NCBI GenBank assembly: GCA_902799185.1
Contig: CADBZO010000014.1
Coordinates: 59,711 to 103,526 of the forward strand
Direction of reading: 5' to 3'
Length of the DNA stretch: 43,816 nucleotides
Origin: an uncultured Bacteroidales bacterium
GTDB lineage: Bacteria; Bacteroidota; Bacteroidia; Bacteroidales; Paludibacteraceae
Shown: positions 1-43,816 of the stretch, piece by piece
How positions within the stretch are numbered: position 1 is the first letter of the stretch
Layout: the number at the start of each line of letters is the position of its first letter
Made by a program: the position numbers and the translations under genes
Notes under the pieces: generated by a model
Database searches by the model: none
What the model was told of the DNA's origin: nothing
What the model saw: the letters and a program-made list of their open reading frames with translations, nothing else

Positions 1-1046
1 TGCACACGTTCTCGGGTATGGGTCACGTTAAGACCGACGTAGTGAAGAACGGCGATATATGCGCAATGATCGGTATTGACGGATTCGAGATAGGCGACAC
101 CGTCTGCGACGCCGAGAAGCCGGAAGCACTGAAGCCTATCGCCATTGACGAGCCGACGATGAGTATGACGTTCTGCATCAACGACAGTCCTTTCTTCGGT
201 CAGGACGGCAAGTTCGTCACCAGCCGCCATATTCAGGACCGCTTGAACAAAGAGCTGGAGAAGAACCTTGCGCTGCGCGTAGAGAAAGGTGCGGAGGAGA
301 GCAGCTGGCGTGTGTTCGGCCGCGGTGTGCTGCACCTGAGCGTGCTCATTGAGACCATGCGTCGCGAGGGATACGAGCTGCAGGTAGGCCAGCCGCAGGT
401 AATCATCAAAGAGATAGACGGCGTGAAATGCGAGCCGGTGGAGAGCCTGACGGTGAACACGCCGGAAGAGTGCAGCGGCAAGATCATCGAGTTCGTTTCC
501 ACCCACAAGGGCGAGATGACGAAGATGGAGATGGTGAACGACCGTGTGCATCTGGAGTTCACGATTCCGAGCCGCGGTATCATGGGTATGCGTACCTATG
601 TAATGAACGTATCCGCCGGCGAGGCTATCATGGCACACCGTTTCCTGGAGTACCAGCCGTGGAAAGGCGAGATCGTGAAGCGCAACAACGGTTCACTCAT
701 CGCCATGGAATCCGGAACAGCTTATGCGTACGCGCTGGACAAGTTGCAAGACCGCGGCAAGTTCTTCATCGACCCGCAGGAAGAGGTGTATGCCGGCCAG
801 GTGGTAGGCGAGAACGCCAAAGAGGGCGACATCGTCATCAACGTGACCAAGAGCAAGAAACTGACGAACATGCGCTCGAAGAGCGCGGACGACAAAGCCG
901 TTCTGCCCCCTCCCGTACGCATGAGTCTGGAAGAGGCACTGGAGTACATCAAAGAGGACGAGTATGTAGAGGTAACCCCGCACGCCATGCGTATCCGCAA
1001 GATTATCCTCGACGAACTGGAGCGGAAGAGAGCGGGGAGAGCGTAG
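1..1046 (+). CDS. typA: Ribosome-associated GTPase TypA/BipA, C-terminal part (5' truncated by window edge)
   Basis: The frame is open from the window edge (first full codon at base 3) to the TAG at 1044-1046, giving about 347 residues of a family that is normally about 600. The GTPase domain lies outside the window. What remains matches the EF-G-like domains and the TypA-specific C-terminal domain: VESLTVNTPEE, the IPSRGIMGMRT segment, GTAYAYALDKLQDRG, and the conserved NVTKSKKLTNMRSK block. TypA/BipA is a translational GTPase of the EF-G superfamily that binds the 70S ribosome and supports ribosome assembly and growth under stress. It is followed after 98 bp by trigger factor. The Met at 18 is internal, not the start. 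Confidence 0.95.
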   Translation, partial: HTFSGMGHVKTDVVKNGDICAMIGIDGFEIGDTVCDAEKPEALKPIAIDEPTMSMTFCINDSPFFGQDGKFVTSRHIQDRLNKELEKNLALRVEKGAEESSWRVFGRGVLHLSVLIETMRREGYELQVGQPQVIIKEIDGVKCEPVESLTVNTPEECSGKIIEFVSTHKGEMTKMEMVNDRVHLEFTIPSRGIMGMRTYVMNVSAGEAIMAHRFLEYQPWKGEIVKRNNGSLIAMESGTAYAYALDKLQDRGKFFIDPQEEVYAGQVVGENAKEGDIVINVTKSKKLTNMRSKSADDKAVLPPPVRMSLEEALEYIKEDEYVEVTPHAMRIRKIILDELERKRAGRA

Positions 1047-1144
1047 AGCTTCGCGTAATTTTCGTAGTTTTCGTATTTTTACGTAATTTACGTAAACAAC
1101 GCAAGCTACACAAACAACGTAAATAACAAATTATATATACTATT

Positions 1145-2473
1145 ATGAAGATTGAACAAAGTGAATTGAAGAACCTGACCGGCGTAATCACGCTCACTAT
1201 CGAGCCCGCCGACTATCAGGAAGAAGTAAACAAACAGCTGAAAGAAGTGCGCCACAAAGCGCAGATGCCGGGTTTCCGCCCGGGTATGGTTCCTGCCGGA
1301 CTTGTCAAGAAGATGTACGGCAAGGGCATTCTGGCTGACGTACTGAACAAGAAAGTTGGCGAGAGTATGCAGAAGCACATCGAGGACAACAAGCTGCAGA
1401 TTCTCGGCGATCCGCTGCCGAGCGAGAACGCACCGAAGATCGACCTCGACAATGAAGACACTTTCACCTTCATGTTCGACATCGCCGTAGCTCCGGAGTT
1501 CGACGCCAAGCTGAACGGCAAGAACAAACTGACCGAATACGAGATCGAGGTGACGGACGAAATGGTGAACAACCAGGTAAACAGCTATGCAGAGCGTTTC
1601 GGCGACTATGTGCAGGTCGAGGAGGTAGCAGAAGGCGACATCGTGAAGGGTCTTGCCAAGCAAGTGGACGGCGAGATTGTCAAAGAGAACGCTGTGCTCA
1701 ACCCGCAGTACATGAAGGACAAAGAGCAGGCCAAGCTGTTTGCCGGTGCCAAGAAAGGCGAGACCGTGACCTTCAACCCTGCCAAGGCATTCGACAGCGA
1801 GGTAGAGGTTAGTTCGCTGCTGGGCATCACCAAAGAGCAGGCCAAGGACCTGAAGAGCGATTTCACCTTCGAGATTCAGGAGATCACCCGCCACACCCCC
1901 GCGAAGATTGACAGCGAGTTGTTCGCAAAGGTTTACGGCGAGAACGCTCCGAAAGACGAGGCTGAGTTCCGCGCTCGCGTGAAAGCCGAGATAGAAGCGA
2001 ACATGGCAGAGGACAGCAAATACAAATTCGGACTGGACGCCAAAGAGGCGATCATGAAGAAGATGGAGAAGCTGGAGTTCCCTGTTGACTTCCTCAAACG
2101 CTGGGTACTCGCCACCAACGAGAAGATGACCCAGGAGGAGCTGGACAAGGACTTTGACAAGATGCTGGACGAGCTGAAATGGCACCTCGCCAAAGACCAA
2201 CTCATGAAAGAGTACAACATCGACGTACAGAAAGAGGACGTAGAGGCTTACGCCAAAGAGGTAGCGCGCATGCAATTCATGCAATACGGTCTGATGCACG
2301 TGGATGACCAGTATCTGACCAACTACGCCAACGAAATGCTGAAGCAGGAGAACCAGCTCCGCGGCATCGTAGAGCGCGTAGCAGAGAACAAGATTTACGA
2401 CGCACTGAAGGGTGTAGCGAAGATCGAGAAGAAACAAATCTCGCACGCCGATTTCGGCAAGCTGTTCGCATGA
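1145..2473 (+). CDS. tig: Trigger factor, ribosome-bound chaperone/PPIase
   Basis: 442 residues, close to the usual trigger factor length. Trigger factor docks at the ribosomal exit tunnel and shields nascent chains. The N-terminal ribosome-binding domain carries the signature loop PGFRPGMVP (G-F-R-x-G-x-x-P) at about residues 40-48, followed by VKKMYG. The long charged helical C-terminal part fits the chaperone cradle. The middle region is a divergent FKBP-like domain, as is common in Bacteroidota, so isomerase activity cannot be assumed. The ATG at 1145 follows an A/T-rich leader without a strong Shine-Dalgarno, which is normal in this phylum. The stop overlaps the start of mpl (ATGA at 2470-2473), suggesting translational coupling. 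Confidence 0.95.
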   Translation: MKIEQSELKNLTGVITLTIEPADYQEEVNKQLKEVRHKAQMPGFRPGMVPAGLVKKMYGKGILADVLNKKVGESMQKHIEDNKLQILGDPLPSENAPKIDLDNEDTFTFMFDIAVAPEFDAKLNGKNKLTEYEIEVTDEMVNNQVNSYAERFGDYVQVEEVAEGDIVKGLAKQVDGEIVKENAVLNPQYMKDKEQAKLFAGAKKGETVTFNPAKAFDSEVEVSSLLGITKEQAKDLKSDFTFEIQEITRHTPAKIDSELFAKVYGENAPKDEAEFRARVKAEIEANMAEDSKYKFGLDAKEAIMKKMEKLEFPVDFLKRWVLATNEKMTQEELDKDFDKMLDELKWHLAKDQLMKEYNIDVQKEDVEAYAKEVARMQFMQYGLMHVDDQYLTNYANEMLKQENQLRGIVERVAENKIYDALKGVAKIEKKQISHADFGKLFA

Positions 2474-3828
2474 CACACATACATTTCATAGCTATTGGCG
2501 GCGCGGCGATGCACAACTTGGCATTGGCCGTAGCCTCCAAGGCGGGATACAGAGTAACGGGGTCGGATGATGAAATCTTCGACCCTGCTTTGTCTCACCT
2601 GCGCGAGGCGGGTCTGCTGCCGGACGAGTTGGGCTGGCACCCCGAGCGTATCACGCCCGACATAGACGCTATTATATTAGGAATGCACGCGCGCGAGGAC
2701 AACCCGGAGCTGGTGCGCGCCCGCGAGTTAGGCATCAAGATCTACTCTTTCCCTGAGTATCTGTACGAGCAGACGAAAGACAAGATCCGCATCGTAGTAG
2801 GCGGCAGCCACGGCAAGACCACCACGACGAGCATGATCCTGTATGTGCTGCAGCGTCTGGGTATCGAAGCGGACTACATGGTAGGCGCACAGATAGAGGG
2901 CTTCGAGCGGATGGTTCGTCTGAGCGACAGTGCCAAGTACGCTGTCTTTGAGGGCGACGAATACCTCACTTCCCCACTCGATTTGCGGTCCAAGTTCCTC
3001 TGGTACCACCCGCACGTAGCTATCCTGACGGGTATCGCGTGGGACCATATCAACGTCTTCCCCACCTTCCCGGAATATGTCGATACCTTCCGTAAGTTCG
3101 TTCACTCGATCGAACCCGGCGGCAGTTTCATCTACTATCAAGGCGACGAGAACCTGAGGCTCCTGGCGGAGGAAGTAAAGCAAAAGCAATCCTCCTCCCT
3201 TGAGGGGAGGTCGGGAGGGGTTTCCGTTATCCCTTACGACGCCTATGAAGGCAAGGTGGAGATGCAGGTGTTCGGTAAGCATAACATGCAGAACCTGCAG
3301 GCGGCTATGTTAGCATGCCACTGCATCGGCGTAGCGCCGGACGATTTCTACCGCGAGATAAGCACCTTCACCGGTGCGAGCAACCGGTTAGAGAAGATTT
3401 GCGAGACGGAGACAAGCGTGGCATACAAGGACTTTGCCCATTCGCCGTCCAAACTCAAAGCTACCATCAACGCCGTGCGCGAGCGCTATCCCGAAAAGAA
3501 ACTTGTAGCCTGCATGGAGCTCCACACCTTCAGCAGCCTGATGGCGGAATTCCTGCCACAGTACAAAAACTGCATGGCAGAAGCGGACACGGCATTCGTC
3601 TATTTCAACCCCAAAGTTATCGAGCATAAACGCCTCACTCCGATCACAAAAGAAGAGGTCCGTGACGCGTTTGGCACGAAAAATGTAGAGGTATTCACAG
3701 AGAGCGCGGCGTTACAGGAGCGTCTGAAGGGTTTAAGCTATACTAACACCGCGCTGCTCATGATGTCCAGCGGCACTTTCGACGGGGTAGATGTCAAGGC
3801 ATTTGCCACAGAGTTGTTAAACCGTTAA
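2470..3828 (+). CDS. mpl: Mpl-type UDP-MurNAc:L-Ala-gamma-D-Glu-meso-Dap ligase (murein recycling)
   Basis: 452 residues of the Mur ligase superfamily. The N-terminus HFIAIGGAAMHNLA is the nucleotide-binding glycine loop, GSHGKTTTT at about residues 114-122 is the ATP P-loop, and EGDEY and AWDHINVF are central-domain motifs. The C-terminal domain has FAHSPSKLKATI and HTFSS. The family attaches recycled tripeptide to UDP-MurNAc; single Mpl-like ligases are usual in Bacteroidota. It starts inside the tig stop codon (4-bp overlap). Oddity: residues about 240-251 (nt 3188-3225) are encoded by a GC-rich hairpin-forming tract (CCTCCC-TTGA-GGGGAGG followed by GGGAGGGG) that resembles intergenic spacer sequence near 33.02 kb, so a spacer-like block appears inserted in frame. 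Confidence 0.9.
   Translation: MTHIHFIAIGGAAMHNLALAVASKAGYRVTGSDDEIFDPALSHLREAGLLPDELGWHPERITPDIDAIILGMHAREDNPELVRARELGIKIYSFPEYLYEQTKDKIRIVVGGSHGKTTTTSMILYVLQRLGIEADYMVGAQIEGFERMVRLSDSAKYAVFEGDEYLTSPLDLRSKFLWYHPHVAILTGIAWDHINVFPTFPEYVDTFRKFVHSIEPGGSFIYYQGDENLRLLAEEVKQKQSSSLEGRSGGVSVIPYDAYEGKVEMQVFGKHNMQNLQAAMLACHCIGVAPDDFYREISTFTGASNRLEKICETETSVAYKDFAHSPSKLKATINAVRERYPEKKLVACMELHTFSSLMAEFLPQYKNCMAEADTAFVYFNPKVIEHKRLTPITKEEVRDAFGTKNVEVFTESAALQERLKGLSYTNTALLMMSSGTFDGVDVKAFATELLNR
3188..3225. repeat. GC-rich palindromic spacer-like insert inside mpl
   Basis: The tract has a CCTCCC/GGGGAGG hairpin followed by TCGGGAGGGG. A related arrangement (CCCCCTCT-GAGAGGGGG-TCGGGGGG) occurs in non-coding sequence at about 33026-33053. 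Within mpl it stays in frame and encodes the low-complexity stretch SSSLEGRSGGVS between otherwise conserved segments. Whether it is a mobile palindromic element or convergent low complexity cannot be decided here. Confidence 0.55.
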
Positions 3829-3850
3829 ACCGTTAAATCGTTAAGCAGTT

Positions 3851-4279
3851 ATGACCAAACAACAAAAACGTGATTACCTCTACATGCGCATGGCGCGCAC
3901 ATGGGCGGAGAACAGCTACTGCGTGCGCCGCAAGGTAGGCGCACTGTTAGTGAAGGACCAGATGATCATCTCGGACGGCTACAACGGCACCCCCTCGGGA
4001 TTCGAGAATATCTGCGAGGACGAGAACAACGTCTCCAAGCCGTATGTGCTGCACGCCGAAGCGAACGCACTGACCAAGGTTGCGCGGTCGAACAACAGCT
4101 CCGACGGCGCTACGCTCTACGTAACCGCCAGTCCCTGTCTGGAGTGTTCGAAACTGATTATCCAGTCGGGTATCAAGCGGGTGGTTTATGGCGAAGAGTA
4201 CCGCATCATGGACGGCGTAGAGCTACTCAAACGCGCAGGTATTGAGGTCGTTTATCTAAACGACCAAATTAAAAATTAA
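3851..4279 (+). CDS. dCMP deaminase-like zinc nucleotide deaminase (ComEB-like)
   Basis: 142 residues of the cytidine/deoxycytidylate deaminase superfamily. The zinc site is complete: HAEANAL (His68, catalytic Glu70) and PCLECSK (Cys96, Cys99). SDGYNGTPSGFENIC is the substrate loop typical of dCMP deaminases. The likely reaction is dCMP to dUMP, feeding thymidylate synthesis. The spacer before it (3826-3850) is a degenerate repeat of ACCGTTA-like units. It is separated by 9 bp from the protease gene downstream, consistent with one transcript. A nucleoside deaminase of another specificity is possible but less likely. Confidence 0.88.
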   Translation: MTKQQKRDYLYMRMARTWAENSYCVRRKVGALLVKDQMIISDGYNGTPSGFENICEDENNVSKPYVLHAEANALTKVARSNNSSDGATLYVTASPCLECSKLIIQSGIKRVVYGEEYRIMDGVELLKRAGIEVVYLNDQIKN

Positions 4280-4288
4280 AAATTACGA

Positions 4289-5920
4289 ATGAAAAAATAT
4301 ATCTTACCGACATTAACAATTGTCGCCGTGACGTTAGGTATCGTCATCGGCGTGACGCTGAGCCAGAAAGCCAACGCGCAACGGATCGTCTTCCAGAACG
4401 GCGGTTGGCAGTTTGAGCAGACCAAAGTGGACAGGCTGCTCCAGTTGATGGAGAGCGCGTATGTGGACAGCATCGACGTGGACAGTATCACGGACGAAGT
4501 GATGACCGAGCTGGTACAGAAACTCGACCCGCACAGCGCGTATATCCCCAAAGAGGATCTGGAGATGGTGAACTCGGAGCTGGCGGGTTCGTTCTCCGGC
4601 ATCGGCGTGCAGTTCACCATCCAGCAGGACACGGTACGTATCGTAGCGGTCATTGCCGGCGGTCCGAGCGAGGGCGTAGGCGTGCTGGCGGGCGACAAGC
4701 TGGTGAGCGTGGATGACTCCGCGTTTGTTGGGAAGAAGATGAACAACGAGAAAGTGATGAAGACGCTGCGCGGCAAGAAAGGCACGAAAGTGAAGTTAGG
4801 CGTGCTCCGCAGCGGTTCGCCCGACGTACTGTATTTCACTATCACCCGCGGCGACATCCCGGTGAACTCCGTGGATGCGAAATTCCTCATTGAAAGGGGC
4901 AAACAGAAGATCGGCTTTGTACGTGTCAACAAGTTCGGCGAGAGTACGTACCGCGAGTTCATCACCGCCCTGGCGGAACTGAAGGCGAAGGGCGCTACGA
5001 GTTACATCGTGGACCTGCGCGAGAACAGCGGCGGGTATATGGACCAGGCTATCCGCATGGCGAACGAGTTCCTCTCCCGCGGTGAGATGATTGTCTATTC
5101 GGTGGGACGCGCCTATCCGCGGTATGAAGCGAAGGCCGACGGCAGCGGACGGTTCAAAGACGTGCCGCTGGTAGTGCTGATAGACGATTTCTCCGCCTCC
5201 GCCAGCGAGATTTTCTCCGGTGCGATGCAGGACAACGACCGCGCCACCATCGTAGGCCGCCGTTCGTTCGGCAAGGGCCTGGTACAACAGCAGATGCCTT
5301 TTGCGGACGGCTCGGCAGTGCGGCTGACCGTAGCGCGGTACTACACCCCTTCGGGGCGGTGCATCCAGAAGCCCTATACCTTGGGCGACCAGACAGATTA
5401 CGCCAAGGACCTGGAGGAGCGGTTTGAGCACGGCGAGTTCTTCTCCGCCGACTCGGTACATTTCTCCGACACCACCACCTACCGCACCAAAGGCGGCCGG
5501 ATCGTACACGGCGGCGGAGGTATCATGCCGGACGTCTTCGTAGGCCGCGACACGACGCTCAACACGCCGTATTACAACAAGGTGGTGAACCTGGCGCTGA
5601 CCTACCAGTTTGCCTACCAATATACGGACAAGCACCGCAAGGAGCTGAGCCGGTACAAAGACTGGCAGAGCCTGGAGAACTATCTGAACAAACAGAATAT
5701 CCTGCGCGATTTCACCGCTTTCGCTGCGGAGAAGGACGTAGCGCCCAATGAGGAGCAGATACAAAAGTCGCGCCCTCTGTTGACGCGACTTCTGAATGCC
5801 TATATCGTCCGGAATATCCTCGGCGACGAAGGTTTCTTCCCGCTTTTCGAACGGGACGACGAGATTACTAAAGTTGCTGTAGAGCAGCTTGTACAAAGCG
5901 GTAGAACTTCTGCACAGTAG
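4289..5920 (+). CDS. ctpA: S41 family C-terminal processing protease with PDZ domain
   Basis: 543 residues. An N-terminal hydrophobic segment (about 5-25) ending in ANAQ predicts export to the periplasm or a membrane anchor. A PDZ domain follows at about residues 100-190 (SFSGIGVQF, AGGPSEGVGVLAGDKLVSV). The S41 catalytic core contains the SASASEIFSGAMQD motif and FGKGLVQQ. By spacing against E. coli Prc (Ser-Asp-Lys separated by 11 and 14), the likely catalytic residues are Ser304, Asp315 and Lys329. Such proteases trim or degrade envelope proteins from their C-termini. The long C-terminal extension (about 400-543) is usual for the Bacteroidota form. The last 53 bp overlap the 3' end of the convergent pepD. 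Confidence 0.93.
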   Translation: MKKYILPTLTIVAVTLGIVIGVTLSQKANAQRIVFQNGGWQFEQTKVDRLLQLMESAYVDSIDVDSITDEVMTELVQKLDPHSAYIPKEDLEMVNSELAGSFSGIGVQFTIQQDTVRIVAVIAGGPSEGVGVLAGDKLVSVDDSAFVGKKMNNEKVMKTLRGKKGTKVKLGVLRSGSPDVLYFTITRGDIPVNSVDAKFLIERGKQKIGFVRVNKFGESTYREFITALAELKAKGATSYIVDLRENSGGYMDQAIRMANEFLSRGEMIVYSVGRAYPRYEAKADGSGRFKDVPLVVLIDDFSASASEIFSGAMQDNDRATIVGRRSFGKGLVQQQMPFADGSAVRLTVARYYTPSGRCIQKPYTLGDQTDYAKDLEERFEHGEFFSADSVHFSDTTTYRTKGGRIVHGGGGIMPDVFVGRDTTLNTPYYNKVVNLALTYQFAYQYTDKHRKELSRYKDWQSLENYLNKQNILRDFTAFAAEKDVAPNEEQIQKSRPLLTRLLNAYIVRNILGDEGFFPLFERDDEITKVAVEQLVQSGRTSAQ

Positions 5921-7325
5921 CAATATTCACACGCTCATCGGGGGAATGGGGATGCTCAATGGTAGGACCAAACGAGATCATCTCCATTCCTTCGTATTTA
6001 GCCCCAATGATACCGCACTCCAGTCCGGCATGGATGATGACTACGCGCGGCTCGGCGCCGAACTCTTTCTCATAGACGGACTTCATCGTAGCCAGCAGCC
6101 GGCTCTTGAGGTTGGGTTTCCATCCGGGGTACGCACCGCTGAACTTCACCTCGGCTCCGGCAAGCGAGAAAGCCGACTGGATAACCGATTGCAGTTCTTC
6201 CTTGCGGCTCTCTACCGACGAACGGGTGAGACACTGTACTTCGATCTGACATTTGTCCTCTGAGATTTGGGATCTGATCATCGCCAGGTTATTGGACGTC
6301 TCTACGATGTCCGGCGCCTCCGGGATGACGCGGTAAACGCCGTGGGGGCAGAGGGTGACAGCATGGATGAGGAAGTCCTGTACGTCCTCGGGCATCTCTT
6401 TCTTAGGACACTCCACCTCCTGTGCGGTGAAGTGCAGGTCGGTCTCCACACCGTCGTACTCGCTCAGGAAGAGGTCTTCGTAACGGTCCACGAGGTCCTG
6501 TACGTCCTGGTAGCTGTCGGCAGGGATGGTGATGACCGCCGCCGCCTCACGCGGGATAGCGTTGCGGAGCGAACCGCCTTCCACGTACGCCAGACGCGCC
6601 TCGAAATTAGCCACCGCATCCTTGAGGAAACGGAAGAGGAGCTTGATGGCATTGGCGCGCTGCAGATGGATGTCGCAGCCCGAGTGGCCGCCCTTGCAGC
6701 CCTTGACCTCCACGCGCAGGGCTATGTCCCCCTCTTCAGTCTCTACAGGCTGGTAAGCGAAAGTGGCGGTAGCGTCCACGCCTCCGGCACAGCCTACATA
6801 GAGCTCGCCTTCGGTCTCAGAGTCGAGGTTAAGGAGGTACTTTCCTTTGAGCCAACCCGGTTTGAGGTCATTGGCGCCGTACATGCCGGTCTCCTCGTCA
6901 ATGGTGAAAAGCGCCTCCAAAGGCGGATGAACGGCATCCTTGTCGGCAAGGATAGCCATCGCTGTTGCCACGCCTATACCGTTGTCGGCTCCGAGGGTCG
7001 TGCCGTCCGCCGTTACCCATTCGCCGTTGTCCTCCACGTAGGCCTGAATAGCGTCTTTCTCAAAGTCAAACACCTTGTCGCTGTTCTTCTGGGGCACCAT
7101 GTCCATGTGGCCCTGAAGGATGACTCCCGGGTGGTTCTCCATACCCGGAGAGGCGGGTTTACGGATCAGCACATTGCCGATCTCGTCCTGGAGGGTCTCC
7201 AGCCCAAGGGACTTACCGTAATTGACAAGGAAATCCGCAATCTCTTTGCGTTTGCCGCTCGGACGCGGAATCTGGGTCAGGCTGTAGAAACTTGCCCAGA
7301 GTGCTTTCGGTTCTTGATTTTTCAT
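5868..7325 (-). CDS. pepD: Aminoacyl-histidine dipeptidase PepD, M20 metallopeptidase
   Basis: 485 residues, the normal PepD length. PepD hydrolyses Xaa-His dipeptides such as carnosine in the cytoplasm with a di-metal centre. Metal and catalytic motifs are visible: LQGHMDMVPQ (His/Asp), TTLGADNGIGVA (bridging Asp), EETGMYGA (catalytic Glu plus metal Glu), HSGCDIH in the dimerisation lid, and the C-terminal EHPHSPDERV metal His. The Met at 7325 begins the standard N-terminus (MKNQEPKALWASFY). It lies 61 bp downstream of ansA on the same strand with no promoter visible between them, so they are probably co-transcribed. The spacer is a 7-bp tandem repeat. Its 3' end runs 53 bp into the convergent protease gene. 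Confidence 0.93.
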   Translation of the reverse strand: MKNQEPKALWASFYSLTQIPRPSGKRKEIADFLVNYGKSLGLETLQDEIGNVLIRKPASPGMENHPGVILQGHMDMVPQKNSDKVFDFEKDAIQAYVEDNGEWVTADGTTLGADNGIGVATAMAILADKDAVHPPLEALFTIDEETGMYGANDLKPGWLKGKYLLNLDSETEGELYVGCAGGVDATATFAYQPVETEEGDIALRVEVKGCKGGHSGCDIHLQRANAIKLLFRFLKDAVANFEARLAYVEGGSLRNAIPREAAAVITIPADSYQDVQDLVDRYEDLFLSEYDGVETDLHFTAQEVECPKKEMPEDVQDFLIHAVTLCPHGVYRVIPEAPDIVETSNNLAMIRSQISEDKCQIEVQCLTRSSVESRKEELQSVIQSAFSLAGAEVKFSGAYPGWKPNLKSRLLATMKSVYEKEFGAEPRVVIIHAGLECGIIGAKYEGMEMISFGPTIEHPHSPDERVNIATVQKFYRFVQAALQQL

Positions 7326-7335
7326 ACTATCTGAT

Positions 7336-7390
7336 GTTTAATTCGTAATTCGTAATTCGTAATTCGTAATTTGTAATTCGTAATTTTTAA
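7336..7390. repeat. Seven-bp tandem repeat (TAATTCG) filling the ansA-pepD spacer
   Basis: About seven copies of TAATTCG, some degenerate (TAATTTG, TAATTTT), fill almost the whole intergenic gap and run up to the ansA stop codon. The same unit reappears at about 9021-9041 upstream of the ATPase gene. Confidence 0.85.
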
Positions 7391-8433
7391 TTGTCTATCG
7401 TCACTTCTCCGCAGAGATTCTTCTGCAGCAGGGTTCGCACGAGCTCCGGGTTGTCGGGGTTCTCGCCGAAGAGGTACATCATCTTCGTGAGTAGCGCCTC
7501 GGTGGTGATGTCATAACCCGAGAGCACCCCGGCTTTCATGAGGTTGAGCGAGACGGCATAGAGTCCCATCTCCACCGAACCGGTGTTGCACTGGGTTTTG
7601 TTGACGATGATAATACCCCTGTCCACCGCGGATTTGAGTTCGCGATAGAGCCATTTGTCGGAAGGAGCGTTACCGGCTCCGAAGGTCTCCAGCACGACAC
7701 CTTTCAGACCGCGCGTACGCAGGAGCGCGTGTACGACGGGCCGCTGAATCCCCGGGAAGAGCTTGAGCACGGCTACATTGGGGTCGTAAGCCGTATGCAG
7801 TCTGAGCACGGCGTTCACGTCGTTGTAATGCACGAGGTGCGGCTGGTAGGTGATATGCACGCCCGCCTTCGCGAGCGCGGGATAGTTATAGGAGTTGAAA
7901 GCCGAGAAATGTTCGGCGTTGCGCTTGGTGGTACGGTTGGCGCGGAAGAGCCTGTCCTCGAAATAGATGGTCACCTCCGGCACGATCGCATCGCCGTCTT
8001 CGTCCTGCGCCGCTGCTATCTCGATGGCGGTCAAGAGGTTCTCCTTGGCGTCGGAGCGAAGGACGCCTACCGGCAGCTGCGAGCCGGTGAAGACCACGGG
8101 TTTGTTCAGCCCCTCCAGCATGAACGAGAGCGCCGAGGCCGAATAACTCATCGTGTCCGTGCCATGCAGGATCACAAACCCGTCGTATTCCTCATAATGG
8201 TCATAGACCATCTGCGCCATCTGCGCCCATTTCTCGGGACCTATATCCGAGGAGTCGATGAGCGGTGTGAAAGCCTGGATATCCACCTTTATCTCTCCGG
8301 CGAAGAGCTCCGGCATAAAGGCCTTGAAGGTCTCTATATCCGCCGGCACAAGGGCTCCGGAGGCTTTGTCCCGGACCATGGTGATCGTGCCTCCCGTGGA
8401 TATCAGCAATACTTTGTGCAATGTTTTTCCCAT
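7387..8433 (-). CDS. ansA: Type I (cytoplasmic) L-asparaginase
   Basis: 348 residues from the chosen Met at 8433. It hydrolyses L-asparagine to aspartate and ammonia. The N-terminal LLISTGGTITM carries the nucleophilic Thr16, and VILHGTDTMSYSA carries the second catalytic Thr-Asp pair. VFTGSQLPVG and TFGAGNAPSD are further family motifs. There is no signal peptide, which fits the AnsA type. A longer frame upstream to 8520 would start with 29 unrelated residues and would begin upstream of the promoter at 8456-8486, so the downstream Met is preferred. ansA is divergent from the small ORF at 8572 and probably co-transcribed with pepD. Confidence 0.92.
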   Translation of the reverse strand: MGKTLHKVLLISTGGTITMVRDKASGALVPADIETFKAFMPELFAGEIKVDIQAFTPLIDSSDIGPEKWAQMAQMVYDHYEEYDGFVILHGTDTMSYSASALSFMLEGLNKPVVFTGSQLPVGVLRSDAKENLLTAIEIAAAQDEDGDAIVPEVTIYFEDRLFRANRTTKRNAEHFSAFNSYNYPALAKAGVHITYQPHLVHYNDVNAVLRLHTAYDPNVAVLKLFPGIQRPVVHALLRTRGLKGVVLETFGAGNAPSDKWLYRELKSAVDRGIIIVNKTQCNTGSVEMGLYAVSLNLMKAGVLSGYDITTEALLTKMMYLFGENPDNPELVRTLLQKNLCGEVTIDN

Positions 8434-8455
8434 ACGCAAATAACTTTTGCAGGTG

Positions 8456-8486
8456 CAAAAGTAGTAAAAAAATTGCACATATGCAA
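8456..8486 (-). promoter_or_regulatory. Bacteroidetes-type promoter of ansA-pepD
   Basis: Read on the minus strand: -33 TTG (8486-8484) in TTTGCATATG, 20-bp spacer, -7 TACTTTTG (8463-8456). The match to TAnnTTTG and the spacing are exact. It lies 22 bp upstream of the chosen ansA start, which supports that start. Confidence 0.8.
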
Positions 8487-8514
8487 ATTTTTCAGGTATT
8501 TTTATTCTTTTCCC

Positions 8515-8545
8515 TTGCATATTTAGATTTTTTGTAGTACCTTTG
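8515..8545 (+). promoter_or_regulatory. Bacteroidetes-type promoter, divergent from ansA
   Basis: -33 TTG (8515-8517) within CCCTTGCATAT, 20-bp spacer, -7 TACCTTTG (8538-8545). It drives transcription rightward into the 56-codon ORF at 8572. The -33 is 29 bp from the -33 of the divergent ansA promoter, so one regulator could affect both. Confidence 0.8.
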
Positions 8546-8547
8546 TA

Positions 8548-8565
8548 GCGGATTTCTAAATCCGC
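8548..8565 (+). promoter_or_regulatory. Perfect inverted repeat at the transcript 5' end
   Basis: GCGGATTTCTAAATCCGC has 8-bp arms and a 2-nt centre. It starts 3 bp after the -7 element, so it covers the expected transcription start and ends 6 bp before the ATG at 8572. It could be an operator or a 5' hairpin that hides the start codon region. Confidence 0.6.
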
Positions 8566-8571
8566 ATAACT

Positions 8572-8742
8572 ATGACCAGAAAAAGGAAACAGGAAAATCT
8601 TGCTTATTTATTAGACATTGAGCAAGATATGCTTAGGCAAGGAAAACGGCTATCTCAAGCTTTCTATGCGGCTAAAAAATATGCTGAATTAGCGTTGCAG
8701 AAACAGAAGAATTACGTTCAAGATGCCAAATTGGCACCATGA
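8572..8742 (+). CDS. Small basic protein of unknown function (56 aa)
   Basis: An ATG at 8572 opens 56 codons ending with TGA at 8740-8742. The predicted protein begins MTRKRKQENLAYLLDIEQ and continues as a charged, probably helical chain rich in Lys, Gln and Ala, ending DAKLAP. I do not recognise a family. Support for a real gene comes from context: an exact promoter 26 bp upstream, a palindrome between promoter and start, and a good rho-independent terminator about 100 bp downstream, giving a transcript of roughly 330 nt. The Shine-Dalgarno is weak, as usual here. Alternatively the transcript could be a non-coding RNA that happens to be open. Confidence 0.5.
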   Translation: MTRKRKQENLAYLLDIEQDMLRQGKRLSQAFYAAKKYAELALQKQKNYVQDAKLAP

Positions 8743-8844
8743 AAAAATCCTCCCTTAATGAAGGTAAGAAAAATGACAAAATGCTAAATACCCCCCCCGC
8801 GAACGGGCGGAATATAAAGAATATCGATAATTTCTCAGTCTTGC

Positions 8845-8884
8845 AGGCGGCGCATAGTCTCGTACTATGTACTGCCTTTTTTAG
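8845..8884 (+). terminator. Rho-independent terminator of the small-ORF transcript
   Basis: Arms AGGCGGCGCATAGT and ACTATGTACTGCCT pair with one mismatch and two G-U wobbles around a CTCGT loop, followed by TTTTTT. Confidence 0.7.
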
Positions 8885-9244
8885 TAAATGTTGATAATTG
8901 TTGACTGCGAAAGAATAAAAAACTGTTTTTTAGGTTTATGTCCCTTTCTCACCCTTTTTTACGCGAGCCTTCCTTCGTTCATTGCGTCCGGATTTTATCC
9001 GGACACGGCTCCGCCGTCATTAATTCGTAATTTTTAATTCCGGTGCATCAGTATTATGAATATATAATTGCCTCTGTGGATGCATACTGAGCTAGACGAT
9101 ATCTAGACCATACCTAGACCATATAAACTACGTCACAGGTACATCACTCCCCTGTCCTTTACCCCTGCAACCCCCACCTTTCCGTTTATTCCTCGGGTGC
9201 GTTTTTTTATGTATTTACTTACATAGGTTTACTTAACAGATAAT

Positions 9245-9341
9245 CTTCCAAATGTGGGTTAAAAAGTATAGATTTAGACAAAAAACACATGTTTTTCTTC
9301 CAAATGTGGGTTAAAAAGTATAGATTTGGACAAAAAACACA
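9245..9341. repeat. Tandem duplication (52-bp period) upstream of the ATPase promoter
   Basis: Two 45-bp copies, 9245-9289 and 9297-9341, start CTTCCAAATGTGGG and differ at one position (A/G at copy position 32). The second copy ends 9 bp before the -33 of the downstream promoter. Confidence 0.9.
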
Positions 9342-9349
9342 AAATTTAT

Positions 9350-9380
9350 TTGGTCAATTCAAGAAATTTTTGTACCTTTG
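9350..9380 (+). promoter_or_regulatory. Bacteroidetes-type promoter of the DUF234 ATPase gene
   Basis: -33 TTG (9350-9352), 20-bp spacer, -7 TACCTTTG (9373-9380). It lies inside the longest open frame, which shows that the upstream Met at 9326 cannot be the start on this transcript; the ATG at 9404 is. Confidence 0.8.
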
Positions 9381-9403
9381 CACCGGATTTTAAAGACAGT
9401 GGT

Positions 9404-10840
9404 ATGGAAAACTTGATTGGACGTCAATTAGAGCTGGCGGAATTGCAAAGAGCTTTGGATTCGAAGCGTTCGGAATTCGTTATATTGTATGGGCGTAGGC
9501 GCGTAGGTAAAACATTTTTAGTAAGGTGCTTTTGCAATGATACCTATAGTTTTCATTTTGTGGGGGCGCATAAACAGCCTCTCCAAACCCAGTTGACTAA
9601 TTTTCGCGAGGCGTTACAGCGCTGTAATCCTGACATAGACATCCCCAAATTGTTCAACTGGCACGAGGCATTTCGGCAGTTGGCGAATTACTTGGAGCAA
9701 TCCAAAGAGGTTCGCAAAGTGGTCTTCTTTGATGAGATGCCGTGGATAGATACGCAAAAGAGTGATTTTGTAAGTGAGCTAGAGTATTTTTGGTCCAGTT
9801 GGGTGCAGAACAGAGATGATATAGTGTTTATCGCGTGCGGAAGCGCAACCACTTGGATGAAAGAGAAACTGGAAGATAACCAAGGCGGATTACACAATCG
9901 TATAACCCATCGTATCTATTTGCGTCCGTTCTATCTGAGCGAATGTAAACAATACCTGCTTTCTCATGGGTTTAGTTGGGACGACTATCAGATTTTGCAG
10001 TTTTATATGATCTTCGGCGGCGTGCCCTATTACATGAGTTTGCTTCGTCCCCAATTGAGTCTGATAGAGAATGTTGATGCCCTTATTTTCCGTAGAGGCG
10101 GAGAATTGAGCGATGAGTTTAAAGAACTATATAACGCATTATTCAAAAAAGCGGATAAGTACATACGGATCGTACAGCTCTTAGCTACCAAACGGGAAGG
10201 GTTTACCAAGACGCAGATTTCAGGTGAAACCGGCTATTCCGGTGGTGGACTGACGAAGATTTTAGAGAACTTGGAGCGATGTGATTTTATAGTGTCCTAC
10301 GCGCAATATGGCAATAAGACCAAACAAACCTTGTATCGTTTGTGCGATTTCTATACACTGTTCTATTTTAGTTACGTCAAGGACAACCGTTCGAAAGATG
10401 AGCAATATTGGTTACACCATTTCCAGGACCGGAGCGTGGAGAGTTGGGAAGGCTTTACGTTCGAAGAGGTCTGTCTGAGACATCTTCCTCATATCAAACG
10501 CGGTTTAGGTATTTCCGGTATGGCGACCGAAGCTTCTTCATGGCGGTTTGTGCCCGGAAAAAATGATACGCGCAAAGGTGCGCAGGTGGATTTGGTCATT
10601 TCACGTGCCGATAAAATGATTCATCTATGCGAGATGAAGTTTTCTGCTACCCCTTATACCATTAAGAAAGAATATGCCGAACGGCTTATCAAACGCAAAC
10701 AGCTGTTTATGGAAGAGAATAATATCAGCCGAGGCGTTGTATTGACGTTTGTCACCCCGTATGGATTAAAAGAGGGACTTCATACTTCGCTTGTTCATTC
10801 GTCGCTTTCTGCTAAAGAATTGTTCGTTGCGGAAGGATAG
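9404..10840 (+). CDS. AAA-type ATPase with C-terminal DUF234 (PD-(D/E)XK-like) domain
   Basis: 478 residues from the ATG at 9404, 23 bp after the -7 element. The start MENLIGRQLELAEL and Walker A GRRRVGKT (residues 30-37) are typical of the archaeal/bacterial ATPase family with DUF234. Walker B is VVFFDEMPWID, then a sensor-like IACGSATTWM. A winged-helix region (KTQISGETGYSGGGLTKILENLE) lies in the middle. The C-terminal DUF234 has VDLVISRADKMIHLCEMKFS, where D..EMK resembles a PD-(D/E)XK nuclease core. Family members are widespread, often multicopy, and their cellular role is not established; a mobile or defence-related role is inference. It stands alone with its own promoter and terminator. 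Confidence 0.88.
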   Translation: MENLIGRQLELAELQRALDSKRSEFVILYGRRRVGKTFLVRCFCNDTYSFHFVGAHKQPLQTQLTNFREALQRCNPDIDIPKLFNWHEAFRQLANYLEQSKEVRKVVFFDEMPWIDTQKSDFVSELEYFWSSWVQNRDDIVFIACGSATTWMKEKLEDNQGGLHNRITHRIYLRPFYLSECKQYLLSHGFSWDDYQILQFYMIFGGVPYYMSLLRPQLSLIENVDALIFRRGGELSDEFKELYNALFKKADKYIRIVQLLATKREGFTKTQISGETGYSGGGLTKILENLERCDFIVSYAQYGNKTKQTLYRLCDFYTLFYFSYVKDNRSKDEQYWLHHFQDRSVESWEGFTFEEVCLRHLPHIKRGLGISGMATEASSWRFVPGKNDTRKGAQVDLVISRADKMIHLCEMKFSATPYTIKKEYAERLIKRKQLFMEENNISRGVVLTFVTPYGLKEGLHTSLVHSSLSAKELFVAEG

Positions 10841-11110
10841 TGGGCTTTATTCGCTCATAGAGAAACGTATCCTCCGAAAGACAAACGAAGGTGGCCGTTC
10901 AACCAAAAAAACGCAAAGCGGGTCCCCTTCGAAAGTACGGTCGCGTCTTGCGGTGCATATGCAAGGGAAAAGGGATTTTTTGCAAAGAGGGCTGAGCCCT
11001 CTTTTTTTGACGCTTATATAGTTCCCTTCATGCAAGCATGAGTGCTCTATATAATCATCAAAAAAACGTAGTGAGAGCACTACTTTTTTGCAAAAAAAAT
11101 CCCTTTCCCC
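10841..11110. other. Intergenic region holding a terminator and inverted-repeat element
   Basis: About 270 bp. It contains a short stretch after the ATPase stop, then the left arm of a 168-bp inverted repeat, a strong terminator hairpin, and nested palindromes described separately. No supported gene; the short frames here cross the terminator. Confidence 0.6.
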
Positions 11111-11122
11111 TTGCATATGTGC
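10955..11122. repeat. 168-bp element with about 30-bp terminal inverted repeats and nested palindromes
   Basis: The left arm (10955-10986, GCATATGCAAGGG then AAAGGGATTTTTTGCAAA) is repeated inverted at 11084-11122 with one substitution and a 2-nt indel in the T run. Inside are the hairpin AGAGGGC-TGA-GCCCTCT, TATATAG/CTATATA arms around CATGCAAGCATG, and AGTGCTC/GAGCACT arms. The right arm supplies the -33 TTG of the response-regulator promoter. It looks like a MITE-like or REP-like element, but no other full copy is present in this window. Confidence 0.65.
10984..11008 (+). terminator. Rho-independent terminator after the ATPase gene
   Basis: AGAGGGC-TGA-GCCCTCT stem followed by a run of seven T. 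It is flanked by A-rich sequence on the left, so it could work in both directions. Confidence 0.8.
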
Positions 11123-11141
11123 AAAATTTGTAGTACCTTTG
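11111..11141 (+). promoter_or_regulatory. Bacteroidetes-type promoter of response regulator-rpe-comEC
   Basis: -33 TTG (11111-11113) in CCCTTGCATATG, 20-bp spacer, -7 TACCTTTG (11134-11141). The -33 lies inside the right arm of the 168-bp inverted-repeat element. Confidence 0.85.
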
Positions 11142-11161
11142 CAGCGAGAAAGGAAATTGGT

Positions 11162-11845
11162 ATGTCTGAACGGATTCTGATTATAGACGGCGATGTGAGT
11201 CTGTCCACGGTGCTGTGCGACTACCTGGAGAGCCGGGGGTACCAATCGCGCCGTGTGAGCGACGGCAAGGCGGGATTAGAGATCCTGTCCGCCGGACCGT
11301 GGGACGCGTTGGTGACAGAGATACAGGGTATCGGCCTCAACGGCTATGACCTGATCAAAGAGGTACGCCACCGTTTCCCCACCCTTCCGCTCCTCGTTCT
11401 CACCACGCGTGCCGACCGCGAGGACCAGATGCGGGCGTTCCAGTTAGGGTGCGACGACTACCAGACCAAGCCCTTTACCATGGACATACTCATATGCCGG
11501 ATAGAGGCTATCCTGAGGCGTATCCGGGCCTTCCGAGAGAGCAAGCAAAGGGTGTTCGTGCTGAACGGCCACACCTTCGACGCCACCCACCAGACCTTCG
11601 ACGGCTCCCATATGTCGGCGAGGGAAAGCGAACTGCTGCTGATGCTTTGCCGGCAGGAAGGCGAGATAGTGGACAAACACAAGATCCTGAGCGCCTTGTG
11701 GCGGGAGGACAATGCGTTTACCGCCCGTTCCTTAGGGGTGTATATCAACCATCTAAGGGGGTATCTACGGCCTACCGGGTACGAGATATTCGCCGTGCGA
11801 TATAGAGGATACAAGCTCGTTTGCAACGAGAATTTAATCAATTGA
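11162..11845 (+). CDS. Orphan OmpR-family response regulator with Glu at the phospho-acceptor site
   Basis: 227 residues from the ATG at 11162, preceded by AAAGGAAATTGGT; an upstream Met at 11111 lies inside the promoter. The receiver domain (about 4-120) is recognisable from ILIIDGD, LVLTTRAD (Thr81) and QTKPF (Lys103). The phospho-acceptor Asp is replaced: the segment DALVTEIQGIGLNGYDL places Glu53 where family members have Asp. The acidic pair is also altered (Asp9-Gly10). The C-terminal winged helix (about 126-222) is intact, with SARESELLLMLCRQEGEIVDKHKIL and the RYRGYKLV hairpin. No histidine kinase is nearby. It probably binds DNA independently of phosphorylation, with Glu perhaps mimicking the phosphorylated state. 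Confidence 0.88.
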   Translation: MSERILIIDGDVSLSTVLCDYLESRGYQSRRVSDGKAGLEILSAGPWDALVTEIQGIGLNGYDLIKEVRHRFPTLPLLVLTTRADREDQMRAFQLGCDDYQTKPFTMDILICRIEAILRRIRAFRESKQRVFVLNGHTFDATHQTFDGSHMSARESELLLMLCRQEGEIVDKHKILSALWREDNAFTARSLGVYINHLRGYLRPTGYEIFAVRYRGYKLVCNENLIN

Positions 11846-11872
11846 GAATTGAAAATTGAAAATTGAAAGTTT

Positions 11873-12523
11873 ATGAGACTGATAGCACCGAGTGTATTGT
11901 CCGCGGATTTCGGACATCTGGCGGATGAGCTGGAGATGATCAGCCGCAGCGAGGCGGACTGGCTGCATGTGGATGTGATGGACGGTACGTTCGTGCCGAA
12001 TATATCGTTCGGTTTCCCGCTGATGAAGCCTTTCAAACAGTACTGTACCAAGCCGCTGGACGTGCATCTGATGATTGTGCACCCGGAGAAATACGTAGAG
12101 CGGTTCTGCGACGCCGGAGCGTACTCGGTAGGCTTCCATTTAGAGGCGGTGGAGGACCCGTTGCCTATCCTCAATCTGATCCAGGCAAAGGGCGTACGCA
12201 CCTGCCTGACCATCAATCCCGATATAGCCCCGGAGCGTCTGGTGCCGTATCTGGACAAGGTGGACATGGTGCTTCTGATGAGTGTCTTTGCCGGGTTCGG
12301 AGGCCAGCGGTTCATTCCCGAGACGATTGACAAGGTCCGTTACATCCGCGCCGAGATAGACCGCCGCGGACTGGACACCCTCATTGAGATTGACGGCGGC
12401 GTGAACACCGGCAACGCCCATGCGCTCTTCGAGGCGGGCGCGGATGTGCTGGTAGCGGGCAGTGCCGTCTTCGGCACGAAAGACCCCATTGCCGCCATTC
12501 ACCAAATGAAGTTCTCGGAATAA
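11873..12523 (+). CDS. rpe: Ribulose-phosphate 3-epimerase
   Basis: 216 residues, standard length. The enzyme interconverts ribulose-5-phosphate and xylulose-5-phosphate in the pentose phosphate pathway. Family motifs are complete: IAPSVLSADFGHL, HVDVMDGTFVPNISFG (metal His and catalytic Asp), LDVHLMIVHPEKY, SVFAGFGGQRFIPET, EIDGGVN (catalytic Asp), and AGADVLVAGSAVFG for phosphate binding. The leader (11836-11868) consists of AAAATTG-like repeats. The TAA stop shares one base with the ATG of the ComEC-core gene, indicating coupling. Confidence 0.96.
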   Translation: MRLIAPSVLSADFGHLADELEMISRSEADWLHVDVMDGTFVPNISFGFPLMKPFKQYCTKPLDVHLMIVHPEKYVERFCDAGAYSVGFHLEAVEDPLPILNLIQAKGVRTCLTINPDIAPERLVPYLDKVDMVLLMSVFAGFGGQRFIPETIDKVRYIRAEIDRRGLDTLIEIDGGVNTGNAHALFEAGADVLVAGSAVFGTKDPIAAIHQMKFSE

Positions 12524-13449
12524 TGAGCCGTCTGAGAGCCTATCCGATGATTGTATTGCTGCTACCGGTGGTAGTGGCAATACTGCTTTTTGTAGAGAAG
12601 CCCGGGCGCTATCCTGCCAAAGCGGCTCCCCATGCGATGCAGGAGCGGCTCTACAGGCGTCTGGAGGCGGCAGGGCTGAGCGGGGACGAGTTAGCGACAA
12701 CCGGTGCGTTGACCTTAGGTTACAAGGAGGAGCTGGGCAAAGAGCTCCGGCGGCATTTCCAAGCCTCGGGTGCGGCACATGTGCTCGCCGTGAGCGGTCT
12801 GCATACCGGTATCATCTACGGGGTGCTGGTATGGGTGCTGACCCTCGGCGGAAGGCGCAAACCGATGTACGAAGACCGATGGGGCAGACGGCTGCTCGGC
12901 ACAGTGATTATCAGTGCGATGTGGGGATACGCATGGCTGACCGGGATGACGCCGTCGGTGGTGCGCGCCGTGCTGATGGTGACGATTTTCGAGACAGGCA
13001 AAATGTTTTACCGCAGAGCCTTCTCGCTCAACACGGTAGCCGCAGCGGCGGTGCTGATCCTGCTGGTGAGACCGACAGACCTGTGGAGCGTCAGTTTCCA
13101 GCTCAGTTTCGCTGCCACGGCAGCGATTGTACTGTTAGCTAAAGAATGCGAATTGTACCTTCACCGGAAAGATTGGCTTCATGGTTGGTACGGCAGGGGG
13201 CTTTCCTGGATAGCCGGAACCGTCATCATCTCCATCGCCGCGCAGATAGGCACGCTGCCTATTACGATGTATTATTTCGGCCGGGTTTCCTGTTATTTCC
13301 TGCTGACGAACCTGATTGTCCTGCCGATAGCTACCGTCCTGGTGCCGTCAGGGCTGGTGACGATGGCTTTAGGGGGCAGCACGGTCGGGGTGCCGGCGGG
13401 CAGAATCACCCGGTCTCTGGCGTGGGGTATGAACCATTCCGTAGAATGA
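12523..13449 (+). CDS. Minimal ComEC/Rec2-family membrane protein (competence core only)
   Basis: 308 residues with many hydrophobic segments. The ComEC/Rec2 core is identified by AHVLAVSGLHTGIIYGVLVWVL (the HxLAxSGLHxG signature), GMTPSVVRAVLM, and LWSVSFQLSFAATAAIVLL. Full-length ComEC forms the inner-membrane DNA uptake channel and is usually 600-800 residues, with an N-terminal OB-like domain and often a C-terminal beta-lactamase-like domain. Here only a short lead-in precedes the core, and the protein ends at NHSVE with neither flanking domain. It begins in the rpe stop codon and ends just before the next promoter. It may be a naturally reduced form or a truncated gene; the frame is intact. 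Confidence 0.85.
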   Translation: MSRLRAYPMIVLLLPVVVAILLFVEKPGRYPAKAAPHAMQERLYRRLEAAGLSGDELATTGALTLGYKEELGKELRRHFQASGAAHVLAVSGLHTGIIYGVLVWVLTLGGRRKPMYEDRWGRRLLGTVIISAMWGYAWLTGMTPSVVRAVLMVTIFETGKMFYRRAFSLNTVAAAAVLILLVRPTDLWSVSFQLSFAATAAIVLLAKECELYLHRKDWLHGWYGRGLSWIAGTVIISIAAQIGTLPITMYYFGRVSCYFLLTNLIVLPIATVLVPSGLVTMALGGSTVGVPAGRITRSLAWGMNHSVE

Positions 13450-13452
13450 CTC

Positions 13453-13483
13453 TTGCATAAATGCGAAAAAATTAGTAACTTTG
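13453..13483 (+). promoter_or_regulatory. Bacteroidetes-type promoter of the giant secreted protein cluster
   Basis: -33 TTG (13453-13455) in CTTGCATAAA, 20-bp spacer, -7 TAACTTTG (13476-13483). It starts 4 bp after the ComEC-core stop and lies 31 bp before the GTG start. Confidence 0.8.
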
Positions 13484-13514
13484 CGGCGATTTTACGCCTG
13501 TAGGTATTTAAGTC

Positions 13515-16500
13515 GTGAAAAAACGCATCATACATATACTCCTCTTTGTGCTGATGCTGGCGCCGTGCGCCTCCGCGATTCAGTTGCAGAGTGCTGACCC
13601 GAACTGGATTGGCAACAATGTCAATTTCGGCACCACTGAAGGCAATGATTTCTGGTTGACCTTCATGAATAACGCCACCATTAATCCTGAAACATACCCG
13701 GATATAACGTTTGAGTTGAAGGTGGCGGTATCGGCGCGTCAGGATACACATGTCAAGTTTGAAGTGGACGGCGTGGTGGTACACGAGAAAGACGTGAAGG
13801 CAGATGAGACGTATATCTATGATATGAAAGATTTATACGCGCGGATATACTTGCTGGAAAGTGAGGTCGCCAATCGGTACAAAGGAGTGCGCGTATATAC
13901 AGAGGAAAACGACAAACTCTTCAGTTGTTTCAATTACAGCCGAAACGGCGAGGCGGGTGAGTCTTCGCGTGACGCCACATTGATTATTCCGACCAAATAT
14001 ATGGGCAAGGAGTATTATGTGCAGACTTATTATGAAGACACCTATTCGTCGCAGTTTGCCATAGTGGCGACAGAGGATAATACAGAGGTAACGATTACTC
14101 CGGCATATCAGACTTTGTCGGGTCATGCCAAGGGGGTGCCATTTACGGTAGTGTTGCAGAAAGCGGGAGATACGTATCTGGTTGCTTCGGCATTGCATAT
14201 GTCAGCCAACGTGAATGTGGATTTGTCGGGTAGTAAGATATGTGCGGATAAGCCGGTGGCGGTTTTCAACGGTAACCAGCAGACCAGTATACCGTTCAAG
14301 GAGGCATATTCCAAAGATTATTTGAGCGAGCAGATACTCCCCATTACGCAATGGGGGACGGATTTTTATCTTGCCTTGATGAGTAGTACGCTGTCAAACT
14401 ATACCATTTTAACAGCGGCGTATCCTGATACGCATGTAAAAATATCCGTTTATAATCCGGTTAACGGCAGGACTACGGTAACTGATACGACATTGCAGGC
14501 CGGTCAGACGCTGCAACCCATTGCAGTCAGTGACCCGCGGCGAATGGAGGTTGTGATTCACAGCGACCGCCCTATCATGTGTTATGACTATACCTCTTCG
14601 GCGGCGGTTAACAACGTGTGCGAAGATAACGGTTTTGATGAGGTTTGCTATACATACGGAGATCCAGCCAATGCCTTAATGCCATCTTGGGCGCATCGGG
14701 TCAAGATAATGAATTTCTTTACCCACGAGTTAGATCCTATGGACGAGGATGCCCCCAAGGTCTATTTTGTGTATATGGTGACCAAGTGGGCTGACCGTGA
14801 CAAACTGACAATAGACGGTCAGGGGAATTATGGCTCGTATTTCCAGCCGTTCCATACAAACGGTGACGAGGAGATGGCATATGCATCTATTCCGGTTACC
14901 AATACTGATTCGCACTATCATACTATCGAAACGACGGGTGACGGTTTTGTCGGCATGGTATATGGATTGTCTGATGCGCAGGGGTATTTATACACGTTAG
15001 GTTATTCTCCTGAGCCGTTCAGGGATACATTGTTCGTTGCAAATACGGGCAATGTAATGTCTCCGTCATCCTATGATGTGTCGCCCCGTTTGGATCAAGG
15101 ATGGTATCAACGCCAATGGGAGGAATGGTTGACCGGACATGAGCGCCTTGATACGGTACAGGTGTGCGAAGGCGAAACGGTCAAATGGTTGTTACAATCA
15201 CCGATTTCCAAGCAAACCGATCCGGTGGATTGGTATATATACGATGTGACGGGGACGGACCAAACTATTTACAAGACTTATCCGGAGCCCTCATTCCGTA
15301 AGGAGAATGCGGCTAAGGACGCTGCGACGGACGAGAATTGGCTTTTCCAATGGGAGCATACGTTTGAGATGCCGGATGAATCGGCATTGCCACCGGAGGA
15401 GCGAACACCGTTTTTGGAATATGAGATTCAAGCGGTGATGCACCATAAGCATGTAATCTGTACCGGTTTGCCAGACGACTTGGATACGCTTCGCACCGTT
15501 GTCCGTGTGACCCGTGTGTATCACGACACGACCTATCAGATCATCTGTATGGGCGACACGCTGAAGTTTTTTGAGGACAGTCTGCCTCATCAGACCTACG
15601 AAGGGGAAGGCACTGCGCTGCATGACGAGCCCGCCTCTCGCGTCAACCAGCGGGACTCCACGCTTTTTATCGGCGACAAAACGGACGGAGACAACACCCA
15701 TGACTTCGAATGGAAAGCCCGCCCGGGCGAGAATGTCTTCACCCGCCATTACCAGACGCGTTACGGGTGTGACTCCACCTATACCTTATACCTCTTTGTC
15801 TGCGATACATTCCGCACCATAGACACGTTGCATCTATGTAAGAATGAGGCTATTACGTATCTGCCGGACGACCCGGACCACCGGAAGAAATACAAGGGTG
15901 CCGAGTATGAAGGAGACGGCTATTTAGTGACCCGGGACACCGTGGACACCATCCTGGCAAAGACGAAGTTCTGCGCCTGCCAATTAGAGCCGTACCGCAG
16001 CAAGTATCCGGCCTTTGAGGGGTGCGACTCGATTTTTGAGCTCCATATCTTCCTGCATGACATCTACCGCGACACGATTGTCGATACGATGTGTTATAAC
16101 CGCAAGCCGGATTCGGTCTATGTCTGGCCCATCCAGAAGGGAACCGACGAGAAACGGATCACGAAAGCCGACCCGGGGATGCACTACGACGCAGGATTAC
16201 GGGCTTGGGAAGGCTTCTTCTCCGACACCCTGCGGACTGTCTCTTGTCCCCAATGTAACAAAGGCAAGGGGTGCGACTCGATCAACGTGCTGCATCTCTT
16301 CATCCCGGAGCCGTTCTATCATGACACCATAGACAGTATCTGCCTATGGGATTACGACAAGGAGACGCGTACGCAGGATACCAATATCTACCGGTGGACC
16401 AACCACCGTGCGGGAGCCGAGTTCGTGGAGCTGCCGGAGAGCGGCGATTACTACGACTCCTGCCTCACGCGTTTCGGATGCGACTCTATCTACCATCTGA

Positions 16501-19500
16501 AACTGCACTACACCAAGCCGTTCCTGCACGTGGACCAGCATATGATGGCCAATAACCAGACCTATTACTGGCATGGAAAACTCTACGGTCCTTTCGATGG
16601 AGAGGAGTTCAAAAACCGCGAGAGCGACACGATCCTGTATTTCCATAATGACAATGAGAACCAGACGAACCCCGTCAACGGCTGCGACAGTATCTACCGC
16701 CTGGAGCTGCGTATCTCCGACACGTTCATGGAGAGGAGCTACCGTACCATCTGCGATATCGACTCTATCCATTGGAGAGACACGGTCATCGTCGGTTACA
16801 AATGGGCTTCCGACGAGTCCTTCGACATCCGTCTCTCTGCTGCCGGCATCCACTCCATCGACGACAGTCTGCAAACCCTCTCATTGCCAAAACGCGACTC
16901 TATCTACCGGCTCATCGTCACGCAATACCCGACGCATGAGAAGACACTCGACCGGGTAGATCTCTGTCAGGACCAGACCGTCTATGAATGGCTCCGCGAG
17001 GATGACGGCTCCCTGATCCAACGCATCACACTGCCGCAAAAGAACAGTTATCCGTTTGATACCGTCTATACCGATACCCTGACGACCAAGACAGGCTGCG
17101 GTTGCGACAGTATCCTGCATCTGCCCATACGTATCTATCCCACCTACCAAGAGACCGTCACCGCCGTCATCTGCGAGTCGGAGCTGCCTTACGTATGGGA
17201 GTTGCGCGACAGCGAAGGCACGCATGACCGGACTGTTCAGATCCCCGAGGAAGAACGCGGCACACTCTGGACTTACGTCCAAGACGACACGCTGCATACT
17301 ATCCATGGCTGCGACAGTATCGTCCATCTGGACTTGACCGTCAAACCGACGACATACCGGTACATGACCGTTGTACAGTGCGCCAACGAACCGCCCTGCA
17401 GGTACGGAGAGAAAGGCAAGACCGCTTCTGTCAGCGGGACCTATCGCGACACGCTCGTCACCAAGAACCGGTACGGGTGCGACAGTATCGTCGTGCTTGA
17501 CCTGACCGTAAACCCCGTCTATTCGTTCCATACCGATACAGCCATCTGTCAGGGAGCCGCCTTCACATGGCGGCGTCATGAGGAGCACACCCTCAAAGAC
17601 GAGGACGGGAACAAGACAACCATCATCCCTACCGGCATAAGCGGTTCTTTCGTCTATACCGATTCAATGAAGACCGCCGCAGGCTGCGACAGCGTGTGGA
17701 CGCTAAACCTGCGGGTAGAAGCCATCTACACCAGCCCGGTAAGTATCACACAACGCCGTTTCTGCGAGAACGACACCCTGCATTTCTACAACAGGATCGT
17801 TTACGGAGCCAAATGGCCGGAGAAACCGGATGGGATAACCGGTCTTGCCGTACCGGCAGGCAGTTTCTCGCTGGAGTTCGACTCCACCTATACCGATACG
17901 ACCATGACCGGTTGTGACAGTATTGTACAGCACCATTTCACGCTTTACCCCACCCGTTCCTATCTCACGACCGATACCGTCTGCCAAGACACCGTGGACA
18001 CCCGTTATACATGGACCAACCACCCGGACGTAGCAATCTACCGAAATGTTGCGGGCACCAGGACCTATGTCGATTCGCTCAAGTCGGGTCATACGGATTG
18101 TAACTGCGACAGTATCTTTGAGTTGCAACTCACCGTCCTGCCTTCTTACCACCGGCATTTCAGCCATGTCATGTCGGATGAAGAAGTCTATACCTGGGAA
18201 AACGTGACCTACGGAGGTGTCAAGACTACGAAGACGCATGATATCACCGTGACCCAAGATACCATCATCATTGCCGGATATGAGACAAAGAAAACAGGTA
18301 CCCATTCGTGCGACAGTATCCTGGAGCTGACTCTCCGTATCGGCAAGGTGACACGCGACACCACTTACCGGTATGTGTGCGCCGATGAGACCTCCTACGA
18401 ATGGATGCGCGCCGACAAAGAGGGTGTGATGGAGCTCCGGAAGACGATCTCCGGCACCGACCTGCCGGCGGTAGAGACACATAAGTATTTCTACGACTCG
18501 CTCCGCACCGCTATGGATTTCGATTCTATCTTCGTACTGGATTTATACCGTGCGCCTACCCATTTCCCGGACACAACGGCGCATGTATGCCAAGGCGAGC
18601 CTTTCGTCTGGAAGCGTCATGACGGTGTTGCGAACCATGTGGAGGATGCTTATGGCAATCCTGTAGCGCAGATTTCCACGGAGCACCACGGTGAGTTTAT
18701 CTATTACGACCGCTTGCAGACCGACTCTTTCGGTTGCGACAGTGTCTGGACGCTGCATCTGTATGTGGATACCGTTTATGCAGCGACTACGGACACCGCT
18801 ATCTGCCAGAACGAGCCTTTTGTATGGTTGCGTCATGAGGGGCACACCCTCAAAGACGTTCATGGGAATGACGTGACGACGATTCCTACCAACCACAGCG
18901 GTCTGTTTATCTATACCGACTCCATGCAGACCGTAGCCGGTTGTGACAGCATATGGACACTGCGGCTGCGGGTGGACACCGTCTATACCACCCCTGTAAC
19001 CGTCACCGAACGGTCCTTCTGCGAGAACGACACCCTGCATTTCTACGACCGGGAGCTGTTCGGAGCCAAGTCGCCGCTGAAACCTGCGGGCGAGGCCGGT
19101 TATGGCGTGCCTGCGGACGAGAAGTACTATACTTTTGAGTTATCGTACACGGATAGTACTATCCACGGCTGCGACAGCGCCGTGACACATCGTTTCACCG
19201 TCTATCCCACCTATTATAAAGAGCATCAGGACAGTGTCTGCCAAGGCTCGGCTTATGTCTGGGAGAGGCATACATCGGAGTATATATGGGATGTTCGCCA
19301 GGGCAAGCGCATCCGCCTGACCGAGATTCCCACGAACCTCAAGAGCGGTGTGGAATATACTTATATTGACTCGCTGCATACGGACGCCTGCCCGGTTTGC
19401 CGTGAAGGACAGGGAGGATGTGACAGCATATGGGTGCTCAAACTGAGGGTGGACAGCGTGTATTACCGGGAGGACAGAATCACCATGTCGGACGAAGAAA

Positions 19501-22500
19501 GCCGCAAATGGCAGCACACCGTCTATGTAGGCAGCAAGGTCAACACCGACACGCTGGATAGGAGTTATTGGTTCACGCCCGAAGAAACGGACCACCGTAT
19601 TGTCCGCATCCCGGAGGGACAGATTCTCAATGAATTCGACGCTGTCTATCCCACCATTCACGAATGTGACAGCACGATCCATCTGCGCCTGCTGGTAGGT
19701 CCTACCTTCCGCGATACGATAGAACGATGGACGTGTGACAATGAACCCTTCCATTGGTATCATGAGGGGGATCCGGAGCAGCGGGAGGCGCGTACGGACC
19801 TTACGATTCTTACCCCCGGACTGTATTACGACAGCCTCGTGACAAAACAGTTCGGTTTTGATAGTATCTATGTCCTGGTTCTGCATAATTATCCTACGTT
19901 CCGGAAGGAGGCCTATGACACCATCTGCCAGGGATCACCTTATAGCTGGTCCGGTCATACCGAGTCCGACCGTTTCTACTCGGTAGAGGCCCGTCAATGG
20001 GTGGACAGAACGGCTATCCCGACGGATGTAGCAGGCCATTTCACGTATATCGACAGTCTCAAGACCCATGAGCCGGGTACTCACCCCGACCGGATCTTGC
20101 ATGACGGTTGCGACAGCATATGGACGCTGCATCTGTTTATCCCCGATACCTACCATTTCTACGACACCGTGGACTTGTGTGAGAACGACTCGGCGCAATG
20201 GCAGGGAATGCTCTTCACCGGCAGCCAATACACCGCATACGGCAAGACCTATGATGCGGCCGGGTTTGACAGTATCCTCACTGACCTGCCGGAAGGTACG
20301 TACTACCGGGATATACGCCGGCCGACGGTTTACAACTGTGACTCCGTCTATCATCTCACACTCCATGTGCATGAAGTGGCGCATACGGATTCGTTAGACT
20401 CGGTATGCCAGGGTACGCCGTTCTTCAACCCGAACGGGAACCGCGGACAGGGTATATATATGGATACGCGCCGCGTGGGTACGTATGTCTCCGTAGATAC
20501 CATTTCCTCTTTGGTCACGGGCTGCGACTCCATCGTCACGCTCACGCTCCGCGTCGATTCAGTCTATGACTACCGCCAGCACTATATCTTCTGCCAGGAT
20601 ACGGTCAACACCGAACGCGAATGGATTGACGAGGAGGGACATCCCCATACCTTCAAGATGGATGTGTCACGAGCCGGAGATTTCGATTTCACGGAGCAGC
20701 ATACTACCATCCATGGCTGCGACTCGGTCTATGGCGTCACTTGGCATGTCAACCCCATATACCGCTTTGACTCCACCTATGTCATCTGCCAGAACGAGCG
20801 TATCAGCTGGCAGGGGAAATGGTACGCCGGCGATGAGTACGGATGGGGATACGAACGGCTACAAGGAGACCGGTATGATACCCACCGCGACTCTATCTAC
20901 CATCATTATGTAGAGGGAGACTCCATCTTGGCGGTAGGCACGTATTATGACACCGTCCATTTTGTCACCACTACCGGTTGTGACTCTACTTTCTACCTCC
21001 GGCTCGTGGTGAATCCGGCAGGTCATTTCATCCGGAATGAGGTAGCCTGCGACCGGGATGGATACCATGTTTTCTATACCACGGATGCCGAGGGAGAGCA
21101 TACCGACACCATCTTCTTCTCCCCCACCACGCGGATGTACGACGAGACACGGAAAGACACCATGCACTATGAAGCGGAACGGCATCTGAAGGCCGTCAAC
21201 GGAGGCTGCGACAGTACCATCCATTTCCACCTCACCGTGCATCCTACCTATGAGTTTGTCACGCGGGCGAAGATCTGCTGGGGGGACTCCTACACATGGC
21301 GCGGCAAGGACTATATCGCAACCGGCGTCTATTATGACTCTATCGACGGAGGTACCGACTACTGGCATTGCGACTCCGTCTATGTCTTGGAGCTCTATAT
21401 GAAACCTGTTACCATCGTACCTATCTACGACACGATATGTGACGACATGACTTATGAGCATGTCGATACGCTCTGGTACACCAACGGCTCCCACTCGCTG
21501 GTAGAGACGCTGGTATGGAAACCGGGCATGACGATTCCGCAGACCTACACCGATGTCATCTTCCGCAGTCCTATTGACGGCTGCGATAGTATCATCTACC
21601 GTTATTATCTGCAAATCAACAAGACCTATCTCATTCGCGATACAGCCGCTATCTGCTCCAACGAGTCCTATACCGCCTCCCACGGCCATACCTACACCGG
21701 ATATGAGTATGAACTCGAACCGGGAGAGATCGGCCGTTCGTTCGATACCGTCATCGTGGAGCGGCTCAACTCTGTCCATTTATGCGACTCGGTCTTCGAA
21801 TTCCATGCTACCATCCATCCGGCTTACCGGCATATCGACTATATCACCATCTGCGACGACGGAGAGGCCGACTGGAGAGATCATCATTACGAGGGAGCAA
21901 GGACAGGCGACACGCCGGGAACCGGTCTGGCAGCAGGCGAATATATATTCTACGACTCGCTCCGGACCGCCGCACATGACTGCGACTCCATCTATGAGTT
22001 GCGTCTCACTGTCACACCTACCTATCTCTTTGAGGAGCGGATCACCAAGTGCGCTGACGAGCAGCTCTCCTGGAGAGACCAGCGCCTCGACCATATGCCG
22101 GCAGGTGAACATTTCCTCTACGACAGTCTGACGACAGCTGTCTTCGGATGCGACTCAGTCTATCATCTCTACCTCACCGTGCTGGATACGACGTTCGAGA
22201 TACGACACGACTCGATATGTCTCACGGAGAGTTATGATTTTCACGGGGTAACACTGACACAAGCCGGAGCCTATAAGGACACGACACTCAATGAGTGGGG
22301 CTGCAACCATTTCACCTATCTCTATCTGGCGGTGATCGAACCTACCGTTCCTACTGCATGGACAGACTCCGTCTGCGCCGATGACCAAGCCTACGACCTG
22401 TATTACACCTATACCGGTGAACATGATCCGATAGCTTATTCGGTCTTCTATGACGAGGACGGCCATGCCAACGGTTTCGAGGATCTCATTGACATACCTA

Positions 22501-23216
22501 TCACCACGCCCGACGAGCTGTCGGTGCTCACGCTGCCTATGCCGCTGCGCAACGGGGACAAGACGCAGTATCCGCGACCGGATTACTATCAGATACGCCT
22601 TGTTCTGAATAACGGTATCTGCGTCAACCCCGACCTCTGCGCTACGGATACGGCTATCGTCCTCTCCTACCCCTCATGGCTGACAGAGCAGCGTTTCGGA
22701 GATGTCATTGCCCTTTATAACGAACGTTATAACGGCGGTTACACCTGGGATTCGTACCAGTGGTACCATGGTGACGAAATGTTGGTGGGACAGACGCGCG
22801 AGTACCTCTATATCCCTACCGGACTCGTCGTGGGAGACCAATACCATGTCCGTCTTACGCGAAACGGCGAGACGCAGGATTTCCAGACATGTCCTATCAC
22901 GGTAGTGGGAGATCCGGTGGTGAATAATTTTGCACCTACGATGGGCTATCTCTCTGTCGTTCCTACTTGCATCGTTACCGGTAACCCGGTTGCACATATC
23001 CTCTCGCGAAAGGATGGTACCTACCGTGTTACCACCACGGAAGGCCAACTCGTCTCGGAGGGTGTCTTCCGAGCCGATGTCACGCCGCTCCAACTGCCAG
23101 CGGTCAGCGGTATGTATGTGGTACAGGTCTGGTCGCCTGACACGCCGGAAGAACCTTATCGTTCCATTAAAGTAATTGTAAAAGAGAAATGCGAAAACTG
23201 CAATATATCCTTCTGA
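13515..23216 (+). CDS. Giant secreted repeat protein (3233 aa) with IgGFc-binding-like N-terminus and T9SS tail
   Basis: A GTG start opens a signal peptide (MKKRIIHILLFVLML, cleavage near CASA-IQL). Residues about 30-500 resemble the IgGFc-binding N-terminal domain: TEGNDFWLTFM, DATLIIPTKYMGKEYYV, ATEDNTEVTITP, LSGSKICADKPVAVFNGNQ. From about residue 750 to 2930 there are about 32 units of roughly 70 residues, each ending in a form of GCDSI-x-x-L-x-L-x-V and usually beginning with a Cys-containing C-x-G/N-E-x-x-x-W. The Cys pattern suggests one or more disulfides per unit. The last about 85 residues (GTYRVTTTEGQLVSEG, LPAVSGMYVVQVW, RSIKVIVKE) fit a type A T9SS sorting domain. It is probably a surface-attached or secreted fibre. 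Its partner gene overlaps its end by 28 bp. The binding target is unknown. Confidence 0.85.
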   Translation: MKKRIIHILLFVLMLAPCASAIQLQSADPNWIGNNVNFGTTEGNDFWLTFMNNATINPETYPDITFELKVAVSARQDTHVKFEVDGVVVHEKDVKADETYIYDMKDLYARIYLLESEVANRYKGVRVYTEENDKLFSCFNYSRNGEAGESSRDATLIIPTKYMGKEYYVQTYYEDTYSSQFAIVATEDNTEVTITPAYQTLSGHAKGVPFTVVLQKAGDTYLVASALHMSANVNVDLSGSKICADKPVAVFNGNQQTSIPFKEAYSKDYLSEQILPITQWGTDFYLALMSSTLSNYTILTAAYPDTHVKISVYNPVNGRTTVTDTTLQAGQTLQPIAVSDPRRMEVVIHSDRPIMCYDYTSSAAVNNVCEDNGFDEVCYTYGDPANALMPSWAHRVKIMNFFTHELDPMDEDAPKVYFVYMVTKWADRDKLTIDGQGNYGSYFQPFHTNGDEEMAYASIPVTNTDSHYHTIETTGDGFVGMVYGLSDAQGYLYTLGYSPEPFRDTLFVANTGNVMSPSSYDVSPRLDQGWYQRQWEEWLTGHERLDTVQVCEGETVKWLLQSPISKQTDPVDWYIYDVTGTDQTIYKTYPEPSFRKENAAKDAATDENWLFQWEHTFEMPDESALPPEERTPFLEYEIQAVMHHKHVICTGLPDDLDTLRTVVRVTRVYHDTTYQIICMGDTLKFFEDSLPHQTYEGEGTALHDEPASRVNQRDSTLFIGDKTDGDNTHDFEWKARPGENVFTRHYQTRYGCDSTYTLYLFVCDTFRTIDTLHLCKNEAITYLPDDPDHRKKYKGAEYEGDGYLVTRDTVDTILAKTKFCACQLEPYRSKYPAFEGCDSIFELHIFLHDIYRDTIVDTMCYNRKPDSVYVWPIQKGTDEKRITKADPGMHYDAGLRAWEGFFSDTLRTVSCPQCNKGKGCDSINVLHLFIPEPFYHDTIDSICLWDYDKETRTQDTNIYRWTNHRAGAEFVELPESGDYYDSCLTRFGCDSIYHLKLHYTKPFLHVDQHMMANNQTYYWHGKLYGPFDGEEFKNRESDTILYFHNDNENQTNPVNGCDSIYRLELRISDTFMERSYRTICDIDSIHWRDTVIVGYKWASDESFDIRLSAAGIHSIDDSLQTLSLPKRDSIYRLIVTQYPTHEKTLDRVDLCQDQTVYEWLREDDGSLIQRITLPQKNSYPFDTVYTDTLTTKTGCGCDSILHLPIRIYPTYQETVTAVICESELPYVWELRDSEGTHDRTVQIPEEERGTLWTYVQDDTLHTIHGCDSIVHLDLTVKPTTYRYMTVVQCANEPPCRYGEKGKTASVSGTYRDTLVTKNRYGCDSIVVLDLTVNPVYSFHTDTAICQGAAFTWRRHEEHTLKDEDGNKTTIIPTGISGSFVYTDSMKTAAGCDSVWTLNLRVEAIYTSPVSITQRRFCENDTLHFYNRIVYGAKWPEKPDGITGLAVPAGSFSLEFDSTYTDTTMTGCDSIVQHHFTLYPTRSYLTTDTVCQDTVDTRYTWTNHPDVAIYRNVAGTRTYVDSLKSGHTDCNCDSIFELQLTVLPSYHRHFSHVMSDEEVYTWENVTYGGVKTTKTHDITVTQDTIIIAGYETKKTGTHSCDSILELTLRIGKVTRDTTYRYVCADETSYEWMRADKEGVMELRKTISGTDLPAVETHKYFYDSLRTAMDFDSIFVLDLYRAPTHFPDTTAHVCQGEPFVWKRHDGVANHVEDAYGNPVAQISTEHHGEFIYYDRLQTDSFGCDSVWTLHLYVDTVYAATTDTAICQNEPFVWLRHEGHTLKDVHGNDVTTIPTNHSGLFIYTDSMQTVAGCDSIWTLRLRVDTVYTTPVTVTERSFCENDTLHFYDRELFGAKSPLKPAGEAGYGVPADEKYYTFELSYTDSTIHGCDSAVTHRFTVYPTYYKEHQDSVCQGSAYVWERHTSEYIWDVRQGKRIRLTEIPTNLKSGVEYTYIDSLHTDACPVCREGQGGCDSIWVLKLRVDSVYYREDRITMSDEESRKWQHTVYVGSKVNTDTLDRSYWFTPEETDHRIVRIPEGQILNEFDAVYPTIHECDSTIHLRLLVGPTFRDTIERWTCDNEPFHWYHEGDPEQREARTDLTILTPGLYYDSLVTKQFGFDSIYVLVLHNYPTFRKEAYDTICQGSPYSWSGHTESDRFYSVEARQWVDRTAIPTDVAGHFTYIDSLKTHEPGTHPDRILHDGCDSIWTLHLFIPDTYHFYDTVDLCENDSAQWQGMLFTGSQYTAYGKTYDAAGFDSILTDLPEGTYYRDIRRPTVYNCDSVYHLTLHVHEVAHTDSLDSVCQGTPFFNPNGNRGQGIYMDTRRVGTYVSVDTISSLVTGCDSIVTLTLRVDSVYDYRQHYIFCQDTVNTEREWIDEEGHPHTFKMDVSRAGDFDFTEQHTTIHGCDSVYGVTWHVNPIYRFDSTYVICQNERISWQGKWYAGDEYGWGYERLQGDRYDTHRDSIYHHYVEGDSILAVGTYYDTVHFVTTTGCDSTFYLRLVVNPAGHFIRNEVACDRDGYHVFYTTDAEGEHTDTIFFSPTTRMYDETRKDTMHYEAERHLKAVNGGCDSTIHFHLTVHPTYEFVTRAKICWGDSYTWRGKDYIATGVYYDSIDGGTDYWHCDSVYVLELYMKPVTIVPIYDTICDDMTYEHVDTLWYTNGSHSLVETLVWKPGMTIPQTYTDVIFRSPIDGCDSIIYRYYLQINKTYLIRDTAAICSNESYTASHGHTYTGYEYELEPGEIGRSFDTVIVERLNSVHLCDSVFEFHATIHPAYRHIDYITICDDGEADWRDHHYEGARTGDTPGTGLAAGEYIFYDSLRTAAHDCDSIYELRLTVTPTYLFEERITKCADEQLSWRDQRLDHMPAGEHFLYDSLTTAVFGCDSVYHLYLTVLDTTFEIRHDSICLTESYDFHGVTLTQAGAYKDTTLNEWGCNHFTYLYLAVIEPTVPTAWTDSVCADDQAYDLYYTYTGEHDPIAYSVFYDEDGHANGFEDLIDIPITTPDELSVLTLPMPLRNGDKTQYPRPDYYQIRLVLNNGICVNPDLCATDTAIVLSYPSWLTEQRFGDVIALYNERYNGGYTWDSYQWYHGDEMLVGQTREYLYIPTGLVVGDQYHVRLTRNGETQDFQTCPITVVGDPVVNNFAPTMGYLSVVPTCIVTGNPVAHILSRKDGTYRVTTTEGQLVSEGVFRADVTPLQLPAVSGMYVVQVWSPDTPEEPYRSIKVIVKEKCENCNISF
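15760..22330 (+). repeat. About 32 tandem 'GCDSI' protein repeats (about 70 aa each)
   Basis: Each unit ends in a Cys-Asp-Ser motif (GCDSIYHLKL, GCDSVWTLHL, GCDSIVTLTL and similar). Degenerate units lack the Cys or Gly (PKRDSIYRL, AMDFDSIFVL, QFGFDSIYVL) and the last reads GCNHFTYL. Repeat identity is low overall, so the array is old, apart from a clearly recent two-unit duplication. Confidence 0.9.
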
Positions 23217-24256
23217 TTATCTGCTGCTTCTACTCGCTGTCCATACAAGCACAGCGACGATTCATGACGGCCGAACGATGGGAGTATCGGTTGCAGATGA
23301 TGAGCGAGTTTACGTCCAAGGATGTCTCGGATAAAACCGATATCTTCTGGGGGTTGCATAAGACCCAGTATGTCGGTTCCCACCATCTGATCGGATTCTC
23401 GCTGGAGGGCAGTTATTCGTCTTTTGTCAATAATATGCCGCAGGCATCTTTTGCCCCCGGAGGAGGAGCTTTCGGTTTCCATCTGCTCTACGAGTACCAG
23501 TATAGCGGTATCTTGTTCCAAACAGGCTTGGGCTTATCCTACCAGCGCGTCTTTACCGACGTGGCGGATACCACCATGTACCACCCCCATATGCATGACA
23601 CATGGGCTTCGTTCAACGACGCAGAGTTCACCCTCCGCCATGATTTCTACGGACGGCGTGACATGGCGCAGCACCTCTATGCACAACTGCCGCTGTATGT
23701 GGGACATTATATCATCGGAGCTTACGGTGTAGGATATTGGCTTGCCGGACTACATGTCAACTATGCCTTTTGGGGGAACACGCGCCAGACGATGAACGGT
23801 ACCACGCTCGGACTCTATGAGAAATATGTAGGTATCTGGGAGGAAATGGATAATCATGGCTTCCGGCGCGACGTGCCTGTCGAGCGTACGGGGAAGAAGA
23901 TGAATCTCAAGATAGACCTCATGGCGCATGGCGAGATAGGATATGAATATACCACCTATCAGGGACCGCATAACTACCGCTCGCGATCGGGAGATAACCT
24001 GGACTGCAGAATCCGTTTCGCCGCTTTTGCAGATTTCGGTATCTTGAATATCTGTCCGAAGACGGACCTGCCTTTCTATGGCGTGCCCGACGCCACGATA
24101 TATGATTTCCCGACCTATCAGATGGAGCATGTCTTTGCGACGAAGGATGCCAAATCCTTCTGGATGCGCAATCTGTTCGTAGGTCTCCGTGTCACGGTGC
24201 TCTTTGGTTTCCCGGGCAAAGACCGTTGTATTCTCTGCGATCCATGGCGTCACTAA
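23189..24256 (+). CDS. Secreted, probably outer-membrane beta-barrel protein, partner of the giant protein
   Basis: 355 residues with a signal peptide (MRKLQYILLIICCFYSLSIQAQ). The mature part is rich in Tyr, Phe and Gly with alternating hydrophobic strands (YVGSHHLIGFSLEGSY, GILFQTGLGLSYQRVF, LFVGLRVTVLFGF) and ends in an aromatic/basic tail CDPWRH. This suggests an outer-membrane barrel, but I do not recognise a named family. The ATG lies inside the giant gene (28-bp overlap), which strongly suggests coupled production; it may anchor or help display that protein. It lacks the N-terminal signature of the PorP/SprF family that pairs with gliding adhesins. Confidence 0.65.
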   Translation: MRKLQYILLIICCFYSLSIQAQRRFMTAERWEYRLQMMSEFTSKDVSDKTDIFWGLHKTQYVGSHHLIGFSLEGSYSSFVNNMPQASFAPGGGAFGFHLLYEYQYSGILFQTGLGLSYQRVFTDVADTTMYHPHMHDTWASFNDAEFTLRHDFYGRRDMAQHLYAQLPLYVGHYIIGAYGVGYWLAGLHVNYAFWGNTRQTMNGTTLGLYEKYVGIWEEMDNHGFRRDVPVERTGKKMNLKIDLMAHGEIGYEYTTYQGPHNYRSRSGDNLDCRIRFAAFADFGILNICPKTDLPFYGVPDATIYDFPTYQMEHVFATKDAKSFWMRNLFVGLRVTVLFGFPGKDRCILCDPWRH

Positions 24257-25344
24257 CCCTCACCGAACTGTGCGCCCTCATCGGCGAAGCGCTGGACGAC
24301 AGTCTGGCGCCTTCCTATTGGGTGCGTGCCGAGATCAGCAGCCTCAGCGTCAAAGGCGGACATATGTACCTCGACCTGGTGGACGGCAAGACGGCAAAGA
24401 TGCGCGCTACCTGCTGGGCGGGAACAAGAGAGATGCTGACCGCCTATTTCGAATCCGAGACGGGGCAAACCCTCCAAGCCGGCATGTCCGTACTCGTAGA
24501 AACGGAGATACAGTGGCATCCCGTCTATGGGCTCAGCCTGTCCATCGTCAATATCGATCCCTCCTACACCCTCGGCGAAGTAGCACGGCTGCGTCAGCAG
24601 ACCATCGCCGCTTTGCAAGCGGACGGACTGCTGGAGGCTCAGCAACTGCTGACGCTCCCTACCCTCATCCGCCGGCTCGCCGTCGTCTCATCCCCTTCTG
24701 CCGCCGGATACGAGGACTTCAAGCACCAGCTCGCCCGGAGCGGCTACACTTTTGAGACCACGCTCTTCGGCGCTACCATGCAAGGCCCTTCCGCACCGGC
24801 ATCCATCATCGCTGCCCTCGATGAAATCCTAAATCTCCAATCTCACATCTCAAATCTCAAATCCTTTGACGCCGTCGTCATCATCCGCGGCGGGGGAGCC
24901 GTCTCCGACCTCTCCTGTTTTGACGACTACACCCTCTGCGCCTACTGCGCCCAGTACGAACTGCCTATTCTCAGCGGCATAGGCCACACCCGGGATGTCT
25001 CCGTGCTGGATATGGTGGCGCATGAAGCACTCAAGACCCCTACCGCCGTTGCCGAATGGCTCATCCACCGCATGGATACCCAGAAAGAGCGGCTGGAGAC
25101 GCTCCGCACGCGCTTGCTACGTACCGCCGAACGCCAGATACTCATCCGCCGCCACCGGGTAGAGATGCTGGAGCAACGGCTGGCGGCGTGCAACCCCGAG
25201 CGTATCTACCGCATGGGCTACAGCCTGCTTACCAAAGACGGCCGCCCTGTCCGTTCCGTTGCGTCCCTTCATCCCGGAGACATCGTCACCACCCATCTTG
25301 CCGACGGCGCCGTACAATCATCCATCATCCATCATCAATCATAA
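24244..25344 (+). CDS. xseA: Exodeoxyribonuclease VII large subunit
   Basis: 366 residues from the preferred Met at 24244 (MASLTLTELCALIGEAL); a Met at 24226 would add six residues. The N-terminal OB-fold is seen in YWVRAEISSLSVKGGHMYLDLVDG. The nuclease core has RLAVVSSPSAAGYEDF, AVVIIRGGGAVSDLSCFDDYTL and LPILSGIGHTRDVSVLDMVAHEALKTPTAVAEW in family order. Exo VII degrades single-stranded DNA to short oligonucleotides. No xseB small subunit follows. Oddity: residues about 196-207 (nt 24829-24864, NLQSHISNLKS) come from a CTCAAAT/CTCACAT repeat that looks like spacer sequence inserted in frame. It overlaps the upstream gene by 13 bp. Confidence 0.93.
   Translation: MASLTLTELCALIGEALDDSLAPSYWVRAEISSLSVKGGHMYLDLVDGKTAKMRATCWAGTREMLTAYFESETGQTLQAGMSVLVETEIQWHPVYGLSLSIVNIDPSYTLGEVARLRQQTIAALQADGLLEAQQLLTLPTLIRRLAVVSSPSAAGYEDFKHQLARSGYTFETTLFGATMQGPSAPASIIAALDEILNLQSHISNLKSFDAVVIIRGGGAVSDLSCFDDYTLCAYCAQYELPILSGIGHTRDVSVLDMVAHEALKTPTAVAEWLIHRMDTQKERLETLRTRLLRTAERQILIRRHRVEMLEQRLAACNPERIYRMGYSLLTKDGRPVRSVASLHPGDIVTTHLADGAVQSSIIHHQS
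24829..24864. repeat. Spacer-like low-complexity insert in xseA
   Basis: Units AATCTCCAATCTCACATCTC then AAATCTCAAAT keep the xseA frame. A matching tract (AAATCTCAAATCTC, AATTCTC repeats) lies inside the TamB fusion at 31489-31534, and its reverse complement resembles the spacer before rpe at 11836-11868. Confidence 0.65.
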
Positions 25345-25352
25345 ATCAATCC

Positions 25353-26099
25353 ATGCTTCTTGCCAAGGAACAACGTCTCGGTGCCGCCATCCTCTTTGCC
25401 GTCGCCCTCATCGGATGGATGGTAGCCGCTTTCCGGCCGCAGACGCCCGAAGCCCCCGCACCCCGTCCGGGCAAGAAATCCTGGGCGGAACGACGCGACT
25501 CCATCAGGCTGGCGGACTCCATGCGTTACGTGCAATGGAAAGAGGAACGCGAGGCGCGCTATGACTCAGTCAAACAAGCACTTGCGGAACGCCACGAAGC
25601 CTACAAGGCGGAGCTGCAGCAATGGTTTGACTCCACGCGTCTCGCCGACTCACTCTGGCGTGATTCAATGGGGATACGGTACCCCAAACGCCTCAAAAAA
25701 GACACCGTCCTTGACCTCAACCGGTGCGACACGGCGGAGCTGCAACTTATCCGCGGCATAGGGCGGTACACGGCTGTTCAGATTGTCAAATACCGTGAAG
25801 CGTTAGGCGGTTTCTACAGCCCCTCCCAACTCACCGATGAGGCGCTGCAGAACCTCTCTCTGGACACCCTTCTGCATCATTTCACAGCGGATTCTTCGGA
25901 CGTAACAACCATTCCCGTAAACACCTGTTCTACAGAACGTTTGCAGCGTCACCCGTATTTGCGTTACAACCAGGCAAAAGCCATCTACACCCTCCGTCGC
26001 CGTCGTGTCACACTGCATACGATAGACGACCTCCGGGACCTGCCCGAACTCTCCGAAGAAGACCTCATCCGCCTCACTCCATATCTTTCTTTCGAATAA
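25353..26099 (+). CDS. Membrane-anchored helix-hairpin-helix (ComEA-like) protein
   Basis: 248 residues from the ATG at 25353, 8 bp after the xseA stop. A hydrophobic segment at about residues 10-26 is a probable anchor. A Pro-rich and charged linker (about 30-110, many Asp-Ser-x-Arg-Leu-Ala-Asp units) follows. Two helix-hairpin-helix regions end the protein: LDLNRCDTAELQLIRGIGRYTAVQIVKYREALGGF and the weaker VNTCSTERLQRHPYLRYNQAKAIYTLRRRR. This arrangement matches ComEA-like proteins that bind DNA without sequence preference. Together with the ComEC-core protein at 12.5 kb and Exo VII it hints at DNA uptake or processing, but the role is inferred. The spacer before it is a CATCAATC-type repeat. 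Confidence 0.8.
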   Translation: MLLAKEQRLGAAILFAVALIGWMVAAFRPQTPEAPAPRPGKKSWAERRDSIRLADSMRYVQWKEEREARYDSVKQALAERHEAYKAELQQWFDSTRLADSLWRDSMGIRYPKRLKKDTVLDLNRCDTAELQLIRGIGRYTAVQIVKYREALGGFYSPSQLTDEALQNLSLDTLLHHFTADSSDVTTIPVNTCSTERLQRHPYLRYNQAKAIYTLRRRRVTLHTIDDLRDLPELSEEDLIRLTPYLSFE

Positions 26100-26113
26100 A
26101 AATACAAATTCAT

Positions 26114-26144
26114 TTGTATAATCCAATTATTTTTCGTACCTTTG
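26114..26144 (+). promoter_or_regulatory. Bacteroidetes-type promoter of the antiporter-barrel-TamB operon
   Basis: -33 TTG (26114-26116), 20-bp spacer, -7 TACCTTTG (26137-26144). It decides the start of the next gene: the Met at 26142 overlaps the promoter, so the ATG at 26193 is used. Confidence 0.85.
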
Positions 26145-26192
26145 CAGGCGAAAAGGGCAGCACGTTCGATTCGAAACATATATATATCTGAT

Positions 26193-27554
26193 ATGGTACA
26201 AGATTTATACATCTTAATGATTACGGCAGGTGTCGTAGCCCTGCTTTTCAAGTTACTCAAGCAACCGGTAGTGTTGGGTTACATTGTAGCCGGTATTCTG
26301 GTCGGTCCTCACCTCTTTGGAGAGAACCTCGTCAATGCGGAGAACGTAGAGACCTGGGGGAATATCGGTGTGCTCTTCGTCCTCTTCTGCATCGGTCTGG
26401 AGTTCCGTCTCAAGAACCTCTTCGAGTCCGGCAAGGTGGCGCTCATCGGTGTCTCAACCATCGTTGGCGGTATGCTTCTTCTGGGGTACGGCGTAGGTAA
26501 GTTCTCGGAGCTGAACACGATGAACTCCCTCTTCCTGGCGGCTATGCTCTGTATGTCCTCCACCACCATTGTGATGAAGGCTATCGACGAAGCGGGGCTG
26601 ACCAAAGCGCGGTTTGTCAAAGGCGCCACCTCTATTCTTATCTTTGAGGATATCATCGCCGTCGTGCTCTTGGTGCTCCTCTCCTCCATCGCGGTCAAGA
26701 ACAGCTTCGAGGGCACCGTACTGCTGGAGAAAGTAGGCGTGCTGGCTATCACCCTCGCGGTGTGGTTCATAGTCGGTATTCTGATTATCCCTACCCTCTT
26801 CCGATGGGTGCGGCCGTATCTGAATGACGAGATCCTCATCGTCCTCTCGCTGGGCCTCTGCCTGGGGATGGTGCTGACGGCCGAAGAGGCAGGCTTCAGC
26901 TCCGCCCTCGGTGCGTTTGTGATGGGTATGATCCTGGCGGAGACCAAGGAAGCACACCGGATAGAGCACCTCATGGCGCCGCTCAAGAACGTCTTCGCCG
27001 CCATCTTCTTCGTCTCGGTCGGTATGATGATCAACCCCGCCTCGCTGGTGACTTATTGGGACTCGATACTCTTCGTGTCGCTCGTCATCATCGTCGGTAT
27101 GATCCTCTTCGGCACTCTCGGATGCTGGTGGGGTGGCGAGACCCTCAAGGACGCCATGCAAACCGGTTTCTCCTTCGTCCAGATAGGTGAGTTCTCGTTC
27201 ATCATCGCCGCCCTGGGTTCCAAACTCGGCGTCACTGACCCCGCTATCTATCCTATCATCGTAGCTTCCTCGGTGCTCACTACTTTCCTTACCCCGTATA
27301 TCATGAAGGCTACCGTACCTTGCTATACGTTCCTATACAACCATGCCTCGCCGCGTCTCAAAGCGAAGATCGATGCCCGGGAACAGGCGGTGGCAGAGGC
27401 GGAGAAAGCCGCGGCAGAGCCTAAGGAGAACAACGCGCCCTCCTCGGCGGACAAAGTGCGGCAAGCCGTACGGAAGACCGTCGTCACCAAACGCGTGGTG
27501 AACCTCTTCCTCAAGAATATGAGCGAAAACGACAATCCTAACTCACAAGAATAA
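26193..27554 (+). CDS. CPA2-family monovalent cation:proton antiporter (Kef-type membrane domain)
   Basis: 453 residues, beginning MVQDLYILMITAGVVALLFK. About a dozen hydrophobic helices are evident. Family motifs are LKQPVVLGYIVAGILVGPHLFG near the N-terminus, GVLFVLFCIGLEFRL, the STTIVMKAIDE helix, FEDIIAVVLLVLL, and EAGFSSALGAFVMGMILAET. The protein should exchange K+ or Na+ for H+ across the inner membrane. It lacks the C-terminal TrkA-N/RCK nucleotide-binding domain of KefB/KefC and instead ends in a charged Ala/Glu/Lys tail (about 405-453). The stop shares one base with the next ATG (TAATG). Confidence 0.92.
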   Translation: MVQDLYILMITAGVVALLFKLLKQPVVLGYIVAGILVGPHLFGENLVNAENVETWGNIGVLFVLFCIGLEFRLKNLFESGKVALIGVSTIVGGMLLLGYGVGKFSELNTMNSLFLAAMLCMSSTTIVMKAIDEAGLTKARFVKGATSILIFEDIIAVVLLVLLSSIAVKNSFEGTVLLEKVGVLAITLAVWFIVGILIIPTLFRWVRPYLNDEILIVLSLGLCLGMVLTAEEAGFSSALGAFVMGMILAETKEAHRIEHLMAPLKNVFAAIFFVSVGMMINPASLVTYWDSILFVSLVIIVGMILFGTLGCWWGGETLKDAMQTGFSFVQIGEFSFIIAALGSKLGVTDPAIYPIIVASSVLTTFLTPYIMKATVPCYTFLYNHASPRLKAKIDAREQAVAEAEKAAAEPKENNAPSSADKVRQAVRKTVVTKRVVNLFLKNMSENDNPNSQE

Positions 27555-28378
27555 TGAAAAAACTATTCCCGTTCTTCCTGCTCTTCGTCCCGCTGATGGC
27601 GACAGGGCAGACCCCGGAGACCGCCAAAGACCCCCATATCATCGACGGCCTCACCTCTGTTGCTGCGATTGCCGGCGAGACCAAGACGCCGGAGACCGTT
27701 CAGGACACTGCGGCTGCGCCTGCCCTCCCGGAGATACCTCTCTGGAAGAAAAAACTCTACTACGGCTATAACTTCGACATCTATTTCCACAGCGACTCCA
27801 AAAAGGACAGCCGGGAGAACGGCTGGTCATTCGCCCTCACCCCGGAGATAGGATGGAAACTGACGGAGAAGATTTACCTGGGTATGCGGTTCGGCGGTAG
27901 CTACGCCAATTATAAGAGTTCCTATCTTGTGTCCGTGATAGACACCTCCTATTACACCGATCTGCGTATTCATGTAGGCTCATGGGAAGTAGCGCCGTAC
28001 GTGCGGTACAAGATGAAATCGCTCTTTAACGACAAGGTGGGCATCTGGCTGGAGGCGCACCTCTATGCCGGCATGGACTTCCCCCGCGTGACGGAAGGCA
28101 AGACTGCGTACACCGATTACGACGGATTGCGTTATTCCACCACATACGGGTTCCAGGTCTCGCCGGTCATCACCTATCAGTTCAACCGAAAGAGTACCTT
28201 CCAGATATTCTTCTCCATCCTCTCGCTGGGCTACAGCGGTACCATGTACAGCTATGCCGGTCACCGCGAGTTCTCGAATGATGTCATCATCTTCTCCGGC
28301 AAACTGAGCAACCTCCTTTCCAACCAATTCACACCGGGTCTGTACGGCTTGCGGTTCGGTGTGCAGAAGAGTTTCTAA
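27554..28378 (+). CDS. Outer-membrane beta-barrel-like protein of unknown family
   Basis: 274 residues. A signal peptide (MKKLFPFFLLFVPLMATGQ) is followed by a Thr/Ala/Pro-rich linker (about 20-60). The rest shows alternating amphipathic strands with aromatic ends: KLYYGYNFDIYFH, SFALTPEIGWKL, IYLGMRFGGSY, YGFQVSPVITYQF, FQIFFSILSLGYSGTMY, and a final LYGLRFGVQKSF with terminal Phe, typical of BAM substrates. I do not recognise a specific family. It overlaps the antiporter stop by one base and is directly followed by the GTG of the TamB fusion, so it may work with, or be a substrate of, that machine. Confidence 0.7.
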   Translation: MKKLFPFFLLFVPLMATGQTPETAKDPHIIDGLTSVAAIAGETKTPETVQDTAAAPALPEIPLWKKKLYYGYNFDIYFHSDSKKDSRENGWSFALTPEIGWKLTEKIYLGMRFGGSYANYKSSYLVSVIDTSYYTDLRIHVGSWEVAPYVRYKMKSLFNDKVGIWLEAHLYAGMDFPRVTEGKTAYTDYDGLRYSTTYGFQVSPVITYQFNRKSTFQIFFSILSLGYSGTMYSYAGHREFSNDVIIFSGKLSNLLSNQFTPGLYGLRFGVQKSF

Positions 28379-31300
28379 GTGAAGCGTCTCCTGTCTCTGT
28401 TGTGGAAGATCCCGCTTGCGCTGACAGGCGTACTCACGGGCGTGGTGTTGCTACTGCTGATAGCGGTAGCCACGGTGCTCTATGTCCCTTCCATTAGGCA
28501 GAAAGTACTGGAGAAAGGTATCGCTGTCGCCAACGGGCAGACCGACTGGGACATCGACCTCGGGCGCATGTACCTCTCCCCTTTCCACCATTCGCCGGAG
28601 GTTCTCTACCTCGCGTACAAAGGCGAGGAGGACCTGCCTGTGCAGGTGGAGATTGACAGCCTCTTTGTCGGCCATCGCGGCCGGGACACTCTGGCCTATG
28701 TCCGCACCCTCCGTCTGTCGGCGCTGCTTAAAACACGAAACGCTCCGCTCTTTGAGGAGGGGAAAGGTCTCAACCTGCCGCCCATTGCGGTGGACACCCT
28801 CCTTCTTGACCGCACGGCTTTCCATTCCGGCACGCTCATCAAGACCGTTGGCGTGGATGTGGACCTGGGCGGACTCAACGTCTCCAGCCCGGAGATCCGT
28901 ATTGCCGAAGGCCGTTACCCGCTCCATGGACTGAGACTCAGCGATGTCTCCGTGGGCATCGACCTCCGTCCAGACACGGCGCAGAAGGCGCAGGACACCG
29001 CGAAAACAGAGCCTGCCCCCCTGCGTCTATGCTTCGACCTGCCGGACGGAGAACTCCGTAACGTCCGTTTCCGTCTCACCCCGCTGGGGCTGGATATACA
29101 GACCGGCTCGCTCTCTACCGAGGCGCTGGTGGACGTAGGGGCCAACCGCTACGACGCACGGCGGCTGGAGGTAGGCGCTTTCGCCCTCTCTCTCGGCGCA
29201 CTGCGCATACCCGCCGACACCATCCATGGTAGTGCCGTAGCGGATATTCAGAATAACCTCATCACCTCCCACGGCATCTATGTCCGCTCCTCGGAGTTAG
29301 GCGCCACGGCGGATCTCTCCTACGCCTCCATGGACCTGGCGGCCATGCGGGCCGAAGCGGTCGGGGACGCGGAGTACCAAGGTTCCAAAGCCTCGCTGAG
29401 AGCGTCCTATGACATCGACGACGAGGCCTATGACGCTACCGTACATATCGACCGTGTCAACCTCCGGCCTTTTCTCCCGGACGCGCCGCATATAGCTCTC
29501 GCCGGAGATATGGAGGCTGCGGGTAAAGGTATCAATCCCAAACGCCCCCTCTCCTCGCGTGTCAGCGTACGGCTGGACGAAGCCGTCTATGACACCTACG
29601 ACCTCTCCCGTACCTCCATACACCTGGCTACGGACACCGTTACCTCTCTCTCTCTTGCCACGCCCGGCATAGACCTCTCCGCCGCCACGCCGATGCCCCT
29701 TTTCACGTTCGTCAACAGCCTCCCGCCGTTGATACAGACCGTCACGGACTCCGCCGTACTCGCCTCGCTCATCTCGCTTGGGGACCTCACCGTCCTGGAT
29801 ACTATCCGAACCCGTATCCCGGCGCTGGACGCCGACATAGCCCTGCGGCAAGGCAGTCTCCTCCAGCCTTTCATCGACTCCCTCCATCTGAATCTGGACA
29901 GGGCGGACCTTACCCTCCGTTCCGATACCGCAAAGACGGACATCGCCTTTGACGCAGCCGCCACGCCACTGAACCTGCAGCCCTCGGCGGTAAACCTCAG
30001 GCTGGCTCTGACCGAAGGCGTGACCTCCGCTTCACTCACCGCCAATACGGCCCTTACAGACGGCGTGATGAGCGTCGAAGACCTCTGTACCGAAGCCGCG
30101 CTGCGGATGAACCTCACGCGCTACGGACGCAAGCTCAAAGGCACCGGACGCCTCACGCTGGACAGCCTCTCCTATCAGTCGATGGACCTGGGCTCGCGCG
30201 CCATAGACATCGCCCTCTCGCCGTCGCAGGAGTACCCTGACGCCTTGCGCGCAGAGGTGCAGGCGGACGACATACCCCTTTCTATCCTGGACGGCTTTGT
30301 ACATCTGCCGGATATAGACATACAGGGAGCCGTACGAGCCTCTGCGGCGGTGGACGGACTGCCGCGGAAAACGGACATCTCTGCCGAGGTGCAGCCTATA
30401 GGCGTCGCCGCGGAATACAAGCCCTACGGGATAGGTATATCGCTCGGCGGGACACCTATCGTCATGTCGCATAACAAAGTGGACCTCAACGGTCTGCCGG
30501 TCTATGCCGCGGATAGCACGTTCGTCGCCCTCTACGGCGGACTCGACCTCAACACCATGCGGATGAACGTCACCCTGGAGGCGGATAGTTTTGCCCCGGT
30601 CAAACTGCCTCAGGGCGGTCCGTTTCCTGTCTATGGCGAACTGGCGGCAGACCTCCGCGGCTCGGTCACAGGCCCCCTTGACAGCATCCTCGCCGACGTG
30701 GATATCACCGTCCTTCCCACTACCGACATCACCTACCCCATTGACAAGAAAAACCTGGCGCAAGTCAAGCCGTACGGTACTGTCAATGTGCGTTTTAACA
30801 CCGCCGGAAACAAGCTCGACTTAGGCGGCCGCATCAACGTCGATGACGGACTCGTCCGGTACTCGCCGAAGCTCTATCCCGTCATGCCTTTCCGGGTTGA
30901 TTCGGGTAGCCGGGTGACCTTCAACGGACCCATAGGAAAGACCCGCCTCGACGTCTCGGCATCCCAGCAGGTCAAAGCCGATGTGGAAGCCGAGGGGGAA
31001 GACACACGGCGGGTGGATTTCCGGACCGGCGTACGCGTCAACGGCGTGGTTGACTCCATTGGCATCGAGTCCATCGGTTTCTTCCTCGAAGCCCCTGACG
31101 ACGAACGCATCACACGCGAACTGGCGTCCGTCGATGAGGGCACACGCGAAGGACTCGCCGCTACACTCCTCGCTACCGGCATGTATGTCGGTGAGAGCAA
31201 CGAGGCGGCGCAACGCGATGGATATGCCCTCACGTCCATCATCAACAGCCGCATCAACGCCGCCATGGCGAACTCTAAAATAGGCAAGTTCATGGACGTG

Positions 31301-32992
31301 GATTTCAGCAGCGGACAGACACACCACGCCGCCGGCAAGTCCAACGATATGAATATCGCTATCAGCAAGTCGTTCTTCAAAAACCGGCTGCGTATCACGG
31401 TCGGTTCCACCATCTCCGACAACCCCGATGTGAACAAGGCCAACGGCCTCTTCTCCTCCCTCACCGCCGACTACAAGATTCTCCCCAAATCTCAAATCTC
31501 AATTCTCAATTCTCAATTCTCAAATACCTCCTTGCTCCTCCGCCTCTACTCTCAGCGCGACTATAACAATATCCTGGAGGGCGAACTGCTCAAATCCGGA
31601 CTCAGCGTGCGGGCGGACAAGGAATGGCGGAGACGCGAACTGTTCCGCGGAGACAGCATCACCCGCACCTACGGACTGACGGCGGACGCAGGCGTGGCCT
31701 ACCGTTCCAACAACAGCATCGGTCCGGACCTCACCCTCAAGCACACCATCCGCAACATCCTCGGCAACGGCGAGTCCTTCACCCTCAAAGCCAACGGAGC
31801 GTACTACTGGGCGTTGAGGAACAGACACCCCGGAGACCCCAAGAAAACCGACACATACAAACTCGGGCTCAACGCCTCGCTCGTCTTCCCCTATCTGCAT
31901 TGGACGGGCGACAACAACCCCGAGGGAGACACGCGCTACATGCTCGGCTACCAGTATGAGAATATCGCCGGAGGATACGGCGTGCATAAGCTCTCAGGCT
32001 CCTTCACCTATTTCATCCGCTCCGCCCGCAACTCCTTCATCACCCATGCTTTCACGCCTTTCTCGCTCTCCGTCGTGCTCGTCAAAGCCGAATCGGAGAA
32101 CCTGCTGGACAAGGCCGAAGAGTACCCCCAGCTGATCAAGATCCTCGCCGGAAACGAGTTCGTGCCCTCCGTCGGATATAACTTCATCTATAATGACTAC
32201 CGCGCCAAACGGACGGTGAACACTATGCTCGACCTCGGTGTCAAGGAGTCCGGCAACCTCATTAACGCTCTCTACTGCCTCTTCGGGCAGAAATGGAACG
32301 ACCCCAAGAAACTGGGAGGCATCACTTTCAACCGCTTCGTCAAACTCTCGGCAGAGCTGCGGAACAAGTTCAACCTCACCGAGCAAGTCTGCATCGCTAC
32401 GCGCCTCTTCGCAGGAGCGAATATACCGCTCGGCAACTCTTCCGCAGCACCCCTGTCCGAAGCTTTCTATACCGGCGGACCGAACAGCCTCAGGGCTACC
32501 TCGCCCTCCTCCTACGGACCGGGAAACTTCTACTCCGCCAAATACAACCAGCCCTTCTTCCATGCCGGCGACGTCAAACTGGAGGCGAACTTCGAACTCC
32601 GTTTCCCTATCGTCTGGAAACTCTACGGAGCCGCGTTTGTCGATGCAGGAAACGTATGGAACTGGACCTCCACCGCGGACCTGTTCACGGCGGCGGGACT
32701 GGAAGATTACAAATCCAGAATGGAGCTCCCCGACGACCTCCATGACGGTATCCTCAACAACCCCGACTGGGCACGCCAGATAGCCCTTGGAACGGGTGCC
32801 GGACTCCGTCTGGATATCGACGGACTCGTCATCCGCCTCGACATCGGTGTGGGTATTCACGCCCCCTACCAGACCTTCAAATACGACAAGGACGGCAACC
32901 CCGACAAGACGCAACCTATCTCTACCTATTTCAACATCCCCTCTGCCCTTGACGCCCTCCGCGTCAACTTCGGCATCGGCTACCCCTTCTGA
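28379..32992 (+). CDS. TamB-type translocation module fused to a C-terminal Omp85 (TamA/BamA-like) barrel
   Basis: One uninterrupted 1537-residue frame from a GTG directly after the previous stop. Residues about 10-35 are a single inner-membrane helix (MKRLLSLLWKIPLALTG). A very long beta-rich AsmA/TamB-like region follows. The TamB C-terminal (DUF490) signature is at about 840-1085: PFRVDSGSRVTFNGPIG, REGLAATLLATGMYVG, INSRINAAMANSKIG, LRITVGSTISDNP, YNNILEGELLKSGLSVRADKEW. From about 1090 an Omp85 surface-antigen barrel follows: FTYFIRSARNSFI, FYTGGPNSLRATSPSS-YGPG, FVDAGNVWNW, GTGAGLRLDIDGLVIRLDIGVG, and a C-terminal GIGYPF. POTRA domains are absent. TamA and TamB are normally separate inner- and outer-membrane partners. 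The RGW/RGY loop motif reads RAT here. A spacer-like insert sits at residues about 1038-1052. Confidence 0.85.
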   Translation: MKRLLSLLWKIPLALTGVLTGVVLLLLIAVATVLYVPSIRQKVLEKGIAVANGQTDWDIDLGRMYLSPFHHSPEVLYLAYKGEEDLPVQVEIDSLFVGHRGRDTLAYVRTLRLSALLKTRNAPLFEEGKGLNLPPIAVDTLLLDRTAFHSGTLIKTVGVDVDLGGLNVSSPEIRIAEGRYPLHGLRLSDVSVGIDLRPDTAQKAQDTAKTEPAPLRLCFDLPDGELRNVRFRLTPLGLDIQTGSLSTEALVDVGANRYDARRLEVGAFALSLGALRIPADTIHGSAVADIQNNLITSHGIYVRSSELGATADLSYASMDLAAMRAEAVGDAEYQGSKASLRASYDIDDEAYDATVHIDRVNLRPFLPDAPHIALAGDMEAAGKGINPKRPLSSRVSVRLDEAVYDTYDLSRTSIHLATDTVTSLSLATPGIDLSAATPMPLFTFVNSLPPLIQTVTDSAVLASLISLGDLTVLDTIRTRIPALDADIALRQGSLLQPFIDSLHLNLDRADLTLRSDTAKTDIAFDAAATPLNLQPSAVNLRLALTEGVTSASLTANTALTDGVMSVEDLCTEAALRMNLTRYGRKLKGTGRLTLDSLSYQSMDLGSRAIDIALSPSQEYPDALRAEVQADDIPLSILDGFVHLPDIDIQGAVRASAAVDGLPRKTDISAEVQPIGVAAEYKPYGIGISLGGTPIVMSHNKVDLNGLPVYAADSTFVALYGGLDLNTMRMNVTLEADSFAPVKLPQGGPFPVYGELAADLRGSVTGPLDSILADVDITVLPTTDITYPIDKKNLAQVKPYGTVNVRFNTAGNKLDLGGRINVDDGLVRYSPKLYPVMPFRVDSGSRVTFNGPIGKTRLDVSASQQVKADVEAEGEDTRRVDFRTGVRVNGVVDSIGIESIGFFLEAPDDERITRELASVDEGTREGLAATLLATGMYVGESNEAAQRDGYALTSIINSRINAAMANSKIGKFMDVDFSSGQTHHAAGKSNDMNIAISKSFFKNRLRITVGSTISDNPDVNKANGLFSSLTADYKILPKSQISILNSQFSNTSLLLRLYSQRDYNNILEGELLKSGLSVRADKEWRRRELFRGDSITRTYGLTADAGVAYRSNNSIGPDLTLKHTIRNILGNGESFTLKANGAYYWALRNRHPGDPKKTDTYKLGLNASLVFPYLHWTGDNNPEGDTRYMLGYQYENIAGGYGVHKLSGSFTYFIRSARNSFITHAFTPFSLSVVLVKAESENLLDKAEEYPQLIKILAGNEFVPSVGYNFIYNDYRAKRTVNTMLDLGVKESGNLINALYCLFGQKWNDPKKLGGITFNRFVKLSAELRNKFNLTEQVCIATRLFAGANIPLGNSSAAPLSEAFYTGGPNSLRATSPSSYGPGNFYSAKYNQPFFHAGDVKLEANFELRFPIVWKLYGAAFVDAGNVWNWTSTADLFTAAGLEDYKSRMELPDDLHDGILNNPDWARQIALGTGAGLRLDIDGLVIRLDIGVGIHAPYQTFKYDKDGNPDKTQPISTYFNIPSALDALRVNFGIGYPF
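31489..31534. repeat. Spacer-like low-complexity insert in the TamB fusion
   Basis: Units CAAATCTCAAATCTC followed by three AATTCTC units keep the frame and encode KSQISILNSQFSN in the middle of the conserved TamB C-terminal region (between TADYKILP and LLLRLYSQRDY). Confidence 0.7.
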
Positions 32993-33595
32993 TAGAAGTT
33001 TCCTAGTTCTCCTAGCCCCCTATCCCCTCCCCCTCTGAGAGGGGGTCGGGGGGTGTCTTCCTTTCCCCGCTGGCCTTCCGCCTCGCTCTTTTTCCGCACA
33101 AAAAGCGCGTGATTAGCGCGTGATAAGCTGGTGATAAGCGCGTTATTACCGCGTTATTCCTATATCGTTACAGAAGAATGCACTGTCACACTCTCCGCGG
33201 CTTCATCATCACCACCCTGAAGTCCGCCCATTGAAGAACATACAGCCCGCGTTTTTCCAAAAACAGCCTGCCCGCGTCTTTTCTCCATAGTATCGACCAT
33301 GCATGGGCGATTTTCCCGGATTAGCGACAGCGGTCTGGTATCTCCGGATTTTCCGGTCCCCGTCGCTAATCCCTCATTCCATCATTCTCGACTTTCATCA
33401 ATCCACCATTTAGCTCGCTCTGCGAGGCTCTGTCCCGTCAATCCTTCATTCATCAATCCTTCATTCATCAATCCATCATTCATCAATACATCATTCCTTA
33501 CGCGCCCCTATTTCTGATTACCTCTGCTTACCGCTGCTTATTCCTGCCTATTCCTGCCTATTCATGCCTAAAAAGGCCTATTCATGCAAATAAAT
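32993..33595. other. Low-complexity intergenic region at the island boundary, no gene seen
   Basis: About 600 bp with several repeat families: a GC-rich hairpin tract (33016-33054, CCCCCTCT/GAGAGGGGG) that may terminate the tamB transcript, five 11-bp units beginning GCGCGTGATTA (33104-33158), four 15-bp units TCAATCCTTCATTCA (33438-33497), and about seven 10-bp units of the CCTATTCCTG type (33518-33590). The open frame crossing 33299-33517 encodes only repeat peptide. Base composition falls from GC-rich to AT-rich along it. Confidence 0.7.
33438..33497. repeat. Four 15-bp tandem repeats (TCAATCCTTCATTCA)
   Basis: Four consecutive units with one to three changes each. Related CATCAATC sequence fills the xseA-HhH spacer at 25320-25352. 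Confidence 0.85.
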
Positions 33596-33626
33596 TTGCA
33601 TATATCAAAAAATTATTGTACCTTTG
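33596..33626 (+). promoter_or_regulatory. Bacteroidetes-type promoter opening the accessory island
   Basis: -33 TTG (33596-33598) in TTTGCATATA, 20-bp spacer, -7 TACCTTTG (33619-33626). The next ATG with a plausible frame is about 190 bp downstream, giving an unusually long leader. Confidence 0.8.
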
Positions 33627-33632
33627 TGCCCG

Positions 33633-33816
33633 AAAATGTAAAATGGGTTATTGTGTACGCATGTGACGACCGATGAGCGGGAGAAGAGCGAGACACCAAA
33701 ATATAAAATAGTAACAACGCTGAGCGCTTGAAAGACCATTTCACAAGGTTGTAAACATTTTTGATAATTACCACAGATAACTAACAGATTGTGTAAAACT
33801 TAAATTATATATCATT
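33633..33816 (+). ncRNA. Long structured 5' leader or possible non-coding RNA
   Basis: About 184 nt lie between a canonical promoter and the next ORF. The stretch has no sustained frame and contains a hairpin CAACGC-TGA-GCG(C)TTG at 33715-33730 and a G/A-rich single-strand-like segment (GAGCGGGAGAAGAGCGAGA). Accessory systems such as retrons carry RNAs in this place, but no reverse transcriptase is next to it. The RNA call is speculative. Confidence 0.25.
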
Positions 33817-34020
33817 ATGGCATATCCTAAATTAGAATTTTTCCGCTTTTCTCTAAAGCACAAAGATGAAATGCCTAGAATATTTCGCGAATTTATATGC
33901 ATACATATTGTTTATATTCCGCATCTCTCCTGTTTGGGTAAAATGAATTATGTACAAAATAATGTGATGAGTTTTTTTAGTTCATGTTGTCTCTTTCTAT
34001 CTATCCGTCAACGGGGCTGA
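33817..34020 (+). pseudogene. Short ORF (67 aa), probable N-terminal remnant of a larger gene
   Basis: Begins MAYPKLEFFRFSLKHKDEM and continues PRIFREF with soluble-protein character, then drifts into hydrophobic/Cys-rich residues (IVYIPHLSCLG, FFSSCCLFLS) and stops. The change in character suggests that only the first about 30 codons are original and the rest is a junction. I cannot name the family. It is the first frame after the island promoter. Confidence 0.4.
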
Positions 34021-34154
34021 AACAAGTAGGGTTGGAAAATTTATAAAAAATGCAGCAAAATTTGCATAATGAAATAATTTTATTCTTTATTATACTAATA
34101 TATTAACATTAAACGCGTTTATCGCAAAACAAGTATTGTTTTAACAAAATTCTT

Positions 34155-36254
34155 ATGAAAATGGAGATTACTAATCAACAACAATATCATCATGTCGCCA
34201 CAATTAACGTTGCAAATAAAATTAGAAATACGAGTCTCTCAAAGTATCAGGGGCTTATGCCACTTTTTGAACTTATTAGTAACGCCATTCATTCTATCAA
34301 TGAGCGGAAAAAAGAGGGGCTGATGGAAGAGAATGAAAATGGGAGAATTATTGTTAAACTCATAAGGAACGGTGACCCTGCGATTCAAGAAAAAATACAA
34401 ACGAATGATGACTATCCGATAAACAGCATAGAAGTAGAAGATAACGGAATAGGGATGAATGATGTTAACTTTAGGTCATTTATAGAGGCAGACACAGACC
34501 ATAAGTTGGACATTGGAGGGAAAGGTCTTGGACGTTTTGTATGTTTAAAAGCCTTTAAATGGCTATCTGTTAAGAGTACATACAAATCAGATAATGGCTT
34601 TAGAAAACGCGAAGTCAACTAAAAAAACACCAAAGTCGGATTTGAGATTGTTGATGATAGCCCCATCAAGGTAGAAGTATTCCGAACCACCTGTACTCTT
34701 CATGATTATATTGATAAATATCAGAAGTTTGCACCGAAATCTTTGGCTGAGATTGCCAATAGTATTATTACACATTTTCAATTGTATTTTATCAGAGATG
34801 AGGCACCTCAAATTATTGTAGTCAATCAAAATGGTACTTCGATTGATTTAACACAACACTACAATACATATTTTAATGCTAATGTCACTGATAAGGAATT
34901 CAAAATAGGAGAGGAGTTGTTTACTGTATATCTTTCAAAGACAAATTCAGCCAATAGCCATAGATTACACTATTGTGCGCACAATAGAAGCGTAAAGTAT
35001 GACTGGCTCGGTGGACTTATAATAGAACTGGGGAAATCAGCAATTAGAGAAGATGATAAAAGTTACTATTATGCGGCATTTGTTGTAAGCGAAACACTTG
35101 ATCAAAGTGTCAGTAATGAAAGAACCGGTTTTACTTTCCCTGAGGCAGACGAAGACGGTGATGACGAAGCGGAAGAAATAACACTGCCAAAAATAAGGAA
35201 GAAAGCAGTAGCCACTATCGAGTCGCTAATTTCTGAATATATTGAGCAAGCCAGAAATCAGAAAATTGAGAGTTATCGCCAAGTTGTAAACGCAGAGATG
35301 CCCCAGTACCGAGCTGTTTTGGCTCACAAGGCTGACAAAGTGAAACGTCTTGCGGCAAACTTAAGCAAACAGGATTTAGACTATGAGCTATACAAGATTG
35401 AGTCAGATTGGAAAGCAGAAATAAAGAAGCTTGGGACAGAGATCATTGAGAAGAAAAAAGATGTTACTACAATGGATGAGTACAGGGAGCTATACAAAGA
35501 GTACCTTACCAGTATGAATGAGGTGGGCCAGTCTGAATTAGCTCGATACATCATTCACCGAAAATCTATCATTGATCTTCTAGATATTCTTACAAGTAAG
35601 GATGGGCTGGAGGACAAGTATGCCAATGAGGATTTAGTTCATTGCATATTCTTTCCCATAAGGACAACGTCTGATGTCATTCCTTATAATAAGCAAAACT
35701 TGTGGCTGCTTGATGAGAGGCTCAGTTATCACTCCTATCTAGCATCTGATAAGATGTTCTCCTCGATGGAAGGAATTGAGATTTCGGAGAATGAAGACAA
35801 CAGACCTGACTTGCTAATTCTTAACAATGCCTTTGCTTTTTCAGAAGACAAGGATGCTCCTTACCAGTCAATTAGCATAGTAGAATTCAAGAAGCCCGAG
35901 AGGGATAACTATCAAGATAACGATGATAAGAAAAACCCTTTAGACCAAGTAGAACAATATGTTGAAGACTTAATTGGGGGAAAGATTAAGAATAGAAAAG
36001 GGAGAACTATCTATATTACCAAAGAAACACCATTCTATATTTATATTGTCTGTGACCTGACACCTTCGTTTAGGAAGATTCTTGAACGCCGTGATTTTAT
36101 GAAAACGCCAGACGGTCTAGGTTACTATAATTTCAGAGATAAGCGGTATAATGGGTTTATTGCGGTCTATTCATACGAGAAAGTAAAAGCTGACGCTAGA
36201 AAACGTAACCAAATTCTATTTGATAAGTTAGGAGTGCCAGATAAGGAGGAGTAA
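34155..36254 (+). pseudogene. GHKL ATPase with nuclease-like C-terminus, interrupted by one in-frame TAA
   Basis: The frame from 34155 to 36254 is continuous except for TAA at 34620-34622 (codon 156); coding similarity continues directly after it (KNTKVGFEIVDDSP). Total 699 codons. The N-terminal GHKL fold has an N-box with Glu39 and Asn43 (FELISNAIHSI), G1 box VEDNGIGM (residues 94-101) and G2 box GGKGLGRF (121-128). A charged helical middle (about 360-470) follows. The C-terminal part has RPDLLIL and SISIVEFKKPERDNY, spaced like a PD-(D/E)XK core (D...E-x-K), then YIYIVCDLTPSFRKIL. Such GHKL-nuclease proteins occur in phage-defence settings, but I cannot assign a named system. The next Met after the stop is at 34743, which could restart a 503-aa fragment. 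Confidence 0.75.
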
Positions 36255-36330
36255 GATGTAATCTCTGAAAGCGAAAAGGAAAAAATGAGGGTTCATGGCT
36301 CACGGCAATGAATTAGAAACCTTTATAGGC

Positions 36331-36374
36331 GGAGCGGTCACGGACTTCCTTCCGCTTCAACTGAAGGACGCTCC
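36331..36374. other. Branched hairpin-forming sequence
   Basis: GGAGCG (36331-36336) pairs with CGCTCC (36369-36374), and TCCTT (36347-36351) pairs with AAGGA (36364-36368), forming a stem with a bulge. It lies between the broken GHKL gene and the HTH remnant. No T-run follows, so it is not a clear terminator. Confidence 0.4.
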
Positions 36375-36387
36375 GGGTTCATGATTA

Positions 36388-36602
36388 ATGGTTCATGGTG
36401 AAAATAATGGAATTACAGAACGGCAGAAGAAGATACTTGAATTGGTGGAAAAAATCCTTCCATTACAGCAGCGGAATTGGCAAATAAATTGAATGTAAAC
36501 TCACGAACAATACAAAGAGATTTTGCCAAATTATTTGAGAAAGGCATACTTATTAGAAAAGGAAGCGATAAAGCAGGCGAAAGAAACATTCAGATGTCGT
36601 AG
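36388..36602 (+). pseudogene. Remnant of an HTH-ending ATP-binding protein, with frameshift
   Basis: From the ATG at 36388 the frame reads MVHGENNGITERQKKILELVEK, then a run of six A (seven needed) shifts it; in the corrected frame it continues NPSITAAELANKLNVNSRTIQ and RDFAKLFEKGILIRKGS. This is a DeoR-like winged helix, the same layout as the C-terminus of the intact AlbA-type protein at 39615 (TTRQQQIIELIHDNQHITYDDLA). The N-terminal domains are missing, so this is a decayed fragment. Confidence 0.75.
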
Positions 36603-36662
36603 TAAATGTCACTTCCATAGATAATACAATGACCCGCCAACAAAACAAATAATAGACATACT

Positions 36663-38714
36663 ATGACTAACCGTTATTTCTACCAAGAAGATATAGCCAC
36701 ATTCCTCGCGGAAGATACAGACACTATCTTCGGTAAGATGTCTCGTGCAGATGAGATGGATACCGCGTCCACTCAGAAGTTCGCTTGGGAGCAAGAAATA
36801 ACCATTATGAAGAACTTGCTTGCCACTTATTCCAACGAGCCCGCACAAATCATCTTCGAATATACCATTCCGCGTTTAGGTAAACGCATCGATGTGGTGG
36901 TTCTTCTTCGTCAACGTGTTTTTGTAGTGGAATTCAAAGCCGGTGAAGAAGAATTCAAGCACCAAGACATAGATCAGGTACTCGACTATGCCTTAGACCT
37001 CAAGAATTTCCACCAAGGAAGCGCCGACCGATGGATCATCCCTATTTTGGTTGCAACCGAAGAAACAGCCTTTTCTACCCTCTGCCAACCCTCGCATTAT
37101 GATGATGGTATCTATGAGCCTCTGCTAACGAATGCAGCTCATCTAAAAGATGTTTTTGAGTTGGTTCTATCCCAGCCCATAGCCCCTAAGCAATATGCTG
37201 TCTCTTTGGATGATTGGTCGCGTAGTCGTTATGCGCCGACGCCCACTATCATTGAGGCTGCACGGTCGCTCTATCTCAATCATAGCGTAGAGGAAATCAC
37301 TAAAAGCGAAGCGGAAGGCGCGCAGTTAGAAACCACTACGCGCTACGTGCGTAAAGTTATCCGTGAAACGAAAGCCCGCGGAGGCAAGAGTATCTGCTTC
37401 GTTACAGGCGTACCCGGAGCCGGTAAGACCTTAGTTGGTCTAAATATAGCCGTACAACAGGAGAAACAAGACTTAGCTGTTTATCTCTCAGGGAACGGAC
37501 CTTTAGTGCAAGTGCTGACAGAAGCCCTGACACGCGACAAACAGGCACAGGAGAAGGAGAATGGAAAGAAGATCACCAAGAAAGAAGCAGAACGCGAAGT
37601 AAAGCGTTTTATACAAATCATCCACCGCTACCGCGATAATATGCTCAACAAGGTAAAAGTAGTGAATGGTACTCTGGAGATTGACCCTACGAAGGAATTA
37701 AAAGACCAAGAAGCCGGTTATGGTGAGGTGGAGAATATTGCTATTTTCGATGAAGCACAGCGTTCATGGGACAAAGAGCACATCGCAAATTGGCTGAGCC
37801 GTAAGAAAGGTTTCGCAAACTTCCCCATGTCGGAAGGTGAGTTCCTCATTTGGTCTTTGGATCAGAGACCCGATTGGGCGGTTATTGTTTGCCTCGTTGG
37901 TGGCGGTCAGGAAATCAACACAGGTGAAGCCGGTATAGGTGAATGGATACGTGCGCTCAATGAGACCTTCCCCAATTGGAAAGTTTATATATCCTCGCAA
38001 CTCACCGCTAAAGAATACGCTGAGGGAAAAGTTTCTGAACTTCTGGAGAATAACCCCAATAAGACTTTTTCTGACGACTTGCATCTGGCGGTTTCGATGC
38101 GTTCGTTCCGTGCAGAGAGTTTGTCCAATATGGTGCATTATCTACTCGACGGAGACGCAGAAAATGTCCGCAAGATATATACAGACATCGCCGACCGCTA
38201 CCCGATTGCCTTAACGCGTGATCTGAACAAGGCCAAAGAATGGCTGCGTACCCATGCACGAGGAAACGAGCGCTACGGTCTGTTGGTTTCCTCTAAAGCC
38301 TATCGCCTCAAACCGCTTGCTATTGATGTCCGCTGCAAACCAGACACGGTGCATTGGTTCTTGGATGATATCAACGATGTTCGTTCGTCACTTTTCTTGG
38401 AAGATGCTGCCTCAGAATTTGATGTGCAGGGTTTAGAGTTGGATTGGACTTGCGTGGTTTGGGATGGTGATTTGCGCTATACGCCAAACGGATGGAATTT
38501 CTTCGAATTCAACGGTGGTAATAAGTGGAATAATATCAAGAAATCAGACCGCCAAGCATATCTTATTAACGCCTACCGCGTCCTTCTTACACGTGCTCGC
38601 CAAGGCATGATAATCTGTGTCCCCGAAGGCTCACCCGATGACCACACCCGATTGCCTGAATACTACGACAGCACATACAACTATCTTAAGAGTTTAGGGA
38701 TTGAAGAAATCTAA
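36663..38714 (+). CDS. DUF2075 (Schlafen group 3-like) helicase with N-terminal nuclease-like domain
   Basis: 683 residues. The N-terminal about 130 residues have GKRIDVVVLLRQRVFVVEFKAG, a PD-(D/E)XK-like core (Asp77, Glu90, Lys92). The ATPase part has Walker A GVPGAGKT (249-256) and Walker B IAIFDEAQRSWD (DEAQ, 363-366), then ICLVGGGQEINTGEAG (motif III-like), SMRSFRAESLSNMVHYLL, and the C-terminal YRVLLTRARQGMIICVP motif VI, all typical of DUF2075 SF1-like helicases. Predicted activities are nucleic-acid-dependent ATPase and nuclease. Similar nuclease-helicases occur in anti-phage loci; that role here is inferred from island context. It is preceded by an A-rich leader and the HTH remnant. 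Confidence 0.87.
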   Translation: MTNRYFYQEDIATFLAEDTDTIFGKMSRADEMDTASTQKFAWEQEITIMKNLLATYSNEPAQIIFEYTIPRLGKRIDVVVLLRQRVFVVEFKAGEEEFKHQDIDQVLDYALDLKNFHQGSADRWIIPILVATEETAFSTLCQPSHYDDGIYEPLLTNAAHLKDVFELVLSQPIAPKQYAVSLDDWSRSRYAPTPTIIEAARSLYLNHSVEEITKSEAEGAQLETTTRYVRKVIRETKARGGKSICFVTGVPGAGKTLVGLNIAVQQEKQDLAVYLSGNGPLVQVLTEALTRDKQAQEKENGKKITKKEAEREVKRFIQIIHRYRDNMLNKVKVVNGTLEIDPTKELKDQEAGYGEVENIAIFDEAQRSWDKEHIANWLSRKKGFANFPMSEGEFLIWSLDQRPDWAVIVCLVGGGQEINTGEAGIGEWIRALNETFPNWKVYISSQLTAKEYAEGKVSELLENNPNKTFSDDLHLAVSMRSFRAESLSNMVHYLLDGDAENVRKIYTDIADRYPIALTRDLNKAKEWLRTHARGNERYGLLVSSKAYRLKPLAIDVRCKPDTVHWFLDDINDVRSSLFLEDAASEFDVQGLELDWTCVVWDGDLRYTPNGWNFFEFNGGNKWNNIKKSDRQAYLINAYRVLLTRARQGMIICVPEGSPDDHTRLPEYYDSTYNYLKSLGIEEI

Positions 38715-38760
38715 AACTCAAATTGTAAATATACCCATTCGGATTATAAAATAAATACAT

Positions 38761-39129
38761 ATGAAAAAATTCTTTATCCTTTTAACAGCGGTACTCATGA
38801 CCGTTTGTTTTCAATCATGTAGTGATGATAAATACACCGTTTGGACAGAGACTGGAAGTTATTCTGCATGGATAGAATCTTCTCAACCAGCAATCACTGA
38901 TGGATATTACAAAAGATTAGAGATTACAAATGATGAATGGGAACAAATAAGCAAGAGCCTTACAAATGAGGGAAAGCACCGTTGGAGTGAGGATGAGATA
39001 AATAAATGGTTCTTAGGATGTGGTTTTGGTAGTTCAGAAGCAACAAAAGAAACATCGTGGCTTGTTACTATAAATCATGGATTCGTTGTGATGCGCGATG
39101 GTTATCTTGTGTATATGATACTAAAATAA
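38761..39129 (+). CDS. Small lipoprotein of unknown function
   Basis: 122 residues. MKKFFILLTAVLMTVCFQSC is a lipoprotein signal peptide with lipobox FQSC (Cys20). The next residues SDDK resemble the Bacteroidota lipoprotein export signal (Ser followed by acidic residues), so surface exposure is possible. The mature part has many Trp and Tyr (YTVWTETGSYSAWIES, HRWSEDEINKWFLGCGFG) and ends YLVYMILK. I do not recognise the family. It lies 46 bp after the DUF2075 gene. Confidence 0.7.
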   Translation: MKKFFILLTAVLMTVCFQSCSDDKYTVWTETGSYSAWIESSQPAITDGYYKRLEITNDEWEQISKSLTNEGKHRWSEDEINKWFLGCGFGSSEATKETSWLVTINHGFVVMRDGYLVYMILK

Positions 39130-39132
39130 TCT

Positions 39133-39225
39133 ATGCACCTATACATCGCATCCTCTTGGAGGAATACATATTATCCTGAAGAGGTAACCGCCTTGCGAAA
39201 GGCACGCAATAACAAAAAAAAATGA
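39133..39225 (+). pseudogene. N-terminal stub of a nucleoside deoxyribosyltransferase-like gene
   Basis: 30 codons, MHLYIASSWRNTYYPEEVTA then LRKARNNKKK and a stop. The first 25 residues match the start of short nucleotide-modifying proteins of the nucleoside 2-deoxyribosyltransferase-like fold (IASSWRN-x-Y-x-P at the N-terminus). Homology ends exactly where copy 1 of the 97-bp direct repeat begins, so the gene was cut at the repeat boundary. Confidence 0.6.
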
Positions 39226-39311
39226 AAAAAGTTGCTTTTAAGGTGATAGATTTCAGGTCTTTTTTGACTTATATATGGAGGGGTTATATACAAGAACGAA
39301 TCTATTAGCAC
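39213..39311 (+). repeat. Direct repeat copy 1 (about 97 bp)
   Basis: Begins in an A-run, contains GTTGCTTTTAAGGTGATAG, CAGGTCTTTTTTGACT and ATATATGGAGGGG, and ends CGAATCTATTAGCAC. It is nearly identical to 41735-41831. It cuts off the deoxyribosyltransferase-like stub. Confidence 0.9.
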
Positions 39312-39614
39312 CACACCCTTCTTCACCACCTGGTCCGAACTGATGGGGTGAAAAAAGTAGTTAATTAGAAGACAATATTTAGCATCTGGAAAAAGAGAGG
39401 CATAAAATATGCTAAGATATAAGATGGTTATGGAACTTTTGAAACAGTTTTACGACATGTCCTAAAACAAAGAATTACAATAGTTCGTTTTGAGACAGTT
39501 TTAAGACATGTCCCAAAAAATTAAAACTCTTTTCCCTTGCCCGATGTTCTGACATGGTTAGAACTGGTAGGGTGAAAGAGAAAGAGAATATCAACATATT
39601 AACACATATAATAT
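39226..39614. other. Intergenic region with direct repeat, operator-like repeats and GGGGTGAAA motifs
   Basis: About 390 bp without a gene. It holds repeat copy 1, a hairpin around TTCACC/GGGGTGAA (39322-39353), two tandem inverted repeats (39437-39467 and 39488-39518), a CTTTTCCCTTGC stretch that resembles the -33 region of other promoters but has no clear -7, and a second GGTGAAA motif (39561-39577). Confidence 0.65.
39437..39518 (+). promoter_or_regulatory. Pair of operator-like inverted repeats, 51 bp apart
   Basis: Each 31-bp site has the form TTTTGRRACA, 11 bp, TGTCCYAAAA, with an internal GACATGTC palindrome. Sites are 39437-39467 and 39488-39518. The 51-bp phase is about five helical turns, so both would face the same side of the DNA. 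They lie 97 bp upstream of the AlbA-type gene and may bind its own HTH domain. Confidence 0.6.
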
Positions 39615-41117
39615 ATGGCACTACCTATTAATATCAATGATTTGTTGAACAAGAACAAAGTAGAATCCAACCGAATCGAATTTAAGAAAAGCTGGAATCC
39701 TGTATCTGTGTATCATAGCATATGTGCCTTTGCCAATGATTTTGACAATATAGGAGGAGGCTATATCCTTATTGGTGTGGAAGAAGAAAACGGTATTGCC
39801 AAACGCCCTGTATGCGGTTTGCCTACAGAACAACTGGATGCAATACAACGAGAAATAATCGGTTACAATAATCTCATTGATCCATATTATGCACCGCGCT
39901 TGTCTGTAGAAGATGTTGATGGTAAACAGATTCTTGTGATATGGGCACCAAGCGGACAAGACAGACCCTATGCCGCGCCTCACGATGTGACAGCAAAGCT
40001 AAAGAAACCAATATACTATATCCGTTACGGAACCTCCTCCATTGAGGCGAAAGGCGAACAGCTGGATGAACTACGGGATATGGCAAACCGGGTACCATTT
40101 GATGACCGGGGAAATCCTGCCATACAATTGAAAGATATATCTACTACTCTTCTTAGAGATTATCTGGTACAAATCAATAGCCGTTTGGCAAATGAGAATA
40201 TAACAGATAATCTGCCTTCCATATTGGAACAAATGAATTTGCTGGATGGACCTTCTGAGAAAAGAACCATCAAAAACGTAGCTGCTATGATGTTCTGCGA
40301 TAACCCTGAGAAATTTTTCCCGGTTACACAAGTAGAAATAGTTACCTTCCCGGAAGGACGCGAAGGAAATCCCAACAATATCATTGAAGCTCCTGTCATT
40401 AAAGGACCTGTACCCGCCATGATACAAGCTGCTTTATCCTATTTACGGACAAATGTTATCAAGGAAAATGTTATCAAACAGAAAAATAATGAACGCTCCA
40501 TCCGCTTCTACAATTTCCCTTATCAAGCATTGGAAGAAGCAGTAGTCAACGCTCTCTATCATCGGGATTACAAGGAACGCGAACCTGTAGAGATAACCAT
40601 TGAACCCGACAAGATTTCTATATTAAGTTATTCAGGTCCGGATCGCTCCATCAGCATGGAGGCAATTCGTGAAGCTAAAGCCTTGCGTTCAAGACGTTAC
40701 CGAAATCGTCGTTTAGGGGAATTCTTAAAAGAGATAAATCTTACAGAGGGACGAGCTACCGGAATACCCACCATACAAACCGAACTTAAAAAGAATGGTT
40801 CACCTGCTGCAACAATAGAAACAGACGACATCCGTTCCTATTTCTTGATTGATATACCATGTCATCCTGACTTTATATGGGAGAATGTTATCGCAAGTAT
40901 AATGGAAAAAGATTTGACTACTCGCCAACAACAAATCATAGAATTGATTCATGATAACCAGCATATTACTTATGATGACCTAGCTGTAAGTTTGAAAGTG
41001 AGTAGGCAAACGATATTTAAGGAAATTACAATACTTCGCAAAAAAAATATAATTGAACATATTGGATCTCGACGTCGTGGAGACTGGATTATTATAAATC
41101 GTCATGAAATATTATAA
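39615..41117 (+). CDS. AlbA/Schlafen-domain ATP-binding protein with C-terminal HTH
   Basis: 500 residues. The N-terminal AlbA_2 (Schlafen-type) domain is seen from SNRIEFKKSWNP through GGGYILIGVEEENG. The central GHKL-like ATP-binding region has YQALEEAVVNALYHRDY, with the Glu/Asn box, and a following EPVEITIEPDKISILSYSGP. A winged helix ends the protein (TTRQQQIIELIHDN, YDDLAVSLKVSRQTIFKEI). Family members are putative transcriptional regulators or stress/defence proteins; the biochemical activity is not settled. The paired inverted repeats upstream suggest autoregulation. Its stop codon abuts a 12-bp tandem repeat array that fills the gap to vsr. Confidence 0.88.
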   Translation: MALPININDLLNKNKVESNRIEFKKSWNPVSVYHSICAFANDFDNIGGGYILIGVEEENGIAKRPVCGLPTEQLDAIQREIIGYNNLIDPYYAPRLSVEDVDGKQILVIWAPSGQDRPYAAPHDVTAKLKKPIYYIRYGTSSIEAKGEQLDELRDMANRVPFDDRGNPAIQLKDISTTLLRDYLVQINSRLANENITDNLPSILEQMNLLDGPSEKRTIKNVAAMMFCDNPEKFFPVTQVEIVTFPEGREGNPNNIIEAPVIKGPVPAMIQAALSYLRTNVIKENVIKQKNNERSIRFYNFPYQALEEAVVNALYHRDYKEREPVEITIEPDKISILSYSGPDRSISMEAIREAKALRSRRYRNRRLGEFLKEINLTEGRATGIPTIQTELKKNGSPAATIETDDIRSYFLIDIPCHPDFIWENVIASIMEKDLTTRQQQIIELIHDNQHITYDDLAVSLKVSRQTIFKEITILRKKNIIEHIGSRRRGDWIIINRHEIL

Positions 41118-41298
41118 GTTTACTATAGGTTTACCATAAAGTTTACTATTAAGTTTACTATTAAGTTTACTATTAAGTTTACTATTAAGTTTACTATTAA
41201 GTTTACTATTAAGTTTACTATTAAGTTTACTATTAAATTTACTATAAAGTTTACTATAGGTTTACCATAAAGTTTACTATTAAGTTTACTATTATTAA
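41116..41298. repeat. 12-bp tandem repeat array (AAGTTTACTATT), about 15 units
   Basis: The array starts in the stop codon of the AlbA-type gene and ends 4 bp before the vsr ATG. Central units are identical; edge units vary (GGTTTACCATAA, AAATTTACTATA). Being 12 bp, changes in copy number would keep any frame and alter only spacing. On the minus strand it reads as an IVNL repeat, which I regard as an artefact. Confidence 0.95.
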
Positions 41299-41302
41299 GT
41301 CC

Positions 41303-41767
41303 ATGCCCGACATTCTGACACCTGCCCAACGCCACCGCTGCATGTCGCATATTCGCTGCAAGGCGACCAAACCGGAGATTCTGGTTCGGAAATGGCTGTG
41401 GGCGCACGGATACCGATACAGGCTGAACGTGAAGAGCGTGCCTGGCAAGCCGGACATCGTCATACGCAGATACAGAACGGCGATTTTCGTCAACGGCTGT
41501 TTCTGGCACGGACATGAGGAATGCAGACAGTTTGTCCTTCCCAAGACCAACACACCTTTCTGGCAGGCGAAGATAGACCGCAACCGCGAACGGGACCGAC
41601 AGAACTACCAATTACTGCTTGATGCCGGATGGCAAGTAATCGTCATCTGGGCATGCTACCTCACCAAAGACAAAACAGAACCCACCATGCAGCAAGTAGC
41701 CGTCACCCTTGACCGCAATTTGCTTGCTCTTGCGCAAAAAAATGAAAAAAAGTTGCTTTTAAGGTGA
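41303..41767 (+). CDS. vsr: Very short patch repair endonuclease Vsr (orphan)
   Basis: 154 residues. Vsr nicks 5' of the T in T:G mismatches arising from 5-methylcytosine deamination. Signature segments: MSHIRCKATKPEILVRKWLWAHGYRYRL, GKPDIVIRRYRTAIFVNGCFWHGHE (catalytic Asp, and zinc/active-site Cys and His), PKTNTPFWQAKIDRNRERD, GWQVIVIWAC. Family length is 130-160. No Dcm-type cytosine methyltransferase is in the window, so its usual partner is missing. The last about 10 residues (QKNEKKLLLR) are encoded by copy 2 of the 97-bp direct repeat, so the native 3' end appears to have been replaced. Confidence 0.92.
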   Translation: MPDILTPAQRHRCMSHIRCKATKPEILVRKWLWAHGYRYRLNVKSVPGKPDIVIRRYRTAIFVNGCFWHGHEECRQFVLPKTNTPFWQAKIDRNRERDRQNYQLLLDAGWQVIVIWACYLTKDKTEPTMQQVAVTLDRNLLALAQKNEKKLLLR

Positions 41768-41831
41768 TAGATTTCAGGTCTTTTTTGACTCATATATGGA
41801 GGGGTATATAAAAACACGAATCTATTAACAC
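41735..41831 (+). repeat. Direct repeat copy 2 (about 97 bp)
   Basis: Same sequence as copy 1 with a few substitutions and short indels (GACTC for GACTT, GGGGTATATA for GGGGTTATATA, TATTAACAC for TATTAGCAC). It overlaps the last 33 bp of vsr and ends 15 bp before the sigma-like ORF, whose leader it may supply. Confidence 0.9.
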
Positions 41832-41846
41832 TAAACACAACCGCAC

Positions 41847-42161
41847 ATGAACACAACAACACATTTTGACCCTTGCCATGACAGGCGCACAATCAATATA
41901 GAGCCGGAACAGATGGACAGGTTCTCGGACGAGGACAGCCTGTTTGCCGGGCAACCGAACGAGAAACAATACGCCATAGCCGATGCGCTGGACAGCTTGC
42001 CGAATGAACGCTACCGCCGCCTGCTGGTTGGACTATACCGTGAGCATCTTTCCATGCAATTCATGGCAGAAGAAATGGAAGTCTCCCTTCCTAACTTCTA
42101 CAATCTGCACCGCCGTGCCCTTGCGTCCCTGAAAGCTTACATGAGCAAGCAGAACAACTAA
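41847..42161 (+). CDS. Sigma-70 region 4-only protein
   Basis: 104 residues. The C-terminal half matches the sigma-70 region 4 helix-turn-helix: LDSLPNERYRRLLVGLYREHLSMQFMAEEMEVSLPNFYNLHRRALASLKAYM. There is no region 2, so it cannot act as a full sigma factor. Such short proteins are common on Bacteroidota conjugative and phage-like elements, where they may serve as split sigma or regulatory factors. It follows the second 97-bp repeat and precedes rhuM by 80 bp. Confidence 0.75.
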   Translation: MNTTTHFDPCHDRRTINIEPEQMDRFSDEDSLFAGQPNEKQYAIADALDSLPNERYRRLLVGLYREHLSMQFMAEEMEVSLPNFYNLHRRALASLKAYMSKQNN

Positions 42162-42241
42162 CCGCCTACGCCCCTCTCCGCCACACAGCCGGAGTTGGTG
42201 GGGTGAAGGGGAAAAATTGAAATAACACATTTATCTAATAT

Positions 42242-43258
42242 ATGAGTGAGAACAATCCGAACAACGGAAACATATTGATCTACCAAAGCGAAGACGGCTT
42301 GACGCACATCGACGTGCGCTTGGAGAATGAAACCATCTGGCTCACGCAGCAACAACTATGTGAGTTATACCAGACATCTCGCACAAACGTTGTTGAACAC
42401 ATACAGCATATTTATGCAGAAGGAGAATTAACCACAGAAGCAACTTGTCGGAAATTCCGACAGGTTCAACAGGAAGGCAAAAGAATGGTAACCCGCGAAG
42501 TTCCATTTTACAACCTCGACATGATTATCTCCCTCGGCTACCGTATCCGTTCGGTAATCGCTACACGTTTCCGTCAATGGGCGACGAAACGTCTCAACGA
42601 GTATATAGTCAAAGGCTTCACGATGGATGATGAGCGGCTGAAGAACTTGGGCGGTGGTAACTACTGGAAAGAACTACTGAACCGTATTCGCGACATCCGC
42701 TCGTCCGAGAAAGTGCTTTACCGGCAAGTGCTGGATCTATATGCAACGGCAGTAGATTATGACCCTAAAAGCGATTTGTCCGTTGAGTTTTTCAAGATTG
42801 TACAGAACAAACTGCATTTTGCTGCACACGGGCACACAGCGGCGGAGGTTATTTATCAGCGGGCAGATAGCAAGCAACCGTTTATGGGCATGACGAATTT
42901 CAAAGGCGATTGGCCGACACTCAAAGAAGCATTTATTGCAAAGAACTATCTTTCTACCGATGAACTAAAGGTGCTCAATAACCTCGTTTCCGGATACTTT
43001 GACTTTGCTGAAATTCAAGCGATGCGGCATCTTCCGATATACATGAGCGATTATATTGCGCAATTGGATTCCATTCTCTCTTCCACAGGACAGAAACTAT
43101 TGGATAATGCAGGAATAGTCAGCCATCAGCAAGCCATAGACAAAGCAACAGAAGAATATAGAAAGTGGCAAAATAACACCCTTTCGCCGGTGGAAGAGGC
43201 CTACTTGGAGACTATCAAATCTCTTGAATCCAAAACGAAAAAAATCAAAACCAAATAA
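42242..43258 (+). CDS. rhuM: RhuM-family protein
   Basis: 338 residues, standard for the family. The N-terminus IWLTQQQLCELYQTSRTNVVEHIQHIYAEGEL is a DNA-binding-like helix-turn-helix shared by RhuM and related ORFs, followed by VPFYNLDMIISLGYRI and VIATRFRQWATKRLNEYIVKGFTMDDERLKN, and the C-terminal region (FFKIVQNKLHFAAHGHTAAEVI, FKGDWPTLKEAFIAKNYL). RhuM was first seen in a Salmonella pathogenicity island; the family is widespread on islands and its molecular function is unknown. One base separates its stop from the DUF4476 start, although composition changes there. Confidence 0.9.
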   Translation: MSENNPNNGNILIYQSEDGLTHIDVRLENETIWLTQQQLCELYQTSRTNVVEHIQHIYAEGELTTEATCRKFRQVQQEGKRMVTREVPFYNLDMIISLGYRIRSVIATRFRQWATKRLNEYIVKGFTMDDERLKNLGGGNYWKELLNRIRDIRSSEKVLYRQVLDLYATAVDYDPKSDLSVEFFKIVQNKLHFAAHGHTAAEVIYQRADSKQPFMGMTNFKGDWPTLKEAFIAKNYLSTDELKVLNNLVSGYFDFAEIQAMRHLPIYMSDYIAQLDSILSSTGQKLLDNAGIVSHQQAIDKATEEYRKWQNNTLSPVEEAYLETIKSLESKTKKIKTK

Positions 43259-43259
43259 T

Positions 43260-43703
43260 ATGAAACGATTATTCTTTCTTTTAGCCCTTGCGATAGTGGC
43301 GGCAGGGGCGATGGCACAAGGGTCGCAGGGTCTGCGTGGGCATCATAACGACCGGCACGGACATGGCGACTCGCACCGCCGTACGCCGATGGAACAGCGA
43401 TATCACGACTGCGCATTACCCGAACAGATGCAAGCGGTGATGGCCGCACTCAACGGACAATCGTTTGACGACAAGAAATTAGAAATAGCCAAACTATGCG
43501 TCACCATCGGCTATTTCTGCACAGCGGACATGGCACAGATGGCTACGGTGTTCTCCTTCGACGACAAACGGCTGGAGTTCCTCAAATACGCCTACCCCTA
43601 TTGCCTCGACAAAGAGAACTACCCGTCGCTGCACGAGAGTTTCTCCTTCAAGTCGAACTTCGACGCCTTGCTGGACTATATCTACCCCAATCTGCGGAAA
43701 TAA
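43260..43703 (+). CDS. DUF4476-domain secreted protein
   Basis: 147 residues from the ATG at 43260; a longer frame would start inside rhuM. A signal peptide (MKRLFFLLALAIVAAGAMAQ) is followed by a His/Gly/Arg-rich linker (about 20-45) and a DUF4476 domain (LPEQMQAVMAALNGQSFDDKK, IGYFCTADMAQMATVFSFDDKRLEFLKYAYPY). The domain is frequent in secreted Bacteroidota proteins; its role is not known. GC content returns to that of the housekeeping part, so this is likely native sequence. Confidence 0.85.
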   Translation: MKRLFFLLALAIVAAGAMAQGSQGLRGHHNDRHGHGDSHRRTPMEQRYHDCALPEQMQAVMAALNGQSFDDKKLEIAKLCVTIGYFCTADMAQMATVFSFDDKRLEFLKYAYPYCLDKENYPSLHESFSFKSNFDALLDYIYPNLRK

Positions 43704-43724
43704 TCCTATAAACATCATAAACTT

Positions 43725-43816
43725 ATGTCCTGTTTACAAGTTCTATTGGCTGTTATCTTTCCGCCGCTGGCGGTGATTGACCGCGGATGCGGATCGGTAC
43801 TGATTGTCTTTCTACT
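43725..43816 (+). CDS. YqaE/Pmp3-family small membrane protein (3' truncated by window edge)
   Basis: The frame from ATG 43725 reads MSCLQVLLAVIFPPLAVIDR then GCGSVLIVFL to the window end. The FPPLAV-x-x-DRGCG pattern is diagnostic of the YqaE/Pmp3 (UPF0057) family of about 52-residue, two-helix membrane proteins linked to stress and membrane potential. About 30 residues are visible. Confidence 0.85.
   Translation, partial: MSCLQVLLAVIFPPLAVIDRGCGSVLIVFL

Follow-up and report, generated by a model that had tools for sequence, protein, structure and literature searches.

A single open reading frame in an uncultured Bacteroidales bacterium joins what its sequence strongly indicates to be an accessory TamB2 to the barrel of its neighbor TamL2. 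TamB and TamA/TamL are envelope-building proteins that are normally separate. The frame lies within a 43,816-nucleotide stretch of contig CADBZO010000014.1 (assembly GCA_902799185.1, family Paludibacteraceae), the whole of which was analyzed and is called the window here. A preliminary description had read a 4.6-kb frame of the window as TamB and an Omp85 barrel in one polypeptide. The 1537-residue frame itself, sequence profiles, an AF2 model, and orthologues all confirmed this. The order within the frame is almost certainly an inner membrane anchor, then a predicted TamB-type rod and a TamB C-terminal domain, and then a TamL/Omp85 barrel without POTRA domains (Table 1).

Table 1. Coordinates, in the window, of the fusion gene, its parts, and the gene directly upstream
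Feature	Position	Strand	Basis or remark
TamB2-TamL2 fusion gene	28379..32992	+	One open frame, GTG start, 1537 aa
N-terminal inner-membrane signal-anchor helix, approximately residues 5-33	28391..28477	+	AF2 helix 2-35; hydrophobic stretch
Predicted TamB beta-rich periplasmic rod, approximately residues 58-905	28550..31093	+	AF2 strands; hhalign to TamB2
Pfam TamB (PF04357) match	30701..31498	+	47.6 bits, cut-off 22.4
TamB C-terminal domain, residues 909-1089, helices then six strands	31103..31645	+	DSSP of AF2 model; alignment of TamB2 C-termini
Last TamB strand, residues 1070-1089	31586..31645	+	DSSP; proposed counterpart of the TamB strand paired to beta1 of TamA (passages cited from PMC12800296)
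Junction, residues 1088-1094	31640..31660	+	Alignments; short, length variable among orthologues
POTRA-less TamL2 barrel, residues 1095-1537, ends GYPF	31661..32989	+	Profiles, AF2, fold search
Loop 6 motif RAT, residues 1372-1374	32492..32500	+	Alignment
Upstream 274-aa OMP-like gene, C-terminus GLRFGVQKSF	27554..28378	+	TAA stop abuts fusion GTG

The N-terminal half is a divergent TamB

The Pfam TamB model exceeded its cut-off in a six-frame search of the genome (Table 1). TamB was not listed in a plain Pfam hmmscan of the fusion protein, and PF04357 matched the fused frame in just 5 of 11 fusion genomes. The TamB half is thus divergent. In hhalign profile-profile comparison, residues 17 to 1095 aligned with standalone TamB2 over 1,099 columns (E 4.7e-70). 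The same half aligned with TamB1 over 486 columns (E 7.2e-14), but this shorter span says little because nine of the ten TamB1 rows were C-terminal pieces. The profile-profile comparison settles the identity of the N-terminal half as TamB. Its TamB homology ends near residue 1085, as described before.

The inner membrane signal anchor is present as a hydrophobic N-terminal helix, after which AF2 predicts many strands in a long row. Within the TamB C-terminal domain of the AF2 model, DSSP assigned five helices of at least four residues, not two, followed by six strands at residues 973 to 1089. The chain does not end after the last of these strands but runs on into the barrel. A fold search with the N-terminal half returned weak matches, mostly to LptD and other barrels.

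The C-terminal half is a TamL2 barrel without POTRA domains

The Omp85 model PF01103 matched residues 1318 to 1535 (61.3 bits, cut-off 24), and the NCBIfam TamL model NF052279 matched residues 1097 to 1537 with 306.5 bits, which is below the full-length cut-off of 400 and so short of the curated TamL threshold. The NF052279 match covered profile positions 335 to 747 of 747, in agreement with the absence of POTRA domains noted earlier, and its start fell at 333 to 337 in all 11 fusion genomes. The fusion has thus lost the signal peptide, the lipobox, and the three POTRA domains of TamL2. No lipoprotein signal or Cys takes their place; the protein begins with the TamB anchor, and sequence of TamB type continues to the barrel.

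A barrel had been expected after about residue 1090, and AF2 predicted 16 long strands plus three short ones from residue 1092 on. The frame also has the terminal Phe seen before. The closest solved folds were Omp85 proteins, with TamA first, tied with FhaC and BamA. Searching the PDB sequences with a profile of the C-terminal half yielded four matches, all at E 0.13 or above.

In loop 6, the alignment placed RAT where RGY or RGW is usual, just as the preliminary description had it. All 21 TamL1 rows have RGW and all 12 TamL2 rows have RAF; G324 has RAF, and the unlabeled G332 has RAW. In contrast to the RAF of TamL2, loop 6 of the fusions is mostly RA[A/S], and the pattern R-A-[A/S/T] held in 16/16. 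We parsed the motif in 67 of 73 fusion sequences (a stricter filter had removed six loci that are kept in the count of 79 unbroken loci given below). Among these 67, the second residue was A, S, or G, and the third was never aromatic. The Arg was invariant across the 78 rows of the structure-alignment set (the structure alignments took in 77 and 57 of the 79 unbroken loci, plus the window).

The fusion site coincides with the TamB-barrel contact of TamAB

The C-terminus of standalone TamB2 proteins consists of a strand (..EGE..TGVGFVV..ELF) followed by a basic tail. In the sequence alignment, barrel strand 1 of the fusion stands where this tail would be. It aligns with strand 1 of TamL2 down to an SN..GP motif, which TamL1 is without. 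We could parse the distance from the TamB EGE to the barrel YRSN in 80 of 84 sequences (one genome, L070/L145, was counted twice). It was 41 residues in 65 of these, 43 in 7, 50 in 4, 38 in 1, and 33 in 3. This spacing of 33 to 50 residues suggests that the junction is a turn of variable length. The mean frequency of the top residue was 0.75 for the last TamB strand and 0.85 for beta1, with 0.71 for the linker between them.

The AF2 model has a strand at 1070 to 1089, two residues, and a strand at 1092 to 1109, and the pLDDT of this block is 80 to 88. The model as a whole is middling (mean pLDDT 71.9, pTM 0.56); values are 42 to 65 in the last barrel strands and 42 to 80 in the TamB C-terminal strands before the hairpin. 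The pairing with beta1 was read from the strand order of this model alone, and AF2 favors hairpins between neighboring strands.

In the 2026 cryo-EM structure of TamAB from E. coli, according to the passages cited from PMC12800296, the final strand of TamB and beta1 of TamA pair to form a hybrid barrel, and the loop of the last TamB hairpin is bonded to the first extracellular loop of TamA. These contacts suggest that the TamB C-terminus lies near the periplasmic start of beta1. The modeled fusion resembles this hybrid-barrel state: its C-terminal helices and six strands would end with a strand that meets beta1 of a 16-strand Omp85 barrel. However, E. coli TamAB consists of two proteins, uses POTRA docking, and has two states, whereas the fusion has a covalent hairpin and no POTRA domains. 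The same passages report that TamB contacts all three POTRA domains and that loss of POTRA2 was lethal in the test strain.

We also considered whether the fusion is cut after export, so that the halves work as an ordinary TamB2-TamL2 pair. A linker that varies in length and sequence is consistent with this. However, the spacing is 8 residues shorter in three orthologues, which leaves few residues between the strands. Furthermore, a freed barrel would have no lipid anchor, and it would be missing the POTRA domains needed by the two-protein E. coli complex (PMC12800296, passages as above). We regard cleavage as decidedly unlikely.

The fusion is an intact gene of Paludibacteraceae and relatives

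We looked for a stop or frameshift near positions 31600 to 31700, which would undo the one-polypeptide reading, and found none. The frame was also unbroken in 79 of 80 related loci by a filter that additionally demanded 1200 aa and a YPF end; the exception was L081. These loci were the best 80 of 188 relatives. Their contig titles name Bacteroidales, Paludibacteraceae, Bacteroidaceae, or Bacteroidia, and the hosts in those titles are ruminants, one horse excepted. Median dN/dS, from non-independent pairs, was 0.093 for the TamB C-terminal part, 0.106 for the junction, and 0.081 for the barrel.

A survey of related genomes found the same fusion in relatives; it sought relatives of this protein rather than TamB-Omp85 fusions of unrelated origin. 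Within the genus, 37 of 61 genomes (the window's own included) have it, 34 as a frame of at least 1366 aa and three (G024, G048, and G060) in pieces, each with one piece reaching a contig end. In the family, 84 of 300 genomes matched at E 1e-40, and these represent 4 of 33 genera. Across the order, fusion frames occurred in 5 of 393 genomes, from three families, and 67 further genomes matched only with a separate barrel protein. At E 1e-70, a phylum sample of 395 genomes returned the window's own genome only. Two fusion matches each were seen in G301 (L213 and L214), G317, and G310, the second match of G310 being a 482-aa frame.

The window's genome is a draft (55 contigs, 86.74% complete), which by itself might suggest an assembly or frameshift artefact or a pseudogene. 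However, one frame in 79 of 80 related loci means that this is not an assembly error. With three families represented and dN/dS near 0.1 as well, we consider an artefact or pseudogene ruled out for practical purposes.

The fusion very likely derives from accessory TamB2 and TamL2

We examined 12 loci around the separate TamL of other Bacteroidales. TamB was directly before TamL in 11 of them, and the two genes overlap by 4 nt in 6 of these 11 adjoining pairs. The TamB proteins are about 1490 to 1650 aa (several are truncated where the fetched sequence stops), and the TamL proteins are 760 to 794 aa. The twelfth locus, G332, has TamL with no adjacent TamB and groups with TamL1 in the tree. The cited passages of PMC12045153 describe a TamB2-TamL2 operon in F. 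johnsoniae (Fjoh_1899/Fjoh_1900), found in 20 of 30 Bacteroidota species, and state that there is no insight yet into the role of TamB2/TamL2. Judging by their arrangement, the adjoining Bacteroidales pairs presumably are the published TamB2/TamL2.

The barrel tree separated 12 TamL2 sequences plus 16 fusions from 23 others (split 100/100), and the TamB tree separated 11 TamB2 sequences plus 16 fusions from 22 others (99/100). For these trees, 16 of the 84 fusion sequences were used, and the barrel tree omits TamL2 loci with a repeated gene. The adjoining pair of G324 fell outside the "2" group in both. By profile-profile comparison, the barrel matched TamL2 at E 4.3e-74 and TamL1 at E 1.3e-41. 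Together, the comparison and the barrel tree rule out TamL1 as the source of the barrel. Like the TamB2-TamL2 operon, the fusion has TamB and then TamL, and its halves group with the adjoining pairs of other Bacteroidales. Unlike those pairs, it is one polypeptide with no lipobox or POTRA domains and a TamB part about 400 aa shorter. The sequences thus strongly support an origin from neighboring TamB2 and TamL2 genes, the accessory rather than the housekeeping pair, and a single in-frame deletion between the two genes probably made the fusion. The fusions form one clade in both trees (100/100) on long stems of 1.16 and 1.81. This is most simply explained if the fusion arose once and then changed fast.

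The preliminary description had raised the question of a separate TamA/TamL gene. TamL1 and TamB1 are present in each of the 11 fusion genomes checked, the window's own among them, although TamL1 of G004 is cut at a contig end. In these genomes, this rules out replacement of the housekeeping TAM. No standalone TamL2 was found in the same 11 genomes by profile search; the window's genome is 86.74% complete and the other ten at least 96%. Two side observations concern TAM gene content. The C-terminal 268 aa of a second canonical TamB, from either a paralogue or a second strain, stands at a contig start (G000:C29:27-785; L002, L143). The one-contig genome G656 (C1) has only an adjoining-pair TamL and TamB; no further copy of either exceeded the cut-off.

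Measured from where the open frame begins, the TamB part is 1045 to 1247 aa in 79 of 80 fusions and 932 aa in L085. Ten standalone TamB2 sequences are 1492 to 1652 aa, although at least three of them run off the fetched sequence and G324 is not clearly TamB2. This shortening, and the 1.81 substitutions per site of the TamB part on the fusion stem, would fit a static tether or periplasm spacer without transport. However, the barrel and the TamB C-terminal domain are both strongly constrained, and mere anchoring does not need an Omp85 barrel. A static tether is therefore unlikely.

A small OMP-like gene precedes the fusion

The gene that ends directly before the fusion GTG encodes a protein with a hydrophobic N-terminus and an OMP-like C-terminus. 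No Pfam family was assigned to the window's copy; OMP_b-brl_2 matched weakly in 4 of 6 relatives (best E 0.0065), and PHROGs, NCBIfam, and PDB searches with the gene gave no usable match. The OMP-like gene immediately precedes the fusion, in the same orientation, in 57 of 84 neighborhoods, the window included (85 were scanned, and L081 is without the frame). It lies no more than 45 nt from the fusion in 56 of 79.

Among 61 genus genomes, 32 have both genes, 5 the fusion only, 1 the OMP-like gene only, and 23 neither (Fisher p 5.5e-11 in a test that ignores relatedness). The two are on different contigs in G007 and G021, and the OMP-like gene of G055 has no trace of the fusion beside it. The two fusion copies of G301 differ in length, the short one having 1529 aa and the long one 1609 aa, and each has its own OMP-like gene upstream. 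Outside the genus, at E 1e-3, there was a clear copy in 1 of 8 fusion genomes and a marginal one in another, and it was missing in 6 of 8. It was found in none of 8 genomes with separate TamB/TamL pairs. Distances between OMP-like proteins correlated with those between fusions (r 0.48, 56 pairs, reached in 0 of 2000 permutations), but this is confounded by species descent, and the nearest OMP neighbor shares the fusion form in just 34 of 53 cases. The link between the OMP-like gene and the fusion is correlative.

These data bear on the possibility that the fusion is a dynamic one-piece insertase. The tethered TamB strand would be a placeholder that leaves beta1 for a client, and the machine would fold few OMPs, the upstream one first. 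The position of the OMP-like gene, its co-occurrence with the fusion in the genus, and its presence beside both copies in G301 are consistent with this, as are the invariant loop 6 Arg and the placeholder role at beta1 proposed for the TamB C-terminus in the cited passages of PMC11341756. However, a placeholder held by a tether is a competitor present at very high local concentration, the POTRA domains and the loop 6 aromatic residue have been lost, and most fusion genomes checked outside the genus have no OMP-like gene. We consider such an insertase possible but doubtful.

A model for the fusion protein

The preliminary description had proposed a covalent bridge between the membranes for transport of outer membrane proteins or lipids. 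This is partly supported: the one-polypeptide architecture stands, and transport enters here as a proposal. We think it somewhat probable that the protein is a TAM in one piece, whose hybrid barrel is covalently tethered and mainly gate-open. By sequence comparison, it lacks the basic tail of TamB2 and the lipoprotein signal and three POTRA domains of TamL2, so that the last TamB2 strand turns directly into barrel strand 1. The hairpin would bridge the gap from the TamB C-terminus to beta1; the site of fusion coincides with this gap, and the fold is the one predicted by AF2. Amphiphilic cargo, of which lipid is the most likely kind, may cross the periplasm by way of the inner membrane helix and TamB groove. 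In this proposal, covalent tethering of the gate-opening strand would keep the barrel mostly hybrid and gate-open and make POTRA docking superfluous. Cargo would exit at the seam into the outer membrane, and the protein of the abutting OMP-like gene may be a partner or dedicated client. More tentatively, the two genes may form a cassette, in which a locked, membrane-bridging hybrid barrel without gate cycle or POTRA docking is combined with one small outer membrane barrel as client or exit partner.

Some observations argue against parts of this model. Depletion of TamL in F. johnsoniae left outer membrane lipids largely unchanged, and deletion of tamB2/tamL2 had no growth phenotype (PMC12045153, cited passages). 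The invariance of the loop 6 Arg across 78 rows would fit ordinary TAM cycling as well. The OMP-like gene is missing in 5 of 37 genus fusion genomes and in most of those checked outside the genus.

TamB strands are also proposed, from modeling, to complete an Omp85 barrel in the Borrelia BAM-TAM hybrid (cited passages of PMC13382580). The fusion is similar in this respect, but the Borrelia system has a separate BamA with POTRA domains and is not fused. Omp85 architectures without POTRA domains (WD40, patatin, metallo, and noNterm) are described in the cited passages of PMC4104836 and, like the fusion, have a barrel with another or no N-terminal domain. Unlike the fusion, none is given a TamB domain or inner membrane anchor in the section 10 text, which describes no TamB fusion among its ten bacterial Omp85 subfamilies. 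We found no natural TamB-Omp85 fusion in titles or abstracts among the open-access matches listed; preprints and most subscription papers were outside the scope of this search. The words "fused" and "fusion" are absent from the main texts of PMC4494059, PMC12045153, PMC13382580, PMC11014939, PMC11341756, and PMC12800296. In the cited passages, "fusion" refers to a likeness between BamA and BamB in PMC4104836 and to tagged constructs in PMC11361582.

A natural fusion at the strand pair of the TamAB hybrid barrel gives independent evolutionary support to the view that this pairing is functional and not a trapped state. POTRA domains also seem to be dispensable for an Omp85-TamB machine, and the fusion might serve as a single-gene, one-to-one, covalent model for asking whether TAM cargo is lipid or protein.

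Other genes in the window and in related neighborhoods

A 3233-aa ORF at 13515-23216 (+) has an IgGFc_binding Pfam domain at residues 153 to 484 (9.7e-49) and no further Pfam family at E 0.001. The ORF at 12523-13449 (+; 308 aa) corresponds to the N-terminal part of ComEC only, and the ORF at 36663-38714 (+) is of the Schlafen group 3 helicase type. A Na+/H+ exchanger-type gene occupies 26142-27554 (+), and its relatives are near the fusion, before or after it, in 45 loci. Genes resembling RND pumps and membrane-fusion proteins, named by eye, are near the fusion in 13 and 12 loci, respectively (L047 and others).
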